Notes under the pieces: model-generated | The model's database searches: none | Told to the model about the DNA's origin: nothing | The model's input: the letters and a program-made list of their open reading frames with translations, nothing else | Translations under genes and position numbers: made by a program | IMG/VR virus record: IMGVR_UViG_3300025030_000068 | Location: 1 to 64,000 of that record | Reading direction: 5' to 3' (one strand) | Origin: a virus | Length of the DNA stretch: 64,000 nt | Shown: in pieces, positions 1-64,000 of the stretch | Numbering within the stretch: position 1 is the stretch's first letter | Layout of the letters: each line of letters starts with the position of its first letter

Positions 1-467
1 CCCCCCAGCCGATCGATCGCCTTCACTATCGGCTTGCCGCCGTTGTCTCTGGTCTGCATGACCTTCTCCCGGAACTCCTCGAACGGCAGCGCCGTGATCT
101 TGCCCATGAAGCGGGGGTCGTCATAATGTGCGAGGTAGAACTTGCTGGCGGCGTCCATGCTCTCAAACGCCAGCAGCGCCTTTTCCTCGTCCGGGCTCGT
201 GAAGTCCGGCGCCTTCATCTGCGACACGATATAGACCTCCTGTGCCTCCGGGTGTTGGCCAATGAAGCAGTCGTAGTGGTCGCCGTCGCTGCCGAGCGTG
301 CCGCAAATGTAGCCGTATGGACGGCTCATGCGGGTCATCCCCTCGGTGCCGTCGTGGTCGTTTTTCCACTCCCGGATCGATCCAGCTCTGTTCTCGACAG
401 AGATTTCAAGGCCGCGAAAGTTGAGGCGACCATGCAGCTTTCTGGCAGATTTACGAAGGAGGATCAT
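1..467 (-). CDS. Head-module protein with inorganic-pyrophosphatase-like domain (3' part outside window)
   Basis: The coding frame opens at ATG 467 and runs off the left edge, so only the first 155 codons are visible. From about residue 18 the pattern GLEISVENRAGS, then RPYGYICGTLGSDGDHYDC and a conserved VYIVSQ strand, is that of the phage InPase-type domain found in polyvalent head proteins. Whether it hydrolyses pyrophosphate is unknown. The start overlaps the stop of the upstream gene as ATGA, so translation is probably coupled. It belongs to the minus-strand head module. Too short for the ORF list because it is cut by the window edge. Confidence 0.7.
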   Translation of the reverse strand, partial: MILLRKSARKLHGRLNFRGLEISVENRAGSIREWKNDHDGTEGMTRMSRPYGYICGTLGSDGDHYDCFIGQHPEAQEVYIVSQMKAPDFTSPDEEKALLAFESMDAASKFYLAHYDDPRFMGKITALPFEEFREKVMQTRDNGGKPIVKAIDRLG

Positions 468-1024
468 TGCCCTCCGTCTCCTCTGTCCTTCGGTGTTGTG
501 CAAGGGCTGCCGAGTGCCGGATTGCGGTGAGGGCACGCTCTTGCGCACTGGTCGCATTGCTTGATGTGCGCTCGCAGGTCGGCCTCCAGCGTGGTCACGC
601 GGCGGGTGGTATCGACCCGGATCTCTGCGATCTGGGAGTTTGTAGTGTTGACCTTTTCGTGCAGCGCCGCTGTCGCTTGATTCATCATTTCGCTCATGCC
701 CTTGATCGCTCCCTGCAGATCACGGACGGCAAGATTAAAGGAAGCGGTGACGGTATTTTGCGCCTCTCGTAGCTCGTCAATAGCTCTGGTCGTCGCTGTT
801 TCCAGTCGCTGGATGGCCGCGTCGGAGCGTTCGAGGTTTTGGGTGATGGCGGTGTCTGCTCTGACGATGTTCTTTTCAATCGCTGCCTGTTTCGTGGTGA
901 CCAGTGCCAGCACCGCTTCTTTAAGGGCTGCGGCCAGAAACGCGACGATGGCGAGGAGTCCCAAGGTGAAGACCCAGGCCAGTGCCGGGTTGGTGTCGAA
1001 GACGGCTTTGAGTGCGGCGATCAT
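464..1024 (-). CDS. Membrane-anchored coiled-coil protein
   Basis: This 186-residue protein has one strong hydrophobic segment at about residues 13-43. A long, probably coiled-coil stretch (about 45-150, rich in Ala, Glu, Gln, Thr and Arg) follows. The tail has Cys residues (KQCDQCARACPH) that could bind metal. I do not recognise a family. Its start overlaps the upstream stop (TAATG) and its stop overlaps the downstream start (ATGA), so it is part of a tightly coupled operon with the head-associated genes. Topology suggests an inner-membrane protein with a large soluble domain. Confidence 0.7.
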   Translation of the reverse strand: MIAALKAVFDTNPALAWVFTLGLLAIVAFLAAALKEAVLALVTTKQAAIEKNIVRADTAITQNLERSDAAIQRLETATTRAIDELREAQNTVTASFNLAVRDLQGAIKGMSEMMNQATAALHEKVNTTNSQIAEIRVDTTRRVTTLEADLRAHIKQCDQCARACPHRNPALGSPCTTPKDRGDGGQ

Positions 1025-1299
1025 TACTTTCCTCCTGTACGTGGTTTGATCAAAAAGAGGCGCAAGGCCAGTTCGGTATCTTCGATGGGGTTGTCCCTAT
1101 TGTCGCCCGGCCACCGCTGGCCAGAGGTCTTGTCTGGGTGCGGCAGGTGCCCGCTGTAGTCCGCCCGGACCGGGTTCTCGATGGCGATATCCCAATCGGT
1201 GTCGAGGGTGTCGTCTTCGAGCATCTCTTCCATGCCGTCGACGTCATTCGGGCCAGCCTTGTGCCCCTCGCAGGTTTCAAAGATCGTCCGTTTCTTCAT
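1024..1299 (-). CDS. Small acidic hypothetical protein
   Basis: A 91-residue acidic protein (MKKRTIFETCEGHKAG start) with no recognised domain. Its start overlaps the end of the 641-residue gene by four bases (ATGA) and its stop overlaps the next start. The tight spacing supports it as a real coupled gene in the head operon. Function unknown. Confidence 0.65.
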   Translation of the reverse strand: MKKRTIFETCEGHKAGPNDVDGMEEMLEDDTLDTDWDIAIENPVRADYSGHLPHPDKTSGQRWPGDNRDNPIEDTELALRLFLIKPRTGGK

Positions 1300-3221
1300 G
1301 CCGCTACCCTCTTTTCTGCAACGTATTTTTTGAGCCGACGCATGGTCGCCGCGTCACTCAGGTCAAGGCGTCCGCTCCAGTGGGTACCGAGGAGGAGTCC
1401 CTTGCCGAGTTCCTGCCCACCGTTCTTCATGTCGGCAATGTCCCACATCGTCTTCGGATCGTTCGAGGCGAGGATACGGCTGATGTGGCTGTGCATCTGT
1501 GCCGATATCTGGTTGACGTGGGTGGTGCGGTTCCCGGCGCGGACGTCCCGTGGTGCCCGCTTGAGTTCGTCGAGTCGATCCTTGATGCCCTCCTTGATGT
1601 TGCTCCAGTTCTTCGGCAAAAACCCGAAGCGTGCCCATGTGTAGCCGCCGACGTCGCAGTTGGCCGACACGTCAACGTGGGAGACGCCGAGGGCTTTATA
1701 GACGCCGAACGAGGCCCGGAACAGTCCCTTGGCACCGCCGTTGCCGGTGTCTCCTGCCGAAAAATAAGAGTGTGAGACCACGAGTTTGTCGTTCGTCTTG
1801 GTAAAATAACGGCTGATGCTGGTCCCGTCGTCTCCGGCGAACGAAACGTAAATGCTGTCATGTCCACTTGCTGCCATTTTGATCCCAAACTTGGTGGTGC
1901 CGCCGAAGTCGGCGATCATCGTCTTCGCCATTTGCAGCGCGGTCTCCTTGTCGACTCCCATGACGCTGTGAACAGCGGTGTCCGTGAGGGTGTCGACAAC
2001 CTCGGTGCGTCGGATGTTCTTGCCGATCTCCGCCTTGGCCTTAAACGTGTCCTCCCGCTCCAGCTTTGCCATAAGGCGAGCGGCTTCCCGGCGGATGCGG
2101 ACCATGTCTGCTGTCTGCACGTTTTGCCGAGCCCGCTGCGTTTCCGGCGTGTTCGGTACCCATGTGCCGGCTTGGTAGTTGCGGGCTTGCGTCTGCAACG
2201 TCGTGGGCTGGTCAAGATAACGGTTGGCGAGACGGTGGACTTCCGGATTCGGCCAAGGAGTGACGCGATCGTTGCTTCGTGTCCCTTCTCTGGTAACGGT
2301 CGTGCCGTCCAGTGGCACATTCGGACGCGGCACGAAGCCGAGTTGCGCTTCGGTCAGGTTCAGCGGGTTCGCCGAGTGCGGGACCGGATTGACCGGGAGG
2401 CGGCTCACAGGTGCCCGTGGTGCTCTGGGAGCACGGGGCGGTGCGGCTGAGGCAGATCGCGCCGGTTGCAGGCCCGTGTCGTTGGCGAGGTGGCGAATGT
2501 CGGTGATCTGGTCCGCCGGCAGTGTCGGTGCCCCTTCGGCCTGATGTCCCGGTATCGGCTGCCCGGCGATGTTGTAGCCGAAGTGCCGCAGCAGGGCTGC
2601 CCGGTAGTTGTCGGCTGCCGTGGTGTAGCCGTTGCTGCGGGTTGTCTGGATCGAGAGCAGCGCCTGCACCGGATCGGGGGCCGAGGTGGCGGCGGCGTGC
2701 AGCAGGTGGATCTTTCGCTGCGCCGAGAGCAGCGCCGAGTTCTGCATGTTGGAGGCGGTCAGCGTCGGCGGTACCGGGGCGGAGCCGAGGATGAGTTCGG
2801 GTTGATGGTTGGCAACAGCAGACTGCCCGGCGGCGCGGAGTGCCTGCTTGTAGTCATCGACGCGCTGGTAGTTGGTCCGGGTCCGTGACGTCGAGAAGTT
2901 GGCGATGCCATCGTAGTCGCCGCGTTCAGCCATGAGGCGCAACTGATTAACCCGCCGGGTGCAGCCGAGGTTAGACTCGCTGGTCTCCGGGAAGCGTGGC
3001 TGCGAGACCCGGCGCATGGCTGCGGCCATTGCGACCTTGGCCTGCTCCCGCGTGATCGATCCTTCTGTCGGGCCGGCCTGTGCTGATCCGACGCGGACCC
3101 AGCGGTGGACCTGATGGCCATTGACGTCGTTGACCATCCGCAGGACGTAGCCGGGGTGGTAGGCGCTGATCTGCGACTTAAAGAGGTCGTCTGGTGCCGG
3201 TCTGCGGCGGAGGAGGTACAT
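1296..3221 (-). CDS. Large head-module protein with a C-terminal acetyltransferase-like region
   Basis: A 641-residue protein opening an operon. Residues 1-330 are low-complexity, Pro- and Arg-rich with no clear domain. Residues about 350-580 look globular. They include the signature GGYTWARFGFLP after a run of beta-strand and helix, preceded by VSHVDVSANCD. This signature occurs in phage minor head or polyvalent proteins and looks GNAT-like, but that is an inference. It is the first gene after an extended -10 promoter/operator at 3263-3276, 42 nt upstream, and is followed by three coupled genes. Probably virion-associated or acting on head assembly. Catalytic activity not demonstrated from sequence. 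Confidence 0.65.
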   Translation of the reverse strand: MYLLRRRPAPDDLFKSQISAYHPGYVLRMVNDVNGHQVHRWVRVGSAQAGPTEGSITREQAKVAMAAAMRRVSQPRFPETSESNLGCTRRVNQLRLMAERGDYDGIANFSTSRTRTNYQRVDDYKQALRAAGQSAVANHQPELILGSAPVPPTLTASNMQNSALLSAQRKIHLLHAAATSAPDPVQALLSIQTTRSNGYTTAADNYRAALLRHFGYNIAGQPIPGHQAEGAPTLPADQITDIRHLANDTGLQPARSASAAPPRAPRAPRAPVSRLPVNPVPHSANPLNLTEAQLGFVPRPNVPLDGTTVTREGTRSNDRVTPWPNPEVHRLANRYLDQPTTLQTQARNYQAGTWVPNTPETQRARQNVQTADMVRIRREAARLMAKLEREDTFKAKAEIGKNIRRTEVVDTLTDTAVHSVMGVDKETALQMAKTMIADFGGTTKFGIKMAASGHDSIYVSFAGDDGTSISRYFTKTNDKLVVSHSYFSAGDTGNGGAKGLFRASFGVYKALGVSHVDVSANCDVGGYTWARFGFLPKNWSNIKEGIKDRLDELKRAPRDVRAGNRTTHVNQISAQMHSHISRILASNDPKTMWDIADMKNGGQELGKGLLLGTHWSGRLDLSDAATMRRLKKYVAEKRVAA

Positions 3222-3262
3222 GGGGGCTCCCTTGTGATGATAGGCGAAGTTTAACTTGTGTC

Positions 3263-3276
3263 GTTCCCTATATCAA
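3263..3276 (-). promoter_or_regulatory. Extended -10 promoter / dispersed operator copy 1
   Basis: The plus strand reads GTTCCCTATATCAA. The minus strand reads TTGATATAGGGAAC, with TG-N-TATAGG as an extended -10. It is preceded by GGCAAAAAAA, as in copies 2, 4 and 13. It faces the 641-residue gene, whose start is 42 nt downstream. See the operator family finding. Confidence 0.7.
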
Positions 3277-3300
3277 TTTTTTTGCCTTATCGGTTAAACT

Positions 3301-3340
3301 AAAACCACCAGTTAAGGGCGGTTTCTTTTCTTTAGTGAAG
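3301..3340 (+). repeat. Leader repeat R1 (AAACC...GGTTTCTTTTC hairpin family)
   Basis: First of seven dispersed plus-strand copies. AAACC pairs with GGTTT around CACCAGTTAAGGGC, followed by CTTTTCTTT. A second small hairpin (CGGT...ACCG, about 3341-3354) follows. It leads to the C5 methyltransferase start at 3370. Probable terminator or leader RNA. Confidence 0.65.
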
Positions 3341-3369
3341 CGGTCACTTAACCGAAAAAGGGAGACTTT

Positions 3370-4566
3370 ATGCGCTACGGGAGCGTTTGTTCAGGAATAG
3401 AAGCGGCTACAGCGGCATGGCACCCGCTCGAATGGAAGCCAGTATTTTTCAGCGAGATCGAGCCGTTTCCCTGCGCCGTTCTTGCTCACCATTATCCGCA
3501 TGTGCCGAATCTTGGCGACATGACAAAATTCAAGGAGTGGCCGGATGCAATTATCGATGTTCTCGTTGGAGGAACCCCCTGTCAATCCTATTCAGTCGCA
3601 GGACTCAGAGCGGGACTGGGTGACCAGCGTGGCAACCTCATGCTTACCTATGTGGCGATTGCTCGGAAATATCGCCCCAAGTGGGTGGTCTGGGAGAACG
3701 TCCCCGGCGTCCTTTCAAGTAATGAGGGACGAGACTTTGGAAGCCTTCTGGGGCTGCTCACCGGACAGCACGTTGTCTGCCCCCCTACCGGATGGCAAAA
3801 CAGCGGAGTCGTGCCGGGGATCAAGGGGGCTTACGGCATCGCATGGAGAATCCTTGACGCTCAGTATTTCGGAGTGGCCCAAAGACGCCGCCGTGTGTTC
3901 GTTGTCGGATATCTTGGAGACTGGCGACGTGCCGCAGCGGTTCTTTTTGAGCGAGACAGCTTGTGCGGGAATTCTGCGCCGCGCAGAGAAAAGAGGGAAG
4001 AAGTTGCCGGAACTCTTGGCGCTCGCACTTCAGGGGGTGGCTTCCCTGGATCAGATGAAGCCATGAGCGGGTATGTGCAACCTGTGCATACGACAGGCGC
4101 CGGATTCTGGCAGGAGGGTTTCGGAACGCTCCGGGCACGGGAACAGGATAGCCACGAAAATCTGATCTGCATGTCCACCGGCCAAGCCGGAGCCGAGATA
4201 GGGATAGGGATAGGGACAACCCTCAACTGCAACCACGAAGCGCCCGTCGTATGCTTCGAGTCTCGTTTTGCGCGAAACGGTCGCGGTGCTCCAAGTGAGA
4301 TTTGTCCTCCTTTGAAGGCGGAGAATGGAGGGACGGGAAAGGGTGACGGTGCTCCGCTTGTCGCCTCAGCAGCGATGCAGGTACGCCGATTAATGCCCGT
4401 CGAGTGTGAAAGATTGCAGGGATTTCCCGACCACTTCACAAACATCCCCTGGCGCAAGAAGCCGGAGTCACCGGACGGGCCGCGATACAAGGCGTTGGGC
4501 AATAGTATGGCGGTGCCGTGTATGCGCTGGATCGGGGAGAGGATAGCATTGGTTGATTCGCTATAA
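3370..4566 (+). CDS. DNA (cytosine-5) methyltransferase
   Basis: A 398-residue protein with the ordered C5-methyltransferase motifs. Motif I is YGSVCSGIEAA (residues 3-13). Motif IV is GGTPCQSYS with the catalytic Cys (about 68-76). Motif VI is WENVPGV, motif VIII is QRRRRVFVVG, and motif X is GNSMAVPCM near the C-terminus. It transfers a methyl group from SAM to cytosine in a sequence set by the variable region (about 190-330). That region contains a GIGIGTT tract encoded by a short tandem repeat. No restriction partner lies beside it, so it is likely a solitary phage enzyme for protection or regulation. It lies on the plus strand between two minus-strand head genes. AGGGAG precedes the start. 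Confidence 0.95.
   Translation: MRYGSVCSGIEAATAAWHPLEWKPVFFSEIEPFPCAVLAHHYPHVPNLGDMTKFKEWPDAIIDVLVGGTPCQSYSVAGLRAGLGDQRGNLMLTYVAIARKYRPKWVVWENVPGVLSSNEGRDFGSLLGLLTGQHVVCPPTGWQNSGVVPGIKGAYGIAWRILDAQYFGVAQRRRRVFVVGYLGDWRRAAAVLFERDSLCGNSAPRREKREEVAGTLGARTSGGGFPGSDEAMSGYVQPVHTTGAGFWQEGFGTLRAREQDSHENLICMSTGQAGAEIGIGIGTTLNCNHEAPVVCFESRFARNGRGAPSEICPPLKAENGGTGKGDGAPLVASAAMQVRRLMPVECERLQGFPDHFTNIPWRKKPESPDGPRYKALGNSMAVPCMRWIGERIALVDSL
4197..4214 (+). repeat. Three tandem GATAGG hexamers inside the methyltransferase gene
   Basis: The hexamer GATAGG occurs three times in register and encodes the Gly-Ile alternation in the target-recognition region of the C5 methyltransferase. Unit-number change would add or remove Gly-Ile pairs without a frameshift. 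Confidence 0.8.
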
Positions 4567-4570
4567 AATA

Positions 4571-4602
4571 AAGGCCGGGGCATTTCGCCTCGGCCTTTTT
4601 TT
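4571..4602. terminator. Bidirectional intrinsic terminator
   Basis: AAGGCCGGGGC pairs with GCCTCGGCCTT around a short ATTTC loop. It is followed by seven T on the plus strand and flanked by an A-rich stretch on the other side. It sits between the convergent ends of the methyltransferase and the 719-residue gene and can serve both. Confidence 0.9.
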
Positions 4603-4603
4603 G

Positions 4604-6763
4604 TTACTTGTCGTCGGCCAGTTCGATATCGGCAAGCTGAACGACCGACGTCGGCTGGATCTTCATGTTGACCAAATGTCGGACCAAAACGCGGCCACCA
4701 TCGGGATCTTCGATAAGGACCATTCTCGCCTCGGCATCGCCCTTGTCGACGACCTCTTTAAACTTGACTACCATCCCCTCCTTTAGGTGGCTCTTTGGTT
4801 CAAGCGATCGCCGTGTCTCTCTTTCGTGCCGATCAAGCACCTCTTCAAGGTCATCTTGCAGGGGTTTCGGCCATGAAGCGTGTGCTTTAAACTTTCGGAT
4901 TTTCTCAATGGTTTTGAGGTAGGCTTTCGGTGTTGCGTAGTCGGGATGTGACACGTCAATCCCAAGCCCCCCACGGCCCTTCTTGTCGTGGTGCTCGTAG
5001 ACATCATGTAGCTGCTGAACCAGTTTGGCGTGCCGGTTGTCGTCATGTTCCTTGACCGCAGTCCCGTCCTTGCGGGTGTAAGCCTTGATATGACTCTTCA
5101 ACACCTCTTCCGCAATCCCCGTGCTCTTCTTCAGATCATCGATCTCTTTCATCTCGTTCCCCTTGGCAATGATAAGGTTCTTTCCTCTGCTGGTATTTAC
5201 CCACGTCCCCTTGCCATTGTCCAGCGACTTCGCCAGCTCACCGCAGGCCGTCAGCACTTGCCGACCGGCGATTCTCCGCAGCAGCAGGCCGGGGCCGACG
5301 ATCTTCACCGCTCCCTGCGACTTGATCATGTCGAGGTGGTCGGTCAGAGCCCGCAGGAACTCCCGGAACTCGTCGATGTTGCTCTTGCCCTTGAGGCGCT
5401 TGATGGCCGCGTCGTGGACCGGCTTGATCGCCTCATGGCTCCAGTTGCGTCCGGTCGGGTGCGCGATCTCCTTGCGCTTCATGGTGGCGGCGATATCGGC
5501 GGCGCTCTGGGGCTCGACGATGTTGCCGAGGCCGTACTTGCGGTTGAGCACCTCCTGCTCGACCGGCGTCAGGGTGCCGACCAGGCCGGCGATGGCGGCC
5601 TCCCGCTCTTGGATGCGGCGGAGTTGATGCTGCATGTCCGGGTCGAAGCTGTCGATCGCCGATTGATTCTCCCACCACGGCACCGCGTTGCCGCCGTCGG
5701 CCAGTTCGTCGGCGCCGTCCTCGTCCATGTACTGCATGCGCTCCTGGTGCGCCTTGCGCTCCTTCAGGGCAGCGACGACGGCATTGCGGCCTTCCTTGGT
5801 CGCGACCTTGAAGATGCGGCTGTCTTCGGCGTCACCTGTCAGGTAGTCCTCAAAATTGTCGATATCCACCTGTGATGCCGAGGAGAGTTCTCGCCGTAGT
5901 GCCAGCGTCGCGCCCATCATGTAGTCGCTGACCAGATCGTTGTACTCGAAGTTGTCGTCGCTCATGTAGACGCCATTGACGCGGCGGACATTCCCCGCCT
6001 GGATATAGTTGGACCCGGCCAGACCAGTGACGGTGCGACTCATCATCGACTGGAACTTGTCATTGGTGATGATCTCGCCTTCTGTCAACACGGTGGCAGC
6101 ACGGGCAGCCTCTGCTCGGCGGTTGTGCTCGGCGGCGGTCAGGCGGTTGGAGGTGCCGCCGGTATTCTCGTATTTGGTGTTCTTGACCCGCTTGGCTTCC
6201 CCTTCGGTCAGGATCGCTGAGGCGTGGACCGCGTGCATCGGGGCGGCGGCAGTCTTGCCGTCTGCGGCTCCCTGCACGACGTACATATTGCGGCCCAGCG
6301 GGCGGACGATGGTCCCCTTGCGCTGCCGGGTGATCCCTTCGTCCTTGACGTGGTAGCGGACCTTGTCGCCAGTTTCGAATTTTCCGGTACCGGGGGCGGC
6401 AGTGACAGCCTCATGTGCCGGGATGAAGACCTTGGCGGTCTTGGCCGCGTCCTTCAGCGTCTGGTGCTCGATGGCGAACTCTTTGCCGATCTGCGTTTTG
6501 CCGCTGGAGTGGGTCACCGTGACGTGGTAGTGGGTGGCGTCCTTGCCGGTCACCTTCAGCGCAAACTCTTTGCCGAGGCGCGACGGCATGCCTTCCGGGG
6601 TGGCGATGATCATCTCGGCGCCGGGGCTGATCTGCGTCTTGCTGCGCAGGTGGTCGCGTTTCGGCGTTTTTGCCTTCCAGCCGATCACCGAGACCTTGCC
6701 GCTGCGATTGTTGCGTGTGAAGGCGATATGGCCGCGATTGGTCTTAGGGGCGGTGTTCGGCAT
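4604..6763 (-). CDS. 719-residue head-module protein with an internal sigma-70-like region
   Basis: Residues about 1-200 contain short beta-rich, possibly SH3/KOW-like repeats (GDKVRYHV, RKGTIVRP). Residues about 275-345 resemble sigma region 2 (NDLVSDYMMGATLAL, then a helix ending RNAVVAALKERK). Residues about 400-465 resemble sigma region 4 (LTPVEQEVLNRKYGLG, a helix-turn-helix-like stretch, and AIKRLKGK). Near residue 565 is the HIKAYTRKDG...EHDDNR motif shared with two other proteins here. The C-terminal 60 residues are basic/acidic and beta-like. It has its own promoter/operator copy 47 nt upstream and a good AAGGAG site. It could be a virion-carried polyvalent protein. Transcription activity is speculative. 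Confidence 0.7.
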   Translation of the reverse strand: MPNTAPKTNRGHIAFTRNNRSGKVSVIGWKAKTPKRDHLRSKTQISPGAEMIIATPEGMPSRLGKEFALKVTGKDATHYHVTVTHSSGKTQIGKEFAIEHQTLKDAAKTAKVFIPAHEAVTAAPGTGKFETGDKVRYHVKDEGITRQRKGTIVRPLGRNMYVVQGAADGKTAAAPMHAVHASAILTEGEAKRVKNTKYENTGGTSNRLTAAEHNRRAEAARAATVLTEGEIITNDKFQSMMSRTVTGLAGSNYIQAGNVRRVNGVYMSDDNFEYNDLVSDYMMGATLALRRELSSASQVDIDNFEDYLTGDAEDSRIFKVATKEGRNAVVAALKERKAHQERMQYMDEDGADELADGGNAVPWWENQSAIDSFDPDMQHQLRRIQEREAAIAGLVGTLTPVEQEVLNRKYGLGNIVEPQSAADIAATMKRKEIAHPTGRNWSHEAIKPVHDAAIKRLKGKSNIDEFREFLRALTDHLDMIKSQGAVKIVGPGLLLRRIAGRQVLTACGELAKSLDNGKGTWVNTSRGKNLIIAKGNEMKEIDDLKKSTGIAEEVLKSHIKAYTRKDGTAVKEHDDNRHAKLVQQLHDVYEHHDKKGRGGLGIDVSHPDYATPKAYLKTIEKIRKFKAHASWPKPLQDDLEEVLDRHERETRRSLEPKSHLKEGMVVKFKEVVDKGDAEARMVLIEDPDGGRVLVRHLVNMKIQPTSVVQLADIELADDK

Positions 6764-6809
6764 GGCGGAAACTCCTTGTGTTGATAATGGATGGATTGTA
6801 TCTTTCCTT

Positions 6810-6823
6810 GTTTCCTATATCAA
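6810..6823 (-). promoter_or_regulatory. Extended -10 promoter / dispersed operator copy 2
   Basis: The minus strand reads TTGATATAGGAAAC, preceded by GGGCAAATAATT. It faces the 719-residue gene, with the start codon 47 nt downstream. Confidence 0.65.
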
Positions 6824-6834
6824 ATTATTTGCCC

Positions 6835-7008
6835 AAACCACCAGTTAAGGCGGGTTTCTTTTCTCTAGTGAAGGGACGATCCTTCCACTTGACGAAGCGC
6901 CAGCGGGCGCACGGAACCGCCGGGTGGCCTGCCGGGGTTAAATCTCACGATCTCTTTTCCCGTGGTGCCGCGTCTGTCGCGGTATCGAAACTGAACTAGG
7001 GGGCTGCC
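6835..7008 (+). promoter_or_regulatory. Leader repeat R2 and downstream hairpins
   Basis: The repeat AAACCACCAGTTAAGG...GGGTTTCTTTTC occupies 6835-6866. It is followed by a GAAGG/CCTTC hairpin (6870-6886) and a GCGCC-AGCG-GGCGC hairpin near 6897-6910. The leader continues about 100 nt to the start at 7009. It begins the plus-strand accessory block. Divergent operator copy 2 lies just upstream. Confidence 0.65.
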
Positions 7009-7320
7009 ATGATTGCAAAAGTCTATTACCGTCGCTATGCCGCTTCCGAGCGCATGCTCTTTGCCGCCGATCCGAAACTCACTCTTGCCGATATCGCCTC
7101 CGAGCAGTTCGCTCTGGTCACTGATCTTCGCGCTGGCCGCCTTGAAGATATCTACCGGCATATGCAGGGCGAAGTCTGGTCACCGAACGGCGAGGCCCGC
7201 GACCTGATCCGCTCCCTCGGTCTTCATCATACTTCGATGTCCGTTGGCGATGTCGTCGTCGACGAGAACGGTACCGGCTGGCAGGTGGACGGCTGCGGCT
7301 TTGCGCGGGTAGGTGCGTGA
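7009..7320 (+). CDS. Small phage/plasmid protein with SVGDVVVDE signature
   Basis: A 103-residue protein. The C-terminal half, with TSMSVGDVVVDENGTGWQV then GCGFARV, matches a small beta-rich protein common in conjugative plasmids and phages, often annotated only as a DUF. The N-terminal half (YYRRYAASERMLFAADP) is not characterised. It is the first gene of the plus-strand accessory operon, and its stop overlaps the next start (TGATG). Function unknown. Confidence 0.7.
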   Translation: MIAKVYYRRYAASERMLFAADPKLTLADIASEQFALVTDLRAGRLEDIYRHMQGEVWSPNGEARDLIRSLGLHHTSMSVGDVVVDENGTGWQVDGCGFARVGA

Positions 7321-7532
7321 TGACGACGACCTGCCATAACTGCGCTGCCACTTCCGACTCCATCGACGCGGCCATTGATGCCGGCTGGATTCCTTCGTAT
7401 TGGGAGGCGCTGCCGGCGCCAGAATCTGCCGACGGGCGCTGGACGGAGATCGACGGCCCGTTCTGCCCGGACTGTATTGGACTTCTGGGGCTGGTCTTTT
7501 GTGCCGATACCGGCGATTACGAAAAGCGCTAG
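7320..7532 (+). CDS. Small zinc-ribbon protein
   Basis: A 70-residue protein with CHNC near the N-terminus and CPDC near residue 53, a likely four-Cys zinc site. I take ATG 7320, which overlaps the preceding stop, rather than the GTG one codon earlier. Function unknown. One of many tiny metal-binding proteins in this block. Confidence 0.65.
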   Translation: MTTTCHNCAATSDSIDAAIDAGWIPSYWEALPAPESADGRWTEIDGPFCPDCIGLLGLVFCADTGDYEKR

Positions 7533-7541
7533 GAGGCCATC

Positions 7542-7685
7542 ATGGAACACGTCTGCAACGGCTGCCTCGAATCCTTCTCCGCCAGTCTCTCCCGGTGTCC
7601 GCATTGCGGCAGCGACGATTGGGACTGCGTGGAGACGTCCGAACTTGAACTGCGCCGCTCCGGTGGCCTTGACTTTGATCTTTAA
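7542..7685 (+). CDS. 47-residue zinc-ribbon protein
   Basis: Too short to be listed by a length-filtered caller. ATG 7542 follows AGGAGG by five bases. The product begins MEHVCNGCLESF and carries CNGC and CPHC pairs separated by ten residues (a compact rubredoxin-like knuckle), then an acidic tail. It ends two bases into the next Shine-Dalgarno region. Function unknown. Confidence 0.65.
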   Translation: MEHVCNGCLESFSASLSRCPHCGSDDWDCVETSELELRRSGGLDFDL

Positions 7686-7696
7686 GGAGATTGCCA

Positions 7697-7912
7697 GTGA
7701 CGCCAGAAGAGATTATCAAAAACATTGACGGGCGGGAATTCAGTAAGCAGCGCGAAATTCTGACGCGGATTATTGACTACGAATGCTACCGCCCAGATGC
7801 AGACGAACTTGAGTTTCTAGAGGGGCTCCGCAACCTGCTCGACACCGTTGCCGACTGTGCTGCGGACGATTATGGAATCCAGAGCCGCTATGGGAGTGAC
7901 TCTGACTGCTGA
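7697..7912 (+). CDS. Small hypothetical protein
   Basis: A 71-residue helical protein from GTG 7697, chosen because AAGGAG (7684-7689) lies seven bases upstream. A TTG at 7691 would be too close to that site. No domain recognised. The stop is followed directly by a strong 12-bp hairpin. Confidence 0.55.
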   Translation: MTPEEIIKNIDGREFSKQREILTRIIDYECYRPDADELEFLEGLRNLLDTVADCAADDYGIQSRYGSDSDC

Positions 7913-7918
7913 TCTCCT

Positions 7919-7947
7919 GCGCCTGTATGCCCTTCGCATGCAGGCGC
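7919..7947 (+). other. Strong RNA hairpin after 7697-7912
   Basis: GCGCCTGTATGC pairs with GCATGCAGGCGC around a five-base loop, giving a 12-bp stem with one G-T pair. No U-tract follows, so it may stabilise or process the transcript rather than terminate it. A pyrimidine-rich stretch with CTTATC repeats fills the remaining space to 8035. Confidence 0.6.
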
Positions 7948-8035
7948 ATTACTCGTTGCATCATTCCGCAATGCCCCTTCTCTTGATCCTTCTCCTTATC
8001 CTTATCCCTATCTTAAACCAAGAAAGGTACTCTCC

Positions 8036-8509
8036 ATGAAGATGCGACTCCGTCCTCGTTACTACTGCGACTTCTGCAAGAAGGCCAGTGGTTCCCCCTC
8101 GGCCATGAAGCGGCACGAGCAGGGCTGCACGGCAAATCCCGATCGCTTCTGTGGCCTCTGTGCCCGTGTCGGTGAAGAGCAGAAGCCTCTGGCGGATTTG
8201 GTTGCTGCGCTGGATTGTGGCGATGCAGCCGGGCTCAAAGCCGTTCGTGATCTCTCCGGGAATTGCCCGACCTGTATCCTTGCGGCGATTCGTGCATCTA
8301 AATTACAAACACCGGGGGAGATGGATAAATTTGAAAACGGCGAGGAACGGTGGATAGAGGGTTTCCACGTCGAGTTCGAGTTCCGCGACGAGTTGAAGTC
8401 GTGGTGGACGGACGTCAATAACTCCGAGCGCGAGTCTGGGTGCTATCCGGATCGTCTTCCCTCCTCCTCTGTTGAATTCCTGAAAGGTCTCATCGCCCAT
8501 GCTGAATAA
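8036..8509 (+). CDS. Zinc-finger hypothetical protein
   Basis: A 157-residue protein. The N-terminus YYCDFCKKASGSPSAMKRHEQGC is a C2HC-like finger. A second group of cysteines (FCGLCARV, then NCPTC) follows. The C-terminal half is acidic (WIEGFHVEFEFRDELKSWW). Its 3' end overlaps the methyltransferase start by 11 bases, so the two are probably co-translated. No defined family. May bind nucleic acid. Confidence 0.65.
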   Translation: MKMRLRPRYYCDFCKKASGSPSAMKRHEQGCTANPDRFCGLCARVGEEQKPLADLVAALDCGDAAGLKAVRDLSGNCPTCILAAIRASKLQTPGEMDKFENGEERWIEGFHVEFEFRDELKSWWTDVNNSERESGCYPDRLPSSSVEFLKGLIAHAE

Positions 8510-10136
8510 TCCCAATTTCTACCCGACCCCTCCCCTGCTCGCGTCCCGCATGATCTCGAAGCTCAAAGGCCGGCCCAAGCGGGTGCTGGAGCCGTCCGCT
8601 GGCAAGGGCGATATCGTCAAGGCCATCGTCTCTCGCTTCTCGCATACCTCGCAGCCAGAGGTTTCCTGCATCGAGATCGACCCGGTGTTGCAGGCAACCC
8701 TGCGCGGCGACGGGCACCGGCTGATCGATACCGACTTCCTCGCCTACTCTGGAGCCGACAAGTTCGATGCAATTATCGCGAACCCTCCGTTCGACGCTGG
8801 CGACCTGCATCTTCTGAAAGCGATCGAGATCATGTATCGCGGCGAGATCGTCTTCCTGCTCAATGCCGAGACGCTGCGGAATCCGCATACCAATACCCGG
8901 AAGCTGCTGGCGCGGAAGCTGGAGGAGCTGGGCGCCTCCATCGAGTACCTGCCGAATCAGTTTGCCGGTGCCGAGCGGCGGACTGGCGTCGAGGTGGCGC
9001 TGATTCATATCCAGATCGACCAGTCCGTCTCCGATGATCTCTTTGCCGGAGTTGACGACTTCTCCGCCCGCTGTACCGAGAAGGTCGAGGAGAAGCACGA
9101 GCTGTCGACCGGGCGCACTCTGGAGGAGCTGGTCGCCGACTACAACGAGGTGGTCCGCGTCGGCACCGAGACCGTCGTCGCCTTCTATCGCAACTTCAAG
9201 AAAGTCGGCGGCTTCCTGCGCATGACTGATGCCGTCGAGAAGCTACGGATTTCGTCGTCGTCGGATGTGACCGGCATGATGCAGGACGCGGTCAATAAAC
9301 TGCTGATCGATGTCCGTGCCTGCTTCTGGCGGAAGACGCTGGACTTGAAGGAGGTCCGCAATCGTCTGACGACCAAGAAGGCTGCCGAGTTTGAACATGC
9401 TATGGCCGATCGCTGCTACATGGATTTCACTGAGTCGAACGTGCGCCAGTTCGTGCTGAACCTCATGGACTCCTACGAGCAGACGCTGACCGACGCCATC
9501 GTCGATATCTTCGACCTCTTCACGGTGCGGCATTGCTGGGGCGAGAGCGGCGTCCTTGAGAAAAACGTGCATTATTTTAACGGCTGGAAGACGAACAAGT
9601 CCTTCAAGGTGGGCCGGCGCGTCGTCGTGCCGATCCGGGGCGGCTGCTGCTCGACGGCGTTCTTTGACTATGGCCGCTGGCAGCTGGCGTATCAGGCCAA
9701 GGACCAGTTGCGCGATATTGATCTGGTGGCGTCTTACTTCTCCGGGCTCCGGGATTACACCTCCGAGGCACCAAACGTGGCATTCAGCGCCAACAAGCAT
9801 TACCTGTCCATGTCGGCTGCGCTCATGGCGGCGTTCAGCGCTGGTTCGAAGGCCGATCGGCACTCTGGCATCGAGGCGGGGCACTTCACCGTGACCGTCC
9901 ACAAGAAGGGGACCATCCATATCACCTTCAACGACGAGGACGTGCTGCGGCGCTTCAACTTCATTGCCTGTCGTGGCAAGGGCTGGCTGCCGTGCGACTA
10001 CGGCAAGAAGCGCTATCAGGAGCTGTCGGCACCGGAGAGGGCGGTCGTGGACGCCTTTGAGGGCGAGCGGTCCTATACCGCTGCGCTGGGGCGCCCGGTC
10101 TTTGCTCCCTCGGCGCTGTTGCAGATCGCGGCGTAA
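8499..10136 (+). CDS. N6-adenine-type methyltransferase with DUF4942 C-terminal region
   Basis: A 545-residue protein. Residues about 1-180 are a class I SAM methyltransferase: VLEPSAGKGDIV (motif I), an acidic SAM-binding strand SCIEIDP, and the catalytic ANPPF (motif IV). The C-terminal part matches the DUF4942-type extension seen in phage and plasmid enzymes (GTIHITFNDEDVLRRFN then KGWLPCDYG). It probably methylates adenine in DNA, giving resistance to host restriction. No endonuclease is adjacent. It overlaps the preceding zinc-finger gene. Target sequence unknown. Confidence 0.9.
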   Translation: MLNNPNFYPTPPLLASRMISKLKGRPKRVLEPSAGKGDIVKAIVSRFSHTSQPEVSCIEIDPVLQATLRGDGHRLIDTDFLAYSGADKFDAIIANPPFDAGDLHLLKAIEIMYRGEIVFLLNAETLRNPHTNTRKLLARKLEELGASIEYLPNQFAGAERRTGVEVALIHIQIDQSVSDDLFAGVDDFSARCTEKVEEKHELSTGRTLEELVADYNEVVRVGTETVVAFYRNFKKVGGFLRMTDAVEKLRISSSSDVTGMMQDAVNKLLIDVRACFWRKTLDLKEVRNRLTTKKAAEFEHAMADRCYMDFTESNVRQFVLNLMDSYEQTLTDAIVDIFDLFTVRHCWGESGVLEKNVHYFNGWKTNKSFKVGRRVVVPIRGGCCSTAFFDYGRWQLAYQAKDQLRDIDLVASYFSGLRDYTSEAPNVAFSANKHYLSMSAALMAAFSAGSKADRHSGIEAGHFTVTVHKKGTIHITFNDEDVLRRFNFIACRGKGWLPCDYGKKRYQELSAPERAVVDAFEGERSYTAALGRPVFAPSALLQIAA

Positions 10137-10194
10137 TTCCGGTTGCTTCCGTCTCTCCCTTTTGATACTATCTCAAACCTTGGAGGTGTCCCCT

Positions 10195-10404
10195 ATGTCG
10201 AATCTCTCCGCTTCTCGCCACCGGCCCGCGACCGCTGATCTCGTTCAGCGCGACCGGGTGATTGTTTATTCCTCTTCCTCCTCCCCGGTGTTCCATCTGG
10301 GGGGAGGTTTTTCTGCCGAACAGGCCGACGATATTAGCGACTACTGCGGGGCGCATCTGCTTTCGGCTGCCGAGTTCGTCGATATCGTGACTGGAGGTGT
10401 GTGA
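10195..10404 (+). CDS. Small hypothetical protein
   Basis: A 69-residue protein starting at ATG 10195 after GGAGG. It contains RDRVIVYSSSSSPVFHLGGGFS and an AEFVDIV tail, with no recognised family. Its stop overlaps the next start (TGATG). The coupled spacing supports it. Confidence 0.6.
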   Translation: MSNLSASRHRPATADLVQRDRVIVYSSSSSPVFHLGGGFSAEQADDISDYCGAHLLSAAEFVDIVTGGV

Positions 10405-10628
10405 TGGACTACGAAGGAAGGCTTTACGGTAAGCTGCGCGGTGTCTGCATTCCTCTTGTGCAGACCACGGAAGACATTGAAAAATTACAGAGGGACCGGG
10501 ACGAGTTGCTTGCGGCTCTGGAGCGTGTTGTCGAATACCATGTTCCTAAAATTAACCCTCTGTCCGATGCCGTGATCTTGTCTGCCCGTGCCGTCATCGA
10601 CAAGATGGTAATTAAGGAGGTCGCATGA
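10404..10628 (+). CDS. Small helical hypothetical protein
   Basis: A 74-residue protein, mostly helical (EDIEKLQRDRDELLAALERV suggests a coiled coil), starting at ATG 10404 in the preceding stop. It shares an IEKLQRDRDELL-like helix with the next gene (IELQRQRDHLMLAL), so the two may be distant duplicates. Function unknown. Confidence 0.6.
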   Translation: MDYEGRLYGKLRGVCIPLVQTTEDIEKLQRDRDELLAALERVVEYHVPKINPLSDAVILSARAVIDKMVIKEVA

Positions 10629-10924
10629 AACGTCAAGAATTTATCGATGCCGTGACCGATGCCGGCTGGGTGCCTCGCAATGACGCGCAATTCGCACGGA
10701 TCGGGTTTCTCTGGAAGGAACTGTTTCCGAAGGATGCCGAGATTGAGCATCTTTCTGATGTGGAAGACCGTGCGATTGAACTGCAACGGCAACGCGACCA
10801 TTTGATGTTGGCGCTGAAACCGTTCGCCGTTTTCGCGTGCGAGGTCGCTCCAGGTGAGGATGCTTGCAGCTGTCATAACTGTCGGGCAAAGTATGTTATT
10901 GCCAAGATCAAGGAGGACGCATGA
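10625..10924 (+). CDS. Small hypothetical protein with C-terminal Cys pair
   Basis: A 99-residue protein overlapping the previous gene by four bases. A helix resembling that of the previous gene (about 58-72) is followed by EDACSCHNCRAKYVIAKIKE, a possible metal site. Function unknown. Confidence 0.6.
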   Translation: MKRQEFIDAVTDAGWVPRNDAQFARIGFLWKELFPKDAEIEHLSDVEDRAIELQRQRDHLMLALKPFAVFACEVAPGEDACSCHNCRAKYVIAKIKEDA

Positions 10925-11301
10925 AGATCACCTCCCGCGTCCTCACCGATGCCGTCCTGGCCGCCAACCAGTCTGTTCTTGCCGATTACCCTTCCGGGCT
11001 GCGCGTCGTCGGTCCTGACGGCAACGGCCTCTATTCGATGCAACTGATCCCGCGCAAGACCGGGGCGCATCCGCCGGTCATCCTTTGCTACAGCCCGCCG
11101 CGTGAGGCATACGTCGCGATGCAGGCGGTGCTGGCTGCGCTGCCGGTGGTCCGGGGGATCGCCGATAATCTCTTGTCCTGCGCTGCTGTTCGTCTTGCCG
11201 ATGTCGCCCGGCGCCCGGAAGGGTGGACGAAGGCCGAGCATGACCGTTCTCTTGATGCCGCTGTTGGTTCGGTGCGGTTCCTGACGGGAGGTGTCCCATG
11301 A
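10921..11301 (+). CDS. Hypothetical protein
   Basis: A 126-residue protein (MKITSRVLTDAVLAANQ start) overlapping its neighbours by four bases on each side. It contains YSMQLIPRKTGAHPPVILC and a helical C-terminal half. No recognised domain. Confidence 0.6.
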   Translation: MKITSRVLTDAVLAANQSVLADYPSGLRVVGPDGNGLYSMQLIPRKTGAHPPVILCYSPPREAYVAMQAVLAALPVVRGIADNLLSCAAVRLADVARRPEGWTKAEHDRSLDAAVGSVRFLTGGVP

Positions 11302-11633
11302 TCGCCGGGCATCGAGCATATCTGTCAGGCCCCATGACGAATATTTCCGATTTCAACCGCCCACAGTTCTTCCTGGCTGAGTCGCTCCTCCTCGCCTCCG
11401 GTGCCGCCTCGGTCTTCAACCCGGCCCGGCATCCCGACGGCCTGACGTGGGAGGAGTATATGGCGCTGGATATCGCCGGTATGCACGATTGCACTGCCTT
11501 CGTTCGCCTGCCGGGGTGGGAGGCGTCCCGTGGCGCCCGGATCGAGAACGCTCTGGCTGCCGATCGGGGCCTGCTGGTCCTCGACTTGCCTCCTTGTGTC
11601 CTGAGTGTTCCCTTTATCAAAACCACCAGTTAG
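11298..11633 (+). CDS. DUF4406-type nucleoside deoxyribosyltransferase-like protein
   Basis: A 111-residue protein with the characteristic layout YLSGPMTN...DFNRPQF, NPARHPDGLTWEEYMALDIA, DCTAFVRLPGWEASRGARIE, and a final LLVLDL strand. This is the Rossmann-like fold of the DUF4406 family, related to nucleoside 2-deoxyribosyltransferases. It may handle modified nucleotides or act as a regulator. Activity not shown. Its last codons run into operator copy 3 and leader repeat R3, so those sites are partly coding. Confidence 0.85.
   Translation: MIAGHRAYLSGPMTNISDFNRPQFFLAESLLLASGAASVFNPARHPDGLTWEEYMALDIAGMHDCTAFVRLPGWEASRGARIENALAADRGLLVLDLPPCVLSVPFIKTTS
11605..11620 (-). promoter_or_regulatory. 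Dispersed operator copy 3
   Basis: GTGTTCCCTTTATCAA lies inside the end of the DUF4406 gene and abuts leader repeat R3. The promoter orientation faces left, against the gene, where no minus-strand gene begins nearby. A stoperator-like role fits better than promoter use. Confidence 0.6.
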
Positions 11634-11709
11634 TGCGGGTTTCTTTTCTCTATTGAAGAGGCTGATCTCTCCCACTAACTGATGCGCCAGCAGGCGCTTG
11701 GAGGTTCCC
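11619..11709 (+). promoter_or_regulatory. Leader repeat R3 with two further hairpins
   Basis: AAAACCACCAGTTAGTGC pairs its AAACC with GGTTT, followed by CTTTTCTCTATTGAAG. An AGAG/CTCT hairpin and GCGCC-AGCA-GGCGC (near 11684-11697) follow, then GGAGG seven bases before ATG 11710. The upstream stop TAG lies within the repeat. Confidence 0.7.
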
Positions 11710-12141
11710 ATGTTTAATGCCAAAGCGTTCTATCTTCGCCAACTCCGTTCAACCGTCGACGCGCTGGCTCTGGCCAAGGAGGAGGCTGCCGTCGAGATCG
11801 CCAAAGACCCGATCCACTTCATGAGCTGGGGCGGCAACGTCTCGTTCGTCGATGCCGGTGGCCACAAGTGTAGCTGCAACGTCGTCGTGCAGGCGTTCAA
11901 GGCCCGCATCGCTATCTCCCTTCTGGACGCCGAGGCTAATGGCAATCTCATTGAGTCCGCCAAGCTCCTGCGCGAGCGGATGATCGACACGCAGCTGCGC
12001 TTCTCCGGCGGCACGTCAACCAGCGCCTTCTCGAATGCCGTGGATATGCTGGAGGCGGATGCTCGCCGCGACCTGCTTTGCAACTTTGGACCGCTGACTG
12101 CCGAGGCGATTCGTTCGCTTGAAGAGGAGGTCGCCCCATGA
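11710..12141 (+). CDS. Hypothetical protein
   Basis: A 143-residue protein from ATG 11710, which has a strong GGAGG. An in-frame codon four positions earlier is less well placed. It contains FMSWGGNVSFVDAGGHKCSCNV and a helical C-terminal part. No family recognised. It is the first gene after leader R3 and overlaps the next gene by four bases. Confidence 0.65.
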   Translation: MFNAKAFYLRQLRSTVDALALAKEEAAVEIAKDPIHFMSWGGNVSFVDAGGHKCSCNVVVQAFKARIAISLLDAEANGNLIESAKLLRERMIDTQLRFSGGTSTSAFSNAVDMLEADARRDLLCNFGPLTAEAIRSLEEEVAP

Positions 12142-12452
12142 AAGGTCTTATCTGCTCCATCATGAAAGCCAAGGACTTCCCCGACTGCTCCTGCGACGGC
12201 GTGTCGTCCCGGTTCGCGCAGGTCACTCTCTGCGGTCCCGATATCGAAGGCGTCTTTGAGCCGTCCCCGGACGCGCCGGAGGTCAACCTCGTGAAACGCA
12301 ATCTGTTCCGGGATGAAATCTATGTCCATGCCCGGCCCGCCGAAATTCCCGCCGGCACTCACTCTGCGATGGGTGGCTGCTTCATCTGGTCGTGCGATGC
12401 CCGCTTTCCGTCGTCGCAGCCGATCCCGCTTCACGACCGAGTCGAAAATTAA
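12138..12452 (+). CDS. Hypothetical protein
   Basis: A 104-residue protein (MKGLICSIMKAKDFPDCSCDG start). The pattern of Cys near the N-terminus and a beta-rich body (FAQVTLCGPDIEGVFEP) is not recognised. It may be a small structural or regulatory protein. ATGA overlap with the preceding gene. Confidence 0.6.
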   Translation: MKGLICSIMKAKDFPDCSCDGVSSRFAQVTLCGPDIEGVFEPSPDAPEVNLVKRNLFRDEIYVHARPAEIPAGTHSAMGGCFIWSCDARFPSSQPIPLHDRVEN

Positions 12453-12466
12453 TTCTGGAGGAAGTT

Positions 12467-13111
12467 ATGGAGTTCATGTCGTTTACAGAGCAAAGGCTTT
12501 CGAGGTCTGGAAAGAGACGGCTTCGTTATGGGCTTTTTAGGTGTCCACGGTGCGGCGAGGTTAGCGAGAAGATGGTCAGTGATGGGAAGAAACAAAAGAC
12601 TTGCGGTTGCTTGAAGCAGTTCATGGTGTCTCATGGGCATGCGCTTGTGCCTGGGACAAAAAAACAGACCCCTCTTTTCCAAGTCTGGAGCGCGATGAAG
12701 TCTCGCTGTTATTCTCCTGCAAATGTTTATTTTCGCAGGTACGGTGGACGTGGAATTTATATCTGCTCTGAATGGCTCAATAGCCCGGCATCCTTCTTCC
12801 TCTGGTGTGAATCTAATGGATGGGAAAAGGGATTACATATAGACCGAATCGATAATGACGGTCCCTATGGTCCCGAAAATTGTCAGTTCATTTCATGCCG
12901 AGACAATAACCGCAAAAGATCGTCCGTGAAGCTTACAGTGGTAGACGCCATTAAAATTCGCAAGCTTCGCAGCGAGGGCATTTCATGTAAAAGGCTGAGT
13001 AATGATTATAACGTTTGCTCCTCTACCATAAACGCAGTGGTGAGTAATAGAACATGGAAAATTAACGACACTGATCTGGAGGTACCCACATGCAATCCCA
13101 CTACGCGATAA
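12467..13111 (+). CDS. Free-standing HNH homing endonuclease-like protein
   Basis: A 214-residue protein. A zinc-ribbon N-terminus (FRCPRCGEV and TCGCLKQF) is followed by the phage HNH family layout: WSAMKSRCYSPAN, YGGRGIYICSEWL, then the catalytic-region LHIDRIDNDGPYGPENCQF and a NNRKRS basic patch. The C-terminal 50 residues form an HTH-like recognition domain (DAIKIRKLRSEGISCKRLS). The gene is visibly richer in A and T than its neighbours and sits as a separate unit between coupled genes. Both suggest a mobile endonuclease acquired by transfer. ATG 12467 follows GGAGG. Confidence 0.85.
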   Translation: MEFMSFTEQRLSRSGKRRLRYGLFRCPRCGEVSEKMVSDGKKQKTCGCLKQFMVSHGHALVPGTKKQTPLFQVWSAMKSRCYSPANVYFRRYGGRGIYICSEWLNSPASFFLWCESNGWEKGLHIDRIDNDGPYGPENCQFISCRDNNRKRSSVKLTVVDAIKIRKLRSEGISCKRLSNDYNVCSSTINAVVSNRTWKINDTDLEVPTCNPTTR

Positions 13112-13437
13112 ACGTCTCCCGCAACGGTAAGTTCTTCTTCCGGACCGGCACCGAAATCGTCTCGCCCGATGTCGCCGAGGAGGTTGTCACCGAGTTGCGG
13201 CGGTGCCTCCTCCCTGTCGACGGCTTTGTCGTCACCTGCCACCACTGGACGTGCTCCGGGCATGTGTATATGCCGGCTACCGCAGAGCCGGAGCATTCGG
13301 TCACTGGTCCCCTGATCGCCCGGTGCCCGTCCTGCGCTTCCCGCTGCATCATGTCGCCGAACGATCCTCTCTTTGTCTGCGCTGAGTGCGGCGTGGAGTT
13401 CTCTGTCGCTGTTCTCAGCATCAAGGAGGGTTTATGA
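13090..13437 (+). CDS. Zinc-ribbon hypothetical protein
   Basis: A 115-residue protein whose start lies within the end of the endonuclease gene. The C-terminal half carries CPSC, then C and CAEC spaced as a zinc ribbon (ARCPSCASRCIM...FVCAECGVEF). The N-terminal half is beta-rich. Function unknown. Confidence 0.65.
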   Translation: MQSHYAINVSRNGKFFFRTGTEIVSPDVAEEVVTELRRCLLPVDGFVVTCHHWTCSGHVYMPATAEPEHSVTGPLIARCPSCASRCIMSPNDPLFVCAECGVEFSVAVLSIKEGL

Positions 13438-13739
13438 GTAAGCCATCTGGCGAGTTCGCTGTCTCTCCCCTGTCTCGCGAGGCATTTGTTGAGACCTATG
13501 GCGACAATACCGTCTTCACCGAGGACTGGACTGGTCCCCGCTTCCGCTACGGCTACCGCAATCGTCCGTTCGCCCTGTGCCACCAACCGCGCGGCTGGAT
13601 AATCGGTGGAATCGATAGCGACTTCCGCGACCCCGTGGCCGGCGTTCGGCATGGATGTGTCGACTACCCTTTTGAGCTGACCGCTGACGAGGTCTATTCG
13701 TTCGAGCTGGTCTTTCTTGGCGAGGTGTCCATCCCGTAG
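13434..13739 (+). CDS. Hypothetical protein
   Basis: A 101-residue protein starting at ATG 13434 overlapping the previous stop (ATGA), after AAGGAGG. Aromatic, beta-rich sequence (RFRYGYRNRPFALCHQ). No family recognised. It ends a coupled set. The following 127 bases are non-coding. Confidence 0.6.
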   Translation: MSKPSGEFAVSPLSREAFVETYGDNTVFTEDWTGPRFRYGYRNRPFALCHQPRGWIIGGIDSDFRDPVAGVRHGCVDYPFELTADEVYSFELVFLGEVSIP

Positions 13740-13791
13740 TTTTTTCCTGTGTTTGCTCTCCTTTTGTCACCACCTTTTGTGATATCATCGC

Positions 13792-13812
13792 GCCCGGCCA
13801 CTTGTGCCGGGC
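13792..13812 (+). terminator. Hairpin, possible weak terminator
   Basis: GCCCGGC pairs with GCCGGGC around CACTTGT. Only a pyrimidine run (CTTCCCTCTC) follows, so termination would be weak. It lies between 13434-13739 and 13867-14649. Confidence 0.4.
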
Positions 13813-13866
13813 CTTCCCTCTCAGTGCCCCTGCGGCCTCTTCCTTTCCCCTGCCAAGGAGTTTCCC

Positions 13867-14649
13867 ATGTCTGCCTGCCCGTCCTGCCAAGCTACCGTCA
13901 AGAAAGGTTCCAGTTTTTGCCGCTACTGTGGCCACCAGCTCCCGGTGGTCGTCGGCGTGTCCTATCCCTACGGCATCCGGTTCCCGTCAGCTTTCGGCGA
14001 TGCTGCTGTCGTTGCTCTGGCTCGCACCGCTCCAAGGTATTCTCTCGACGTTTCCCTTGCTGGAGTATTCCATGTTGCCCTCTACGACCGCCTGACGCTT
14101 CCGCAGCTGGCCGATCTCCACCGGGCGGCGTTCCTTGCCTTGCCTCGCGGCTCCATCATGCATACCGTCGACGGCAGGACGTTTTTCGGCGGTTCCTCGT
14201 TCTGGGCCTGCATGTCCCGGCGGCTGAATGAGGAGGGAGTCTTCGGCGGCGAGGTCGAGCACTGGTCCGCTCGCTGCCATTCCTTTTTCGGCTGCATCTC
14301 GTCACAGAAGCGGCAGCATGCGATGTATCACCGCGAGGGCTGGGAGGTCTTCTATCCGGGCCGGCATGGGCGCTTCGCCGACTCCGTGAGCGGTGGCGAG
14401 GCGAACCCTTGCCCGGAGGTAGATGCGGGTCGCCACCAGTTCTTCTACCCGGACCGGGCGAAGATTCAGGCCGAGGTGCTGCAGCTGGCGAAGCGCTCTG
14501 GCTGCAACCGGTGCCCGATGTTCTCCCCGGCGTATCTGGCGCAGCAGATGAAGAAGATCCCGCTCGTGCTGGAGTTCGGCGTGACTCCGGATTGCGGCTG
14601 GTTCCGCTGTCAGCTGCATGGCGATGCGGCGTGGTTGCGGGTTTATTGA
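13867..14649 (+). CDS. Zinc-ribbon hypothetical protein
   Basis: A 260-residue protein from ATG 13867 after AAGGAG. The N-terminus CPSCQATVKKGSSFCRYCG is a clear double-Cys zinc ribbon as in many DNA- or RNA-associated proteins. The remaining 230 residues are not recognised. They contain further Cys/His pairs (GCNRCPMF and TPDCGWFRCQLHG). No transmembrane segment. Largest protein of unknown role in the accessory block. Confidence 0.65.
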   Translation: MSACPSCQATVKKGSSFCRYCGHQLPVVVGVSYPYGIRFPSAFGDAAVVALARTAPRYSLDVSLAGVFHVALYDRLTLPQLADLHRAAFLALPRGSIMHTVDGRTFFGGSSFWACMSRRLNEEGVFGGEVEHWSARCHSFFGCISSQKRQHAMYHREGWEVFYPGRHGRFADSVSGGEANPCPEVDAGRHQFFYPDRAKIQAEVLQLAKRSGCNRCPMFSPAYLAQQMKKIPLVLEFGVTPDCGWFRCQLHGDAAWLRVY

Positions 14650-14665
14650 CTAAGGAGATTGTGCG

Positions 14666-14923
14666 ATGAAACTTGGTATTGGTTCTCTTGAGACTTGTAA
14701 CGAGACGGGGATTGTGACCTTCGATTGTGGCTGCCGGTTCAATCCTGAAACGCATGAGGTTTGGCCGTCGTCATCGTGTCGACCCTCTCCACGGCAAGAG
14801 TCCGTGGAGAGGCACGAGGATGGGTCTTCTAAGTATGTTCGCGAGGCTCGCTCTGCTCGGCACTCGATGGATGTGAGCTATTATTTTTGGCGTGCTCAAG
14901 AGATCATTGATGCTTCAGGTTAA
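14666..14923 (+). CDS. Small hypothetical protein
   Basis: An 85-residue protein starting after AAGGAG. Contains a TFDCGCRFNP beta hairpin and a basic middle. No family. Its stop overlaps leader repeat R4. Confidence 0.55.
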   Translation: MKLGIGSLETCNETGIVTFDCGCRFNPETHEVWPSSSCRPSPRQESVERHEDGSSKYVREARSARHSMDVSYYFWRAQEIIDASG

Positions 14924-15009
14924 AACCACCAGTTAACGCGGGTTTCTTTTCTCTATTGAAGGGATGATCCTTCCGAATTCAGATGCCCCAGCGGGGGCCG
15001 GAGGTTGCT
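14922..15009 (+). promoter_or_regulatory. Leader repeat R4 with two further hairpins
   Basis: AAAACCACCAGTTAACGC then GGGTTTCTTTTC, followed by GAAGG-GATGAT-CCTTC and GCCCC-AGCG-GGGGC. The last stem differs from R3 (GCGCC/GGCGC) by compensating changes, which supports an RNA structure. GGAGG precedes ATG 15010. Confidence 0.75.
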
Positions 15010-15240
15010 ATGTTGACGACGGAGAAGATTTGCACCGGCCAGTTTCGTGTTTGCTGGAACGGCGCGGCTACCGAATGGACGATCATTAACGGCTGTGCCG
15101 GTGTCAGTGGGCGCGATTCTGCCAACCACTACGGCGTGCTGAAGGATGGGAGTACTTCTCCTCGCTGGATCGGTTCTCTGATTGCCTGCAAGAAATCGCT
15201 GGCGTTAACGTTTCGAAACGCGGACAAGGTGAAGCCTTGA
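15010..15240 (+). CDS. Small hypothetical protein
   Basis: A 76-residue protein from ATG 15010 directly after leader R4. It contains FRVCWNGAATEWTIINGCAG. No family recognised. It overlaps the next start. Confidence 0.55.
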   Translation: MLTTEKICTGQFRVCWNGAATEWTIINGCAGVSGRDSANHYGVLKDGSTSPRWIGSLIACKKSLALTFRNADKVKP

Positions 15241-15566
15241 AAGGTAACACCTACGCTGTCGTCATCCGAATTGAGACAATCAGGAAGCGCCTCACCGACG
15301 GTGGGGCGCTAAACTGCGGCGATATTGCCGCTCTCTTCGACGTCTCGCTGAAGACAGCCCAGCGCGACATTGAGTTCCTTCGCTCGTTTTACGGCCTCAC
15401 CATTGACTATGACGCGAGTCGTCGCGCACTGTACTTGGCTGCTCCTGCCCCACCTTATCCGCCTCCGCTGGACAGCGATGTATCTTCTTCTGTCCGTGGT
15501 CGGTATCCGAAAAAGCCGGAGCGCAATGCTCCGGCCTTTTTTGCGTTTTTTACTTATTTTTCGTAA
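15237..15566 (+). CDS. Small HTH regulator, DeoR-like N-terminus
   Basis: A 109-residue protein. Residues about 8-55 look like a DeoR/HTH_11-type winged helix (IETIRKRLTDGGALNCGDIA, then LFDVSLKTAQRDIEFLR). It probably binds DNA. The start is taken as TTG 15237, overlapping the previous stop, with AAGGTG just upstream. No ATG is available. The last 20 residues are encoded by the terminator hairpin, so the natural protein may be poorly conserved there. Confidence 0.6.
   Translation: MKGNTYAVVIRIETIRKRLTDGGALNCGDIAALFDVSLKTAQRDIEFLRSFYGLTIDYDASRRALYLAAPAPPYPPPLDSDVSSSVRGRYPKKPERNAPAFFAFFTYFS
15515..15541. terminator. Bidirectional intrinsic terminator
   Basis: GCCGGAGC pairs with GCTCCGGC around GCAAT, preceded by five A and followed by CTTTTTT. 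It ends the plus-strand accessory block and can also stop the convergent MuF transcript. Confidence 0.9.
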
Positions 15567-15756
15567 GGTGTTCCTTGTACTCCGTCCTTACTGCCAAAAT
15601 GCCCTTTGGATTTTCTCCCTTTCTTTGTGCCTTCAACCATAGGCCGATAAGTGTGTCGATATTGTAAATCACGCCGACCGCTTTTTTCCCCGCCAGCATT
15701 TTCGCCACTACTCGGTGATGCCCATCGATAACCATCGGCCTCTGAATCTTTATCAT
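15550..15756 (-). pseudogene. ParB-like domain fragment in another frame at the end of the MuF protein
   Basis: This 68-codon frame begins at ATG 15756. Its early codons give PMVIDGHHRVVAK, the hallmark of ParB/Srx-like phosphatase/nuclease domains. The upstream half of that domain (IPLKDVDP...GTAIPPVLV) is in the 718-residue frame, which is +1 shifted relative to it. Either a separate overlapping gene, a frameshifted domain, or programmed frameshifting would explain this. See the finding. Confidence 0.6.
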
Positions 15757-17710
15757 CCTTCAACCCTTCTACGAGAACCGGCGGGATAGCGGTGCCCTTC
15801 CTTTCTTCCGCAGCCAATTCCTGAATCTTCTTGTCACTCCCCGGCATAACCCCTTTTTTATCGAACTCCTTATAATCCTCCCAGTCGTCCCACTCTGAAG
15901 GATCGACGTCTTTAAGAGGGATATGGTCGTGGATGATCCTCTTTGGCTGAATCTTGGAACTGAAATGTTCGTCAAGCATTTCCGCTACGTATTTATCCAG
16001 AAATGCGGTTGCCTTCAATCGCTTTGCGTCTGCATGCATCTGCTCTGTGTTGATCATTTTATGTGGTGGAAGTTTTGTCGGCTGCGCGGGTGGGACATAA
16101 TGCGTCTCCCCCAGCACCGTCCGGGGCTCGCCGCCTCTGATCTCCGCCTCGATCCGCTTCCGGCTGGCGGCTGCCGTCTCTTTCGGCTTCCGGGGCTTGC
16201 TGGCGGCCTTCTTCCCTTCCTGTGCAGCATCCTTCCCCGGCTCGACCTTCTTCTTCGCCACCGTCCGCAGCAGCGCCATCGGGTGCCCGATGCGGCCCTT
16301 CGGCTTCTTGCCGTCCCCGGTGGCTGACTTCCTCTTCCGCAGCAGCGCGACGAGTGCGTGGTGGTGACCTGCGGGCGCTACCGGCGTCTTCTTGCTGCGG
16401 CTGTCGTCGTGTTCGTTGACGACGGTGCCGTCCTTGCGCGTGTAGGTTTTGACGTGGGACTTGGCGATCGTCGCATTGCCGCGATTCTTCTTCTGCAGGT
16501 ACCACGGCTCGTGCCCGGAAAAAGGAAACGGGCCAAGGCAAGCACAGAACGGGTGGATCAGCCCGGCCACCGCCTTAAGCGTCTCCTGCCCATCCTCACG
16601 GCCTCCCGGCACCGCCTTGCCGCCCTTCACCGGGTGCGCCTTGCGACCGATGTTCATGCCGTTGCCGATCAGCTCCGCCAGGTCGAAGATGCGCGGCGTG
16701 CCGTCCTCCTCCAGGTATAGGTGTTTGCATTGGGCGCAGGCCGTCGGCAGCGGCATCTTGTAGACGAGTTGCTGCGGCCCGTGCTGTTCCAGTATCTGCA
16801 TCGCCTGCCCCTGCTTCTGGGCGTCGGTGATCTCGAAGAAGGCGACCCGGTCCCAGTCGCGGCTCTTGTCGTCCATCGCGTGATACAGCTCCGAGCTGAA
16901 TCCCTGCCAGGTGTTGACCTGCCGCTCCGGGATGGCGATGCCAAGCGCCTCCTTCTTCTCCCGGTCCAGCACCTTCGCCTGCAGCCGCTGTTCGTGGAAG
17001 TCGATCGCCATGTTGCGGATGATGGTGCGGTTGCGGTCGGCGATGATCTCTCCAGCCAGCTTCGCCGTGTCGTCACCGAGCGCCGTGATGTAGTTGGCGG
17101 TCTGCTGCTCGGCGATGGCGATCGCGTGGATATCCGGCGTCAGCAGCGGCATGGTGGCTGCCAGCTTCATGATCTCGGCAAAACTGCCGCCCTGCTCGAC
17201 CGCCTGCCATGCCCGGCCAAAGGTGAAGGCGTTGTGGATGATGCGGCCTTCGGTCCCGACCGCCAGCGCGAAGTCCTGCGGGGTGACGTCCGGCGCGATC
17301 CAGCCTTCCGCCTGCCAGCGTGTGAGGAGGTCTTGCGGCGGCGTGTAGTCTCCCTGTATCTGCGCGGCGATGAATCCGAAGCGGTCCCGGACTACCTGCA
17401 GCAGATCGGCGATCTCCTCTTTCGTCAGGGGACGGGTTGGGCCGATGGACTTGATCAGCTCCGCTCCCTGTAGCCGACGCTCGACCGCTCGCTTGATATC
17501 GATGGCGGCCAGCCCGTACTCATGCCGGAACTGTCGCAGCAGTTCGCGAGTCGGCGCGTCCCGTGGCTCCTTCGGGCCGTCGCAGCTACAGCCGGCGGCC
17601 TTGAGTAGCGCGTCCGCGACTTCGGCCTCGATCCCCTGTGCGGAGACGAGGCCGAGGACGGCTTTCTGGAGCTGGTCGTTGGTCAGGTTGTGGCTGATTT
17701 TAAGTTTCAT
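15554..17710 (-). CDS. MuF / SPP1 gp7-type head morphogenesis protein with C-terminal extension
   Basis: A 718-residue protein downstream of the portal, as usual for minor head proteins. Residues about 210-405 are the MuF-type domain, with the TACAQCKHLY cysteine pair and the terminal LIHPFCACLG. Near residue 422 is the shared HVKTYTRKDGTVVNEHDDSR motif. A basic Lys/Pro/Ala-rich linker follows. The C-terminus begins a ParB-like domain (IPLKDVDPSEW to AIPPVLV) whose DGHHR half lies in another frame. In related phages, extensions of MuF proteins carry toxins or enzymes ejected with DNA. Head attachment to the portal is inferred from family. Confidence 0.85.
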   Translation of the reverse strand: MKLKISHNLTNDQLQKAVLGLVSAQGIEAEVADALLKAAGCSCDGPKEPRDAPTRELLRQFRHEYGLAAIDIKRAVERRLQGAELIKSIGPTRPLTKEEIADLLQVVRDRFGFIAAQIQGDYTPPQDLLTRWQAEGWIAPDVTPQDFALAVGTEGRIIHNAFTFGRAWQAVEQGGSFAEIMKLAATMPLLTPDIHAIAIAEQQTANYITALGDDTAKLAGEIIADRNRTIIRNMAIDFHEQRLQAKVLDREKKEALGIAIPERQVNTWQGFSSELYHAMDDKSRDWDRVAFFEITDAQKQGQAMQILEQHGPQQLVYKMPLPTACAQCKHLYLEEDGTPRIFDLAELIGNGMNIGRKAHPVKGGKAVPGGREDGQETLKAVAGLIHPFCACLGPFPFSGHEPWYLQKKNRGNATIAKSHVKTYTRKDGTVVNEHDDSRSKKTPVAPAGHHHALVALLRKRKSATGDGKKPKGRIGHPMALLRTVAKKKVEPGKDAAQEGKKAASKPRKPKETAAASRKRIEAEIRGGEPRTVLGETHYVPPAQPTKLPPHKMINTEQMHADAKRLKATAFLDKYVAEMLDEHFSSKIQPKRIIHDHIPLKDVDPSEWDDWEDYKEFDKKGVMPGSDKKIQELAAEERKGTAIPPVLVEGLKDDKDSEADGYRWASPSSGENAGGEKSGRRDLQYRHTYRPMVEGTKKGRKSKGHFGSKDGVQGTPYEK

Positions 17711-18910
17711 TTAGCGGCTCAATTTGTAATGTCGGACGTGATCCTTGATGTTCTTCTCTGGCACCTTCGACAGGTCCATGCCGCCGTGGTCTCTGGCTGT
17801 GTCTCCAAGGTGACGGCCCATGCGGCTATCGAGGAAGTCGCGAGCCTTTTCGTGTGAATCGAAGTGCCCGTTCTTGACGAGGTGGTCAGCTGCGGCGGAA
17901 TAGCTTTCAGCGGCCTTGGCCTCCACCTTGCGGATAGTGGACTCCGGGGCTCGGTAGATGTCTCCGTCCTTGCCGACTTCTTCTTCAGCGTGGTGATCCT
18001 GCGCGATACCGTGGAAACCGTTGCCTTCGTTGGCGGTCTCGGTGCGGGGGGCTGCGGAGGTCTTAGCGGGCGTCTTCTTGGTCGTCTTTTTCTCTTTCTT
18101 GCCAAGATCATGTGCTGCGCCGAGTGCCGCCTCTATGCTTTTGACGTGGCCTTCCTTAAAATCGTGGCGGTCCAGTCCACGTTCTTCAAACGTGTCATGG
18201 ACAAGGAGGTGTTTCTTTGCCACCGGGAGCAGATGGTCGGTGCTCGGAGACTTCCCGCCTCCGGCTTTGTATGCGGCATGCAGGGCTTCTTTGACCCGGC
18301 TCACGTGGAGGTCTTTGAAGTCATCCCGATCGCTCTTCTTTTCCTTGAGGCTGTCGATACCGAGGTGAGCCTTGGAGGCAGAAGCAATAGCTCTCTGTCT
18401 GCTGTCGTCGTGTTCCTTGACGGTCACGCTGGTGCCGCTGGCCGTGGTGCGCTGGTAGGTCTTGACGTGGGCTTTTTCAAAGGATCTCCGACTCATAACA
18501 GCACTTCGAATTTCGCCAGTTGTTCGTCTCGATCTCTGTTCTTCGAGCCAGTCTTCGTGGTCTATCCGAGCCTGATCTGACACCGGCTTTTTCGCTGTTC
18601 GCCCTTCTTTTTTATTCAGCGCATCCGCGAACTGCTTTGCCTCCTCATTATTTTTAAACCTGTGGCCGGTTGAGCTTCCTGATCCTCCTTCTCCGACAAA
18701 CCATGCGCTGCCGTTTGGCGACTTAAAGGCTTCGTAGGGTTCTTTTGTCCGGCTGTCGTCATGCTCCGCCACCGTCGCCACTGCTCCCGACTTGGTGCGG
18801 CGGGTGTACGCCTTGACGTGGGACTTCTTGAGCAGCGCCCGGAGTTCATCTTCGGTCTCTGCTGCCGCTTTCCGTAACTCGTCGCTGCTGATGCGTGCCT
18901 TGTCTGCCAT
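17711..18910 (-). CDS. Head-module protein with two copies of a shared HVK...EHDDSR motif
   Basis: A 399-residue protein between portal and MuF protein. ATG 18910 is chosen because it lies three bases after the portal stop. A longer frame upstream overlaps the portal gene. Copies of the shared motif occur near residues 30-50 (HVKAYTRRTKSGAV then EHDDSR) and near 147-170 (HVKTYQRTTASGT then EHDDSR). The centre has two alike helical segments (SDRDDFKDLHVSRVKEAL and LDRHDFKEGHVKSIEAAL), an internal duplication. The C-terminal part is helical (KARDFLDSRMGRHLGD). Function unknown. Position suggests a virion or assembly protein. Confidence 0.7.
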   Translation of the reverse strand: MADKARISSDELRKAAAETEDELRALLKKSHVKAYTRRTKSGAVATVAEHDDSRTKEPYEAFKSPNGSAWFVGEGGSGSSTGHRFKNNEEAKQFADALNKKEGRTAKKPVSDQARIDHEDWLEEQRSRRTTGEIRSAVMSRRSFEKAHVKTYQRTTASGTSVTVKEHDDSRQRAIASASKAHLGIDSLKEKKSDRDDFKDLHVSRVKEALHAAYKAGGGKSPSTDHLLPVAKKHLLVHDTFEERGLDRHDFKEGHVKSIEAALGAAHDLGKKEKKTTKKTPAKTSAAPRTETANEGNGFHGIAQDHHAEEEVGKDGDIYRAPESTIRKVEAKAAESYSAAADHLVKNGHFDSHEKARDFLDSRMGRHLGDTARDHGGMDLSKVPEKNIKDHVRHYKLSR

Positions 18911-18912
18911 GT

Positions 18913-20667
18913 CTATTCTCCCACTTCGATGGTGATAAATTTCACGTCGCGAGGCTGCGACTTTTTCTTGAATTTCTTGGCCGGGATCGGTCCGATCATG
19001 TTCCCGGCGGCGTCGATTGGTAGCGACTTTTGGACATCCTCGTCTTGGCTGTCGTCCTGCTGGTCGTCGCCCGGATCGCCTTGCGGCTGACCCAGCATCT
19101 GGAAGACTGAGAGATAATTGGTAATCGGGACATCGCTCGGATAATTCCACGGGTTTGAATCATCCAGAGGATCGCCAATCGGTGCCTTGCCCTCCTCCAT
19201 CCGCGCCTCGTTCTTTGTCATCCATTTACTGACACGAGCGGTCCTTAAGTCTACTGTTAACTTCTCGTCGTCCTTCTCAATGCCGGTGACGATCAGCTTT
19301 AGGTCGTTGTAGCGGGGTTTGATGATCGCGTCCGTGAGCCAGCTGGTCATGTCCTCGATGGACGGTATCAGGCTCAACTCCTTGTTGAACTCGATCTCGT
19401 CGATCGGGCTGGCGTTACCGAGGCTGTTTCCTCCGGCACCGGAGTCCATCTGGAGGTTTAGTGTGCTCGGATGTGCGCCGTAGGCGGCTGCCTTCAGCAT
19501 GATCAGCAGCCGGACGAATTCGTTGAACAGCATATCCTTCGGCGTGTCGCGCAGCTTGTGCGCCTCGATCTTGAAGCCGTCAACGCTGCCGCTGGGGATG
19601 ACCGGCAGGCGCCAGTAATTGCCGGCGCCGTGCGTGTCGCCGATCAGCATCTGCTTGAACGCCTGCAACCCTTCCTTGTCGAAGTCGCCGGCCACCGACA
19701 GGATCGCCTCCGGGTAGTTGGTCTTGAACATCTCCCGGTTGAAGCTCCATGCAGCCATCAAAGTAGCTGTAATTTCAAGGGAAACCTCTAAACGAGAAAT
19801 TCCGTAACCAAATGTGTTGATTTCGTCGCTGGGGTTGGACAGGTGGATGCTGAGCTCGTCGGAGGTGAAGGCGTCAACGAGGAGGCCGTCGACGATCTGG
19901 ACGTAGCTGGCCTTGGTCAGGTCGAAGCCGGTTGCCGCTGACATCTGGTAGGCGGTGGCGGCATTGACGGTCTTCTTGCCGCCGTTCTTCTTGGCGTTCT
20001 TGGCGGCCCACTCCTTCATCGCCTCATCGACGTTCTTGACCGTCTCGCCCGGCAGCGCGTAGAAAGCGGCGTAGCCTTTGCCGTCGGCTCGCTTCATCCG
20101 GCGGATACACTTGCGATCTATGATCAGCTCGGTCTTGGTCAGGGAGGCGACCAGTTCCTTAATGCGGCTGTGGGGACGGACGCGGTTTGGATAGAACTGA
20201 GTGTACTTCTCCGGACACGGGTCATCGATCAGCACTTCCATTTCACGGCAGCGGTCGTCGATCTCCTTGCTCCCCTTGAACGTCGGATCGTCGTGGCGGA
20301 TGTGAACCACCTTGTACCCGACCTTCGCCGCGTCGTAGGTATGCTTCCAGATGCGTTTCATCTGGTCGACTCTGGCGCGTATCAGGATGGCATCGACGAA
20401 CGACTGCCGGGATGCCTGGTAGAGGGTGCGGAAGCCCGGCGTTCCCTGCGGCTTCTCCCTGGCGCCGTAGAGGGACATATTTTGCAGCATGTATTTGGAG
20501 AAGAGGGTGCCGCGTTTCTCCTCCTCTTCAGCTGCAATCTTGCGGGATTCTTCTGCGACCGCCTTGTTCAGCGAGTCAATGCTCCGCGAAGAGACCAGAA
20601 GTCCCGCCGGAGTCTCCATCATGCCGCCCGCGCGTGGTAGCGCTTTTTTCAGATCGTCTTTGTCCAT
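18913..20667 (-). CDS. Portal protein
   Basis: A 584-residue protein with the size and order of phage portals (terL, portal, MuF). Features include an early helical collar region, a middle with VYVQIVDGLLVDAF-like strand, the long-helix region (MLFNEFVRLLIMLKAAAYGAHPSTLN), and an acidic C-terminal tail rich in Asp and Gln. It forms the dodecameric vertex through which DNA is packaged. It begins its own transcript from operator/promoter copy 4, 23 nt upstream. No strong ribosome binding site precedes 20667. A Met pair 15 codons in is an alternative start. The neighbouring upstream frame overlaps its 5' end. Confidence 0.85.
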   Translation of the reverse strand: MDKDDLKKALPRAGGMMETPAGLLVSSRSIDSLNKAVAEESRKIAAEEEEKRGTLFSKYMLQNMSLYGAREKPQGTPGFRTLYQASRQSFVDAILIRARVDQMKRIWKHTYDAAKVGYKVVHIRHDDPTFKGSKEIDDRCREMEVLIDDPCPEKYTQFYPNRVRPHSRIKELVASLTKTELIIDRKCIRRMKRADGKGYAAFYALPGETVKNVDEAMKEWAAKNAKKNGGKKTVNAATAYQMSAATGFDLTKASYVQIVDGLLVDAFTSDELSIHLSNPSDEINTFGYGISRLEVSLEITATLMAAWSFNREMFKTNYPEAILSVAGDFDKEGLQAFKQMLIGDTHGAGNYWRLPVIPSGSVDGFKIEAHKLRDTPKDMLFNEFVRLLIMLKAAAYGAHPSTLNLQMDSGAGGNSLGNASPIDEIEFNKELSLIPSIEDMTSWLTDAIIKPRYNDLKLIVTGIEKDDEKLTVDLRTARVSKWMTKNEARMEEGKAPIGDPLDDSNPWNYPSDVPITNYLSVFQMLGQPQGDPGDDQQDDSQDEDVQKSLPIDAAGNMIGPIPAKKFKKKSQPRDVKFITIEVGE

Positions 20668-20953
20668 GCTGACGATTATCTGTTTTTCCGTTCCCTATAT
20701 CAATTTTTTTGCTCATCTCTTCGTCCCAAGGTCTTGATTCAACGACCTCTCCGGCGAAGGCGACTTTGTAGGCATGGATGATGCGTTGCTCTTCCGGGGT
20801 TTTGTCTTTGAGGTGGGGGAGTTCGCTGCGGAGGTAGATCGGGCGGCTGTCACAGGTCATGCGGATGGCGGCGTATTGCTCCCATCCGTCGACGACCCAG
20901 ACCTCGTCTTGCAGGTTGGCGCTGTTGATGAGGATGGCGCCGGGGAGGGTCAT
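20576..20953 (-). CDS. Hypothetical protein overlapping the portal 5' end
   Basis: A 125-residue protein starting at ATG 20953 (ATGA overlap with the preceding gene). Residues 1-75 look like a real globular domain (VWVVDGWEQYAAIRMTC, then KTPEEQRIIHAYKVAF). The last 45 residues are encoded across operator copy 4 and the portal start and read as random basic sequence. The promoter element may have captured the end of this gene. Function unknown. Confidence 0.6.
   Translation of the reverse strand: MTLPGAILINSANLQDEVWVVDGWEQYAAIRMTCDSRPIYLRSELPHLKDKTPEEQRIIHAYKVAFAGEVVESRPWDEEMSKKIDIGNGKTDNRQHGQRRSEKSATTRGRHDGDSGGTSGLFAEH
20690..20703 (-). promoter_or_regulatory. Extended -10 promoter / dispersed operator copy 4
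   Basis: The minus strand reads TTGATATAGGGAAC, preceded by GAGCAAAAAAA. It lies 23 nt before the portal start and inside the end of the upstream coding frame. Confidence 0.7.
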
Positions 20954-21132
20954 GCGGGTTCGATGGTTCTGGGGAGTGCTTGCCCGCAGAGGAAACAGGT
21001 CGGGGTGTTGGACTCTGGTGGATTGATATCCCCAGCGACCTGTTTCCCTCGAATAAAGGCTGGGAGCGTCTTCTTGCATGCGAAGCAATGTGTCACTCCG
21101 GGTGTCCAGCTCCTCAGCACGGCGCTTTTCAT
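20950..21132 (-). CDS. Small zinc-ribbon protein
   Basis: A 60-residue protein with CFACKKTL and CFLCGQAL, giving a four-Cys zinc site about 30 residues apart. It starts directly after the preceding stop and ends in the next start (ATGA). Function unknown. Confidence 0.65.
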   Translation of the reverse strand: MKSAVLRSWTPGVTHCFACKKTLPAFIRGKQVAGDINPPESNTPTCFLCGQALPRTIEPA

Positions 21133-21336
21133 TCAGCGACTTCGATATTCGTGAAGGTGCCCGTCTTCATCTTGTCCGTAGTGCTGGCTCATGGTTTCAC
21201 TGGTCCTCTCCCTTGGCGCTGCCGGTCCCTTCGGTTGATACCCGGAGTGCCGGTCCTGCGCCATATAGGCGCTGAGGGTAGCGACTCCGCAGACGAAGCC
21301 GACGACGAATGCCAGCAGCAACATCCAGACGTTCAT
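21133..21336 (-). CDS. Small membrane protein
   Basis: A 67-residue protein from ATG 21336 (ATGA overlap). Residues 2-24 (NVWMLLLAFVVGFVCGVATL) form one transmembrane helix near the N-terminus. The rest is hydrophilic. Could be a single-pass inner-membrane protein. Role unknown. Confidence 0.65.
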   Translation of the reverse strand: MNVWMLLLAFVVGFVCGVATLSAYMAQDRHSGYQPKGPAAPRERTSETMSQHYGQDEDGHLHEYRSR

Positions 21337-21527
21337 CCCGGACTCCCTGCCGGCATCAGCCGGGCGGCGCCGTTCAGTATGTGCATGAGGTCTTTGAGGC
21401 TGACGTCGATGTCCGGCTGCGTGCATATTTCGCCTTTTCCCGTCCAAATCTGCACGCGGCCCTCGGCCATGACGAAGGTGCTGCCGTTGACCTCGAACGT
21501 GACCTTGGCGATCTCGCTGCCGGTCAT
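21333..21527 (-). CDS. Small hypothetical protein
   Basis: A 64-residue protein (MTGSEIAKVTFEVNG start), beta-rich with a helical end. Overlaps both neighbours as ATGA. No family recognised. Confidence 0.6.
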   Translation of the reverse strand: MTGSEIAKVTFEVNGSTFVMAEGRVQIWTGKGEICTQPDIDVSLKDLMHILNGAARLMPAGSPG

Positions 21528-21661
21528 CGGCCACCTCGCGCATGCGCCAGCGAACACTGCGGGCAGTTGACTTTCTCCGGGTCCGTCGTCGTCTTGACCT
21601 TGCGCGACAGGCGGCAGAGAGTCTTGCCGTCCTTGGATGCGTAGTGCGTTGTTGCTGCCAC
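21524..21661 (-). CDS. 45-residue zinc-binding protein
   Basis: Below usual length filters. GTG 21661 follows AAGGAGG by six bases. The product has HYASKDGKTLCRL and VNCPQCSLAH, a pattern common in tiny phage proteins, and is basic. It ends in the next start (ATGA). Confidence 0.6.
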   Translation of the reverse strand: MAATTHYASKDGKTLCRLSRKVKTTTDPEKVNCPQCSLAHARGGR

Positions 21662-21679
21662 TGGTGGCCTCCTTGATTT

Positions 21680-21889
21680 TTACTTCTCTTGCACCATGTC
21701 GAGTAACTGCATCATCTGGTATCGGTCTTTTCGGTTGAGCGGGACTTTCAGCGCCAGCTTCTTATGCCGGCCTGTCAGCAGTACCTGCTTCACCACCTCT
21801 TTGCCGTACTGCTTGACGTATCCGACAAATTGATCGTGATATTTTGCGACCTGCCCCCGCAGCCCATCGTGTTCTTTCGCCTTTGTCAT
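21680..21889 (-). CDS. Small basic protein
   Basis: A 69-residue Lys-rich helical protein (MTKAKEHDGLRGQVAKYH start) with no recognised family. Its start overlaps a short upstream frame (ATGA). May bind nucleic acid. Confidence 0.6.
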   Translation of the reverse strand: MTKAKEHDGLRGQVAKYHDQFVGYVKQYGKEVVKQVLLTGRHKKLALKVPLNRKDRYQMMQLLDMVQEK

Positions 21890-22002
21890 CCTCCCGCTTC
21901 CTTTCGATTTAAGTTCCCCTCCCCCAGCGACGACCGCTGGTTGCCGGTTGCATCAAAGCAGCCTGTAGCTGTTGACCGGCAGGGAGGGATAATTGCTTTC
22001 AT
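21886..22002 (-). CDS. 38-residue coupled small frame
   Basis: ATG 22002 lies in the previous stop and its own stop lies in the next start, so the frame is exactly coupled at both ends. The product (MKAIIPPCRSTATG start) has no recognisable fold. It could simply be a translational bridge. Confidence 0.45.
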   Translation of the reverse strand: MKAIIPPCRSTATGCFDATGNQRSSLGEGNLNRKEAGG

Positions 22003-22199
22003 TTCGTGAGCCCGCGCAGACTGGTGATCTTTCCCCGTGGCGCCGTCATGACCCGTTCGTGCGGCCTCTGCGCCTCCTTGGCTCTGGGGACCGGCGGCAG
22101 GTACTGACTCTGCATCTCTGCGACCTCTTCTGGCGACAGGGTGCGGACCGGCTCGCACGAGGGGTACTTCTTAATGTTCCCGCGTCTCAGCCAGCACAT
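21999..22199 (-). CDS. Small hypothetical protein
   Basis: A 66-residue protein (MCWLRRGNIKKYPSCEPV start) with LSPEEVAEMQSQYLPPVP in the middle. Pro- and Arg-rich. No family recognised. Confidence 0.55.
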   Translation of the reverse strand: MCWLRRGNIKKYPSCEPVRTLSPEEVAEMQSQYLPPVPRAKEAQRPHERVMTAPRGKITSLRGLTK

Positions 22200-22200
22200 T

Positions 22201-22935
22201 TTAAAAGGCTCGCCCGTGTAGTCTTGGCCGGTCCCGGTTGGCGTCGTTCTTGTCCAGCAGCGCCGCAGCGAATTCCTGCGACCAGCCGTTGCCGCCGACG
22301 TAGGTCAGTACCCGCAAGACGACGTCAGCCAGCTCCTCGATCATCTTGGCGCGATTGCCGATGCGGGACAGGTCGACGTGCTCGATGGCCTCCCGTTGGT
22401 ATTGCCGCAGCAGGTCCATGCACTGCGCCAGCCGGACGGTCGCCAGATCGACGTGGTAGCTCTTGCTGGCAGAGACATGCTCCAGCGCTTCGGCGATCTC
22501 CGTCGCGATCAAGGTAATCTGCGTCCGGTGCAAGCCCTGGTCGAATCCCTTGGCGGCACCGATGCGGGCGGCGTCCTGCGCGAGCCCTTCGAGGACCGAT
22601 GCGGCGATCAGGCGAAAGTCTTTGTCGCTGAATGGTATCTCGACGAACTCCTTGTTTTTCGCTGCATCATCTTCGTCGTGGCAGCGATTCATCTCGTTGG
22701 CCATACTTCGGACAAGGCGGACGGTCAGCGTGTCGTTGTCGCCCGTCTTCGGGCATTCGGCTACGCACATGCCGATGATGTGGATCGCGAGCAGCTCGGC
22801 GTGGCAGCTGTCGTATCTCACCTGCAGCGCGTCGAGGCGCTCCTTGAGGAGCTGGCTGCAACTGTGGCTGCCGTCCTGCCCTGTTGGCCACGAGTATCCA
22901 CAGGTGCAACAGGTGGAGGTGGGGCGGTCGGTCAT
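22201..22935 (-). CDS. MazG-like nucleotide pyrophosphohydrolase with N-terminal zinc motif
   Basis: A 244-residue protein from ATG 22935 (ATGA overlap). The N-terminus has CCTCGYSWP and a later Cys, a probable zinc ribbon. The C-terminal third has the MazG-type pattern: an EIAEALEH helix, IEELADVVLRVLTYV and the terminal KNDANRDRP then HG. Such enzymes hydrolyse nucleoside triphosphates and may tune nucleotide pools or counter host ppGpp or defence signals. The two halves are joined by a helical linker of unknown role. Confidence 0.75.
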   Translation of the reverse strand: MTDRPTSTCCTCGYSWPTGQDGSHSCSQLLKERLDALQVRYDSCHAELLAIHIIGMCVAECPKTGDNDTLTVRLVRSMANEMNRCHDEDDAAKNKEFVEIPFSDKDFRLIAASVLEGLAQDAARIGAAKGFDQGLHRTQITLIATEIAEALEHVSASKSYHVDLATVRLAQCMDLLRQYQREAIEHVDLSRIGNRAKMIEELADVVLRVLTYVGGNGWSQEFAAALLDKNDANRDRPRLHGRAF

Positions 22936-23231
22936 GGCATGATCCTTTTGCGGAAGCTGACGGCGGCGGCCTTGCCGAAGAGCACCTTGGCGGCATCCCG
23001 GAGGCGGCACCAGAAGGAGTCGTGGCCCTTTTCGAGCCGGTGGATCGCTCCGGCGAGCTGCGCCTTCTTCAGCTTGTTGTAGTTGGTGATGGCGCAGGAG
23101 CACGGCACGAAGTCGCCAGCTTTGATCGCCGTGTATCCCCGCCCAAAGCACTTGCCGCAGCCTTTCTTGGCGATGAAGGCCAAATTCGTTTTCTGCTGTT
23201 GCTCTTCGCGTTTACTCTTGGTCTCTTTCAT
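22932..23231 (-). CDS. Zinc-finger protein, DnaJ-type CxxCxGxG half-site
   Basis: A 99-residue basic protein. After a Lys/Gln-rich N-terminus it has GCGKCFGRGY and FVPCSC, one half of a DnaJ-type zinc centre. A helical basic C-terminus follows. It is the first gene after promoter/operator copy 5 (44 nt). May bind nucleic acid. Role unknown. Confidence 0.65.
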   Translation of the reverse strand: MKETKSKREEQQQKTNLAFIAKKGCGKCFGRGYTAIKAGDFVPCSCAITNYNKLKKAQLAGAIHRLEKGHDSFWCRLRDAAKVLFGKAAAVSFRKRIMP

Positions 23232-23274
23232 CGGTGGGCTCCTGTCGTAAGGTGGGGTGATCTTAGCATGAACC

Positions 23275-23288
23275 GTTCCCTATACCAA
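23275..23288 (-). promoter_or_regulatory. Extended -10 promoter / dispersed operator copy 5
   Basis: The minus strand reads TTGGTATAGGGAAC, 44 nt before the start at 23231. TG-G-TATAGG fits an extended -10. It sits between the terL-associated gene and the zinc-finger gene. Confidence 0.65.
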
Positions 23289-23300
23289 ACAATTTATGTG

Positions 23301-23471
23301 CTATTCAGTGTTTTCTTTGTCCGGGTCGTCGTAGGTCTCCGGGACGACGGCGAAGCGAAACGTCAGGCCGCATTTGAGCGCGGCGGCGGTGACTTGCTGG
23401 ATCGTAGCGTTGTCATCCTTGAGCAGTGTTCCGAGGGCGATCAGGTTGTCTCCGAGTTCGGTGTTGGTCAT
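23301..23471 (-). CDS. 56-residue hypothetical protein
   Basis: Starts at ATG 23471 overlapping the terL stop (ATGA). Small acidic protein with helix TIQQVTAAALKCGLTFRFAV. Function unknown. The coupling with terL suggests a packaging-related role but is weak evidence. Confidence 0.55.
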   Translation of the reverse strand: MTNTELGDNLIALGTLLKDDNATIQQVTAAALKCGLTFRFAVVPETYDDPDKENTE

Positions 23472-24823
23472 GGTTTCCTGCACTCCTTCCATCCCTGTTT
23501 CTCCGCCACTTCTTGCGGCGTCGTGTCGGCTTTGGTCATCACCGCGATGCCGCAGCATGTGCATTTATAGGCGCGGCCCGTGCCGACCTGTTGCCATTCG
23601 TGGCTGGTGTTGCTTCCTGCCGCGTTCCTTGCCTCTTCGGCGAAGTCGGCAAACGCCGTTGCCCCCCTGTGGATGTATCCGTCCAGCGAATATCGAATGC
23701 CGTCAATGTGGTGATTGAAGGCGTCCACGATGATCGGCAGGATATCGCCGGTCTTGCGATCGACCTTGTACGAGTAATGACGGAATTCATCGGCGGTATG
23801 CTTGCAGCGCGGGTGGATGATGATCTTCTTGAACGAGCGCAGGTAGGTGATGCCGTCCTCGACTGATCCGGCCCACTTCTTGGCGCCCTGAATGCGGAAC
23901 CCCTTCTTGCGGACGTGGCTAACCGTCTCAGGGCGTGACGAGTCGGCCTTGATCGGCCAGTCGCGGCTCCCTGGCACGGCATCGAACAGATCGGGGATTT
24001 CGTCAAGCTCCACTCCCACTCCTCTTGCCTCGTGGTCGACATAGAGGATGTTGTCCTTGACGAAACAGCGGTTGAGCGTGGTCGGGTCTTCGGCGAAGCC
24101 CCAATCTGTGCCGTAGAAGAACCGGGCGTCGTCCGGGGTGTCGAAGGTGTCGATGACATATTTCCCCTTGAAGATGATGGAGTCGGTCAGCGTCAGCGTT
24201 TCGCCTTCCCAGACGTTGAGGTAGGCGCCCTCTGGATCGATGGACTTGAGATGTAGGCGCTCCCGGTTCAGCGTTTCCGGGAAGTGGGGATTGTCGGACC
24301 AGTTCACTTTGACGACGATGCTGTCCGGGTGCGGCTTGACGACGAATCTTTGGTGCGTCGGCGCTTCCTCCTCCATCGGGTTATAGCTGATCCATATTTC
24401 GCTGCCGTCTTTGCGGATCGTCGGTATCAGGATGTCCCATGACTCCTTGCTGACTGATTCGGCCTCCTCGACCCAGCAGATGTCGATGCCTTCCTTCGAT
24501 TTGATCTCCTTGATGTTGTGGCGCAGTCCCTCGAACATGAACTCGGCACCGGAGCGGCTCTTGATGACGGAGCGTCCGGGCGTGAAGTCCCGGTCGAAGC
24601 CGAGCGCGGATATCTGGTCGCAGAGGAGGCGGTGGACGGAGTCGGTGATGGAGGTCTGGAATTCGCGGGCACAGAGGATGCGGACGGGGTATTGTTTGGC
24701 GATGATCAGGAGAGCGCGGGCATAGGCCCAGCTCTTGGCTCCGCCTCGGCCACCGTAATAGACCTTGTAGCGGTGCGGCTCAAAGAGGTGGACGAATTTC
24801 GGTGGGATGATGCTACTCGGCAT
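23468..24823 (-). CDS. Terminase large subunit
   Basis: A 451-residue protein of the PBSX/Terminase_3 type. Residues about 23-31 are the Walker A-like GGRGGAKS. DICWVEEAE is Walker B with the catalytic Glu. The nuclease domain has FYGTDWGF, IKADSSRPE and IIVDAFNHHIDGIRYS, the acidic clusters of the RNase H-like fold. It translocates and cleaves DNA at the portal. A 40-residue C-terminal extension with YKCTCCGIAV looks like a zinc ribbon and is unusual. Its start overlaps the small subunit gene. No cos or pac site could be assigned. Confidence 0.93.
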   Translation of the reverse strand: MPSSIIPPKFVHLFEPHRYKVYYGGRGGAKSWAYARALLIIAKQYPVRILCAREFQTSITDSVHRLLCDQISALGFDRDFTPGRSVIKSRSGAEFMFEGLRHNIKEIKSKEGIDICWVEEAESVSKESWDILIPTIRKDGSEIWISYNPMEEEAPTHQRFVVKPHPDSIVVKVNWSDNPHFPETLNRERLHLKSIDPEGAYLNVWEGETLTLTDSIIFKGKYVIDTFDTPDDARFFYGTDWGFAEDPTTLNRCFVKDNILYVDHEARGVGVELDEIPDLFDAVPGSRDWPIKADSSRPETVSHVRKKGFRIQGAKKWAGSVEDGITYLRSFKKIIIHPRCKHTADEFRHYSYKVDRKTGDILPIIVDAFNHHIDGIRYSLDGYIHRGATAFADFAEEARNAAGSNTSHEWQQVGTGRAYKCTCCGIAVMTKADTTPQEVAEKQGWKECRKP

Positions 24824-25349
24824 CGGCTGTCTTCTTCATGCCGTGGTAGATGTCTTTCATGGTGAAGGTGGTCTTTTTACCGTCGGCATCGGAGACGGTT
24901 ACTTTGACGGTGCGGTCGCTCTCTTCTGTCGTGCGGCCAAACTGTTTCGGGTTGCGGCGTTCAAGGCGCCATGCGGCTGCTTGCCATGACCCGGCGCGGG
25001 CGGCTTTCGATATGTCGCTGAGGTCAATCATGTCGGCTTCGGCCATCGCTCTTTCGCAGGCGTCGGAAAAGTCTTTGAATGGTTGCTCGTTTTTCGCTCC
25101 ACGTCGCAGCCAGTCATAGAGCGTGTCCTTGTTGATTCCGGCGGCGACGGCGGCGGTCTCGACGTAGTTCCCGGCGCGGACGAACGCGAGGATCTTCGAT
25201 ACCACTTCGTCGTTATACTTTGTCGGGCGCCCGTCCTTGCTCCCCGGTTTAAGCACCTTCTTCTTGCTCGGCTTGCTTCGGGGCTTCTTGATGACGGGCT
25301 TGACCTTCTCGACTGCTGTCGCCACCTCTTTTGCCGCTGTTTTTTTCAT
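24813..25349 (-). CDS. Terminase small subunit
   Basis: A 178-residue protein directly upstream of the large subunit and overlapping it by 11 bases. The N-terminus is very Lys-rich. Residues about 60-90 form the DNA-binding HTH (NYVETAAVAAGINKDTLYDW). A helical oligomerisation region (ERAMAEADMIDLSDISKAAR) and an acidic/beta tail follow. It recognises the packaging site and recruits TerL. Two small palindromes lie just upstream of it. Confidence 0.85.
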   Translation of the reverse strand: MKKTAAKEVATAVEKVKPVIKKPRSKPSKKKVLKPGSKDGRPTKYNDEVVSKILAFVRAGNYVETAAVAAGINKDTLYDWLRRGAKNEQPFKDFSDACERAMAEADMIDLSDISKAARAGSWQAAAWRLERRNPKQFGRTTEESDRTVKVTVSDADGKKTTFTMKDIYHGMKKTADAE

Positions 25350-25394
25350 GGCTACTAAACTTTCAAAGTGTTATGCCGTGATTTCTGGCACCGC

Positions 25395-25411
25395 GTTTAG
25401 TCTCGCTAAAC
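25395..25411. other. Palindrome upstream of the small terminase gene
   Basis: GTTTAG pairs with CTAAAC around TCTCG. A second short palindrome (ACTTTCAAAGT, 25357-25367) lies between it and the gene. Candidate regulatory or packaging-recognition element. Not testable here. Confidence 0.4.
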
Positions 25412-25428
25412 TTTTCGACCTGTTTTCT

Positions 25429-26001
25429 CTATGGAATGGTTGTGGTCGTCGCTGCCGGACGCTCGACGGGGTGTTGGATCGGTGCTCTTCCGCTACGCTC
25501 ATCGGGTGTCAGCGCCCGGACGTAGTGTTTGCACTGCATCCGGCCATTAACTTCCTCCATGCGGGCAAAGAGGTGGATTCCCATGTGGCGCTCGATGGCG
25601 GCCTTCTCCTCCGGGGTCGCGTCGAGGAGGTGGACGGTGTAGAACTTGCCGTGCGCGGTGGCCTTTGCGGGCTCTGCGGGTCCGGGCGTGAAGACTCCGG
25701 CCTCATGCCGCCCGCTGCGGATCTCCATCTCCCCTGCGAAGCGGTTCGGGGCGCCGTCGACGTAGAATTTGTGCGGCCATCCGTACTTCTGATCCGCCAT
25801 CTCCAGATGCGCTCCGGCGGCCAGCGCTTCGGCCAGCTCAGTCGGATGCATGGAGCCGCAGTAACCGCAGGTGTGGAGTGGCCGGGCGGCAGGCATCTCG
25901 GATTTGTCCTGTTTGGCGGAGCGGGGTGCGTTCCACTTTTTGAACTTGTCGTCTATGCCGTCATGGGCGACGGTGGGCGGGAGGTTTTTGTTGATGTCCA
26001 T
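25429..26001 (-). CDS. Conserved phage hypothetical protein
   Basis: A 190-residue protein from ATG 26001, which follows the preceding stop closely. The HTCGYCGSMHPTE cysteine pair, then ADQKYGWPHKFYVD, and the KFYTVHLLDATPEEKAAIERHMG stretch match a protein often found near phage terminase genes. No function is assigned. A zinc site is likely. It is the last gene before terS. Confidence 0.65.
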   Translation of the reverse strand: MDINKNLPPTVAHDGIDDKFKKWNAPRSAKQDKSEMPAARPLHTCGYCGSMHPTELAEALAAGAHLEMADQKYGWPHKFYVDGAPNRFAGEMEIRSGRHEAGVFTPGPAEPAKATAHGKFYTVHLLDATPEEKAAIERHMGIHLFARMEEVNGRMQCKHYVRALTPDERSGRAPIQHPVERPAATTTTIP

Positions 26002-26018
26002 TGGGCTGGGCTCCTTTG

Positions 26019-26177
26019 TTAGATATTCGTCTTCTGGATGATCTCGCTGGACCAGATCGGGATGCAGAGCAGCCACCACGTTGTGCGGTAGACGACCTCG
26101 GTGTGCTTCGCGTCGTCATGCCCGGCATCCCATGTCGGTACGCTGCGGCGGAACTGTCTCACGGTCTTGCGGATCAT
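26019..26177 (-). CDS. 52-residue hypothetical protein
   Basis: Starts at ATG 26177, overlapping the preceding stop by ATGA. Basic N-terminus and a hydrophobic stretch (TTWWLLCIPIWSSEII) that might insert into a membrane. Function unknown. Confidence 0.5.
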   Translation of the reverse strand: MIRKTVRQFRRSVPTWDAGHDDAKHTEVVYRTTWWLLCIPIWSSEIIQKTNI

Positions 26178-26353
26178 GGCTGGCATCCTTTCCCGACATG
26201 GCCGCAGTAGCCTTTTCCGGTGAGTTCCCGCTTGATGTGGGGCTGCGCCGGGGTGGTGTACTCCTCCTGCCATGCCATGCAGTTGTCCGCTACGCAGCGG
26301 CGGTCCTGTGTGCAGCAGTGCCTCTTTCTGGCCTCGTCCGGGGTGTGGGTCAT
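26174..26353 (-). CDS. 59-residue Cys-rich protein
   Basis: Too short for length-filtered callers. ATG 26353 overlaps the ParB-methyltransferase stop and its stop overlaps the next start. The product has HCCTQ, RCVADNC and GYCGHVGKGC, suggesting metal binding. Function unknown. Confidence 0.6.
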   Translation of the reverse strand: MTHTPDEARKRHCCTQDRRCVADNCMAWQEEYTTPAQPHIKRELTGKGYCGHVGKGCQP

Positions 26354-27855
26354 TTCTTCCTCGCTTTCTGCACTTCACTGAATGGCGTCATGCTTCCGTC
26401 CTGATTCATGAGTTGCGGCTCTTCTTGGCAGTATTCGAAATAGCGCTGGAGGCTGCTCTGGACGTAGGCCGTGGACAGCTCAATCCCACGATATCTGCGT
26501 CCGGTCTTGCGGCAAGCGATCAACGTTGTGCCACTGCCGTTGAAGAGATCGATGACAATCTCCCCGTACTGGCTGCTGGCATAGATGCAGCGCTCGACCA
26601 GGCGTACTGGCTTCATTGTTGGGTGGTCGGGGGACTTGTGGGGCTTGTCGATTCTGATCACTGTGGTCGGTTCCCGTAGGCGGAGTTCCTTGGCAATTTT
26701 GATCAGCTCCGGCTTGGAGAGCTTGGTGATGTCGATATCGTCGTCTATGACGGTCGTTTGCGAGAAATCGCCGCTGAAGTAGTGGGCGGCTCCTTCTTTC
26801 CAGCCGTAGAGTATCGGCTCGTGCTGCCAATTATAGTCTTGGCGGCCCAGTGCAGCAGAGTTCTTAATCCAAACAAGGCATTGCTTAATCAGTAATATGG
26901 GGGCACTATTAATTGCCTTCCTGAAAGTTGTTCCGAGGTTGGCGGTATCCGCATGTGCGACATAAAAGCAACCTCCTGGTTTCAACGCATGACTCATCGA
27001 AGTGAATGCTCCGAGCAGAAACTCCTCAAACAAAGAATCTGTCATTTTGTCATTCTTTATGCCCTGTTCATCCGTCCGTTTATGTTGACTCCTTGGCTTC
27101 GCTCGATTCTCGTTGTGCTGGACGTCCACGTTGTAAGGAGGATCAGTCCAACAAAGATCCGCCTTCTCCCCATTCATTATGCGTTCGACATCTGCGATCG
27201 ATGTGCTGTCGCCGCAAAGCAGCCGATGGTCGCCTCCGCCGAGTACCCACAAGTCCCCCAGCTTCACGAACGGTTCCTCGACGGGTTCGACGACGGCATC
27301 CTCGTCTCCAGTCGGGTCCGGCTTATTCAGCCCCAGAAGTTCGTCGATCTCTTCCTGATTAAACCCGGTGAGGTTCATGTCGTAGCCGGTCTCGACAAGC
27401 TCCTGCATGAGCTGCGCGAGGAGGTCGTCGTCGAACTCTCCGCCGTGCCGATTTGCAGCTATATTCGCCGATTTTTCCTTTTGTTCATCCCACTCAACCT
27501 CCCGGTAGTTGAAGCGACCGTCTGGAGTGTCGATGTATCCGCTGGCGACCGTTCCCGCCTTGTCCGTGACCGCTTCCTTAACGATTGGCCAGCTGGGATC
27601 GAGGTTTTTAACACGCTGATGTCCACCAACAAGTCTTCCGGTTCGGATGTTGAAAACGATAGAACCTAATTCGCCGAACTCCTTCATAGCGTCACGGAGC
27701 ATATGAAGTTTTTCCGGGGAAATCCGGCGGGGGTTGTACCCGCTGGGCCGCAAATCGCTAATAGATGTCGGCACCAGTTCTTTTGCTGCTGTTGTTAGGT
27801 TGTCTACGGTCCTATCTGCGTTTGACACCGCGCTTTTTCTTTTTTGCGTCGCCAT
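26350..27855 (-). CDS. ParB-like nuclease domain fused to a DNA methyltransferase
   Basis: A 501-residue fusion. Residues about 30-180 are a ParB/Srx-like domain (PSGYNPRRIS, VFNIRTGRLVGGHQR). Residues about 205-490 are a beta-class (N4/N6) methyltransferase: TDPPYN catalytic motif, the SAM motif LFNGSGTTLIA, and TYPTMKP-like HPTMKP. This combination is common in phages and is thought to modify phage DNA. Solitary, as no restriction enzyme is adjacent. It heads a set of coupled small genes leading to the terminase. Confidence 0.93.
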   Translation of the reverse strand: MATQKRKSAVSNADRTVDNLTTAAKELVPTSISDLRPSGYNPRRISPEKLHMLRDAMKEFGELGSIVFNIRTGRLVGGHQRVKNLDPSWPIVKEAVTDKAGTVASGYIDTPDGRFNYREVEWDEQKEKSANIAANRHGGEFDDDLLAQLMQELVETGYDMNLTGFNQEEIDELLGLNKPDPTGDEDAVVEPVEEPFVKLGDLWVLGGGDHRLLCGDSTSIADVERIMNGEKADLCWTDPPYNVDVQHNENRAKPRSQHKRTDEQGIKNDKMTDSLFEEFLLGAFTSMSHALKPGGCFYVAHADTANLGTTFRKAINSAPILLIKQCLVWIKNSAALGRQDYNWQHEPILYGWKEGAAHYFSGDFSQTTVIDDDIDITKLSKPELIKIAKELRLREPTTVIRIDKPHKSPDHPTMKPVRLVERCIYASSQYGEIVIDLFNGSGTTLIACRKTGRRYRGIELSTAYVQSSLQRYFEYCQEEPQLMNQDGSMTPFSEVQKARKK

Positions 27856-27870
27856 TACGTCCTCTTCCCT

Positions 27871-28539
27871 TTATGTTGTTTTAAGGAGTCGCTCTTCTTT
27901 GCTGTGACATTTTGAACACAAGGTTATAAGGTTCTCCATGCTGTGAGCCTCTTCTGGGGTATCGAATAGCCTGAATGGTTTTTTGTGGTGGACATGCAAC
28001 CTCTTCCCGGTCTTCCCACACTTGGTGCATTTATTCCCGTCTCTTTCCCTTGCTTGCCGGCGGATTCGATCCCACCCGCCGTAATAGGGTTGCGATCCGT
28101 CTTTGCATAAATAGCCACCCTTCCATCTAGGATGATTTTCTTTTGACCAGTTCAAAGATTTCCACGTCCCGAAGCATTTAGTTGAACAAAAGACTGAGTT
28201 CCTCGTCTCTATTTGGTCTCTATTTCTGAAAAACTTTTTGCTGCAAATTATGCATTCCCTTTCTACCGGGCCGCCTTTCCATCTCTTTGTGTTCTCTCCT
28301 GTAACTGCCGCTCGCTGTAATTTCATCCTGCATTCAATAGAACAACAGTCTTTGGTCCTTCCGCTCTTCCGAAGGATGTCGCTTATCGTTTTATAAAAGT
28401 ATTCACCGCATGCATGGCAGGTTACTTTCACCGACAATCGTATCCTTCCATTTCTCGCTATTCGGATCGGCTCATTTATTATCCCGATTGTTTTGAGCCT
28501 TTCTTTGTATTCTTCTATTCTTCTGTCCATCTCCGTCAC
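27871..28539 (-). CDS. HNH homing endonuclease-like protein
   Basis: A 222-residue protein with two or three Cys4 knuckles (TCHACGEYF, CCSIECRM, ECIICSKKF, FCSTKCFGTW) of the NUMOD type. The HNH nuclease core follows: RERDGNKCTKCGKTG, then LHVHHKKPFRLFD and LITLCSKCHSKEE. Free-standing HNH genes like this move between phages. The gene is distinctly A/T-rich against its neighbours, which supports recent insertion. It is flanked by the ParB-methyltransferase and a zinc-ribbon gene. Confidence 0.9.
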   Translation of the reverse strand: MTEMDRRIEEYKERLKTIGIINEPIRIARNGRIRLSVKVTCHACGEYFYKTISDILRKSGRTKDCCSIECRMKLQRAAVTGENTKRWKGGPVERECIICSKKFFRNRDQIETRNSVFCSTKCFGTWKSLNWSKENHPRWKGGYLCKDGSQPYYGGWDRIRRQARERDGNKCTKCGKTGKRLHVHHKKPFRLFDTPEEAHSMENLITLCSKCHSKEERLLKTT

Positions 28540-28553
28540 GCCTTTTGCCCTCC

Positions 28554-28979
28554 CTATCTCTGTATTTCCCGCAGGCGGATAATCGACGCGGCAATGTAGT
28601 TGATGGCACCGAGGCGTTCGGCGATGGCAGCCTCCGTGGCGAGACGTTGGCTCTCCCAGAGTTTCTTGGTCGCTTGCCCTACCGGGTAGCCGTCGCCGAC
28701 GTTGCGGGTGATCTCCAGTATCGGCTGGTCGACGAATGGCTTGCCGTTGGCGTGGCGCTCCTTGCCCTTCCCTTGCTGGCTTTGGTCAAGCGCCTGCTGC
28801 AGCACTTCGGCAAGGGGCTCGTAGCCGGGCTCGATCGTCTGGCTGTGTTCCCTCTTAGTTCCGTAGTCGATCAGCATCCCGTCCTTGCCGCAGGTCGGGC
28901 AGTCTATAACTCGAAAATTTGCGTCTCCGGTGTTGTGGATCGTCGCGTCAAACCCGCAGTGGACACATTGGACTCGCAT
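28554..28979 (-). CDS. Zinc-ribbon hypothetical protein
   Basis: A 141-residue protein from ATG 28979. The N-terminus MRVQCVHCGFDATIHN and DCPTCGKDG is a Cys4 zinc ribbon. The C-terminal 60 residues are helical (AAIAERLGAINYIAASIIRL). No known function. Follows a 51-residue zinc protein in the same operon. Confidence 0.6.
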   Translation of the reverse strand: MRVQCVHCGFDATIHNTGDANFRVIDCPTCGKDGMLIDYGTKREHSQTIEPGYEPLAEVLQQALDQSQQGKGKERHANGKPFVDQPILEITRNVGDGYPVGQATKKLWESQRLATEAAIAERLGAINYIAASIIRLREIQR

Positions 28980-28990
28980 CTGTTCTCTCC

Positions 28991-29146
28991 TCACTTGCTT
29001 TTGTCGCTGGGCTCGATTTCTTTGCAGCTGAACCACTCCGCACCGCACTCGGTACAGCGGTACAGCGGGTCTCCGGGGTTGCAGGTGTCGAGCGGATGCT
29101 CGTCGGCTACCTTCTTGGCTTTGCCGTCGCAGACGAAGCATGTCAT
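28991..29146 (-). CDS. 51-residue zinc-ribbon protein
   Basis: Starts at ATG 29146 overlapping the thyX stop. MTCFVCDGKAKKV and LYRCTECGAEWFSC give a compact Cys4 site. Role unknown. Confidence 0.6.
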   Translation of the reverse strand: MTCFVCDGKAKKVADEHPLDTCNPGDPLYRCTECGAEWFSCKEIEPSDKSK

Positions 29147-29796
29147 GACTGGCAGCCTCTGGCGCCTTCCGGACAGCTCCCGCGCGTGCAGCCCGGTCCG
29201 GCGTCTGCGAATAATGCGGGAGCAATGCGCCTGCATGCGTTCAGCATCTCCTTCGCCATTTCCCGGATCTCCCATTGGGCACGGCTGCAGCAGCGCAGCG
29301 AGAAGAAGTGGCGCAGCTCTCTGGCGTTCATGGTCATCACCAGTTTCGTCTCGGCGGCGTTCGGGAGGACGAAACGGGCGTCTTCGGCGGGCACTCCGGC
29401 GTGGATCAATTCGTCGTAGAAAGCGAAGGCCTGCAGTTCCATGAATTCACGGTAGGCGGCCTCGTACCCGGCGGCGGAGATGCTTTCCGGGATGATGTAG
29501 TTAGCATCCTTCGTCCGGACATACCGTTGGCTCTGCTGCGAGAATGAAGCGACCCGGTGTCGCACCAGCTGGTGCGAGCAGGCCCGGCTGATTCCATCGA
29601 CGGCGAAGGTGAAGCTGGCGTGCTCTGCGACCGACTCGTGTCCCATGCCGAGAACTTTCCGCAGCAGGAGAATGTCGCTGTCGGTTGTCGTGCCGGGGAC
29701 AATGGCTGCTGGCATCCCGGCGCTGTAGCATACCCTTGCCGCGTAGGCGCAGACCGCTTCCGGGTCCGGGGTGTGGGTAACTAGTTGGACTTTCAT
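29143..29796 (-). CDS. thyX: FAD-dependent thymidylate synthase ThyX
   Basis: A 217-residue protein from ATG 29796, taken as the start because the frame upstream of it is low in sense and the product length fits the family. It carries the ThyX signature RHRVASFSQQSQRYV (RHRxxS...SxR motif) near residues 73-87, with GHESVAEHASFTF before it. It makes dTMP from dUMP using FAD and methylene-tetrahydrofolate, supplying thymidine for phage replication. The downstream gene is coupled, and upstream is a small zinc gene. Confidence 0.95.
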   Translation of the reverse strand: MKVQLVTHTPDPEAVCAYAARVCYSAGMPAAIVPGTTTDSDILLLRKVLGMGHESVAEHASFTFAVDGISRACSHQLVRHRVASFSQQSQRYVRTKDANYIIPESISAAGYEAAYREFMELQAFAFYDELIHAGVPAEDARFVLPNAAETKLVMTMNARELRHFFSLRCCSRAQWEIREMAKEMLNACRRIAPALFADAGPGCTRGSCPEGARGCQS

Positions 29797-29990
29797 GGGC
29801 TCTCCTCGAATAGTGTCATCTGCCCCTCGCAGGTCCGGGCCTTGCGTTTGCGGTCCGCTCTGGCTGCTCCGAGTATCTTGCGCAGACAGGTCTTGCCGAT
29901 GCCGATATGGATCGACTCCGGGTCTGTCAGTTTTCGGTTGCAGCGTCGACAGCGAGTGCTTTCGGCTTTTGCTTTTCCCATGATGTCCAT
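29793..29990 (-). CDS. Small zinc-binding protein
   Basis: A 65-residue basic protein with CRRCNRKLTDPESIHIGIGKTC, similar to small DUF6011-type phage proteins. The start could be ATG 29990 or the Met three codons later. It overlaps the end of the upstream gene by about 60 bases and is coupled to thyX. Function unknown. Confidence 0.6.
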   Translation of the reverse strand: MDIMGKAKAESTRCRRCNRKLTDPESIHIGIGKTCLRKILGAARADRKRKARTCEGQMTLFEESP

Positions 29991-30400
29991 CCGTTATCCG
30001 TTCTCTTCTCGACCATCTGCCAGTATAGGAGCGCTCCGGTTTCGCGGATGTTCTCACCTTGGTATTTCTTCGTCGGGCTGGGGTCGTGGACGACGACGCC
30101 ATTCATGTCCATCACCACCGCGTGGGTTTTGCCTTCAAAGTTCTTACTTGGAACCGCAGCGTCGAAGTATCCCTCGATGCTGTCTTCGAAGAGTAATTCC
30201 CGCTTCCCCGGATATCCCGACCCGCAGCACTCGTAACCCATCGACCAGAAGAAGCACGTCCAGACGTTTTGCCATATCCATTCTGGCAGCAGGATGAAGT
30301 GCGGGACCGCTTCCAGTTCCAGATCGAACAGGCTGGCGACGACGGCTCGCATGCAGTCTCCTCGGCCTTGGTCGTGAATTGATTGTTCGACTTTGGTCAT
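29927..30400 (-). CDS. C39/papain-like cysteine peptidase-like protein
   Basis: A 157-residue protein from ATG 30400. QGRGDCMRAVVASLFDLELEAVPHF has the Cys and helix of a phage C39-like domain. THAVVMDMNGVVVHDPSP provides the likely His and Asp. The catalytic triad is therefore plausible. It could process a protein or inhibit a host factor, but no substrate is suggested. It lies between thyX and a 210-base stretch with no clear gene. Confidence 0.55.
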   Translation of the reverse strand: MTKVEQSIHDQGRGDCMRAVVASLFDLELEAVPHFILLPEWIWQNVWTCFFWSMGYECCGSGYPGKRELLFEDSIEGYFDAAVPSKNFEGKTHAVVMDMNGVVVHDPSPTKKYQGENIRETGALLYWQMVEKRTDNGWTSWEKQKPKALAVDAATEN

Positions 30401-30613
30401 GCTTTTCTCCCTGTGTTTTACTGGCCAGCGGCAGGGGGTACCGGAGATCACATCTCCAGCTCCCTACCACCGGCCTCCGTTTGCGACCGGATGTGGTCCT
30501 GCTCTCTCAATGAGGCCAGCAGTCGTCGCGAGGTTGAATGGTTGCGGTGCCGACGACAGCAGTTCCCGCTTCCCCTATGCCTTTGCTGTTGGGTGCCTCT
30601 GGGGGTTCTGTAT

Positions 30614-30778
30614 TTATCCTTCACCGACGATAGTCTTGTCCCGGCGGTAGCCCGGCACGCTCGGTACTCGATCGGCCACACACTTGCAGACTTCGCAGGT
30701 GGTCTGGACGTGGGAGTGTGGTGCGATCTCCTCTTGCCGTTGGCCGCAGAATCGGCACTCGTAAGTGTAGAGCGGCAT
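30614..30778 (-). CDS. FmdB-like zinc-ribbon protein
   Basis: Below usual length filters at 54 residues. ATG 30778 overlaps the transglycosylase stop (TAATG). The product MPLYTYECRFCGQRQEE, then TCEVCKCV, matches the small FmdB-type putative regulatory zinc ribbon. Role in the phage unknown. Downstream (30401-30613) I see no convincing gene. Confidence 0.65.
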   Translation of the reverse strand: MPLYTYECRFCGQRQEEIAPHSHVQTTCEVCKCVADRVPSVPGYRRDKTIVGEG

Positions 30779-31341
30779 TATCCTTTGATCTCCTTGTAAA
30801 TACGCAGGACGCTATCGGCGTACCGGACTGCCGCCGGCCCTTGCCCGTTGTAGCGGATCAAGGCTTTTCTTATGCTGCCGTGCTGGCCTATCAGCGTCCG
30901 GATCACTCTCTCCGCCTGTGCTGCCTGCCCGAACACGTCCGCCGGGACATGGCCCCAATACTTCGCCCGGACTTGCCATGCGCCCTGTTCCCCAGCGGTT
31001 CCTCTCGGTGACCACGGGTTGGCGTTGCTTTCGATGGTGGCGATAGCTGCCAGCAGGAAAGGGTCAGCGCCTGCCTCGACGCACGCTGCGGCGATATCGG
31101 CGGAGCCGATAGACTTCTTTGCGTTGAGGTAGGTGATGATCCTTGACTCGACGTCCTTCTGCTTCTGTTCGTACTGTTGCTTCTCTACTTTGAGCTGTTG
31201 GATCTCGATGCGGAGGCGTGAGGTTTCCCTCTCGTTGTCTATCGTCTTGACGATGTGATAGGAGAGGGCGATCGCTGAGACAATGATTCCAATAATAATG
31301 ACGTCGAGGAGCTGGTTGGTGGCATCGTTTTTCCTGTTCAC
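30778..31341 (-). CDS. Membrane-anchored lytic transglycosylase
   Basis: A 187-residue protein. One transmembrane helix at about residues 12-30 is followed by a long coiled coil (EIQQLKVEKQQYEQKQKDVE). An SLT-type domain starts at about 80, where AIATIESNANPWSPRG supplies the catalytic Glu and GAWQV the next conserved strand. It cleaves glycan strands from the periplasmic side. Type II single-pass topology suggests the enzyme acts locally, at entry or lysis. It lies far from the main lysis genes and is coupled to a zinc-rich gene upstream. Confidence 0.8.
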   Translation of the reverse strand: MNRKNDATNQLLDVIIIGIIVSAIALSYHIVKTIDNERETSRLRIEIQQLKVEKQQYEQKQKDVESRIITYLNAKKSIGSADIAAACVEAGADPFLLAAIATIESNANPWSPRGTAGEQGAWQVRAKYWGHVPADVFGQAAQAERVIRTLIGQHGSIRKALIRYNGQGPAAVRYADSVLRIYKEIKG

Positions 31342-31808
31342 GGTTTTCTCCTGATCGTGATTTCGAGCCCATCGACTCCGGGGACGAGGTGTGGCTGGTT
31401 CTTGTCACAGCCCATTGTGACCCATCGTTTGTGCTGTCGCTTGTGCAGGTCGCAGACGAGGTGGTTTACTCCTTCGACTTCAATCTTCTGGCCGTCCCAT
31501 GCCCGGTGACCACACCTCTGGACAGCGCAGAGCGAGGGGAAAACGGGATGCTGACCGTCAGTCACCGGGTTGTTGCGTTCATAGACAATCTGTCCCCGGT
31601 TGATCCTGGCGCTGCAGTTGACGCAGACATATTCGACCCCCTTGTGGATGAGTCGTGGGTGGACCGCCAGCACGAGGTGCGTCACCATGAGCGTTCCGCC
31701 GCAGACGGAGCAGGTGCGGCAGCTCAGGCATCGGCGGACGCCATGCCGCTTGCACCATTGCCGGTCGGCGTTAATGCACTCCGGGTGGATGCCGTCCTTG
31801 AACGACAT
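31338..31808 (-). CDS. Cys-rich zinc-binding hypothetical protein
   Basis: A 156-residue protein from Met 31808. A start 63 bases further upstream (31871) is possible, but no Shine-Dalgarno site is seen for either. It has at least four Cys clusters (HPECINADRQWCKRH, RCLSCRTCSVCGG, YVCVNCSARI, CDLHKRQH), so several zinc ions are likely. Possibly an RNA- or DNA-binding factor. No family recognised. Overlaps the transglycosylase start. Confidence 0.55.
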   Translation of the reverse strand: MSFKDGIHPECINADRQWCKRHGVRRCLSCRTCSVCGGTLMVTHLVLAVHPRLIHKGVEYVCVNCSARINRGQIVYERNNPVTDGQHPVFPSLCAVQRCGHRAWDGQKIEVEGVNHLVCDLHKRQHKRWVTMGCDKNQPHLVPGVDGLEITIRRKP

Positions 31809-31845
31809 ACGGGCGTAGCGCTGCCGCTCCCGTGGTCCCAGCGGA

Positions 31846-32460
31846 TCATCGCTTGAGTTTGATCCATTCATTGAACCGGTCGACAAGGGCGGTGAACTCC
31901 TCACGGTTGATGTCTGTGCAGCTGGCGACGTTAAAGTGTTCCTTGAAACATGCCTTGCAAGTCTCCGGGCTATCAATACTTCTGGCTGCTGGCCAGAAAA
32001 TTATCTCTCGCAAAAAATCCCAAAATCTCTCGTTGCGGAACCAGCCGACATGCAGCCCCTTGATTTCGTGCGAAGTCAGGGGGGAGCTGTTCTGTCTCTT
32101 TTCTGGTACCGGCACGTCGCTATAGCTGCGGATAGTCATGGTAATGCTGGTATCGGGAAGGGCGGTGATCATCGGGCCGATGCTCGCTTGTTGCTCGAAG
32201 CATGTCTCGAAGGAGAGAAAGAACTTTTTACCTTTGTGGGGGACGTCGACGATGAAGGCCGGCGAGATGGTGATGTTGATCTCCCCTTGTATTTCGATCT
32301 CGACCTTGCTGTCGATCAGGCCGGTCAGTTGCGAGGGGAGTTCCTTTTCTGTGGGGATTTCAACGAGGCAGCGCCATGCCTTCTGCGACCTCATCCACTT
32401 TCGTTCAACGAAGCGGCAAGGAATGACTAAATCTTTCGATATAGGGAACACTTGAGGCAT
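31846..32460 (-). CDS. Hypothetical protein
   Basis: A 204-residue, mostly beta protein, with a C-terminal helical segment carrying TCKACFKEHFNVASCTD (possible metal site). The first codons (MPQVFPISKD) are encoded inside operator copy 6. No recognised family. Long for this block and A/T-richer in places. Confidence 0.6.
   Translation of the reverse strand: MPQVFPISKDLVIPCRFVERKWMRSQKAWRCLVEIPTEKELPSQLTGLIDSKVEIEIQGEINITISPAFIVDVPHKGKKFFLSFETCFEQQASIGPMITALPDTSITMTIRSYSDVPVPEKRQNSSPLTSHEIKGLHVGWFRNERFWDFLREIIFWPAARSIDSPETCKACFKEHFNVASCTDINREEFTALVDRFNEWIKLKR
32436..32451 (+). promoter_or_regulatory. Dispersed operator copy 6, inside coding sequence
   Basis: The plus strand reads TTCGATATAGGGAACAC, overlapping codons 3-9 of the minus-strand gene at 31846-32460. 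The promoter orientation faces right, where no plus-strand gene begins. Favours a binding-site role rather than a promoter. Confidence 0.6.
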
Positions 32461-32543
32461 ACGCTTGCCGCTTTCTTATTTTTCCGGGCGGGGGGAGGGA
32501 ACAACGGATTCAACCGCCGTCCCCGTCCCCGCTCCTGTTAGTT

Positions 32544-32786
32544 TTAGTTCTGGCACTCTTTGGCGGTACAGGTGGGACAGATAAACGCCTCGATCATCGC
32601 CGTTTGTACGTTGTTCTGCTCTGCGTAGATCGCCTCTTCGAGATTCAACCACAGAGGTCGTTGCTCTCTGGTCATGGTTGCCAGTAGCGACTGTTCCGCG
32701 TCAGAGCGTTGCTGGCTGTTCTTTCCTCTTCCGGATTCCGCGATTTCCGAGAGCCGTTCCATGTCCTTCTTTGGGCACTGTGCCAT
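32544..32786 (-). CDS. Small hypothetical protein
   Basis: An 80-residue protein (MAQCPKKDMERLSEIAES start) with a C-terminal FICPTCTAKECQN zinc-like site. Its 5' part overlaps the excisionase-like gene by 86 bases in another frame. Function unknown. Confidence 0.5.
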   Translation of the reverse strand: MAQCPKKDMERLSEIAESGRGKNSQQRSDAEQSLLATMTREQRPLWLNLEEAIYAEQNNVQTAMIEAFICPTCTAKECQN

Positions 32787-33075
32787 TCCCTTTTCCTCCT
32801 ATTGTTTTTCTACCGAATTTCCCGCCAACCTGCATGCTCTCCAAGGCGGCGAGGATATGTGGCACCATGAACTTGTTCGGCTTCCCCGGTATATGCGGGA
32901 GCATTTTGCGGCGGCATAAGCGCGTGACGTGCGTTTCGCTCCAGCCAGTCATGCGGGAGACGTCCCCGGTATCGAGCAAAAGCTGACCGATGCCGAGGAA
33001 GAGGTTGAGCCGTTCCTCCGCTTCTGGAGACGAGAGAAGAAAAGCAGTAATCTTTGCCTCAAGATGGTCCGTCAT
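32701..33075 (-). CDS. Excisionase-like HTH protein
   Basis: A 124-residue protein starting at ATG 33075, one base after the Cro-like stop. Residues about 30-75 are a MerR/excisionase-type winged helix (TGDVSRMTGWSETHVTRLC, KMLPHIPGK, then FMVPHILAALESM). The C-terminal part is basic and disordered. Next to the integrase and sharing its control region, it is a good candidate for a recombination directionality factor. This is inference. It could instead be a transcription regulator. Confidence 0.65.
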   Translation of the reverse strand: MTDHLEAKITAFLLSSPEAEERLNLFLGIGQLLLDTGDVSRMTGWSETHVTRLCRRKMLPHIPGKPNKFMVPHILAALESMQVGGKFGRKTIGGKGNGTVPKEGHGTALGNRGIRKRKEQPATL

Positions 33076-33076
33076 G

Positions 33077-33298
33077 TCAAGCGACTTTACCGCAATCAGC
33101 CGGCTTATCGTCGGAAGGGACAAGGCCGTCCCGGCGCAGGGCCGCGACATAGGACGACACGACCGGGCCGTTACTCGTCCATTGACCCCGCAGGAACATT
33201 TTAAAGGTGTTCAGGTTGAATTTGTTCGCCCGTGCGTATCCGGCGATAGAAAACCCGCGTGCAAGTAATTTCTGTTTTGCCAGTTCGACGTTGACCAT
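33077..33298 (-). CDS. Cro-like / BcepMu gp16-type HTH protein
   Basis: A 73-residue protein (MVNVELAKQKLLARGFSIAGY start). The layout ARGFSIAGYARANKFNLNTFKMFL, then GQW, matches the small phage HTH family named after BcepMu gp16. It begins the minus-strand operon (Cro-like, excisionase-like and onward) from operator copy 7, 47 nt upstream, divergent from the integrase. Probably the antirepressor-side regulator of the lysis-lysogeny switch. AAAGGGG precedes ATG. Confidence 0.75.
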   Translation of the reverse strand: MVNVELAKQKLLARGFSIAGYARANKFNLNTFKMFLRGQWTSNGPVVSSYVAALRRDGLVPSDDKPADCGKVA

Positions 33299-33344
33299 GT
33301 TCTTGCCCCTTTGGTATATTTGCGAATTGATAGTAACTGCTCCC

Positions 33345-33358
33345 GTTCCCTATGTCAA
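33345..33358 (-). promoter_or_regulatory. Extended -10 promoter / dispersed operator copy 7 (between Cro-like gene and integrase)
   Basis: The minus strand reads TTGACATAGGGAAC, 47 nt before the Cro-like start. The site also overlaps the first possible integrase start codon, so a bound repressor could block both genes. Confidence 0.7.
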
Positions 33359-33366
33359 AGGTTTTT

Positions 33367-34551
33367 ATGGCGAAAATTTACGCGCACAAACAGCACGGGT
33401 GGCAGTTGCGTTTCACCATCTATTTTGCTGAACAAAAGGTCGTCCGCTACCGCTTCAGCCGGTCTCGCGACGAGATGTATTCCATGCACCGGGCAGCGGA
33501 AATGCTGGAACTCGCCAGCCGTCGCTGTGACGCCTCTTTCCGTGAGGTGGAGGTCGCCGTCAACCTCGGTCTGATCTCCAGTTCCGAGGCGGTCCTGCTG
33601 ACTGGCGGAAAACGATCGTCGTCCTATGATCTTGATCTGGTCATGGAGCGCTGGTCGGTCTCCTCCTCGTTGCTCAACTCCCCCTACGGTCATGGAGTCA
33701 ACCTGCGGCGTGGTGTCCGTCTGCGCCTCTGGCTGGAAGCGAACCCGATCCCGACGCTCGACGACGCTGCCGTGAAGAGATATATCCAGAGGCGCCGAGA
33801 CGGGCTGCTGACCTATCCCCATCCCCGGACCGGGATCACCGTCGTCGGCTGTTCGACCAAGACCATCACCAATGAGCTGCAGGTGCTACGGGCGATCATT
33901 GACGAGGCCGTGAAGCTCAAGATGGTCGACATGAACGTGGCTCGGTCTGTCGATCTCCCGGTGAAGAAGTCAAAGTTTCGACGGTCCATGTCGATGGATG
34001 AGGTTTCGGCGCTCCTTGAAGCCGCCCAGCAGTCTCGGCACCTCTGTCATGGGTATGCGGTCGAGGTCTTGTCCTGTGCTGTCTATGCTGGCCTGCGGCG
34101 CTCGGAGATTCGGACCCTGCAGTGGCGCGACATCGACTTCGACAATGGTCGTATCCGGATCGTGCAGAAGGCGGTACCGGGCGAGGATGATTTTATCCCC
34201 AAGGGTGGCAATGCCGGCGTGACGACGCTGCCGGATCGCCTTGCCGAGATTCTTGAGCAGGTAGAGCGCAAGGGGGAGTGGGTCTTCGGTGGAGAGAAGC
34301 CGCTGGTTCTTACCGCGTTTTGGCAACTTTTCAAGGAGGTGGCGTCCCGTGCCGGGCTCCCCTCGGATTTGTCGCTCCATCACGCTCGCCATACCTACGG
34401 GTCGTGGCTGCTCCGCATGACCGGCGATCTGTCGTATGTTCAGTCCGAAATGCGGCATACCGATATCAACACGACGCGGAACTACATGCATACGACCGCC
34501 TCGGAAAAACCGGCCCGGCTGCTCGACTTCGGCATCAAAAAAAAGGATTAA
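33367..34551 (+). CDS. int: Tyrosine recombinase integrase
   Basis: A 394-residue protein from ATG 33367, which has AAAGG seven bases upstream. An ATG at 33352 lies inside the operator and lacks a ribosome site. The core-binding N-terminal half (FTIYFAEQKVV, TNELQVLRAIIDEAV) precedes the catalytic domain: Arg in AGLRRSEIRTLQW, the HHARHTYGSW box, and the nucleophile Tyr in TRNYMHTT. It recombines attP with attB. It ends 86 bases before the tRNA-derived core, with arm-type repeats on both sides of that core. Confidence 0.95.
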   Translation: MAKIYAHKQHGWQLRFTIYFAEQKVVRYRFSRSRDEMYSMHRAAEMLELASRRCDASFREVEVAVNLGLISSSEAVLLTGGKRSSSYDLDLVMERWSVSSSLLNSPYGHGVNLRRGVRLRLWLEANPIPTLDDAAVKRYIQRRRDGLLTYPHPRTGITVVGCSTKTITNELQVLRAIIDEAVKLKMVDMNVARSVDLPVKKSKFRRSMSMDEVSALLEAAQQSRHLCHGYAVEVLSCAVYAGLRRSEIRTLQWRDIDFDNGRIRIVQKAVPGEDDFIPKGGNAGVTTLPDRLAEILEQVERKGEWVFGGEKPLVLTAFWQLFKEVASRAGLPSDLSLHHARHTYGSWLLRMTGDLSYVQSEMRHTDINTTRNYMHTTASEKPARLLDFGIKKKD

Positions 34552-34584
34552 ATGGTGGGCGGGCAATCGGATTTTTTTGGGCGT

Positions 34585-34603
34585 TTTGGTAGTTCTTTGG
34601 TAG
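34585..34603 (+). repeat. Left pair of arm-type repeats (TTTGGTAG)
   Basis: TTTGGTAG at 34585-34592 and 34596-34603, 11 bp apart. The matching pair on the other side of the core (CTTGGTAC and TTTGGTAC) has the same 11-bp spacing, as expected for arm-type integrase sites. Confidence 0.7.
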
Positions 34604-34650
34604 CTCGTTTTATGCGTTCCTCTTTTCTCTTTAATTCCAAGTTCTTGCAA

Positions 34651-34687
34651 AAAGTCCGCGCGGGTTCGATTCCCGCAGGGATCACCA
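34651..34687 (+). other. attP core with the 3' end of a tRNA-like gene
   Basis: GCGGG-TTCGATT-CCCGC (34660-34676) is a perfect T-arm with TTCGATT loop, followed by AGGGATC, a discriminator A and CCA (34685-34687). No matching upstream acceptor or anticodon arm exists, so it is only the 3' portion, as needed to restore a host gene after integration. The T-arm also resembles that of tmRNA genes. The identity overlap with the host cannot be bounded here. Five bases upstream (AAAGTCC) may belong to it. Confidence 0.85.
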
Positions 34688-34697
34688 GTTAACCGCT

Positions 34698-34769
34698 ATA
34701 AAAGCCACATATAAAGTTGCAGTTTTCTTTGCTTTTTTGCGTAGATACCGACTTGACAGTGGCTTTTAT
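34698..34769. repeat. Inverted repeat next to the attP core
   Basis: ATAAAAGCCAC at 34698-34708 is the exact reverse complement of 34759-34769, separated by 50 bp. It could be a binding site for an excisionase or repressor. The right copy overlaps the spacer of the repressor promoter. Confidence 0.6.
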
Positions 34770-34780
34770 GGTTTTATCAT
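34753..34780 (+). promoter_or_regulatory. Sigma-70-type promoter for the repressor gene
   Basis: TTGACA (34753-34758), a 16-bp spacer, then TATCAT (34775-34780). A partial operator-like TATAGGGATC lies just downstream at about 34788-34797. The start codon of the repressor is 84 bases further. Confidence 0.65.
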
Positions 34781-34823
34781 TCTTTTGTATAGGGATCGAT
34801 TAAGGCTTATTGTAGCCGAGAAG

Positions 34824-34842
34824 CTTGGTACTTTTTTGGTAC
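34824..34842 (+). repeat. Right pair of arm-type repeats (CTTGGTAC, TTTGGTAC)
   Basis: CTTGGTAC at 34824-34831 and TTTGGTAC at 34835-34842, again 11 bp apart. They lie between the repressor promoter and start codon, so integrase binding could interfere with repressor expression. Confidence 0.65.
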
Positions 34843-34864
34843 ATGTGGAAAAGGAGGTTTTGTC

Positions 34865-35467
34865 ATGGTCTCTTTGAGTGGTGTCGTCCATGATCTTCGT
34901 CGTCAATCTGGTCTCGGTCTGCGCGAGCTTTGCCGCAAAACCGAGCAGACCGGGAGTCTCTCAGGGCCGTTGTCGATCGCCTATCTTTCTCGGATTGAAA
35001 ATGGCGGTGTGCATAACGATCTGTCGAAGGTCTCGATTGACAAGCTCTGGGCGCTGGGGGTCGCTCTCTCTGTCGACCCTCTCCTCCTCTTCGTCCTCAA
35101 GGCCGAGCTGCCAGCGAAGTATCTCGATCATGAGACGCGGAAGTCGCTCTTCGATGTTCGCGATGTTCCCGACATGCGCTTCGGCGAGTACGTCCGCAAT
35201 CTTCGCCATGCACTAGACCTGTCGCTGGCCGATGTTTCGAAGGCGGCCAAGGTCGACCCGGCTCGCTTCGGCATCTCTCCCGGCTATCTGTCTCAGGTCG
35301 AGACGGGAGACGACGACCTTGTTTCCAAGGTGACCGGCGAACGGTTGTGGGCTCTGGGCTGCATCTACCGGGTTGATCCTCTGGCACTCTTTTGTCTCAG
35401 TCGCGGCATAACACCGTTGCTGGTTGCTCGCTATCGCAACTCCCTGTTTGGTAAATTCTCGCTTTGA
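34865..35467 (+). CDS. Tandem-HTH (XRE) phage repressor candidate
   Basis: A 200-residue protein with two XRE-type helix-turn-helix domains in tandem, residues about 3-75 and 105-185. Each has an insert before the recognition helix (SLSGPLSIAYLSRIENG and ARFGISPGYLSQVETG) and a conserved ending of the type DKLWALGVALSVDPL / ERLWALGCIYRVDPL. The repetition of the whole unit suggests duplication. Position next to attP and integrase, its own promoter, and a strong AAGGAGG favour it as the lysogeny repressor. A two-domain monomer could read the asymmetric dispersed operator. That link is inferred, not shown. Confidence 0.7.
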   Translation: MVSLSGVVHDLRRQSGLGLRELCRKTEQTGSLSGPLSIAYLSRIENGGVHNDLSKVSIDKLWALGVALSVDPLLLFVLKAELPAKYLDHETRKSLFDVRDVPDMRFGEYVRNLRHALDLSLADVSKAAKVDPARFGISPGYLSQVETGDDDLVSKVTGERLWALGCIYRVDPLALFCLSRGITPLLVARYRNSLFGKFSL

Positions 35468-35477
35468 TATAGGAGAC
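35464..35477 (+). promoter_or_regulatory. Degenerate dispersed operator copy / extended -10
   Basis: TTGATATAGGAGAC lies at the end of the repressor gene and before the HNH-type gene at 35498. It differs from the consensus by a swap of two bases. Weakest member of the set. Confidence 0.45.
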
Positions 35478-35497
35478 GGATGTGATACTCTCCGGGC

Positions 35498-35761
35498 ATG
35501 AGTGATCGTGACCCGGAGTACCGTGCTTTTATCCGGCAGCAGCGTTGTCTGTGCTGCCCTGCTCCTGAGTCTATTCATCACCACCAGCCGCGTCGGTTTC
35601 ATGGCTCTACCAGCATGAAGTGCTCCGACTATCGCTGCGTTCCCCTCTGCTACATCCACCATGACGAGTTCCATCGCACCAGTTGGCCGTTTTACGCCAA
35701 GTATGGCATCGACGTCGAGGCCGAGATCGCCCGGCTCAATGCCCTCTATTTTTTTGCCTGA
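35498..35761 (+). CDS. Small HNH-type nuclease (DUF968 / Ref-like)
   Basis: An 87-residue protein with RCLCCPA, HHHQPRR, then STSMKCSDYRCVPLC, HHDEFHR and an EIARLN end. This is the layout of small HNH-fold nucleases of the DUF968 and RecA-dependent Ref type used in phage recombination. First gene after the repressor. Its stop is immediately followed by operator copy 8 and leader repeat R5. Confidence 0.75.
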   Translation: MSDRDPEYRAFIRQQRCLCCPAPESIHHHQPRRFHGSTSMKCSDYRCVPLCYIHHDEFHRTSWPFYAKYGIDVEAEIARLNALYFFA

Positions 35762-35762
35762 C

Positions 35763-35778
35763 GTGTTCCCCATATCGA
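35763..35778 (-). promoter_or_regulatory. Dispersed operator copy 8
   Basis: GTGTTCCCCATATCGA starts two bases after a stop codon and runs into leader repeat R5. The promoter orientation faces left, back over the previous gene. Confidence 0.6.
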
Positions 35779-35850
35779 AACCACCAGTTAGCGTCGGTTT
35801 CTTTTCATGATTGAGCAGCTTTGTCTGCCAACACCCCACAGGAGGTTCCT
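35777..35850 (+). promoter_or_regulatory. Leader repeat R5
   Basis: GAAACC pairs with GGTTTC around ACCAGTTAGCGTC, followed by TTTTCATGATTGAG. GGAGG precedes ATG 35851. The downstream small hairpins are poorly conserved in this copy. Confidence 0.65.
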
Positions 35851-36219
35851 ATGTCACAACCAGAAAAAGTGTCCCTTGCTACCCTACGCGGTGGCGCCGC
35901 CGTCGAGCAGTTCGATGCCGAATTGCTTCGTGTCCTTGAGAATGTCATCGACATCAATACCGACGGCAAAACGCGCACCGTCACCCTCGCCGTCAAGATC
36001 ACCCCGGACAAGAATCGCAGCTTCTGCACTGTCGAGGTCTGCGTCTCGTCCAAGCTCCGCCCGAATGAGTCGTTTGAAACGCAGATGTATCTTGGCGTGC
36101 AGAACGGCCTGCCGTTCGCGATGGAGCACAATCCGGAGCAGATGACTCTAGAGTTAAATTCGCAGGTGACGAAGTCGTCACTTCCCGTTATCCAATTTCC
36201 CATTGCCAAGGAGAACTAA
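35851..36219 (+). CDS. Conserved early hypothetical protein
   Basis: A 122-residue beta-rich protein from ATG 35851 with AGGAGG six bases upstream. Contains VTLAVKITPDKNRSFCTVEV and a CVSSKLRP. No recognised family. It sits at the start of the replication block and precedes another unknown gene and SSB, so a DNA metabolism role is possible. Confidence 0.65.
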   Translation: MSQPEKVSLATLRGGAAVEQFDAELLRVLENVIDINTDGKTRTVTLAVKITPDKNRSFCTVEVCVSSKLRPNESFETQMYLGVQNGLPFAMEHNPEQMTLELNSQVTKSSLPVIQFPIAKEN

Positions 36220-36222
36220 CCG

Positions 36223-36942
36223 ATGTTGAAGGCCGCTATGGATCTGTTGTTGTCGCTCAAGACCCCGCCAACCATTAGTATTGATGATCGGACCTATTCG
36301 ACTCTTCCCCTGTCACCGTGCAAGGAGCCAGCTCCGCCTAGAGTAGTCTTGCACTCCCTCTCTGGCCTGCGGGATTGCATCAAGGGGTTCAAGACCCGTG
36401 ATCGGTCGTTGGTCGATCGCGACTTTTTCGTGTCGATCGACTCGCCGACGTGTGTCTCTGTCGTCAGTACCTGTGAGGGCGACTTCAACGAACGTTTCAC
36501 CTTGGTACAGGCGACCACAGCGCATGATGATTTTCCGTTCGGTCGTTACATGGAGCAGGAGGAGTTCGTCATCGCTCTTCAGACGATGTTCGTGCAGGAC
36601 GATGCGCTTCGAGCTGTCCTTGGTGTCGCCGGCAATCTTTCGGCAGCAACGGATGTTAATGTTCAGGACGACGGCGTGACCCAGAAGGTCACGGTGCAGC
36701 TCGGTGTCGTGCAGAAGGCGGTTGTATCCGTCACCAATCCGGTCACGCTGAAACCGTACCGGACCTTCCTTGAGGTGGAGCAGGCTCCGTGCCAGTTGGT
36801 TTTGCGCTTCAAGAAGGGTCGTGATGGCGGGGCTCCTTCGTGTGCTCTCTTCGAGGCCGATGGCGGTCTGTGGAAGATCAAGGCGATGGAGAATTGTGCG
36901 GCGTGGCTTTCTGATAATGGCGTTGCCGACGTCCTTTGCTAA
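36223..36942 (+). CDS. Early hypothetical protein
   Basis: A 239-residue protein (MLKAAMDLLLSLKTPP start) with an N-terminal helical part, RVVLHSLSGLRDCIKGFKTRD, then beta-rich segments and ALQTMFVQDDALRAVLGVAG. It may be remotely related to DUF2303-type proteins, but I could not confirm. It follows the preceding gene by three bases and is terminated by a hairpin before SSB. Confidence 0.6.
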   Translation: MLKAAMDLLLSLKTPPTISIDDRTYSTLPLSPCKEPAPPRVVLHSLSGLRDCIKGFKTRDRSLVDRDFFVSIDSPTCVSVVSTCEGDFNERFTLVQATTAHDDFPFGRYMEQEEFVIALQTMFVQDDALRAVLGVAGNLSAATDVNVQDDGVTQKVTVQLGVVQKAVVSVTNPVTLKPYRTFLEVEQAPCQLVLRFKKGRDGGAPSCALFEADGGLWKIKAMENCAAWLSDNGVADVLC

Positions 36943-36962
36943 TCATCTCGTGATTGTTAACC

Positions 36963-36996
36963 GGAGCTGGTGTCGTTTGGCATCAGCTCCTTTTTT
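36963..36996 (+). terminator. Intrinsic terminator before ssb
   Basis: GGAGCTG pairs with CAGCTCC around a 14-base loop, followed directly by six T. It lies between the hypothetical gene and SSB. Confidence 0.8.
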
Positions 36997-37011
36997 CTGG
37001 AGGTGTTTCAA

Positions 37012-37455
37012 ATGATGAATCAATGCAACTTCATCGGTCGTACCGGCAAGGAGATTGAGCTGAAGTATACGCCTTCAGGCGATCCCGTGGCGACCGTCTC
37101 TCTGGCCTGTTCGGAATCGTGGAAGGATAAGTCAGGTCAGAAACAAGAAAAGACGGAGTGGATCAATCTTGTTGTCTGGCGGAAGCTCGCTGAAATCATG
37201 GCGCAGTACGTCAAAAAGGGTGACTTGATTTTCGTGTCAGGGAAGATGACGACTCGGAAATGGCAGGACAAGGACGGCAACGATAAATATTCCACGGAAA
37301 TCGTTGTCAGCGATATGAAGATGCTCGGCTCCAAGGGCGACGGCGAGCGCTCGGCTGCTCCGGCCCGGACTGCGCGGGAGACAACTCCTGACCCTCATGG
37401 CAACAGCAAGTACGAAGAGCCGCCGTTCGATGCAGATCAAGAGATTCCCTTCTGA
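37012..37455 (+). CDS. ssb: Single-stranded DNA-binding protein
   Basis: A 147-residue protein with the SSB OB-fold (CNFIGRTGKEIELKYT, VSLACSESW, EWINLVVWRKLAEIMAQYVKKG). A Pro/Ser-rich linker and the acidic tail ending DQEIPF, used to recruit partners, follow. It protects ssDNA during phage replication. ATG 37012 follows CTGGAGG. An adjacent second Met is also possible. Leader repeat R6 follows it. Confidence 0.95.
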   Translation: MMNQCNFIGRTGKEIELKYTPSGDPVATVSLACSESWKDKSGQKQEKTEWINLVVWRKLAEIMAQYVKKGDLIFVSGKMTTRKWQDKDGNDKYSTEIVVSDMKMLGSKGDGERSAAPARTARETTPDPHGNSKYEEPPFDADQEIPF

Positions 37456-37459
37456 TCTT

Positions 37460-37499
37460 GAAACCACCAGTTAACGTCGGCTTCTTTTCCCCTGTGAAG
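37460..37499 (+). repeat. Leader repeat R6
   Basis: GAAACCACCAGTTAACGTC then GGCTTCTTTTCCCCTGTGAAG. The stem has one mismatch here (GGCTTC against GAAACC). Directly downstream is the replication promoter/operator. Confidence 0.65.
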
Positions 37500-37518
37500 C
37501 GGATCGGATTTATCACTC

Positions 37519-37554
37519 TTGACAGGGAGCGGATTATTTTGGTATAGGGAACAC
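37519..37554 (+). promoter_or_regulatory. Replication-operon promoter with operator copy 9 at the -10
   Basis: TTGACA (37519-37524), an 18-bp spacer, then TATAGG within TTGGTATAGGGAACAC (37539-37554). The operator therefore overlaps the -10 region, so a bound repressor would block the promoter. It faces the replication initiator. Confidence 0.75.
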
Positions 37555-37600
37555 GTAAATAACGCGAACGGGAGTGACGGCCTGTAACGCGATGAGTTTT

Positions 37601-37667
37601 CGGGATGTCTAATCCCGGAAGGCCCATGCTCCCCGGCGTCCGTCACCGCCGGGGGGTATGGGTTTTT
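37601..37667 (+). terminator. Attenuator or sRNA terminator in the replication leader
   Basis: CGGGAT pairs with ATCCCG (37601-37617). A larger hairpin follows with an outer CCCAT/ATGGG (37623-37627, 37658-37662) and inner CCCCGGCG/CGCCGGGG (37631-37654). TTTTT follows directly at 37663-37667. Transcription from 37519 would give a leader of about 110 nt ending here unless it reads through. Confidence 0.75.
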
Positions 37668-37685
37668 CATTTTCTGGAGGATTCT

Positions 37686-37754
37686 ATGGTCCCTCATCTT
37701 ATTGGTGGCTGGACAGATCATTTCACTGCCGGAGGTATGTCATGGCGAGAATAA
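37686..37754 (+). CDS. 22-residue leader peptide overlapping the initiator gene
   Basis: ATG 37686 follows TGGAGGATTC, a strong ribosome site. The product is MVPHLIGGWTDHFTAGGMSWRE and its stop overlaps the initiator start by a few bases. It may couple translation to the initiator. Very short, so only suggestive. Confidence 0.4.
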   Translation: MVPHLIGGWTDHFTAGGMSWRE

Positions 37755-38659
37755 GAACGATCAAGCCGGAGTTTCCTCAATCCGAATCAATGGGCCGCGT
37801 TTCGCGAGACGCTCGGTTGCTTTTTATTCTTCTCTGGACACTCTCCGACGATGCCGGGAGGTCTCGCGGAAATTCGCGAATCCTCGCGAGCCTTCTTTTC
37901 CCTTACGATACTGACTCGGTAGAGTTCATCGACGGTTGGATCGGTGAGCTTGAGGCTGAGGGCTGTGTTCTTCGCTACTCTGTTGGTGTGTCAACCTATA
38001 TCCAGTGCCTTAACTGGCTGAAACATCAAAAGATTGACAAAGCCTCTCCGTCCAAACTTCCTGCCCCTCCTGAAAATTCGTTTCCTCCTCTCGATGTTTC
38101 GTCTCCTCCTCGCGAATCCTCTCCTCCTCCTCGCGAGCCTTCGTCGTGGGACCTAGGACCTAGGACCTTAGAACCTAGGAAGGGAAAGGAAGAGGAGCAG
38201 AGCAGCGTGCGCGATAATCTTTTTCCTGACGTTTGTGGTTGTGTTCGTGACGCGGTTCGCAAGGTCCAGCTGAGTGCTAGGGACCTGGACACCATCCGTC
38301 AGTGGCTGACAATGTTTTCCGAGCCGGAAATCTTTTCCGCTTGTGTCATCTGCCAAGAGCGAGGCGGGACGTCTACTGCCTATATCGACGCTATCCTCCG
38401 CAGTGAACACGACAAAAAACCTTCTACACCTCCTCCCGCCGACTCTGAGCCCGTCGATCCCAAGTGGGAGCGCAAGTACAAACCCCACTACCCTCGTTCA
38501 AACGGGATGCTGCTGAACGTCGTCGAACTTGCCGACGAGATCGAGCGGGTCATGGAGTCGTCCCGCACATGTCGCGAAAATATTCTTGATATCGCCGCAA
38601 GTCATGGCTGGGGCGACATCTCCTGCCATCTGGAGGCATACAATGCCAAAGCCGTCTGA
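37742..38659 (+). CDS. Replication initiator-like protein
   Basis: A 305-residue protein. The N-terminal 105 residues match phage replication proteins (MARIRTIKPEFPQSES, RLLFILLWTLSDDAGR, LFPYDTDSVEFID, YIQCLNWLKHQKIDK). The middle is Ser/Pro-rich and encoded by short tandem repeats (an origin candidate). The C-terminal 100 residues may form the helicase-loader domain. It is followed directly by the replicative helicase. The position and layout are like lambda O, with its iterons inside the gene. Confidence 0.75.
   Translation: MARIRTIKPEFPQSESMGRVSRDARLLFILLWTLSDDAGRSRGNSRILASLLFPYDTDSVEFIDGWIGELEAEGCVLRYSVGVSTYIQCLNWLKHQKIDKASPSKLPAPPENSFPPLDVSSPPRESSPPPREPSSWDLGPRTLEPRKGKEEEQSSVRDNLFPDVCGCVRDAVRKVQLSARDLDTIRQWLTMFSEPEIFSACVICQERGGTSTAYIDAILRSEHDKKPSTPPPADSEPVDPKWERKYKPHYPRSNGMLLNVVELADEIERVMESSRTCRENILDIAASHGWGDISCHLEAYNAKAV
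38149..38180 (+). repeat. Tandem GGACCTA repeats inside the initiator gene (origin candidate)
   Basis: GGACCTA twice, GGACCTT once, then a divergent AGAACCTA copy and a partial repeat, in the Ser/Pro-rich coding region. Further repeated CTCGCGA words occur at about 37803-37895 and 38108-38136. Iterons within an initiator gene are typical of lambda-type origins. Confidence 0.55.
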
Positions 38660-39962
38660 CCTGATTCAGCAATCGATCATCGGTTGCCTACTGCTGTATC
38701 CTGAAGAAGTCGAACTTGTCACGTCGATCATTGCCCCTGCTGATTTCGTCAGCGAGTTGCACCGCACCGTTTACTTGACCATTCTCGAAAATCCGAAGTG
38801 CGATTTCGTCGCGCTCTCCCCGAAAATGAAACCGATTGTCGGAAGCGCAACGCTTAGCGAATGGATGGATGCTGAGTTTTCCGCTTCTTACCTCCCGCAA
38901 TACTGCCGGGAGTTGAAGGAGATCGCTCTCAAGGAGAAGCTCTGGACGATTGCCTGCGAGGTCCGCAACGGTTGCGAGTCGATGTCGAGCGCTGCCCTTC
39001 TGGAACTTATCGAAAAAGGCTTGGCCGGCCTCTCCCTGCAATCGAAGGTCGAGCCGAAGACGATGCGGGAGCTGTGCCTGTCGGCTTCCGCTGAGTTGGA
39101 GCGTCGCTATCACGGAAAGGAACTCTCCGGTATCCCTTATGGTCTTACTGGTCTGGATGCCGTGACAGGTGGTTTGCATCGCGGCGACATGGTCGTCGTT
39201 GCCGGTCGTCCGTCGATGGGAAAGACTGCCTTTGTCGGCAACATCCTCGAAAATGCTGCAAAGAAAGGGCACCGTGGGCTGTCGTTTTCCATCGAAATGC
39301 CGGCGATGCAGTGCATGGATCGCTTGCTGGCCAGTCAGTCCGAGGTCAGCTTGACGCGGATTCGCAAGGGCGACATCGAGGATCGCCATTGGTTAAAAAT
39401 CATGAAGGGCTTCGAGTCGATGCATACCCTTCCTCTGCTGATTGACGACTCTCCGTCGATCTCTCTGGCGGAGATCAAGTCCAAGGCACGAAACGCCAAG
39501 CGCAACGGCGGTCTTGATTTGATCGCTGTCGATTACCTGACGCTAGTTAAGGTCGAAGAACGCAAGGGCGAGTCACGGACGCGGGCCGTTGGCGACATTT
39601 CGCGGGGCTTAAAGGCTCTGGCTCGGGAGCTGGACGTGACGATGCTGGCGATTGCTCAGCTCAACCGTGGTGTTGACAGCCGTCAAGACAAGCGCCCGGC
39701 GATGTCTGATCTTCGCGACTCCGGGGAGATTGAGCAGGATGCCGACGTGATCCTCTTCCCATTCCGGCCTGCTGCTTACTGCGAAAAGTGCCGAGACAAG
39801 ATTGTGGACGCTGGTCACAACTGGCAGACGCACGCGGCAGAGGCGGAGATTATTGTCGAAAAACAACGCAACGGTGAACGCAACGTCTCCATCCAGTGCG
39901 CATGGAATGGCGGCTGGCAGCGATTCAGCGACAAGGAGGTGGTCTATGGTCCGGGAAATTAA
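38643..39962 (+). CDS. DnaB-type replicative helicase
   Basis: A 439-residue protein from ATG 38643. The N-terminal domain (QSIIGCLLLYPEEVELV) is the DnaB-type dimerisation region. The RecA-type motor has Walker A GRPSMGKTA (about 202-210), Walker B LDLIAVDYL (about 299-307), AIAQLNRGVDSR and a later DLRDSGEIEQDAD. A C-terminal zinc-like CEKCRD lies near the end. It unwinds DNA ahead of the fork. The gene follows the initiator and overlaps the next start. The original 5' extension of the open frame overlaps the initiator. Confidence 0.95.
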   Translation: MPKPSDLIQQSIIGCLLLYPEEVELVTSIIAPADFVSELHRTVYLTILENPKCDFVALSPKMKPIVGSATLSEWMDAEFSASYLPQYCRELKEIALKEKLWTIACEVRNGCESMSSAALLELIEKGLAGLSLQSKVEPKTMRELCLSASAELERRYHGKELSGIPYGLTGLDAVTGGLHRGDMVVVAGRPSMGKTAFVGNILENAAKKGHRGLSFSIEMPAMQCMDRLLASQSEVSLTRIRKGDIEDRHWLKIMKGFESMHTLPLLIDDSPSISLAEIKSKARNAKRNGGLDLIAVDYLTLVKVEERKGESRTRAVGDISRGLKALARELDVTMLAIAQLNRGVDSRQDKRPAMSDLRDSGEIEQDADVILFPFRPAAYCEKCRDKIVDAGHNWQTHAAEAEIIVEKQRNGERNVSIQCAWNGGWQRFSDKEVVYGPGN

Positions 39963-40200
39963 GCGGCTAGAGGCAGAGGTCGCTCGGCTGGAGTTGGCTC
40001 TGGCAGAAACTGAAAAAATGTGGCGCGTGGAGAGGAGGGCTCGTTTGCTTGTTGAAAGTGTTCCCTTTGTCAAACAGAAATCTATGGTGGGCGAATTCTT
40101 TGCCCTGTTTGGCGGCATTTCTCATGCGCGTCGCGGTGACGGCATGGGCTTGCACCCCTGCGACCCTCAAAATCGATTTCTTGGGAATGGTGGGCGCTGA
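39946..40200 (+). CDS. Small coiled-coil protein carrying an operator copy
   Basis: An 84-residue protein from ATG 39946, overlapping the end of the helicase. The first 35 residues are a strong heptad coiled coil (REIKRLEAEVARLELALAET). Operator copy 10 lies in codons 37-42. May tether to helicase or DNA. Function unknown. Confidence 0.55.
   Translation: MVREIKRLEAEVARLELALAETEKMWRVERRARLLVESVPFVKQKSMVGEFFALFGGISHARRGDGMGLHPCDPQNRFLGNGGR
40058..40073 (-). promoter_or_regulatory. Dispersed operator copy 10, inside coding sequence
   Basis: GTGTTCCCTTTGTCAA within the small coiled-coil gene. Promoter orientation faces left, against transcription of the gene. Confidence 0.55.
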
Positions 40201-40610
40201 TGATTAAGCTACCCGTACCGAATGAAGACGAAGAGCAGGCGTCGGTGATCTCGTATCTTCTCTTTCGCAAGAACAACCTCGGCGACCGTCTGCGCTGGCA
40301 CCATAGTCCGAATGGCGATGGCCGGGAGAAGAGGGTTGGTCGCAATGGTAAGCGTTATTGCCCGTCAGGGCAACGGCTCGCCGCACAGGGGACGTCTCCG
40401 GGCTTCCCAGATCTGGTTGTGTTCCTTGATGCTCCCGGCGACGTTGTCTTCCAGGTCGCTATCGAAATGAAGCGCCGCAACGGGCGGCCATCGGATGTGA
40501 AGCTGGAGCAGCGGGAGTGGTTGTCGTTCCTCTCTCTCTGCGGTTGGCAGACGCGGGCCTGTTTCGGTGCCCAAGAAGCTATTAATTTTCTCCGCGAGTG
40601 CGGGGTTTGA
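40200..40610 (+). CDS. VRR-NUC nuclease
   Basis: A 136-residue protein with the VRR-NUC pattern: GTSPGFPDLVVFL, then VAIEMKRRNG, EQREWLSFLSLCGWQTRACFG and EAINFL. This PD-(D/E)XK-type nuclease probably resolves branched DNA or acts in recombination. It starts in the preceding stop (TGATG). In many phages it accompanies the helicase and ssb. Confidence 0.9.
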   Translation: MIKLPVPNEDEEQASVISYLLFRKNNLGDRLRWHHSPNGDGREKRVGRNGKRYCPSGQRLAAQGTSPGFPDLVVFLDAPGDVVFQVAIEMKRRNGRPSDVKLEQREWLSFLSLCGWQTRACFGAQEAINFLRECGV

Positions 40611-40621
40611 AAGGATGTTTT

Positions 40622-41584
40622 ATGACTGGAAAGGAGTTGTACGAGGGACGCTATTTTCATCGCAACCAGGATCGAGATTGGGCGTTTACCCGGCTGGACA
40701 AGATCAGCGACAATCAGGCTGCATTCATCACCAAGCTGTGCGAGCGCGACGGCACATGTGGAACCGGCGGCCGTGGGATTGACTTCGGCGGATGGTCGGC
40801 TTGGTCATCTATCGTCACCGCATTGAAGCGCAAGGGCGTCTTGAAGGAAGAAGGCGGCAAGCTCATCTTGATCGAGGGCGAGCCGATTCCTTACGTGGAG
40901 CCGATGCTGCCAAAGCCCTACATGAAGGTCCAGCGCGTGTTGCTGGATGTGTTTGATGGCGAGCAGGTGTCGGTGCAGAACCAGTGGCTTTGGCTGGACC
41001 CGCGTGGCGATATGGAGTTTCTCGTGATCCTGCCGCTGGAGATGGCGCAGGTGCTACCTGAGTCGAGCGAGCGGACCACAATGGCCGCCGGCTGCTTTTG
41101 TGCTCATGGCAAGGTGTCGAAGGAGGCAATCAACCGTGCCTCGACGCTCTCGCGTGAGTTTATGGCGGTTCGCTCCGGCGTGTCGCGGCAGGTGCTCTTG
41201 ATCGAGTTCGAGACGGAGATTAAAGATCCAGGTGAGCAGTATTACTCGAAAAACGGATTGATGTTCAGCTACAAGCGGATGCTCTATTTGGGTACTGGAT
41301 TTCTTTATCTTGAATTGCCGGACGGCTCTCTGCGGCAGGCGAAGCATGTTGGAGACTTCGATACCTCCATCGTTAAGGCCAAGCTGGCCACCGACAAAAC
41401 GGTGATCATCGATTATACCCCGGAGCGCGAGGTCGCTCTGGAGTCCCTGCGGATGCGGCTGGTGAATGCGGCTACCGATCTACAGCGCATTTTAACCGCC
41501 GACAACTTTGTGTCGGCCATCGACAGTCACGGTCCGCGTCTTCTGAAGCTGGGCTCGACTAGCAAGAAGGGAATGGCGTCATGA
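40622..41584 (+). CDS. Early hypothetical protein
   Basis: A 320-residue protein from ATG 40622 after AAAGGATG. It has a basic N-terminus, SWSSIVTALKRKGVLKEEGGKLIL (possible wing of a winged helix), then a beta-rich body. No family. Last four bases overlap the radical SAM gene. A role in replication or repair is only suggested by location. Confidence 0.6.
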   Translation: MTGKELYEGRYFHRNQDRDWAFTRLDKISDNQAAFITKLCERDGTCGTGGRGIDFGGWSAWSSIVTALKRKGVLKEEGGKLILIEGEPIPYVEPMLPKPYMKVQRVLLDVFDGEQVSVQNQWLWLDPRGDMEFLVILPLEMAQVLPESSERTTMAAGCFCAHGKVSKEAINRASTLSREFMAVRSGVSRQVLLIEFETEIKDPGEQYYSKNGLMFSYKRMLYLGTGFLYLELPDGSLRQAKHVGDFDTSIVKAKLATDKTVIIDYTPEREVALESLRMRLVNAATDLQRILTADNFVSAIDSHGPRLLKLGSTSKKGMAS

Positions 41585-42378
41585 GTAAAAAAGGGTTCGA
41601 TGCCGCCCGCTCCGGTAGCGGGACGAAAGAGTGGGCCGAGGTCACGGAAAACATCCAGCGCGGCTGCGCCAATAATTGCCTGTACTGCTATGCCGCTGCC
41701 AATGCGGCTCGCTTCCATCTCTGCTCCCGCGAGGACTGGCCCAATGAGGTCTTGACGAAGCGGGCGCTCATCACCTCCTACCCGGCCCGTGAAGGGGTTG
41801 TCATGTTCCCCTCGTCGCACGACATCACCGCGTTCAACGTCGGCGCCTACCTCCGGGTTGCCCGGCTGATTCTGGAGAAGGGCAACCAGCTCCTGATCGT
41901 CACCAAGCCTCGCCGGGCCATCGTGAGTAACCTCATGGATATCCTTGCGCCGTGGCGGGAGCAGATTCTGTTCCGCTTCACCATCGGGGCTCTTGACGAT
42001 CGGCTCATTTCCCTCTGGGAGCCGGGGGCGCCGTCGTCGCTGGATCGCCTTGATTCGTTGAGTGATGCCGAGGATCGGGGCTTTGCCCGCTCGGTGTCCA
42101 TCGAGCCGATGCTGGCTGGCTACGACGAGACGATGCGTGTCGTCGAAAATGTCTTGGCGATGAATCCGGAGACGATCTGGATCGGCAAGATGAACAAGAT
42201 GTCCTTGCGGGTGGTGGACCAGTCGGACGAGGTCCGCGCGGCGGTCGCCTTGCTCCGCGAGCAGCAGTCGGCACCTGAAATCATGCGTCTTCATGCGGCG
42301 ATCCATCTCGTTCCCTCGATCCGCTGGAAGGATAGTATCAAGCTGGTCTTGGCCGAAGCGGCGGGAGGTGCAGAATGA
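41581..42378 (+). CDS. Radical SAM enzyme
   Basis: A 265-residue protein with the canonical cluster CANNCLYCYA (CxxxCxxC, about residues 29-36) preceded by VTENIQRG. Later FTIGALDD, LDSLSDAEDRGFARSVSIEP and WIGKMN are typical TIM-barrel strands. It uses an iron-sulphur cluster and SAM to make a radical. It looks like DUF5131 or spore-photoproduct-lyase relatives. A role in base repair or modification is speculative. It is coupled to neighbours on both sides. Radical SAM enzymes in a phage replication block are uncommon. Confidence 0.8.
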   Translation: MSKKGFDAARSGSGTKEWAEVTENIQRGCANNCLYCYAAANAARFHLCSREDWPNEVLTKRALITSYPAREGVVMFPSSHDITAFNVGAYLRVARLILEKGNQLLIVTKPRRAIVSNLMDILAPWREQILFRFTIGALDDRLISLWEPGAPSSLDRLDSLSDAEDRGFARSVSIEPMLAGYDETMRVVENVLAMNPETIWIGKMNKMSLRVVDQSDEVRAAVALLREQQSAPEIMRLHAAIHLVPSIRWKDSIKLVLAEAAGGAE

Positions 42379-42638
42379 GGCTCGAAGATATCCCTGTTCG
42401 CCGTATCGGCAGCACGATTCTCGGTCTGGGGGTTGTCGGCTGTTTCTTTGTCGGCTTGTCGTTCTGTGTTAATCTCCTTTCCTGCAACAACTTCCACCTG
42501 ATTGTTTTCGGTGAATCGCACTGGCTGATAGACGGGCTTTTCTCCGCTCTTATTGTCTGGGGAGTCTGCGGGCTCTGGGGGATTCTCGTTTGGTGCTGGG
42601 AAGTGACCGATCCAAAGAAAGCCGAGGTGAAGTCATGA
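42375..42638 (+). CDS. Two-pass membrane protein
   Basis: An 87-residue protein with two transmembrane segments (about 14-36 and 55-75). Coupled to the radical SAM gene and the next HTH gene. Possibly an exclusion or inner-membrane partner. No family recognised. Confidence 0.65.
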   Translation: MRLEDIPVRRIGSTILGLGVVGCFFVGLSFCVNLLSCNNFHLIVFGESHWLIDGLFSALIVWGVCGLWGILVWCWEVTDPKKAEVKS

Positions 42639-42922
42639 TCTTCGTCAACACGACCACCGGCCATAGCCTCTTGAGCCGGGAGGAATTCGAGAAGCAGTTC
42701 GGCCAGCTCCCCTCGTCCTCTGGTCCCCATATCGAGGAGGGCCGGCGCCTCTCTGCCGCCCGTAATGCCGCCGACATTTCCATGCGCGAGTTGGCCAAGG
42801 CCGTCTCTGGCTGGACGATGCTCACCGTCTCGGATATCGAGCATGGCCGCACCGAGATCACGCCGATGATCCGGGCTGCTTACCAGAAGACGATTTCTGC
42901 GAAGAAGGTTGGTGGCAAATGA
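42635..42922 (+). CDS. Small HTH (XRE) regulator
   Basis: A 95-residue protein from ATG 42635. Residues about 34-85 form an XRE-type HTH (RLSAARNAADISMRELAKAV, LTVSDIEHGRTEI). It probably controls early transcription. The N-terminus is a short extension unlike the usual family. Confidence 0.7.
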   Translation: MIFVNTTTGHSLLSREEFEKQFGQLPSSSGPHIEEGRRLSAARNAADISMRELAKAVSGWTMLTVSDIEHGRTEITPMIRAAYQKTISAKKVGGK

Positions 42923-43239
42923 CCCGCTCGGAAGCGCAAAGGTTGCGGCGTGCAAGGGAAGCGAAGAGAAACCCGCGTCTTGGCCCGGACGACATCACTC
43001 GTTTCAAATGCCGCAAAATGTTTGGACGAAGCGCCAAGGCGGTCATCTTGGGAATGGCGCTAGACGGGTATAGCGGGACGACGATTGCCGGTGCTCTTGG
43101 CGTTAAATTCCGCAACTTAAAAATGTGGTGTGAGGATTGGGGCCATCCTGAAATCTGCTCGCATACGCCAGAAAAGCGCAGCCGCGCCGTGGTTCGGGCG
43201 TGGGCTGAACGATTGTCCGACGGAATTTGTTTGCCTTGA
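42919..43239 (+). CDS. HTH-containing basic protein
   Basis: A 106-residue basic protein with SAKAVILGMALDGYSGTTIA as a possible helix-turn-helix (about 38-65) and Arg/Lys-rich ends. Start overlaps the preceding stop. The stop is two bases before operator copy 11. May bind DNA. No family. Confidence 0.55.
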   Translation: MTRSEAQRLRRAREAKRNPRLGPDDITRFKCRKMFGRSAKAVILGMALDGYSGTTIAGALGVKFRNLKMWCEDWGHPEICSHTPEKRSRAVVRAWAERLSDGICLP

Positions 43240-43255
43240 GTGTTCCCCTTATCGA
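43240..43255 (-). promoter_or_regulatory. Dispersed operator copy 11
   Basis: GTGTTCCCCTTATCGA immediately follows a stop codon and precedes the ribosome site of the next gene. Promoter orientation faces left. Confidence 0.55.
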
Positions 43256-43268
43256 AAGGAGTTGCGCC

Positions 43269-43631
43269 ATGACGCAGCCTGATTTGTTCACCGCTCCAGT
43301 CCTCTCTGACGACCAGTCCGCTATTTATCGCTGCATCGAATCCCGCAAGGGGAAGGCTCTGGCTATCTCCGCTGCCGAGATCGTCCGCCTCACTGGTATT
43401 GCCGATCGTCGCTCCCGTGCGCTGGTGAAGGAGTTGGTCGAGGACCACGGCCTGCCGATCGTCTCCTGCCCCTCTGGGTTCTTCGTCCCGGCCACCGAGG
43501 AGGAGATCACCGCAGCCTATCGCCAGTCGGTGTCGTGGGCGCTGTCGCTGCTGCACCGGGCCAGCTGTTTGAAGCGATCGACCGATCTGCAGCGGATCGT
43601 CGGCCAGTTGCGGCTGGAGGTGGCGACATGA
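43269..43631 (+). CDS. Winged-helix regulator
   Basis: A 120-residue protein from ATG 43269 after AAAGGAG. Residues about 20-75 resemble a winged helix (IYRCIESRKGKALAISAAEI, IADRRSRALVKELVEDHG). The C-terminus is helical. May regulate early genes. Overlaps the next start. Confidence 0.6.
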   Translation: MTQPDLFTAPVLSDDQSAIYRCIESRKGKALAISAAEIVRLTGIADRRSRALVKELVEDHGLPIVSCPSGFFVPATEEEITAAYRQSVSWALSLLHRASCLKRSTDLQRIVGQLRLEVAT

Positions 43632-43792
43632 AGTGGCCGGTTGGGAAGTATAACGGCAGGCGCATTGTTGGGCTAGAGATCGACGCAAAGGTCCGCGTCA
43701 ACGTCTGGTACTGGCGGCCTCGCTGGTTTACCTACACCTCTCGCATTGCCTGGCTCTGCTTCATTGTTTCGCTGGAGTGCGTCTACGACTGA
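43628..43792 (+). CDS. 54-residue basic, aromatic-rich protein
   Basis: ATG 43628 overlaps the previous stop (ATGA). The C-terminus (WFTYTSRIAWLCFIVSLECVYD) is hydrophobic and could insert into a membrane. Its stop lies in leader repeat R7. Function unknown. Confidence 0.5.
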   Translation: MKWPVGKYNGRRIVGLEIDAKVRVNVWYWRPRWFTYTSRIAWLCFIVSLECVYD

Positions 43793-43882
43793 AACCACCA
43801 CTTAAGCGCGGTTTCTTTTCCTATATGAAGGGACGGCTGTCCCTAACTCTCATTTGCCTGCGGGCAGCAGAAAGGTTTTGCC
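43791..43882 (+). promoter_or_regulatory. Leader repeat R7 with two further hairpins
   Basis: GAAACC pairs with GGTTTC around ACCACTTAAGCGC, followed by CTTTTCCTATATGAAG. GGGACGGCTGTCCC forms a stem (43830-43843), and TGCC-TGCG-GGCA follows (43857-43868). AAAGG precedes ATG 43883. Confidence 0.7.
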
Positions 43883-44563
43883 ATGAACAACATTCTTTAT
43901 CTCGATATCGAGACCATCCCCGATCAGACTCCCGGTGCTCTGGAGGCGATTCGCGCCTCTATTGAGCCGCCCGGAAACATCTCGAAGCCGGAAACTATCG
44001 CCAAGTGGATGGAGGAGAACGCCGTCGCGAAATCTGAAGAGGCGTGGCGCAAGACTGCGCTGGACGGGAGCAAGGGGGAGGTGGTGGTTGCCGGCTGGGC
44101 GTTTAATGATTTTGTGCCGCGCCGTGTGATTCGCGACTCGCTTCGTCCTGGCGACGAGAAGCGGCTGCTGTTTGACACCTTTGAGTCGATCCTGATGGAA
44201 CTGGAGACGCTTCCAGATGCCCCTCTTACCATTGTTGGTCATTGCGTCAAAGACTTTGATCTACGTTTCCTCTTCCAGCGGGCGGTCATTGCCGGCGTTC
44301 GCCCGACCTTTGACCTCGGCGTCGGCCAGCGCTATCCGGCTCATATCTACGACACCATGACCGAGTGGGCAGGATGGGGCAATCGGATCTCGCTGGCGAA
44401 TCTCTGCAAGGCACTTAATGTCCCGGTCAAGCAAGGTGGCATTGACGGATCGATGGTTTGGGATTTGGTGAAATCGAATCGCATCGTTGAGGTGGCGGAC
44501 TATTGCTGTACCGATGTTGTTGCGGTCCGCGAGTGTCACCGCCGCATGACCTTTGCGGGGTGA
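43883..44563 (+). CDS. 3'-5' exonuclease (PolB-like / DnaQ fold)
   Basis: A 226-residue protein with the exonuclease DED motifs: LYLDIETIP (Exo I, residues 5-13), VGHCVKDFDLRFL (Exo II) and ADYCCTDVVAV (Exo III). It likely provides proofreading or end-processing. ATG 43883 follows leader R7. First gene of the exonuclease-to-SbcC set. Confidence 0.85.
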   Translation: MNNILYLDIETIPDQTPGALEAIRASIEPPGNISKPETIAKWMEENAVAKSEEAWRKTALDGSKGEVVVAGWAFNDFVPRRVIRDSLRPGDEKRLLFDTFESILMELETLPDAPLTIVGHCVKDFDLRFLFQRAVIAGVRPTFDLGVGQRYPAHIYDTMTEWAGWGNRISLANLCKALNVPVKQGGIDGSMVWDLVKSNRIVEVADYCCTDVVAVRECHRRMTFAG

Positions 44564-44567
44564 GACC

Positions 44568-44801
44568 ATGACCATTCCCGAACTCCTCCGCGATATCAAT
44601 CAGCATCTGGCGCCGACCGAGATCATCGGCGTGCGCTATGCCGAGTTCCCCAACGAGGAGACGGAGTGCTTGCGCCGTCGCTGGACGCTGGTGACGACGA
44701 TGGGCGCTGCTCCTCGACATGTCCGGGCTTTCGACCACTTCTTTTCCCGTGAGGGCTGCATCGCTGCCCTGCGCGGTATCAGCTCCTTCCTCGACCGTTA
44801 A
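44568..44801 (+). CDS. Small hypothetical protein
   Basis: A 77-residue protein from ATG 44568 with no recognised fold (LLRDINQHLAPTEIIGVRYAE). Follows the exonuclease by four bases. A 65-base spacer with small hairpins separates it from the next gene. Confidence 0.55.
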   Translation: MTIPELLRDINQHLAPTEIIGVRYAEFPNEETECLRRRWTLVTTMGAAPRHVRAFDHFFSREGCIAALRGISSFLDR

Positions 44802-44866
44802 CCTCTCGCCGTCCTCCGGGGCGGCTTTACTCCGATGCCGGTAGCGACTGGCAGAAAGGCATTCCC

Positions 44867-46186
44867 ATGTCCGAAGAATTTGAAGCTGTTGATTACAACA
44901 CTGCCGTAGCTGGTCTTATTGAGACGGGCGACACCGAAGACGTCCAGATGCTCCTTGGTCACAAGGATCGCTTGCGCTGTGGCGGGATTATCCGTACTGG
45001 CGTCAAGGTTCCGAAATCCTCTTGCACGGACGCCGAGAAGAAAAAGTTTCTTGAACTCGAAGCGCAGGGGATGGGGTACGAGGCCATTGATGCCGCCATC
45101 GGTGGTGTCAGCCGGTCCGCGAAGTCCAAACTTGTGCCGCGTAATGCGAATCACTTCGTCGTGCGGGCGAACGATTTTGGCCGTCCGTCTGATGCCGAGT
45201 ACATCTTAAACAACTTCGCTGATCCTGATTCCAAGGTGCGGTCACTGCCGATCTGGTTGAGTCAGGACGCGATTGAAAAGTGTGTCCAGAACGGTTTCTG
45301 TGCCTTCAATGGCGGGGGGCAGCTTGTCGCCGCTTCTTTCTATGAGGGGAAGGAACTCCGTGTCCGCTATCTCCCGAAAGACTTCAAGGGCGGTGCGGTG
45401 AAAAAAGAGGATTGGAAGATTGCCAAACTTGACCCGGATAATCCTGTCGATCCTGCCGGTCGCAAGTTGGACTTTGGCGCGATTTTTCGCTTCAATGTTC
45501 CGGGCTTGAAGGGCTTTGACGAGGTTGTTTGCATCAGCCGGTCTTGGTTTGGGGCGTCATACAGCATCGCCTTGCTGCGTCGTGTTCGGTCGATCCTTGG
45601 CCGGTTCTCGGGTCTCCTTAACGGCCAGCCGTTCCTGCAGCTCTCCAAGGTTGCCGAGGAGATTCGGCACGACGGCAAGACCGTGACGCAATATATCCCG
45701 GTCATCGAACTCTCCATTGACCCGATGGAGCTGGCCCGCTACGCCGAGCCGCAGGCCGTCGTTGCCCGTGCCCGCAATGCCATGTCGGCGCTGGCTGGTC
45801 CCCGCCCGGCTCCGGTCGCCCAAGATCGCGAGTCGTATTCCGACAACCAAGACCGCGAGTCGTACTCGGCTGAACATGCGCCTGTTGCCGAGCCTGTTGT
45901 TCCTGTCGTTCCTCCTGTCGCAGAGGCTCCCTTCGGCAACGAAGATCCGGCGCTGGTCCGGGCCAACGAGTATCTGCACGGCGCCGCCAAGCAGTGCCGC
46001 GTGACGTGGCCGCAGTTCTCCGCGTGGGCGTGCATGGAAGTGACCGAGGGTGTCGCGCTGGAAGATTGCAGCCTTGAGGAGTTGCGGAAGGTCGCCGAGG
46101 TCGTCAAGGCTGGTCTTGCCAGTCCGGAGCGCGAGGCGTTCGGGGCGAAGGTGAAAGAAATCGCCCTGTCTTTCGGCGTCGAGTAG
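44867..46186 (+). CDS. Phage hydrolase/metal-binding or RDF-like early protein
   Basis: A 439-residue protein. The order NHFVVRANDFGRPSDAEYIL, VRSLPIWLSQDA, RVRYLPK, FRFNVPGLKG and TQYIPVIELSIDPMELARYA matches a group of phage proteins variously called hydrolase, metal-binding or recombination directionality factor-like. The family name is not a proven function. A Pro/Val-rich linker separates a C-terminal helical domain (about 365-439). It sits next to SbcCD, so a part in DNA ends handling is likely. Long leader with hairpins precedes ATG 44867. Confidence 0.65.
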   Translation: MSEEFEAVDYNTAVAGLIETGDTEDVQMLLGHKDRLRCGGIIRTGVKVPKSSCTDAEKKKFLELEAQGMGYEAIDAAIGGVSRSAKSKLVPRNANHFVVRANDFGRPSDAEYILNNFADPDSKVRSLPIWLSQDAIEKCVQNGFCAFNGGGQLVAASFYEGKELRVRYLPKDFKGGAVKKEDWKIAKLDPDNPVDPAGRKLDFGAIFRFNVPGLKGFDEVVCISRSWFGASYSIALLRRVRSILGRFSGLLNGQPFLQLSKVAEEIRHDGKTVTQYIPVIELSIDPMELARYAEPQAVVARARNAMSALAGPRPAPVAQDRESYSDNQDRESYSAEHAPVAEPVVPVVPPVAEAPFGNEDPALVRANEYLHGAAKQCRVTWPQFSAWACMEVTEGVALEDCSLEELRKVAEVVKAGLASPEREAFGAKVKEIALSFGVE

Positions 46187-46194
46187 TCAATCAC

Positions 46195-46219
46195 GGCGGG
46201 GGCTCCGGTCCCCGCCTTT
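46195..46219 (+). terminator. Hairpin after 44867-46186
   Basis: GGCGGGG pairs with CCCCGCC around GCTCCGGT, followed by TTTC. Weak U-tract, so it may attenuate rather than fully terminate before the SbcD-like gene. Confidence 0.55.
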
Positions 46220-46232
46220 CCCGGAGGATATT

Positions 46233-47582
46233 ATGTCAATACGCTTGCTCCATACCGCCGATCTGCACTTCCAGAACAATCCCGAAATACTTGCCGAGGT
46301 CTGCCGCGTGGCCGACTACGTTGTTGAGGTCGCCATCCGGGAGCAGCCGGACGCGATCGTTCTTGCCGGCGACACGTTAGACAATTACAACTCGCATATC
46401 CGCATCGACTCTGATGCTGCCCGTGCCGCGATCCGCTTTGTCACCGCTTTGGCCGATGTGGCGCCGGTCGTCGTCGTCAGAGGTACCCGTTCTCACGATC
46501 GGGATTCGACATATCTCTTCCGGCACCTGCGGACGCGGCATCCGGTTCACGTTTCGTCGGAGCCGGAGATGGTCGGTCTCTACCGTTCGTTCGACGGCGC
46601 CGCCAAGTTCTCGTTTGAGTTCGAGACCGCTCCGGACGGCTACCAGCTGCAGGCGGCGTTCACTCTTGTCCCCTCCCTCGACAAGTCGTTTCTGGAGGCC
46701 GAATCGATCCGGCAGGGCAACCGCGACTTCCGCGAGCTGTCCCATGACCTCTGCGCTGGCTTCGGTGTCGTCAATGCCGCCATCACGGTGCCGCGTGTCT
46801 TTGTCGGGCACGGCATGGTGACCGGCAGCGTCTTCTCTTCGGGGCAGATGGCGATCGGCGAGGACTTGGAAATGTCTCTGGATGCGCTGCGGGCGGTTGG
46901 CTGCGATTATGTTGCTCTCGGCCATGTCCATAAGTTCCAGCAGTTCGGCAGCGTCGTTTACTCCGGTTCTCCCGGTCGGCTTAACTTCGGCGAACCGGAG
47001 GAGAAGGGCGTTTGCATGGTCGATGTTGCCTATGCTGAGTTCCCGGTCGTCACCTTCGTTCCGACTCCGGCCCGAAGTTTCGTTTTCATCGGCTGCGAGT
47101 TTGACGACCTGCATTTCGAGATTGATACGCGCGACCTGTCTGGCGCCCATGTCCGAATCCGCTTCTCTTTGTCCGAGGAGCGCCGGCACGAGGTCGACCG
47201 GACAGCGATAGAGGGCCGGGTGATGGCCAAGGGCGCGGCGCTGATTAAGGTTGACTATCAAGTCATTCCGACGCAGCGGCAGCGGGCCGCCGGGATATCG
47301 CAGGCGACGTCGCTGGCAGCCAAGGTGCAGCGCTGGGCGGAGGTGACCGATGTAATCTTGCCGGCACGGGTGCTGGAGGTCGCCGGACGCATCGAGGGGC
47401 AGGAAGTGGATGAGTTGCTGCGGGAGGCTAATCAAATCCCCGATGCTGTAGTTGACCGGGTAGAGGCGACTCTGAATGGTAACTTGAGCGCTTATCCGAC
47501 CCGCAAGGAAATTACCGGATACAGCACTCGTTCGGAAGAGCGGCTTGCAGATGGAGGGGTGGCCAATGGACAAAAAGCCTAA
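46233..47582 (+). CDS. sbcD: SbcD/Mre11-type nuclease
   Basis: A 449-residue metallophosphoesterase. HTADLHF (about 7-13), LAGDTLDNY, the conserved RGTRSHD in place of the more usual GNHD, FVGHGM, and LGHVHKF supply the two-metal site. The C-terminal half is SbcD-like and may contact SbcC. It works with the SbcC-like ATPase encoded two short genes downstream to cut ends and hairpins. The altered third motif is a phage trait and may affect specificity. GGAGG precedes ATG 46233. Confidence 0.85.
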   Translation: MSIRLLHTADLHFQNNPEILAEVCRVADYVVEVAIREQPDAIVLAGDTLDNYNSHIRIDSDAARAAIRFVTALADVAPVVVVRGTRSHDRDSTYLFRHLRTRHPVHVSSEPEMVGLYRSFDGAAKFSFEFETAPDGYQLQAAFTLVPSLDKSFLEAESIRQGNRDFRELSHDLCAGFGVVNAAITVPRVFVGHGMVTGSVFSSGQMAIGEDLEMSLDALRAVGCDYVALGHVHKFQQFGSVVYSGSPGRLNFGEPEEKGVCMVDVAYAEFPVVTFVPTPARSFVFIGCEFDDLHFEIDTRDLSGAHVRIRFSLSEERRHEVDRTAIEGRVMAKGAALIKVDYQVIPTQRQRAAGISQATSLAAKVQRWAEVTDVILPARVLEVAGRIEGQEVDELLREANQIPDAVVDRVEATLNGNLSAYPTRKEITGYSTRSEERLADGGVANGQKA

Positions 47583-47952
47583 AATGGACGCCTGCAAATT
47601 CAGAAAAGAACTCATAAAAGTTATGCCCGGATACACTTGGACCGTTCACAAATCGAGTGCTCCGGAAATTTACTTGACGGCCACCGGGGTGCAGTCCAGC
47701 GGATTCAATAGGCTCTCAACGGTGTCCGTAACGTGGCGGGCTCATCCCACCACTATTCCGTGGTATGAGGTGAAAAGTTCCGGCTTCGGGTTGAAGTCAC
47801 CTTGGCTGGCTGAAAAGGGTGGGAAGACTCTGGCACAGGCGTTTCGCGCCCTGCAAAACCACTACGAGCACATGGCGCAGACGTATGCCTGTCAAGCCAG
47901 AAATTTGCAAGCGGCGAGGACGGTGGCGGAGGTGGACAATGGCCCATTTTGA
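47566..47952 (+). CDS. Small hypothetical protein between SbcD and SbcC
   Basis: A 128-residue protein from ATG 47566, overlapping the SbcD end. It contains GYTWTVHKSSAPEIYLTATG and a helical C-terminal part (LAQAFRALQNHYEHMAQTY). Overlaps the next gene. No family recognised. Confidence 0.55.
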   Translation: MDKKPKMDACKFRKELIKVMPGYTWTVHKSSAPEIYLTATGVQSSGFNRLSTVSVTWRAHPTTIPWYEVKSSGFGLKSPWLAEKGGKTLAQAFRALQNHYEHMAQTYACQARNLQAARTVAEVDNGPF

Positions 47953-48181
47953 AGCGTGTTGGCTCGGCCCTTTGCCGGATAGTGAAACCACCGAAGCGTA
48001 TTCCCGTGACCGTGGCGAACCTCTAGCTGACAATGCTCCGGAGTCGTACCACAGTCTGTTCTATCTGCGGAATGCTGCCCGCAAGGCCGACGCCGAGTTC
48101 CTTTATGTCTTCGCTGATGGCGTCTGGTCCTATCTTGATCCCCGCCGGGACGATCTCACTTTACTGGAGGTAACGAAATGA
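47939..48181 (+). CDS. Small hypothetical protein
   Basis: An 80-residue acidic protein from ATG 47939, followed by SbcC in an ATGA overlap. The tail EFLYVFADGVWSYLDP is compact. No family recognised. May be an accessory of the SbcCD set. Confidence 0.55.
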   Translation: MAHFEACWLGPLPDSETTEAYSRDRGEPLADNAPESYHSLFYLRNAARKADAEFLYVFADGVWSYLDPRRDDLTLLEVTK

Positions 48182-50580
48182 TTTTGCATTCACTCATCCT
48201 GAAAAACTTCAAGGGGCTTCTGGCTGGCGTCGGCTTGGCAGAGGTCACCATCGACTTCGACAAACTGCCAAACGGTCTTGTTGCCGTCGTCGGCAGCAAC
48301 GGCATGGGCAAGACGACCCTGCTCGACAACTTCCATCCCTTCCGGCTGATGCCCTACAAGCTCCGCAAGGCTGCCGGCTGGTCCCCGGCGGCGTTCTCTT
48401 ACTACGACGAGTGCGTCGGCGAGGCCAAGAAGGAGCTGATCTTCTCGATCGGCGATGTCCGCTACAAGTCGGTTCTGCTGATCGATGCCGATCGCCGCAA
48501 GCAGGAGGCGACGTTGTATTGGTGGACTCCTGCCGCCGACTTTGTTGATGGCGGACCTGCATGGACTCCTCTTAACGACGGCAAGACCCGGACCTATGAC
48601 GAGGCCGTCGAGAAGATCTGCGGCTCCCCTTCCCTCTTCTTCACCAGCGTCTTCCGGGCGCAGGGTGCCCGCAACCTCTCCGACTACACGCGCGGAGATA
48701 TCATGTCTGTTGTCGCCGAGCTGCTCAACATCGACCATATCAAGGAGCAGGGGGAGAAGGCCCGCAAGGTCGCCGCTGCTCTTGGTCTACAGGTCGATAC
48801 CCTGCTCCGTGACAAGTCGGCGCTGTCCTGCGACGATCTTCCCCGACTGCAGGACGAGCTGCGGCAGGTCGTGGCTGAGGCCAGTGCATCCTCTGGCCAC
48901 ATCGTCGCCTACCGGGGCGATCTGGCCACCATCGAAGCCAACCGCCGCGAGCTGGAGATTGCCAGCGCCGCCGAGGCTTCAACCCGGCAGCGCATTGCCG
49001 ACAAGCAAAGCGTCCTGATGAAGTTGCGCGGCGAGCTGACTGCCGGGCACCTGCTGGCGCAGCGGGATACTCTTTCCTCCGATCTGAACGAGGTCAAGAC
49101 CTCCCGTCCGCCGCTGTTGATCCGGCACTCGACAGACCTCGACCGCCTGACGACAAAGTGCGCCGAGACCAAGAAGATTCTCGGCAATGAGGCCGCGATC
49201 CGTAATGGCTCTGCGGCGCTCCCGACGCGGCAGGCGGCGCTCGACGAAGCCCGTGTTTCGGTGCAGGCTGTCCGCGACCGTTATGCGGCCATTCGCGAGC
49301 AAGTGGCGGCACTATCGTCGCTGCCGGGAGAAATTGCCACAGCCGAGCGGCAGCTTGCCTCCCTCCAGCTCCGTGCTGCGGCCCTGGCGGGTCTGGACTG
49401 TACCGGCAGCGGTTCCGGGTGGATCAACCAGTCCTGCCCGCTCCTGCGCGATGCGGTGGCGGCACAGGCCGAAATTGCACCGACGCAGGCGGCGATTGCC
49501 GGTTGCAAGGAGCGGTTGGTGGTGAAGGCCGATCTGGACGTGAAGCTGCTGGCATTGAAGACGACCGGGGAGAAGTTGGCTGCGGATGTGACGGCCTGCG
49601 AGGAGGCGCTGAAGTCCTGCCAGTATTACGCCAACCTCTTGCCGCAGCTGGAGGGTGCCATCGTTCAATGCGCCGGCATCGAGGAGGAGATTGCCCGCCT
49701 CAAATCTGATCACGTGGCGGCGCTGGCAGATATTGACAGCCGGGTACTCGACCTGAACGATCGGCTCGGTCATCTCGAAACCGGGATCAACACGTTCCGG
49801 GGCGCGAAGGCACAGGAGGTCGCCGTTGTTGAAGAGGAGATTCGACAGCTGCGGGCTTCGGTCGGCGATGGTCTGGCCATCGAACTGTCCGGGCTGGACC
49901 AGAAGGCCGCCGAGGTGCGTTCGGTCATTGAGCGGGCCGAGGCGGATCTTCGCCGGAAGCAGGAGGAGTCCGGGCGGGTGCAGGCTCGCATCGAGACGGC
50001 AGAGGCATCTGCTGCCAAGGTCGCCGAGATCGACGGCAAGGTTGCGGCTCTGAATGAGGAGATCGCTAACTGGAACCTGCTGGTGAAAGCCTGTGGCAAC
50101 AGCGGAATCGTGGCACTGGAAATCGACGAGTCGTCCTGCAACATCTCCTCACTCGCCAATGACTTGCTCCGCAACTGCTACGGGCCGCGTTTCTCGATTC
50201 GCTTTGAAACGCAGTCGGAGAAGCTGAACGGCGAGTCCAAGGAGGATTTCGATATCACCGTCTTCGACTCGGAGACCGGAGAGCAGAAGTCGATCACCGA
50301 TCTTTCAGGAGGTCAGACGACATGGGTGAATGACGCACTGACTCGTGCCATCTGCCTTTACAACATCCAGGCGTCCGGGCGGCCTTTTGGGACGTTGTTC
50401 AGTGATGAGCTTGACGGAGCACTGGATGCTGGCAAGAAAATTGAGTTCATGGCGGTGAAACGGCAGTCATTGGCGGTCGGTAGCCATACGCGGGAAATGT
50501 TTATTACTCAGGCTGCCGATCTGGTCGATATGGCTGACGGCGTGATCCGGCTGCTGCCGGGGGAAGTGAGGGTGTCATGA
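48178..50580 (+). CDS. sbcC: SbcC/Rad50-type ATPase
   Basis: An 800-residue SMC-family protein. Walker A GSNGMGKTTLL (about 39-49), a long coiled-coil (about 190-650), and at the C-terminus the LSGGQTTWVNDAL signature with LFSDELDGALDAG as Walker B. A central Cys pair, CTGSGSGWINQSC, may be the zinc-hook equivalent. It would form the SbcCD complex with the 46233-47582 protein to process DNA ends. Start overlaps the preceding stop. Confidence 0.9.
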   Translation: MILHSLILKNFKGLLAGVGLAEVTIDFDKLPNGLVAVVGSNGMGKTTLLDNFHPFRLMPYKLRKAAGWSPAAFSYYDECVGEAKKELIFSIGDVRYKSVLLIDADRRKQEATLYWWTPAADFVDGGPAWTPLNDGKTRTYDEAVEKICGSPSLFFTSVFRAQGARNLSDYTRGDIMSVVAELLNIDHIKEQGEKARKVAAALGLQVDTLLRDKSALSCDDLPRLQDELRQVVAEASASSGHIVAYRGDLATIEANRRELEIASAAEASTRQRIADKQSVLMKLRGELTAGHLLAQRDTLSSDLNEVKTSRPPLLIRHSTDLDRLTTKCAETKKILGNEAAIRNGSAALPTRQAALDEARVSVQAVRDRYAAIREQVAALSSLPGEIATAERQLASLQLRAAALAGLDCTGSGSGWINQSCPLLRDAVAAQAEIAPTQAAIAGCKERLVVKADLDVKLLALKTTGEKLAADVTACEEALKSCQYYANLLPQLEGAIVQCAGIEEEIARLKSDHVAALADIDSRVLDLNDRLGHLETGINTFRGAKAQEVAVVEEEIRQLRASVGDGLAIELSGLDQKAAEVRSVIERAEADLRRKQEESGRVQARIETAEASAAKVAEIDGKVAALNEEIANWNLLVKACGNSGIVALEIDESSCNISSLANDLLRNCYGPRFSIRFETQSEKLNGESKEDFDITVFDSETGEQKSITDLSGGQTTWVNDALTRAICLYNIQASGRPFGTLFSDELDGALDAGKKIEFMAVKRQSLAVGSHTREMFITQAADLVDMADGVIRLLPGEVRVS

Positions 50581-50723
50581 GGAGTCTGGAATTCTGCGTT
50601 CGCCAGTGCTCTCCGGTGCGGCACGGTAAGATTGACTTGGTGGAGGTGAACTGGCTGGCGTCGCTGGCCGGGACGTCGTGGCAGGAGGCGTTGCAGTCCG
50701 TCAGGCGGCGTTTCGGGAGGTAA
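50577..50723 (+). CDS. 48-residue basic protein ending the early block
   Basis: ATG 50577 lies in the SbcC stop (ATGA). The product (MRSLEFCVRQCSPVRHGK) is basic and has no recognised fold. It is followed directly by a terminator hairpin. Confidence 0.5.
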   Translation: MRSLEFCVRQCSPVRHGKIDLVEVNWLASLAGTSWQEALQSVRRRFGR

Positions 50724-50730
50724 AATGGAA

Positions 50731-50763
50731 AGGGGCGACCTTCGCAGGTCGTCCCTTTTTTTT
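50731..50763. terminator. Bidirectional terminator between early and late blocks
   Basis: CGACCT pairs with AGGTCG, extended by GGGG/TCCC, followed by eight T. It ends the plus-strand early operon and lies at the stop of the convergent DksA-like gene. Confidence 0.85.
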
Positions 50764-50938
50764 ATGGCGTTCGTCCGTCGCGGCAGAAGGCACAGCGACC
50801 GGCAATCAGTCGCGGCCTCGGCTCTCCGCAGTCGTTGCATTCTCCGGCAACTCCCGGTGGGATCGTGTAGCGGATGCTGTGGATCACAGCATCGTCCTTC
50901 AGCATCCGGAGGGCGACTATGTCTGCGTCATCGGCCAT
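50762..50938 (-). CDS. DksA/TraR-type zinc-finger protein
   Basis: A 58-residue protein missed by length filters. ATG 50938 is followed by MADDADIVALRMLKDD, then GECNDCGEPRPRLIAGRCAFC, a TraR/DksA-type C4 finger. Such small phage proteins may bind RNA polymerase. The last codons overlap the terminator. It lies at the end of the lysis-side minus operon. Confidence 0.75.
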   Translation of the reverse strand: MADDADIVALRMLKDDAVIHSIRYTIPPGVAGECNDCGEPRPRLIAGRCAFCRDGRTP

Positions 50939-51014
50939 CTTCTTTCGTTATCTCCTTTGGTTGTCCTGTGCTCGCACTCGTTATCCGGTGCGCGGCTGTT
51001 CGGGCAGGTAGGCA

Positions 51015-51143
51015 TCACATCCCGCCTGAGCCTAAAAGACTACCGCCCTCAATGGTGATGACTGCCCCACTTCCCTGTGGTTGCTGCGGCACAGTCGTAC
51101 AGGCACAAAGCGACAACAATAAGAGACCAATTAGCCAGCGCAT
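51015..51143 (-). CDS. Small lipoprotein (possible outer-membrane spanin subunit)
   Basis: A 42-residue protein from ATG 51143: MRWLIGLLLLSLCACTT, a lipoprotein signal with LSLC or LCAC as lipobox. A short Gln/Pro/Gly-rich mature part follows. The size and lipid anchor resemble Rz1-type outer-membrane spanin proteins, but no overlapping Rz frame is evident. It follows the 188-residue signal-peptide gene by two bases. Confidence 0.65.
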   Translation of the reverse strand: MRWLIGLLLLSLCACTTVPQQPQGSGAVITIEGGSLLGSGGM

Positions 51144-51145
51144 GT

Positions 51146-51712
51146 TTAGTTGTCTCCGAGCGTAACGGAGTCAAAGGCAATGACCGCACCTTCAGCTGCG
51201 AACGCTTCCGTCGGGGAAATGATCTTATGCATCAAACGAGCAATGCGGATAAAGCTGGTCGCTGCCCCTGCTGCCGGGAAGTCATAGGTCAGCGTGACAG
51301 CGGCAGGAGATACAGCTGCATGCTGCTGGACAAAGAGAATTTTATCGCCCTTGCTGGTGTTATAGACAACGCTGCACTCGCCGCCGGTAAAAGTAATCGT
51401 AGTGTTCACATCGTCGGGAAAGTCGAGTGTCCCGGTGGCGGTGTAGAGGGCGGCAGTCGGGGCAGCGAGGGTAAAGCCACCGGTCGTGTAACCGGCGCCT
51501 GAGACTTCGGTCGCTCCGGCGCTCCAGACGGTCGAGGCGGTGCCGAATGTCGCGGTCGAGGTGTGTGTGGCGACCTTGTAGATGTCGGTTGGCAGGTGAA
51601 CCCCGGCCAGCAGATCAGCCTTGGCCTGGTAGGGGATGCCCGTAGTACAGGCGGCGAACGCGCTCCCGGCGAGAAGGAGCAGGGCGAGGGTAAAACCGAT
51701 AGTTTTTTTCAT
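51146..51712 (-). CDS. Exported phage protein, probably tail-associated
   Basis: A 188-residue protein with an N-terminal signal sequence (MKKTIGFTLALLLLAGSAFA, cleavage after AFA likely). Its mature part is beta-rich (GVHLPTDIYKVATHTSTATF, TGTLDFPDD). Similar small domains occur in phage decoration and tail proteins. A signal peptide on such a protein is unusual and matches the one on the large spike. Shine-Dalgarno AAGGAG precedes it. Role unknown. Confidence 0.65.
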   Translation of the reverse strand: MKKTIGFTLALLLLAGSAFAACTTGIPYQAKADLLAGVHLPTDIYKVATHTSTATFGTASTVWSAGATEVSGAGYTTGGFTLAAPTAALYTATGTLDFPDDVNTTITFTGGECSVVYNTSKGDKILFVQQHAAVSPAAVTLTYDFPAAGAATSFIRIARLMHKIISPTEAFAAEGAVIAFDSVTLGDN

Positions 51713-51726
51713 GGTAAGTCTCCTTG

Positions 51727-53973
51727 TTATTGGCCCCGTGGGGCGCGGATGATGATGTTGCCGTTGCGGTCGTTATGGGTGATAGGGTTGCCGAGGCGGT
51801 CAAGAGTGTTGGTAGCTATAAAATAATCAACAATGTTGTACGAAGCACCTGCAATGGATATTGTCGCCGCTACATCCTCCTCCCCCCATCCAGCGGGGAG
51901 AGACAACGGATTAGCTGTAATCATCCCATCCAGCCTAACAGTGACCCCCATTAACCCCTCCAATACCCAGCGGATAAACTCGGCATCAGCACTCCATGTA
52001 TAGGAACCATAGGTGGTTGTTTCGGGGTAGAACGAAATGCGGCCAGTTTCGGGCACATCAAACGGACAGACCCATGAGGCGTAGGAGCGGGCGGGGCTCC
52101 TCAGTCGTGCTTCTGTTTTTGCCCAGATAAAGAATAACTCCGGCCACCCCTGTTCATAGTAGCCATTCCCAAACGCATCTGGAAGTGCTTGAATAGCGTT
52201 ATAAGGCCCAGTGCGATAGCCATAAGTATGGTCAAGAATGCTTATATCAGAGGACACTCCAGACTGAATCGCCCACGCCAATCCGTCGGGCTGCAAATCA
52301 TCAATCGTAGAATTAACAAACGCACCATTAACCCAAAAACGCCGATACAAATTATTCGTGGCGTCGAACCATTCTGAACTCTGCAAAATGGCTTTCACAG
52401 CATCGGCTCGACTGGTATAGGTGGCGGCCAGAGTCGGATTACCCTCGTGTGTCAGGATTTCCGCCATCCTTCGGCACGCCATGATGTAGCAGCACGATCC
52501 CTGAAACGCCTTCGAGTTTGGGGGCGTTGCTCCTGTCAACCACTCGCCTCCATAAACGTCATCCCAGTCATGGGTGCGAATCAAGCCACCATTACGGTTA
52601 GCATGGAGAAAATCGAGGGCGGCTAATGCGTGGTTGAGAATCGTTCTTGTTCCAGTGGTCTCTGCCAAAAAATCAAAATCTTGTGAATAGCAGAGGTAAT
52701 TGTAGAGACACATCACAAACATCATCTCGTTGTAGGCGGATGAATAGTCGTGATAGCCAGAGGGGATCGAGTAAGAAACCTCGACCGCCATCTGCCCACT
52801 GGCGGATTGAATCTCCGATAGAGCGGCGATCTCTGACTTAACTGGGGCATAATCCCCCAACATTAACAGCACATTTTGCATGGGATAGGACTGGTGGATT
52901 CTGTTGTGGATATATTCCCAGAAGCGAGCTCCCGAAACCGGATGATTGTGGATCTGTGGCCCCCCATGCCAAAAGGCCTTTTTCGTTGGGTCAAACCATT
53001 GGTGCGTCAGTGCCCCGTAGATATTGGCAATAGCGTAGCGCATGTAATCGTTGATTTTTTGGTTTGGAGTCTGTAGTGCCAGATTGTCAAACCAGCCGTC
53101 GATAGTGGCAATCTCCTCGGCATACCATTGATCCAGCCCGTAGGTTTCCAACTCCTGCATTCCTGTAGTCAGTAAGGTTGCAGAATTAGTCACGTTTGCA
53201 TAGACCACTCCGAAGAGCATGTAAGCGGTTGCCGTCTGGCCAGCGGGGATCGTTAAAGATACTTTGCCCGCAAAACAGGGGGCCGCGCCCGTATAAGATG
53301 AGGTATTAGACAAAGCCCCAGCTAAGGCGGAAGGGTTAGCATCGCCCCCTGCCCCAAAGAAGGTTGCCGCGTTAGTTTCCCACTCCGTCATGCCGGGGAT
53401 GTAACACGTTTGGCGATGATCCATCGGAACATCGAACGGTTCATCCTCAATGATAATTTCGTTGACGATGGTGCGGAGCGATGTCAAGAAATCCGTGCTT
53501 TTTGTCGCACTGGTTCCGAATAGTTCCAGGATCGGATAAAGGTTGATCTCCCGCTGAACCGTATCGTTATTTGTAATCGCCAGCCGTGAAACGACTATCG
53601 GTTTTTCCCGGTGGCAAATATCATTCTGTTCAAAATCCAGAGCACCGACCGTGAAACGGATTGCGGTTCTTTTCGGCTGATAAACACAGCGCCAGTTGGT
53701 CATAACTGCTGAATGTAGTGCGTGGTTGGTTGAGTAGGGATCGTTAGTGCCTTCCTTAATGTACCAACTTCGCCCCTGCAAAAACTCCCATGACACCCCC
53801 GCATCACTATTCGCCCCATCTGTCGATAGTTGGGAGACATCACCATGCGCGACCAGCCCCGCCGAACCGTTAGAATGCGGGTGATACATAAAATAGGGAT
53901 TACCAAGGGGAAAGTCCGGCCACGCAGCCGAGTCCTCCCAAACTAATCCATGTTCAGCGGCGTCAAAAATCAT
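51727..53973 (-). CDS. Glycoside-hydrolase-like tail protein (six-hairpin barrel type)
   Basis: A 748-residue protein. The first 250 residues look like the beta-sandwich of GH94/GH65-type enzymes. The rest matches a helical (alpha/alpha)6-barrel: WFDPTKKAFWHGGPQIHNH, RTHDWDDVYGGEWLTG (Asp-rich active-site region), DALGDGYYEQGWP-like loop and TYGSYTWSADAEFIRW. A role as a depolymerase of capsule or O-antigen fits its position next to the tail spike. Exact specificity unclear. Codon use seems more A/T-rich than in neighbouring structural genes. Confidence 0.65.
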   Translation of the reverse strand: MIFDAAEHGLVWEDSAAWPDFPLGNPYFMYHPHSNGSAGLVAHGDVSQLSTDGANSDAGVSWEFLQGRSWYIKEGTNDPYSTNHALHSAVMTNWRCVYQPKRTAIRFTVGALDFEQNDICHREKPIVVSRLAITNNDTVQREINLYPILELFGTSATKSTDFLTSLRTIVNEIIIEDEPFDVPMDHRQTCYIPGMTEWETNAATFFGAGGDANPSALAGALSNTSSYTGAAPCFAGKVSLTIPAGQTATAYMLFGVVYANVTNSATLLTTGMQELETYGLDQWYAEEIATIDGWFDNLALQTPNQKINDYMRYAIANIYGALTHQWFDPTKKAFWHGGPQIHNHPVSGARFWEYIHNRIHQSYPMQNVLLMLGDYAPVKSEIAALSEIQSASGQMAVEVSYSIPSGYHDYSSAYNEMMFVMCLYNYLCYSQDFDFLAETTGTRTILNHALAALDFLHANRNGGLIRTHDWDDVYGGEWLTGATPPNSKAFQGSCCYIMACRRMAEILTHEGNPTLAATYTSRADAVKAILQSSEWFDATNNLYRRFWVNGAFVNSTIDDLQPDGLAWAIQSGVSSDISILDHTYGYRTGPYNAIQALPDAFGNGYYEQGWPELFFIWAKTEARLRSPARSYASWVCPFDVPETGRISFYPETTTYGSYTWSADAEFIRWVLEGLMGVTVRLDGMITANPLSLPAGWGEEDVAATISIAGASYNIVDYFIATNTLDRLGNPITHNDRNGNIIIRAPRGQ

Positions 53974-56900
53974 GGCAACGCCTCCACAAGAACATTGTTA
54001 ATTAGCGTCGTAGGAGTAATGCTGCTGGTATCTGTAAGGAAAAGGTAGCTAAAGTCTGTGTAAGTGGCATCGTTGTACGTTATAACTGTCGTTCCGCCTA
54101 TTTTTCCGATGAGGTCTCCGTTATCGTGCAATTCAAACCGGATAACACGGTTGGCAGATGATTGTGTTATTGCCTGAGACGCAACGATTGTCCCATTTTT
54201 CAGAATCAAGGCCATTCCGAAAGGCGTAAGTTCTATGTCAATTTCATTTGAAAATGCCAGACCATAACTGCCTGTTGCACCGTGCGTACTACTACTCCCC
54301 ACACCAATTTCTGTACTGGTCCAATCATCTTCTCCCGTTGCAAGGGGCATCTGTAAATCAATCTCAACTGCAAATCCCCGCACCATTGCCGTCGGGGTTC
54401 GCACCGCCTCTCCAATAGCGTTGAAGAGCAGCTTACTGCTCGAAATTGATGGTGATCCGGTCGATGTCCAAGGGGCCGGGACGGCACCATCCGAATAAGT
54501 GAAGAGGTCGACGAATGAGTTAGCCCCAACTGCCGTCACTCCCAGCGTCCCATACGCCGAAGTCATCGACTGACTAGCAATCGTGATCGTCGCCGCTCCT
54601 GCCGGTGCGCTAACTGCCAAGCCCCCATAACTGGAGGTCATCGACTGTGCATCCAGCGTAATAGTCACCGGCCCGCCTGCGGCCAAAACGCCAATAGCGC
54701 CATAGGCCGAAACCATCTCCTGCGCGGTCATACCGATGGTCTGTGGGCCTGCCGGTGCTGAGGGAGCAAAGCCGCCATAGGCCAGCGTCATCGACTGCCC
54801 GCTCATACTGATTGTCGGGCCGAGGGACAGCCAGCCTGCACCGCACTCGATGTTGCTGTCGTTGATGCCGATGCTGTCGAGGTAGGTGTTGACAGAGTTG
54901 TACTGAACATGGAGCTCATCACAGATAGCGCTATCACCGCGTGCTGGCAACGTCCCACCCCAGGCAATCCATTGCTCGATGGAGATGGAGAGGAGTGGCT
55001 GTTTGCTTGATGCCAGGTCGTAGACCGCTTTCACCGCCGCGCTGTTGGCCGCCGTGGTCGAGCTGTCAGAATTGGTCGCGCTGGATAACTCCGACTCTTT
55101 GATGATGGCGGCGTCGGCGGATTCGGCACCGATCGTGCCGGGAGTCAGTGCAGCAATGGCGCCACTGGCTATGGGGTCGGACTCCTCTTGTAACACGGCC
55201 TGCCACCCCGTTTCCGTAGCAGTTTTTCGCGTGCTGGTTGTCGTATCAAAGACCGTGGTTCCCTTTTGTATCTCGGTGTGGGCTGGCAAGGCCGCAGTAG
55301 TAAAGAATGCGTCTGTCATACCATACCCGACTGTCACGGCCCCACGGCGATGGATCAATCCGGCATCGATACCGTTGACTATCCCCATGTAGTAAAATTT
55401 GCAGCGCCTTGCATCGGCATGGCCGTAACCGTAATTGATCCTGACGCGCAGTTCGAGCTTACGAGTTGCTACGGCATCAGTTAAAAAGGATAGGTTAATA
55501 AACTCGGCTTGACCACTTGGCATGACATTATACTGAGTATCAGCCGCCGCCCATGTCTGCGAGTCCCAATCATAATATTGATTATTAACCGCGTCTCTCA
55601 ACTGTATCTGCAAAAAGACGCTCGGTGGGACTTTTAGGGCGACTTGAGCATAGAGCGTGCTGTTAATTGGCACTGCTGCTGCCGACCCATACGCAGTGAT
55701 TCCGTTTGTTTCGACCCCATCCGGTATAAATTCAACGTGGCAGCTTTTATTCTTGGCTGCGACGTGAGAGACGGCAGGATTAAAAAGGTTTCCAGTTGGG
55801 TACGAGACTGTAGACACTGCCCCCTCAATAATCGTTACGGCGGCAGGGTTAGAATCATCGAGATAATTGACCCTCGCCGTATCAGTACTGACAGGCAAAT
55901 CCCCCCATACCTTGATCTGTGTTCTAATAATATTCCGGCCGTCATTGTCAATGACAGTTTTGCGAGATTCCGCGTTTGACGGATCAGTATAGTGGCTGCC
56001 AGTTGACAATAAAATCGTATTACCCTGATTCCCGACATCAATCACTGTCTGACCATAGACTCCGGTCATGTCGATTATGTTTGAGTGAGATTCCTGCCGC
56101 CCTGCTCCTGAAGTGAGGTCCTTAGTAATATGGAAAACAGGTGCGGAATTATTTGTCGGGTCAGTCCCTCCGAAAATTTTAACGCCGCAAATCCCACTCA
56201 GTTCTAGTCCGGGATTACTCCCCTCGTAATATCCACCGTAGACGCGGATTGACGGGGAAAAATAGGCTTGGGCGCGAGATGTCCCGCCGTCGCTACCGCC
56301 GCGCAATAGAATGCCGCCGAGGTCATTTCCCTCAGCCCATGGAGAGAATAAATCTGCACCGATAACGCGACTCAGTTCAAGCCCCCTCCCCACATTAAAG
56401 TAGGCCTTAATTCTTCTGAGATCGATTTGCTGTGACGACTGAAACAGGAAACCCGTACCGCCACTGAATGACGCAACCACGCTGTCATAAGTATTGCCCC
56501 ACCCAGAAAGCTCAACGAGTGCCGAAGTTCCTGGGTTGAGCTGTGCGCCGCCCCACGAAGCGGGCGGGTTATTTCCGTTAAATCTTACGCCACGGATTCC
56601 GGCTGAGTATTGCGTTGAGTCATATAAAAGCCGAGTATTCTCACCCGACGCCAACTTGAATTCGCTGACTGTTTCGTCGCCATAAATCCACACGTTATTT
56701 AAGGCTGAGAATCCTGCGACTTCACCACCGAACATCGTTGTTACGTAGACACCAGGATCGACATAAAGCGGATTTTTACTGGATGCGCCATAGTTCCACC
56801 ACGCCTTAATCGCTTCAAAATTTGACACCTTGTCAGTATCTAAGCCAGTGCCTTTGGCTCCGAACCAACGCAAATGGACAGTCCCAGAATAATCGCGCAA

Positions 56901-57725
56901 CCACCTCACCGAGCCATCCCCGCCAGTCGACACAAGGATTGTTCCGTTGTTGTCAACGAAAGTGCCAGTGTCTTTACGGAAGTTACCACCTCCACCATCT
57001 CCCGCCGTGGTATGCCCTTCGACGTAAACCACCGTAGCCGAGCCGGTGTAATCGCGCAGGGCTTGGATGCTGGCAACGTGGGGGACAAGAGCTGGAAGGT
57101 TGGCTTTTTCGTCGGCGGTAGGAAACCGGGCATCATCAAACGCTGCAACCGTATCACCGATGGATTCTGGCTGCAGAGCCGTGGCCGCCAGGGCAATATT
57201 GGTCTGCTCCGTAGTGGTCGTGCCATGCTGGACCGTGGATGCGTGGGAAGAAATCGCCCCGGCGACGGAGGGATCGGTCTCGGCTTGCAGCGCCGTATCC
57301 GCTGTTGCTCCCTGGGCGGCGGTGGCGAAATCAACAGGATCAAAGCTGGCAGCGGGGGAGGCGGCAAAGATCGGATCAGCTTCCACCTCAATGCCTACCG
57401 GACCTTCTTGATCGGTTCCGCATGTAAAGTTTCCGGTGGCAGTGTCAAAGGCGATCACTTTATCCGTGCCGGTGCAGGTGACCGAGTTGACGACCGTCCC
57501 GGCACCCCCTAGCGCCGCTTCCAGCCCATCGATGTCCGCGATGGCATGCCCGTGCCCCAGCAGCGAGAAGTAGGTCGTCAGCTGGAGGCCATACATGACG
57601 CCGGCCCGGTCCACAAGCACCTCATCGGTCGACTGCAGCGGTCCGGGAATCGGAGTGTACAGGCTGGCGCTGGCGGTGGCCGCCCAGAACAGGATAGTGA
57701 TCAATAATCGCAGGGTACTCCTCAT
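53970..57725 (-). CDS. Tail spike with signal peptide, beta-helix, tandem repeats and lectin-like tail
   Basis: A 1251-residue protein. An N-terminal signal-like segment (LRLLITILFWAATASA) precedes a spike-anchoring region. A pectate-lyase-like beta-helix follows at about 220-620 (GAKGTGLDTDKVSNFEAIKA is the typical lead-in). About 1015-1100 holds four 24-residue repeats with the core QSMTxxYG. The C-terminal 150 residues look like a concanavalin/LamG lectin domain. It probably binds and degrades host surface polysaccharide. Start overlaps the upstream fibre gene and the stop overlaps the glycosidase-like gene. Confidence 0.8.
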   Translation of the reverse strand: MRSTLRLLITILFWAATASASLYTPIPGPLQSTDEVLVDRAGVMYGLQLTTYFSLLGHGHAIADIDGLEAALGGAGTVVNSVTCTGTDKVIAFDTATGNFTCGTDQEGPVGIEVEADPIFAASPAASFDPVDFATAAQGATADTALQAETDPSVAGAISSHASTVQHGTTTTEQTNIALAATALQPESIGDTVAAFDDARFPTADEKANLPALVPHVASIQALRDYTGSATVVYVEGHTTAGDGGGGNFRKDTGTFVDNNGTILVSTGGDGSVRWLRDYSGTVHLRWFGAKGTGLDTDKVSNFEAIKAWWNYGASSKNPLYVDPGVYVTTMFGGEVAGFSALNNVWIYGDETVSEFKLASGENTRLLYDSTQYSAGIRGVRFNGNNPPASWGGAQLNPGTSALVELSGWGNTYDSVVASFSGGTGFLFQSSQQIDLRRIKAYFNVGRGLELSRVIGADLFSPWAEGNDLGGILLRGGSDGGTSRAQAYFSPSIRVYGGYYEGSNPGLELSGICGVKIFGGTDPTNNSAPVFHITKDLTSGAGRQESHSNIIDMTGVYGQTVIDVGNQGNTILLSTGSHYTDPSNAESRKTVIDNDGRNIIRTQIKVWGDLPVSTDTARVNYLDDSNPAAVTIIEGAVSTVSYPTGNLFNPAVSHVAAKNKSCHVEFIPDGVETNGITAYGSAAAVPINSTLYAQVALKVPPSVFLQIQLRDAVNNQYYDWDSQTWAAADTQYNVMPSGQAEFINLSFLTDAVATRKLELRVRINYGYGHADARRCKFYYMGIVNGIDAGLIHRRGAVTVGYGMTDAFFTTAALPAHTEIQKGTTVFDTTTSTRKTATETGWQAVLQEESDPIASGAIAALTPGTIGAESADAAIIKESELSSATNSDSSTTAANSAAVKAVYDLASSKQPLLSISIEQWIAWGGTLPARGDSAICDELHVQYNSVNTYLDSIGINDSNIECGAGWLSLGPTISMSGQSMTLAYGGFAPSAPAGPQTIGMTAQEMVSAYGAIGVLAAGGPVTITLDAQSMTSSYGGLAVSAPAGAATITIASQSMTSAYGTLGVTAVGANSFVDLFTYSDGAVPAPWTSTGSPSISSSKLLFNAIGEAVRTPTAMVRGFAVEIDLQMPLATGEDDWTSTEIGVGSSSTHGATGSYGLAFSNEIDIELTPFGMALILKNGTIVASQAITQSSANRVIRFELHDNGDLIGKIGGTTVITYNDATYTDFSYLFLTDTSSITPTTLINNVLVEALP

Positions 57726-58705
57726 GCCCAGGTTCCTCTCATGATTTCAACGAGCCAAATGTTGTCGTTCAGCCCGGTTAATTTCAGCATGACGCCGGCA
57801 GCGGCAATACTTGTCAGGGTGATGCCGATGGCCGACAGCGTGCCGTTCTGCAGGAGTAGTCGGTCGTCACCGGATAGTTGCACCGAGACGGCATTGTTCG
57901 ACAGTCCGACGTAAATGTGGCTGATGCCGACCGCGCAGGCAGGGACGACGAATGCTTGCGCTCCGGTGGCGGTATGCACCGTTGAGCTGCCAATAGCGAG
58001 ATCGCCGCTGCCGAGCAGGCTCTGGCCGTTGATGGTTTTGATGTTGGTACCGGAGACTAACGCGGGCTGCATAAGGACGAGCTGGTCGACGAAGTCCTCG
58101 GCACTGACCGCGCCGACGTCCGCCGCCGTCAGGGTGACGATGCCAACCTGCCCATTGACGCTGCCGACCGCGCCGCCCTCGACCAGGATACCGTCGATGG
58201 CCGCCGTGATATCCTCGGTGGTCGCGAGATTGTCGGGCAGGCTCTGGATGACCGGGTTCCCGTCGTAGTAGAGAAGTCCGCCGACAATCGCGAATTTATC
58301 AAGAATGATGGTATGTTGGAGGATGTGCTGTTGGAACGCTGTGAGTTCCTGCGTCGTCAGTTCTCCGCCTCCCGCGCGAAAATCAAACCACTTGACCGGG
58401 CTGAGGTCGCCGCTATTCAGATTGGCGGCAAAGGACGGCTGCCCCATGATGCTGCAGAGGTATTGCCGTCCTCCTTCGCCGCGATCTGTTGGCCACAGGG
58501 ACAGCGAGAATTCCCCTGATATGTTCGTGTAGACTGTATGCCGCCGGCTGACCACTTTTTCTTGGCTGATCAAATCAAAGGAGTCGGTGGGGATGAATCC
58601 CTTAACCAGACAGAACTCGATCTTCGCGCCGACAATCAGGTTGCCCGCCGAGTCGACGAGCGGTTGCCCGGCATTATTGATCTCGCGTGTGATAAGCGGT
58701 GGCAT
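57722..58705 (-). CDS. Tail fibre / spike adaptor protein
   Basis: A 327-residue protein with short collagen-free fibre repeats: NGQVGIVTLTAADVGA and NIKTINGQSLLGSGDL, typical of tail fibre stems, and a beta-rich C-terminus (AFVVPACAVGISHIYVGLSN). Residues 1-110 may form the particle-attachment domain (GNLIVGAKIEF). It is immediately upstream of and overlapping the spike gene. Confidence 0.7.
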   Translation of the reverse strand: MPPLITREINNAGQPLVDSAGNLIVGAKIEFCLVKGFIPTDSFDLISQEKVVSRRHTVYTNISGEFSLSLWPTDRGEGGRQYLCSIMGQPSFAANLNSGDLSPVKWFDFRAGGGELTTQELTAFQQHILQHTIILDKFAIVGGLLYYDGNPVIQSLPDNLATTEDITAAIDGILVEGGAVGSVNGQVGIVTLTAADVGAVSAEDFVDQLVLMQPALVSGTNIKTINGQSLLGSGDLAIGSSTVHTATGAQAFVVPACAVGISHIYVGLSNNAVSVQLSGDDRLLLQNGTLSAIGITLTSIAAAGVMLKLTGLNDNIWLVEIMRGTWA

Positions 58706-58737
58706 AGGTTATCCCTTGCTGTGGCGGTTAGACGTTG

Positions 58738-59034
58738 TTACTTCGTCGAGTCCTTGATCTTCTGGACGGCCATTTCAATGGCCGCATTGACAAGGCTGGT
58801 GCCGACGTTGACTCCAACAATAATTCCCTGTTTCTGCAGGTCTCTGGTGATGAGTTGCAGGGCTGCGTCCCGCTTCTCGCTGGAACTGGCACCGCTGTAG
58901 TTTGCGGCAACGATCTTGACAGCAGCCAGTGCGGCCTTGGCAAGAATCGGCCCTGCGTCACGCGCCATCTGGCGCAGGAAGGGGAGGCAGAAATCGAAAA
59001 TGCTGGTCATGGCAAGCTTCATTTTTTCCCACAT
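58738..59034 (-). CDS. Holin-like / accessory lysis protein
   Basis: A 98-residue helical protein (MKLAMTSIFDFCLPFLRQMAR) with a weak hydrophobic stretch near residues 10-45 and an amphipathic C-terminus. May be a LLH-type holin partner. No strong transmembrane helix, so the assignment is doubtful. Sits between a tail fibre gene and the small lysis cluster. Confidence 0.5.
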   Translation of the reverse strand: MWEKMKLAMTSIFDFCLPFLRQMARDAGPILAKAALAAVKIVAANYSGASSSEKRDAALQLITRDLQKQGIIVGVNVGTSLVNAAIEMAVQKIKDSTK

Positions 59035-59135
59035 GGCTTGAGTCTCCTTTTGAGTTTGTTGAGTATTTTTAGCAGCCAGACGTCAATGTTCAGCCGCCAT
59101 GTGTGGCTGATGCGGAGCGGGTTGCGTGGTATCAC
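59019..59135 (-). CDS. 38-residue basic amphipathic peptide
   Basis: GTG 59135 overlaps the holin-like stop (GTGA). The product (MIPRNPLRISHTWRL) ends KILNKLKRRLKPCGKK, a strongly amphipathic cationic helix, which could act on membranes. Its end overlaps the following gene. Short, so support is limited. Confidence 0.45.
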   Translation of the reverse strand: MIPRNPLRISHTWRLNIDVWLLKILNKLKRRLKPCGKK

Positions 59136-59383
59136 GGTGCGGTGGCCTTGACCGCCTCGGTGTTCTTGTCGATCTTGCGTCCGATGCCGATCATGCCCAG
59201 GCCCCCCGAGATTGACAGCACGCACTGCTCGATGCTCATGGAAAGGTCGACGGGGACCATATCCGGCCAGGCAATACGGACGAAGCCCACGAGGCCGAGC
59301 ATGATCAGGGCGACGCCTGCGACTTTCGTCCGGTAGCTCTCCGGGACATATTTGCCGACAAACTGTAAAATTTTCTCTTTCAT
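59132..59383 (-). CDS. Holin-like membrane protein
   Basis: An 83-residue protein from ATG 59383. Two hydrophobic helices (about 20-40 and 52-70) with charged ends (KIDKNTEAVKA). This layout and its position between endolysin and short lysis genes suggests a class II holin. Coupled to the next small frame by GTGA. Confidence 0.65.
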   Translation of the reverse strand: MKEKILQFVGKYVPESYRTKVAGVALIMLGLVGFVRIAWPDMVPVDLSMSIEQCVLSISGGLGMIGIGRKIDKNTEAVKATAP

Positions 59384-59393
59384 GTGGCCTCCC

Positions 59394-59915
59394 TTAAATT
59401 CTGACGTAGCAAACAACAGCACCGGGTGAAGTCCTGCGCTTCTCCCAGACACCATCTCCTGTGGTGCTCTCTCGATCCCCGGCTCCATTGGTATTCCCTT
59501 CAACTGTCGTAATGTGGTCGAAGCACATGTGCTGGTCAGCGACTACGATGCCGATGTGCCCGCCTCCTTGCTGTGCTCCGTTGAAGTCGAAGATCACGAA
59601 GTCGCCGGCCTTGGCCAGTTCGGTCTTGGCGATGATCTCGCAGCCGTTCTTGCGGCCCCACGTCTCCCATCCAAATGCGCTGGCGTCTTGGCAGCGGGAT
59701 AATTTGATCTCTGGGAAGAATGCGAGGGCTTCCCGGAGTACCCAGCAGCACAGCGCAGCACACCAAGGCCATGAAGCCGGCGCCAGCCATGTCGCCATCA
59801 TGTACTGACGGATCTGGGCGCCGTTGTTGTTGCCGCCGACTTCGCGAGTTCCGACTTGCGACAACGCGATCTCGACGATCTTGGCACGGAGTTGCTGCTT
59901 TTGTTCGGGCGTCAT
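59394..59915 (-). CDS. Endolysin (CHAP/NlpC-P60-like peptidase)
   Basis: A 173-residue protein of the phage TIGR02594-like group. AKIVEIALSQVGTREVGG, the WPWCAALCCW catalytic Cys, then GDFVIFDF and GGGHIGIVV with the His, and TVEGNT. It should cleave peptide bonds of peptidoglycan. It precedes the holin-like gene by ten bases. No signal peptide, so holin-dependent export is expected. Confidence 0.85.
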   Translation of the reverse strand: MTPEQKQQLRAKIVEIALSQVGTREVGGNNNGAQIRQYMMATWLAPASWPWCAALCCWVLREALAFFPEIKLSRCQDASAFGWETWGRKNGCEIIAKTELAKAGDFVIFDFNGAQQGGGHIGIVVADQHMCFDHITTVEGNTNGAGDRESTTGDGVWEKRRTSPGAVVCYVRI

Positions 59916-59949
59916 GGCTTCTTACCTCTTGCGTCCTCGTGGCGCTGCG

Positions 59950-59965
59950 TTGACATAGGGAACAC
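59950..59965 (+). promoter_or_regulatory. Dispersed operator copy 12, near the lysis genes
   Basis: TTGACATAGGGAACAC lies between the endolysin start and the tail-assembly gene. Its promoter orientation faces right, where genes are on the other strand, so transcription from it would be antisense. This fits a repressor roadblock. Confidence 0.6.
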
Positions 59966-59979
59966 TCCGGCCACAAACT

Positions 59980-60591
59980 TTACCAGCCGGTCTCGATGTC
60001 GTAGGCGTCGATAGTCTCGATGGTTCCGAGTGCCTCAATGGCTTCGGCATGTGCCCGCTCGGCGGTGAAGTGCGCCTGCACATGGCTACTGACGGCTGCG
60101 GCAATCTGCATAACCATCGGTGCGCCGATCTTGATCCAGCCGTCAGCGCCCTTGAAGTCAATCTGTCGTGTCGGATCAATCTGCACTGCGACGTAGGCAC
60201 CTGTAATCATCGCTTGGCTGGCACGGTCCGTCATGATCGTAGCCGGTCCAATGATGAGCCCTGCAGTCTCACGCTGGTAGCGGGCTGCGGCCAGAGCGGC
60301 GAGCTTATCTTCTTTGGCGCTGGCCAGTGTCCGGGCTGGCGGCTCCTCGTTGTAGGGCCGAGCTTGCCCGTGGAATTTTATGGAGCGACCCTTGCTCTGC
60401 CATTCCATCAAAGACTGGTACTCCTCCTCGGAGAGTTCTTTGGCATCGAGTGGGATCAGACAGTTGGGATTTGGAACCATGTATCTGTCAACGACGGCTC
60501 CTTCTCCATCGGTGTCGACCTGCTCTATTTCCCGTTCGCCGTGAATGGTGGTATCGAAAAAACCCGATTTTGTCGCTGAGAAGTATTTCAT
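59980..60591 (-). CDS. Tail fibre assembly / DUF4376-type protein
   Basis: A 203-residue protein. The second half KLAALAAARYQRETAGL, then AVQIDPTRQIDFKGADGWIKI and IEALGTIETIDAYDIETGW, is the DUF4376-type region. The first half resembles tail fibre assembly chaperones. It probably helps fold or attach the fibre encoded directly upstream. Confidence 0.75.
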   Translation of the reverse strand: MKYFSATKSGFFDTTIHGEREIEQVDTDGEGAVVDRYMVPNPNCLIPLDAKELSEEEYQSLMEWQSKGRSIKFHGQARPYNEEPPARTLASAKEDKLAALAAARYQRETAGLIIGPATIMTDRASQAMITGAYVAVQIDPTRQIDFKGADGWIKIGAPMVMQIAAAVSSHVQAHFTAERAHAEAIEALGTIETIDAYDIETGW

Positions 60592-60602
60592 GGCTGACTC
60601 CT

Positions 60603-61307
60603 TTAAACTCCAATCGCAATAAAATCGAGGACTTTTCCAGCGTCAGCAGCTGTCCACGTAAAATAGGAAGGTGCTTTGCCGGTAATTGTGTGCGTATGGG
60701 GAGGATAATTCCCGCCGTTTGTTTGTGTCGCAACGACGGCTAGGCAGGCACTGGGAAATGCGGTAGGGAAATAAGTGGTCCCACTACTCGTTGATCCCCA
60801 CTGGATCATAAATCCTTGCGGTGTCTTAAAATATCCGTTGTAAGTGAGATAATGAGCGAAGGCGTTAATGTGGTTGGTGGCATTGGTGGCAGAACCAACC
60901 ACCATCGCCGCTCTGGATGCCAGAAAACCGTTGCCGTTGGAATCCGCACCCCACAAGTATGTCGGGTTATTGTGCGAATTTGCCCAACTGAAATGCTGCC
61001 CGTCGACTGTATCCGCATTGCCGGCACTGGTTGCCGATGTCGCGTTGCCGCTCAATGCTGCGGTGATGACCCTTGTGGAAAAGTCTCCGTTGGCATCGCG
61101 CAGAACCAGCCGGCTTCCGACGTTTGAAGCGGTCGCGCTGTGGGGATTGGTCAGCGCCGCATGTACGGCAGCCGCAAGTTTGTTGAACTCCGTGCGGTTG
61201 GCGAGGATCTGCATCAGTTCTTCGAGGATGGCCTGATTCAGCTCGTCGCCGTCAATGATGGACTTGACGGGTGAAGTGAATTCATTGACGGGTGTCAGGT
61301 TCTTCAT
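60603..61307 (-). CDS. Tail fibre protein with gp53-like C-terminus
   Basis: A 234-residue protein. Thr/Ser/Ala-rich stem (about 60-130), including SGNATSATSAGNADTVDG, then a C-terminal globular domain with TYFPTAFPSACLAVVAT and the end DFIAIGV, typical of putative tail fibre gp53-like domains. Binds host receptor. Upstream of its assembly gene. Confidence 0.8.
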   Translation of the reverse strand: MKNLTPVNEFTSPVKSIIDGDELNQAILEELMQILANRTEFNKLAAAVHAALTNPHSATASNVGSRLVLRDANGDFSTRVITAALSGNATSATSAGNADTVDGQHFSWANSHNNPTYLWGADSNGNGFLASRAAMVVGSATNATNHINAFAHYLTYNGYFKTPQGFMIQWGSTSSGTTYFPTAFPSACLAVVATQTNGGNYPPHTHTITGKAPSYFTWTAADAGKVLDFIAIGV

Positions 61308-61319
61308 CGGTGCCTCCGG

Positions 61320-61775
61320 CTATTGAACCGAGATCGTCCATTCGACGGTGATTTTGTACAGCGTCGACTTGGTGATCGGGGTGATAATAACTCTTGAAAA
61401 AAGGATCTCGGTGGCGTCCGATTTGAGGCCGAGTTCTTGGTAGGTGAAGCTGCCGCCCTCGTTCCCTTCCATCGTCGTCGCGAACATGACCTTGTTATAG
61501 GCCGGATAGGTGACGGTGACCGCCTTCTCAAACTGCTCGTCGATCAGGGCGGTGTCGGCGGTCGCGGCTGCTTGGTTCGACGTACCGAACGCCATCTTGG
61601 TGATGTGCTCTAGGTTTTTATAGCTGGCATCGCCGCCGAGAAGCTTGGCGACCAGAGTCTTTCCCCCATTCACAATCAAATTCTGGATGTCCCGCTCCTC
61701 AACCAGTGTTCCGTCGAGGGTTCGCACGGAAATCTTTAAGTCGCCGCGCAGGCCGATCATTTCACCGATGTTCAT
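61320..61775 (-). CDS. Baseplate/tail structural protein
   Basis: A 151-residue protein from ATG 61775 (the frame upstream of this Met overlaps the previous gene). Contains DIQNLIVNGGKTLVAKLLGG and a beta-rich C-terminus (YKITVEWTIS). Similar proteins occur after baseplate genes. No named family. Confidence 0.6.
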   Translation of the reverse strand: MNIGEMIGLRGDLKISVRTLDGTLVEERDIQNLIVNGGKTLVAKLLGGDASYKNLEHITKMAFGTSNQAAATADTALIDEQFEKAVTVTYPAYNKVMFATTMEGNEGGSFTYQELGLKSDATEILFSRVIITPITKSTLYKITVEWTISVQ

Positions 61776-61776
61776 C

Positions 61777-62787
61777 CTATCCTCCGTAAAGTCCGGTCGC
61801 GACGATGCTGCCATCGGCGACGAGAATGGTTTTCACTGCGATCTGTTCTTTGATGGCGTCATTGGTCCCACATAGCAGTCCCGGCGTCCCGCAAATCCAT
61901 CCGGTACCGCAGATAATTGCGCCCGGAAGGAATGTGTCGTCGATGCCGGCGTTGATCGATGCGCCGACCGTCTCAGTAATCGACACGTTTTCGCTGATTG
62001 CGTTGAGCTTGCTCAGGACGGTCTGCAGGAAGTCGGTCCCGGCGGCCTTGTTCTTCCGCACCACGGCCTTCATGCGGTCAATCAGGAGCAGGGCTTCTTC
62101 CGCCGACAAGTCGTTCGGGACGGCAAGGTCGAGCAGGAAGCGTCCGGCGGCTTCGGCTTGGTCTTCTGGCGGCAGCTCGGCAACATTGGGCAGGGCATCG
62201 CGCACAGTGCAAATCATCCCGAAGGCTTCCGCGATGATGTTCTCCAGTGCCACATTGTTGCTGCGCGGCCTTATCGCTTCGGCGATGGCCCGGTTCAGAA
62301 AGGTTGCGTCGCTCTCTCCGGCGACCCGGTAGGTGCCAAAGAGGTCGCCCCACTCCTCCGCCCAGGTGCCGGTGGCGGAGTGCAGGTAGAGCTGCTTGGT
62401 GGCGTCGTCGATGCGATCTCGCTGGTTGTCCAGTTCCCATGCGCTGGTCTTGAGTTCCGACCAGAGCAGCGACTGGTGATAGCCGATGGATTCTCCCGAC
62501 TGCGCCGTCCCCTGTTCGACAATCCCTCGCGCCAGCATGGTTCCGTACTGGCCGTCGTAGAGGACGGTGGTGAAGCCCTTGACTTGCAGGGCGGCAAGGA
62601 AATCGTTGACCGTGCCCGTTTCAAGGCTGATCGTCGTCGTTCCGGTGGCGTCGGTCGTCAGACACCGCAGGCCGACAATGCGAAAGGTGGCACCGTCCTT
62701 AGTGATCGTTGCGATCTCGACACGCTGCGGCGATTTATTCCATACGGAGTTCAGCCGGGCTAGGACTCGTTCGAAGGCGCCCATCAT
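61777..62787 (-). CDS. Tail/baseplate protein (gpI or DUF2612-like)
   Basis: A 336-residue protein directly downstream of baseplate J and overlapping it by ATGA. DUF2612- or P2 gpI-like features: LRCLTTDATGTTTIS, LLWSELKTSAWELDNQRD, WGDLFGTYRVAGESDATF, PNDLSAEEALLLIDRMKAV. It should form the baseplate periphery linking to the fibres. Confidence 0.65.
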   Translation of the reverse strand: MMGAFERVLARLNSVWNKSPQRVEIATITKDGATFRIVGLRCLTTDATGTTTISLETGTVNDFLAALQVKGFTTVLYDGQYGTMLARGIVEQGTAQSGESIGYHQSLLWSELKTSAWELDNQRDRIDDATKQLYLHSATGTWAEEWGDLFGTYRVAGESDATFLNRAIAEAIRPRSNNVALENIIAEAFGMICTVRDALPNVAELPPEDQAEAAGRFLLDLAVPNDLSAEEALLLIDRMKAVVRKNKAAGTDFLQTVLSKLNAISENVSITETVGASINAGIDDTFLPGAIICGTGWICGTPGLLCGTNDAIKEQIAVKTILVADGSIVATGLYGG

Positions 62788-63884
62788 GTCACCGTAATCG
62801 TGCCGGGGATGAGCACTTGCGTGTCGGTGATGGTGACGTCGGCGGCAGGAACCGACACGTCGCAGTTTGTCACGCCGTCGACCGCCATCGTCAGCTGCAC
62901 CAGTTCCGCCCAGATCAAATCGTCTCCGACCTTGAGCGTGGCGAAGTAGGCCAAGATCGCCTCTTCAATGGCTTCGGCAGCTCCGCTGGCGCTGGCAGAC
63001 TGCGTCGTCGCGATGGTCACATCCTGTGCGACCGGCGTGGCGGAGACGGCGGTGACGACGACCCCGGCAGCTTTGTATCCGGCAATCTTCACGCCGTTGT
63101 CGTCGACATAACCGTCGATGATCTTCTGCGCTTCGGTAATCAGTCCCGCCGAGGCGGTTCCGACGCCGTTGTAGATAACGCAATCCGCGATGGCCTGCCC
63201 GGTCAGGATCGTCTTGGCCGAGACCACTTGCTCGGTGACAACTCCCTCCACCAGCAGCCGGGCCGTGGTGGCGCCGTATTCAATAGCGGTATCGGTGGCC
63301 CGCGACAGATTGAGGACGTAGTTGGCAAAGCGTTCGCGTCGGCTGGATTCTGTTTCGCGTTCGGCGCCATTCGAGAATGACAGCGGGTTGCTGACTGCGG
63401 TGATTCCGGGGATGGTCGTCTTTAGAACCGTAATGGTGGCGGCGCCCGTGTTCCCGGTGGTCCCGGCAGTGGTACAGGCAACGTTGATGCTGGTGGTCGC
63501 TTGCCCGGCCAAGATCGTCCCGTCGGCGACGGTGACGAAGACCTTCTCGGCGATGGTGGCGGTGGCGGTGGTCGCAACTCGCGTGCCGGCAGGAATATTG
63601 ATGTCGCTACCGGGGACTGGATTCGCGGTAAAAGTCACGGCCCCAGCGGCTTTGCTCGCCGGCAGCAGGGAGAAAGTAAAGGCTTGATAGACTGCGACCG
63701 GGATCGCCTTCTTGACTGCCGCATAGAACTGGTAGTCCTGCTCCTCCATTTCAACGGCAATGGCCTCGAACTTGGTGCGGAGCTTGGAGCCGACGACCAG
63801 ATCGGTCACGGTACTGCAAATACCCGTGAACCAGCCGACCATGCGGGAAACTCTGATGTCTGCCTTGATAATCTCGAATGCCAT
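62784..63884 (-). CDS. Baseplate J-like protein
   Basis: A 366-residue protein with Baseplate_J features: VTFTANPVPGSDINIPAGTR, NPLSFSNGAERETESSRRERF, and late DDLIWAELVQLTMAVDGVTN then VSVPAADVTI. It is a wedge protein of contractile or flexible phage baseplates. It starts a transcript from operator/promoter copy 13, 22 nt upstream. Confidence 0.9.
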   Translation of the reverse strand: MAFEIIKADIRVSRMVGWFTGICSTVTDLVVGSKLRTKFEAIAVEMEEQDYQFYAAVKKAIPVAVYQAFTFSLLPASKAAGAVTFTANPVPGSDINIPAGTRVATTATATIAEKVFVTVADGTILAGQATTSINVACTTAGTTGNTGAATITVLKTTIPGITAVSNPLSFSNGAERETESSRRERFANYVLNLSRATDTAIEYGATTARLLVEGVVTEQVVSAKTILTGQAIADCVIYNGVGTASAGLITEAQKIIDGYVDDNGVKIAGYKAAGVVVTAVSATPVAQDVTIATTQSASASGAAEAIEEAILAYFATLKVGDDLIWAELVQLTMAVDGVTNCDVSVPAADVTITDTQVLIPGTITVT

Positions 63885-63905
63885 GCCGGTATCTTAACCT
63901 CTCGC

Positions 63906-63919
63906 GTTTCCTATATCAA
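63906..63919 (-). promoter_or_regulatory. Extended -10 promoter / dispersed operator copy 13
   Basis: The minus strand reads TTGATATAGGAAAC with GAGCAAATTC upstream. It faces baseplate J, 22 nt before its start. Confidence 0.65.
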
Positions 63920-63928
63920 AGAATTTGC

Positions 63929-64000
63929 TCATGCGACCAGCAGCCGCATTTGTTCCGGATTTGACCTGCCCACCAGCTTGCAGCGCACGTCGACATAAAG
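63929..64000 (-). CDS. C-terminal end of a tail-module gene (5' part outside window)
   Basis: The last 23 codons of a minus-strand frame are visible, ending at TGA 63929 with the sequence LYVDVRCKLVGRSNPEQMRL. No identification is possible from so little. It is in the position of a tail or baseplate gene before baseplate J. Confidence 0.4.
   Translation of the reverse strand, partial: LYVDVRCKLVGRSNPEQMRLLVA

Follow-up and report, generated by a model that had tools for sequence, protein, structure and literature searches.

A sigma-like module in a phage head-operon protein and in its polyvalent relatives

Introduction

Control of early transcription by a factor carried in the virion has been described for phages N4 and phiKZ, which package an RNA polymerase (vRNAP), and for T4, which packages the RNA polymerase modifier Alt (PMC4496689; PMC5512222). 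Iyer et al. (2017) have surveyed polyvalent proteins, which occur in phages and in conjugative elements, and have predicted that these proteins are injected and jump-start transcription (PMC5512222). The main text of that survey makes no mention of sigma factors. Phage sigma factors have been detected together with particles by mass spectrometry in fRuSau02 (Sig; PMC5618024) and in SU10 (gp32; PMC4281155), and the authors of the fRuSau02 study considered a structural role of Sig unlikely (PMC5618024). Searches of the open-licence literature yielded no description of a sigma-like domain within a polyvalent protein or a head protein.

The DNA analysed here, referred to as the window, comprises bases 1-64000 of an 89,928-base virus record. 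An initial annotation had proposed that a 719-residue open reading frame at 4604-6763 encodes a sigma-70-like region, with counterparts of regions 2 and 4, inside a head-module protein. The frame is present and lies on the minus strand, which had been left unstated, and all four peptides quoted in support are located in its product, P0001: NDLVSDYMMGATLAL at residues 275-289, RNAVVAALKERK at 326-337, LTPVEQEVLNRKYGLG at 398-413 and AIKRLKGK at 453-460. The core idea proves correct for the most part, with less certainty where region 2 is concerned. We do not claim that the module belongs to the sigma-70 family.

Genomic context

The late genes on the minus strand of the window follow the order terminase, portal, a 479-aa protein encoded between the portal and MuF-like genes, MuF-like protein, P0001 and a 641-aa protein (Table 1). 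The opposite end of the record has, on the same strand as P0001, genes for a protease-like protein and for a capsid of the SU10 type. If the record were closed into a circle, the usual order portal, MuF, P0001, protease and capsid would be obtained. This joining of the two ends of a linear record is suggested by the gene order, and it is supported by record L035, in which the genes for a MuF-like protein, a 2023-aa polyvalent protein, an InPase protein and a protease-like protein are contiguous and in agreeing order. In L001 and in L035 the polyvalent protein has a C-terminal part that corresponds to the 641-aa protein. The assignment of P0001 to a head module is thus borne out by the portal, MuF-like, protease-like and SU10-type capsid genes that accompany it.

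Two plus-strand cassettes (7009-15566 and 3370-4566) break up the minus-strand head operon, and one of them contains a C5 cytosine methyltransferase gene. Three classes of large terminase (Terminase_3, GpA and Terminase_6) occur among phages whose portals are at least 91% identical, the genes compared being that of the window (Table 1), L011:3322-5328 and L010:175-1746. All three of these proteins end in a common Cys-containing tail, HEWxQxGxGxxYxC...GIAV...PQEVA...GWKECRKP, which looks like a docking tail that was retained through terminase swaps.

Table 1. Features of P0001 and of the surrounding late genes in the window
Feature	Position	Strand	Residues or length	Basis or remark
P0001, whole ORF, head-operon protein with the module	4604..6763	-	719 aa	
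SH3-like KGTIV domain	6209..6379	-	129-185	Ahead of the sigma-like module; named by sequence pattern only
Sigma-2-like helical part	5729..6076	-	230-345	AlphaFold helices, Foldseek; sequence test at chance level
Sigma-4-like helix-turn-helix (HTH)	5384..5620	-	382-460	hhalign and Smith-Waterman against sigma-70 region 4
Turn insertion in HTH, KRKEIAHPTGRN	5444..5479	-	429-440	Resembles HTH_62 and serine-recombinase HTHs
Tag, KSHIKAYTRKDGTAVKEHDDNRH	5030..5098	-	556-578	Common to other head-operon proteins
Exchangeable C-terminal payload	4604..5029	-	579-719 and stop codon	Unrelated in L001
Large terminase gene	23468-24823	-		First of the minus-strand late genes
Portal protein (PF04860)	18913..20667	-		Anchors the head operon
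MuF-like head protein	15554..17710	-		Position and pattern, without family match; tag at 16462
Next head-operon protein	1296..3221	-	641 aa	Gene order

Domain architecture

The SH3-like KGTIV domain of P0001 is kept in L034 at an overall identity of 30%, and the stand-alone module genes described below also start with it. In the sigma-2-like part a beta-hairpin is inserted after the first helix. The tag follows the pattern KSH[VI][KR]xYxRxxxGxxVxEHDDxR and within the window is confined to head-operon proteins (positions 18826, 18475, 16462 and 5098, all on the minus strand); it is also present in L001, L010, L011, L017, L018, L034, L035, L042 and L048. The tag could be a capsid-targeting or processing signal. 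L001 and P0001 are 87% identical in their best segment and are alike up to residue 577, after which the C-termini are unrelated, the break point lying directly behind the tag. The payload motif LHDVYEHHDKKGRGGLGIDVSHPDYATPKAYLKT lies within residues ~580-650 of P0001 and is found as well in L035:324-2675 and at the C-terminus of L042; it recurs in other head-operon proteins of the relatives as a second exchangeable unit.

Distribution of the module

P0001 alone matched no family in sequence searches, and family searches of its own sequence revealed no catalytic polyvalent domains. Scans for close homologues gave matches limited to the window's own phage and L001. Relatives of P0001 were not found in scans of genome contigs, nor was a homologue found by tblastn of plasmids and phages, and a terminase scan of genome contigs returned only terminase genes outside any matching head operon. 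The family was reached through the tag: viral contigs were scanned for it, and a two-sequence profile was then run against the records so obtained, yielding a distant homologue at E 3.7e-38. Two further scans expanded the family to ten members including that of the window, the nine others being encoded by uncultivated phages and 23-84% identical to the window's member over the module.

The module is placed near the N-terminus of open reading frames of about 1500-2000 codons in L034, L035, L042, L043 and L048. Its fusion partners in L034, L035 and L048 are the polyvalent domains ddrB-ParB (E 1e-35 to 1e-37 in the members scanned), InPase, SNF2 and ART-PolyVal, of which the SNF2 helicase and ART-PolyVal (E 1.1e-20) are added in the L048 fusion. 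A HAD-like part is among the further domains of these long frames. The neighbourhoods that were read are head operons. On account of these fusions and surroundings of its homologues, the guess that P0001 is a virion-associated polyvalent protein is supported, and it may be regarded as probable.

Stand-alone genes of about 345 residues carry the module in L044, L045 and L046, where they run antiparallel to the tail genes around them and directly follow a Bro-N/ORF6C antirepressor gene (Bro-N being assigned by profile scan in L044 and L046 and by eye only in L045). L045 and L046 each have a KilA-N gene downstream. Phage 3300025030_000067 carries both the fused and the stand-alone form. Because the module occurs in polyvalent proteins and also beside DNA-binding regulators, we infer that it has a regulatory, DNA-directed role. 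The cassettes with the stand-alone module in L044 and L046 also hold a gene (L044:5985-6572 and L046:5934-6578) with a fragment similar to the portal of this phage group, ECNREMFKTNYPEQVLA, which suggests that such cassettes were born from head genes.

Similarity to sigma region 4

Searches of Pfam, NCBIfam, PHROG and PDB sequences with the whole protein and with fragments gave no sigma match, and no match to Sigma70_r2 or Sigma70_r4 above the curated cut-off was found. The best weak match in the phage collection (E 0.4) was to region 4 of a bacterial sigma-E on a mis-filed contig; it is suggestive only and is not independent evidence, since this same search picked it. The contig, L006:1-1810 (MT837880.1), is filed as 'Bacteriophage sp.' (UNVERIFIED) and holds the end of a sigma-E gene followed by a sigma-G-like gene; it is a bacterial contig rather than a phage. 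A match to GP100, a replication-module protein, was treated as chance, as were weak matches to XopD, Phd antitoxin and APH, each single and far under the cut-offs.

Region 4 was tested by profile-profile comparison with sigma-70 region 4, represented by E. coli sigma factors together with sporulation, SigB and SigA sequences. The profile of the window and L001 scored 26.3, and the maximum among shuffled columns was 15.4 (0/60). All ten members together scored 23.3, with a shuffle maximum of 14.8. Smith-Waterman comparison of the window sequence gave a score that none of 300 shuffles reached, and the same result (0/300) was obtained independently with L048, which is 41% identical and had no part in raising the hypothesis. 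After removal of the 10-12-residue turn insertion, the clade of the window, L001 and L048 scored 45.0 (Prob 96, E 2.8e-9) against 13.3; the unspliced scores are the test and the spliced score is a description only, because the splice was chosen after the alignment had been viewed. Against size-matched profiles the spliced clade reached z 11-15 with sigma-70-type region 4, 5.7 with LuxR-type HTHs and 5.9 with ECF sigma-4, and in unspliced form RpoD and RpoS (z 7.9) ranked above LuxR (z 3.9). The similarity originally noticed in region 4 is therefore beyond chance, and there is strong support for reading this region as a sigma-4 HTH of the primary type that contains an inserted turn of 10-12 residues.

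A structural relic, which had been offered as an alternative, is less likely. The window and L001 are 99% identical over the sigma-4 stretch, with a dN/dS of about 0.06; the regions ahead of the variable linker gave 0.16-0.21. Such purifying selection on the HTH argues against decay.

In the seven members outside the clade of the window, L001 and L048 the sigma-4 resemblance is weak and is surpassed by that to HTH_62 or recombinase HTHs, HTH_62 being the better match for some of them (E 1.9e-4 in L034, which is under the curated cut-off, the best score being 21.8 bits against 27). PF07508 (Recombinase) was matched at 14.4 against a curated cut-off of 21.1, and weak Recombinase-type matches occur in four members at the same place as the HTH. 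Judged by sequence comparison, the HTH is real, sigma-4-like in the window's clade and recombinase-like in its turn. The HTH_62 and Recombinase-type matches fit the leading alternative, that the region is a DNA-binding unit only, whose HTH with a recombinase-like turn would bind phage DNA (in packaging, in protection of the entering end or in repression) and whose preceding helices would be an unrelated bundle with no contact to RNA polymerase. This alternative would also account for the lack of sequence similarity in region 2. It is nevertheless considered unlikely, as the window clade is nearest to region 4 of RpoD and RpoS, and sigma factors, not recombinases, top both lists of structural matches over most of the module.

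Similarity to sigma region 2 and predicted structure

The sequence of region 2 gave a different result. With all members, its score was reached by 26/60 and 37/60 shuffles, and with the insertions spliced out 12-14 of 80 shuffles still reached it, which is chance level. The best core alignment, itself non-significant, places NDLVSDYMMG over LDLIQEGNIG of RpoD, the register of the initial annotation. In this alignment V320, K323 and E324 face Y430, W433 and W434 of RpoD, the aromatics of region 2.3 being absent, and in the weak core alignment an invariant S occupies the position of Q406. In RpoD, the bases of the -10 element are flipped and held by Y430, W433 and W434 in promoter melting, and Q406 is a core-binding residue. 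With V, K, E and S at these positions, a role as co-regulator or appropriator is more likely than the activity of a full sigma factor.

The AlphaFold model made from a 10-sequence alignment had a mean pLDDT of 70 and a pTM of 0.49. Most helices in both parts had pLDDT 67-91, and the linker between the parts was of low confidence. In the region-2 part the helices were 235-251, 272-295 and 316-347, with a block pLDDT of 67-91 except in the last block. All 50 matches listed by Foldseek against PDB were sigma subunits of RNA polymerase (best E 6e-3, prob up to 0.99), in alignments of 236-347 columns that span most of the module; they belong to one homologous family and therefore count as one hit. 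In a viral structure library the top three matches were a SigK-like protein, the sigma factor of Vibrio phage VAP7 and an ECF-type sigma factor. Most of the top named matches there were sigma factors, and a sigma-4-only protein ranked lower. The Foldseek E-values were above 0.001, and since TM-scores were 0.2-0.3 and rmsd exceeded 20 A there is no single rigid superposition. As a control, an earlier poor model from two sequences, unusable in itself, did not reproduce the sigma-dominated picture.

The central region is thus predicted to fold like a sigma factor as a whole. The structural comparison that had been proposed as a check has come out in favour of sigma factors as the top match in two libraries, but at E-values above 0.001 and with no rigid superposition. 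The claim for region 2 is not supported by sequence similarity, but sigma factors are what the fold predicted for the entire module brings up.

A sigma-like fold from which the promoter-melting aromatics are missing would also be expected of a sigma mimic, a decoy or appropriator that would sit on the RNA polymerase surfaces where sigma binds, open no promoters and shut off host transcription, likened to AsiA and Alc of T4 in effect and not in descent. One polyvalent relative also has an ADP-ribosyltransferase, and T4 Alt belongs to this class of enzymes. The recognition helix of the HTH, however, is the best-conserved part between the window and L001, which suggests that DNA binding matters, and such a mimic appears rather unlikely.

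Proposed function

The reading favoured here, tentatively, is that of a virion-delivered, sigma-70-derived module that binds DNA and RNA polymerase and steers early transcription as a co-regulator. Residues ~130-475 would comprise an SH3-like domain followed by a two-part module, namely a sigma-2-like part made of helices and a sigma-4 HTH of the primary type whose turn is enlarged. The module serves as a building block of the polyvalent proteins in this phage group, and it is probable that these proteins are packaged into the head and leave it together with the DNA, as operon position, shared tag and fusion partners suggest. In the infected cell, the HTH would most likely contact DNA and the sigma-like surfaces may contact the host RNA polymerase, which would thereby be biased toward phage early promoters. 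Since region 2.3 lacks the promoter-melting aromatics, the module probably acts as a co-regulator and not as a sigma factor in full. The stronger proposal of an injected sigma, in which a domain packaged in polyvalent ejection proteins recruits host RNA polymerase to early promoters immediately after DNA entry, in place of an injected polymerase, is possible but doubtful.

That the protein is instead expressed late to regulate genes of the phage itself, not delivered with the virion and merely located in the head operon, is very unlikely given the fusions to polyvalent domains and a tag common to portal-adjacent and MuF-like proteins, although the stand-alone copies, which lie in small regulatory cassettes within the tail operon, imply that no polyvalent carrier is needed for the module to work.

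If the favoured reading is true, virion-borne control would have a third route, through a packaged sigma-like domain, beside a packaged polymerase and a packaged polymerase modifier, and early promoter choice would be explained without prior expression. Constructs of residues 220-475 and the 345-aa stand-alone genes offer testable material.

Comparison with known systems

The relatives of P0001 resemble the polyvalent proteins of the survey (PMC5512222) in being very long multidomain head-operon proteins with ddrB-ParB, InPase, SNF2 and ART-PolyVal domains, whereas P0001 has the module but lacks the catalytic domains. The sigma-like module seems to extend what the survey described, and the list of polyvalent-protein domains would thus gain a sigma-like component. 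With the sigma-70 family (PF04542, PF04545) the module shares an HTH nearest to that of RpoD and RpoS and a predicted fold that matches over most of its length. It differs in scoring below the curated cut-offs, in the inserted HTH turn, in a hairpin and a helix inserted in the region-2 part, in the absence of the aromatics that melt the -10 element, and in its location in a head-operon protein. Several members share with HTH_62 and the Recombinase HTH (PF20552, PF07508) the turn and helix IAxxLNRxxxPxxxGxxW, but the matches are below the cut-offs, the recombinase catalytic domain is lacking, and the window clade is closer to sigma-4.

The proposed purpose is like that of the N4 and phiKZ vRNAPs and of T4 Alt, which are a polymerase or a modifying enzyme and not a sigma-like domain. 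Sig of fRuSau02 and gp32 of SU10 are free-standing sigma factors, whereas here the module lies inside a head-operon protein. Overall, packaged polymerases and free phage sigma factors were already known, and what is new, judged against the open-licence literature, is that polyvalent proteins can include a sigma-like module among their parts.
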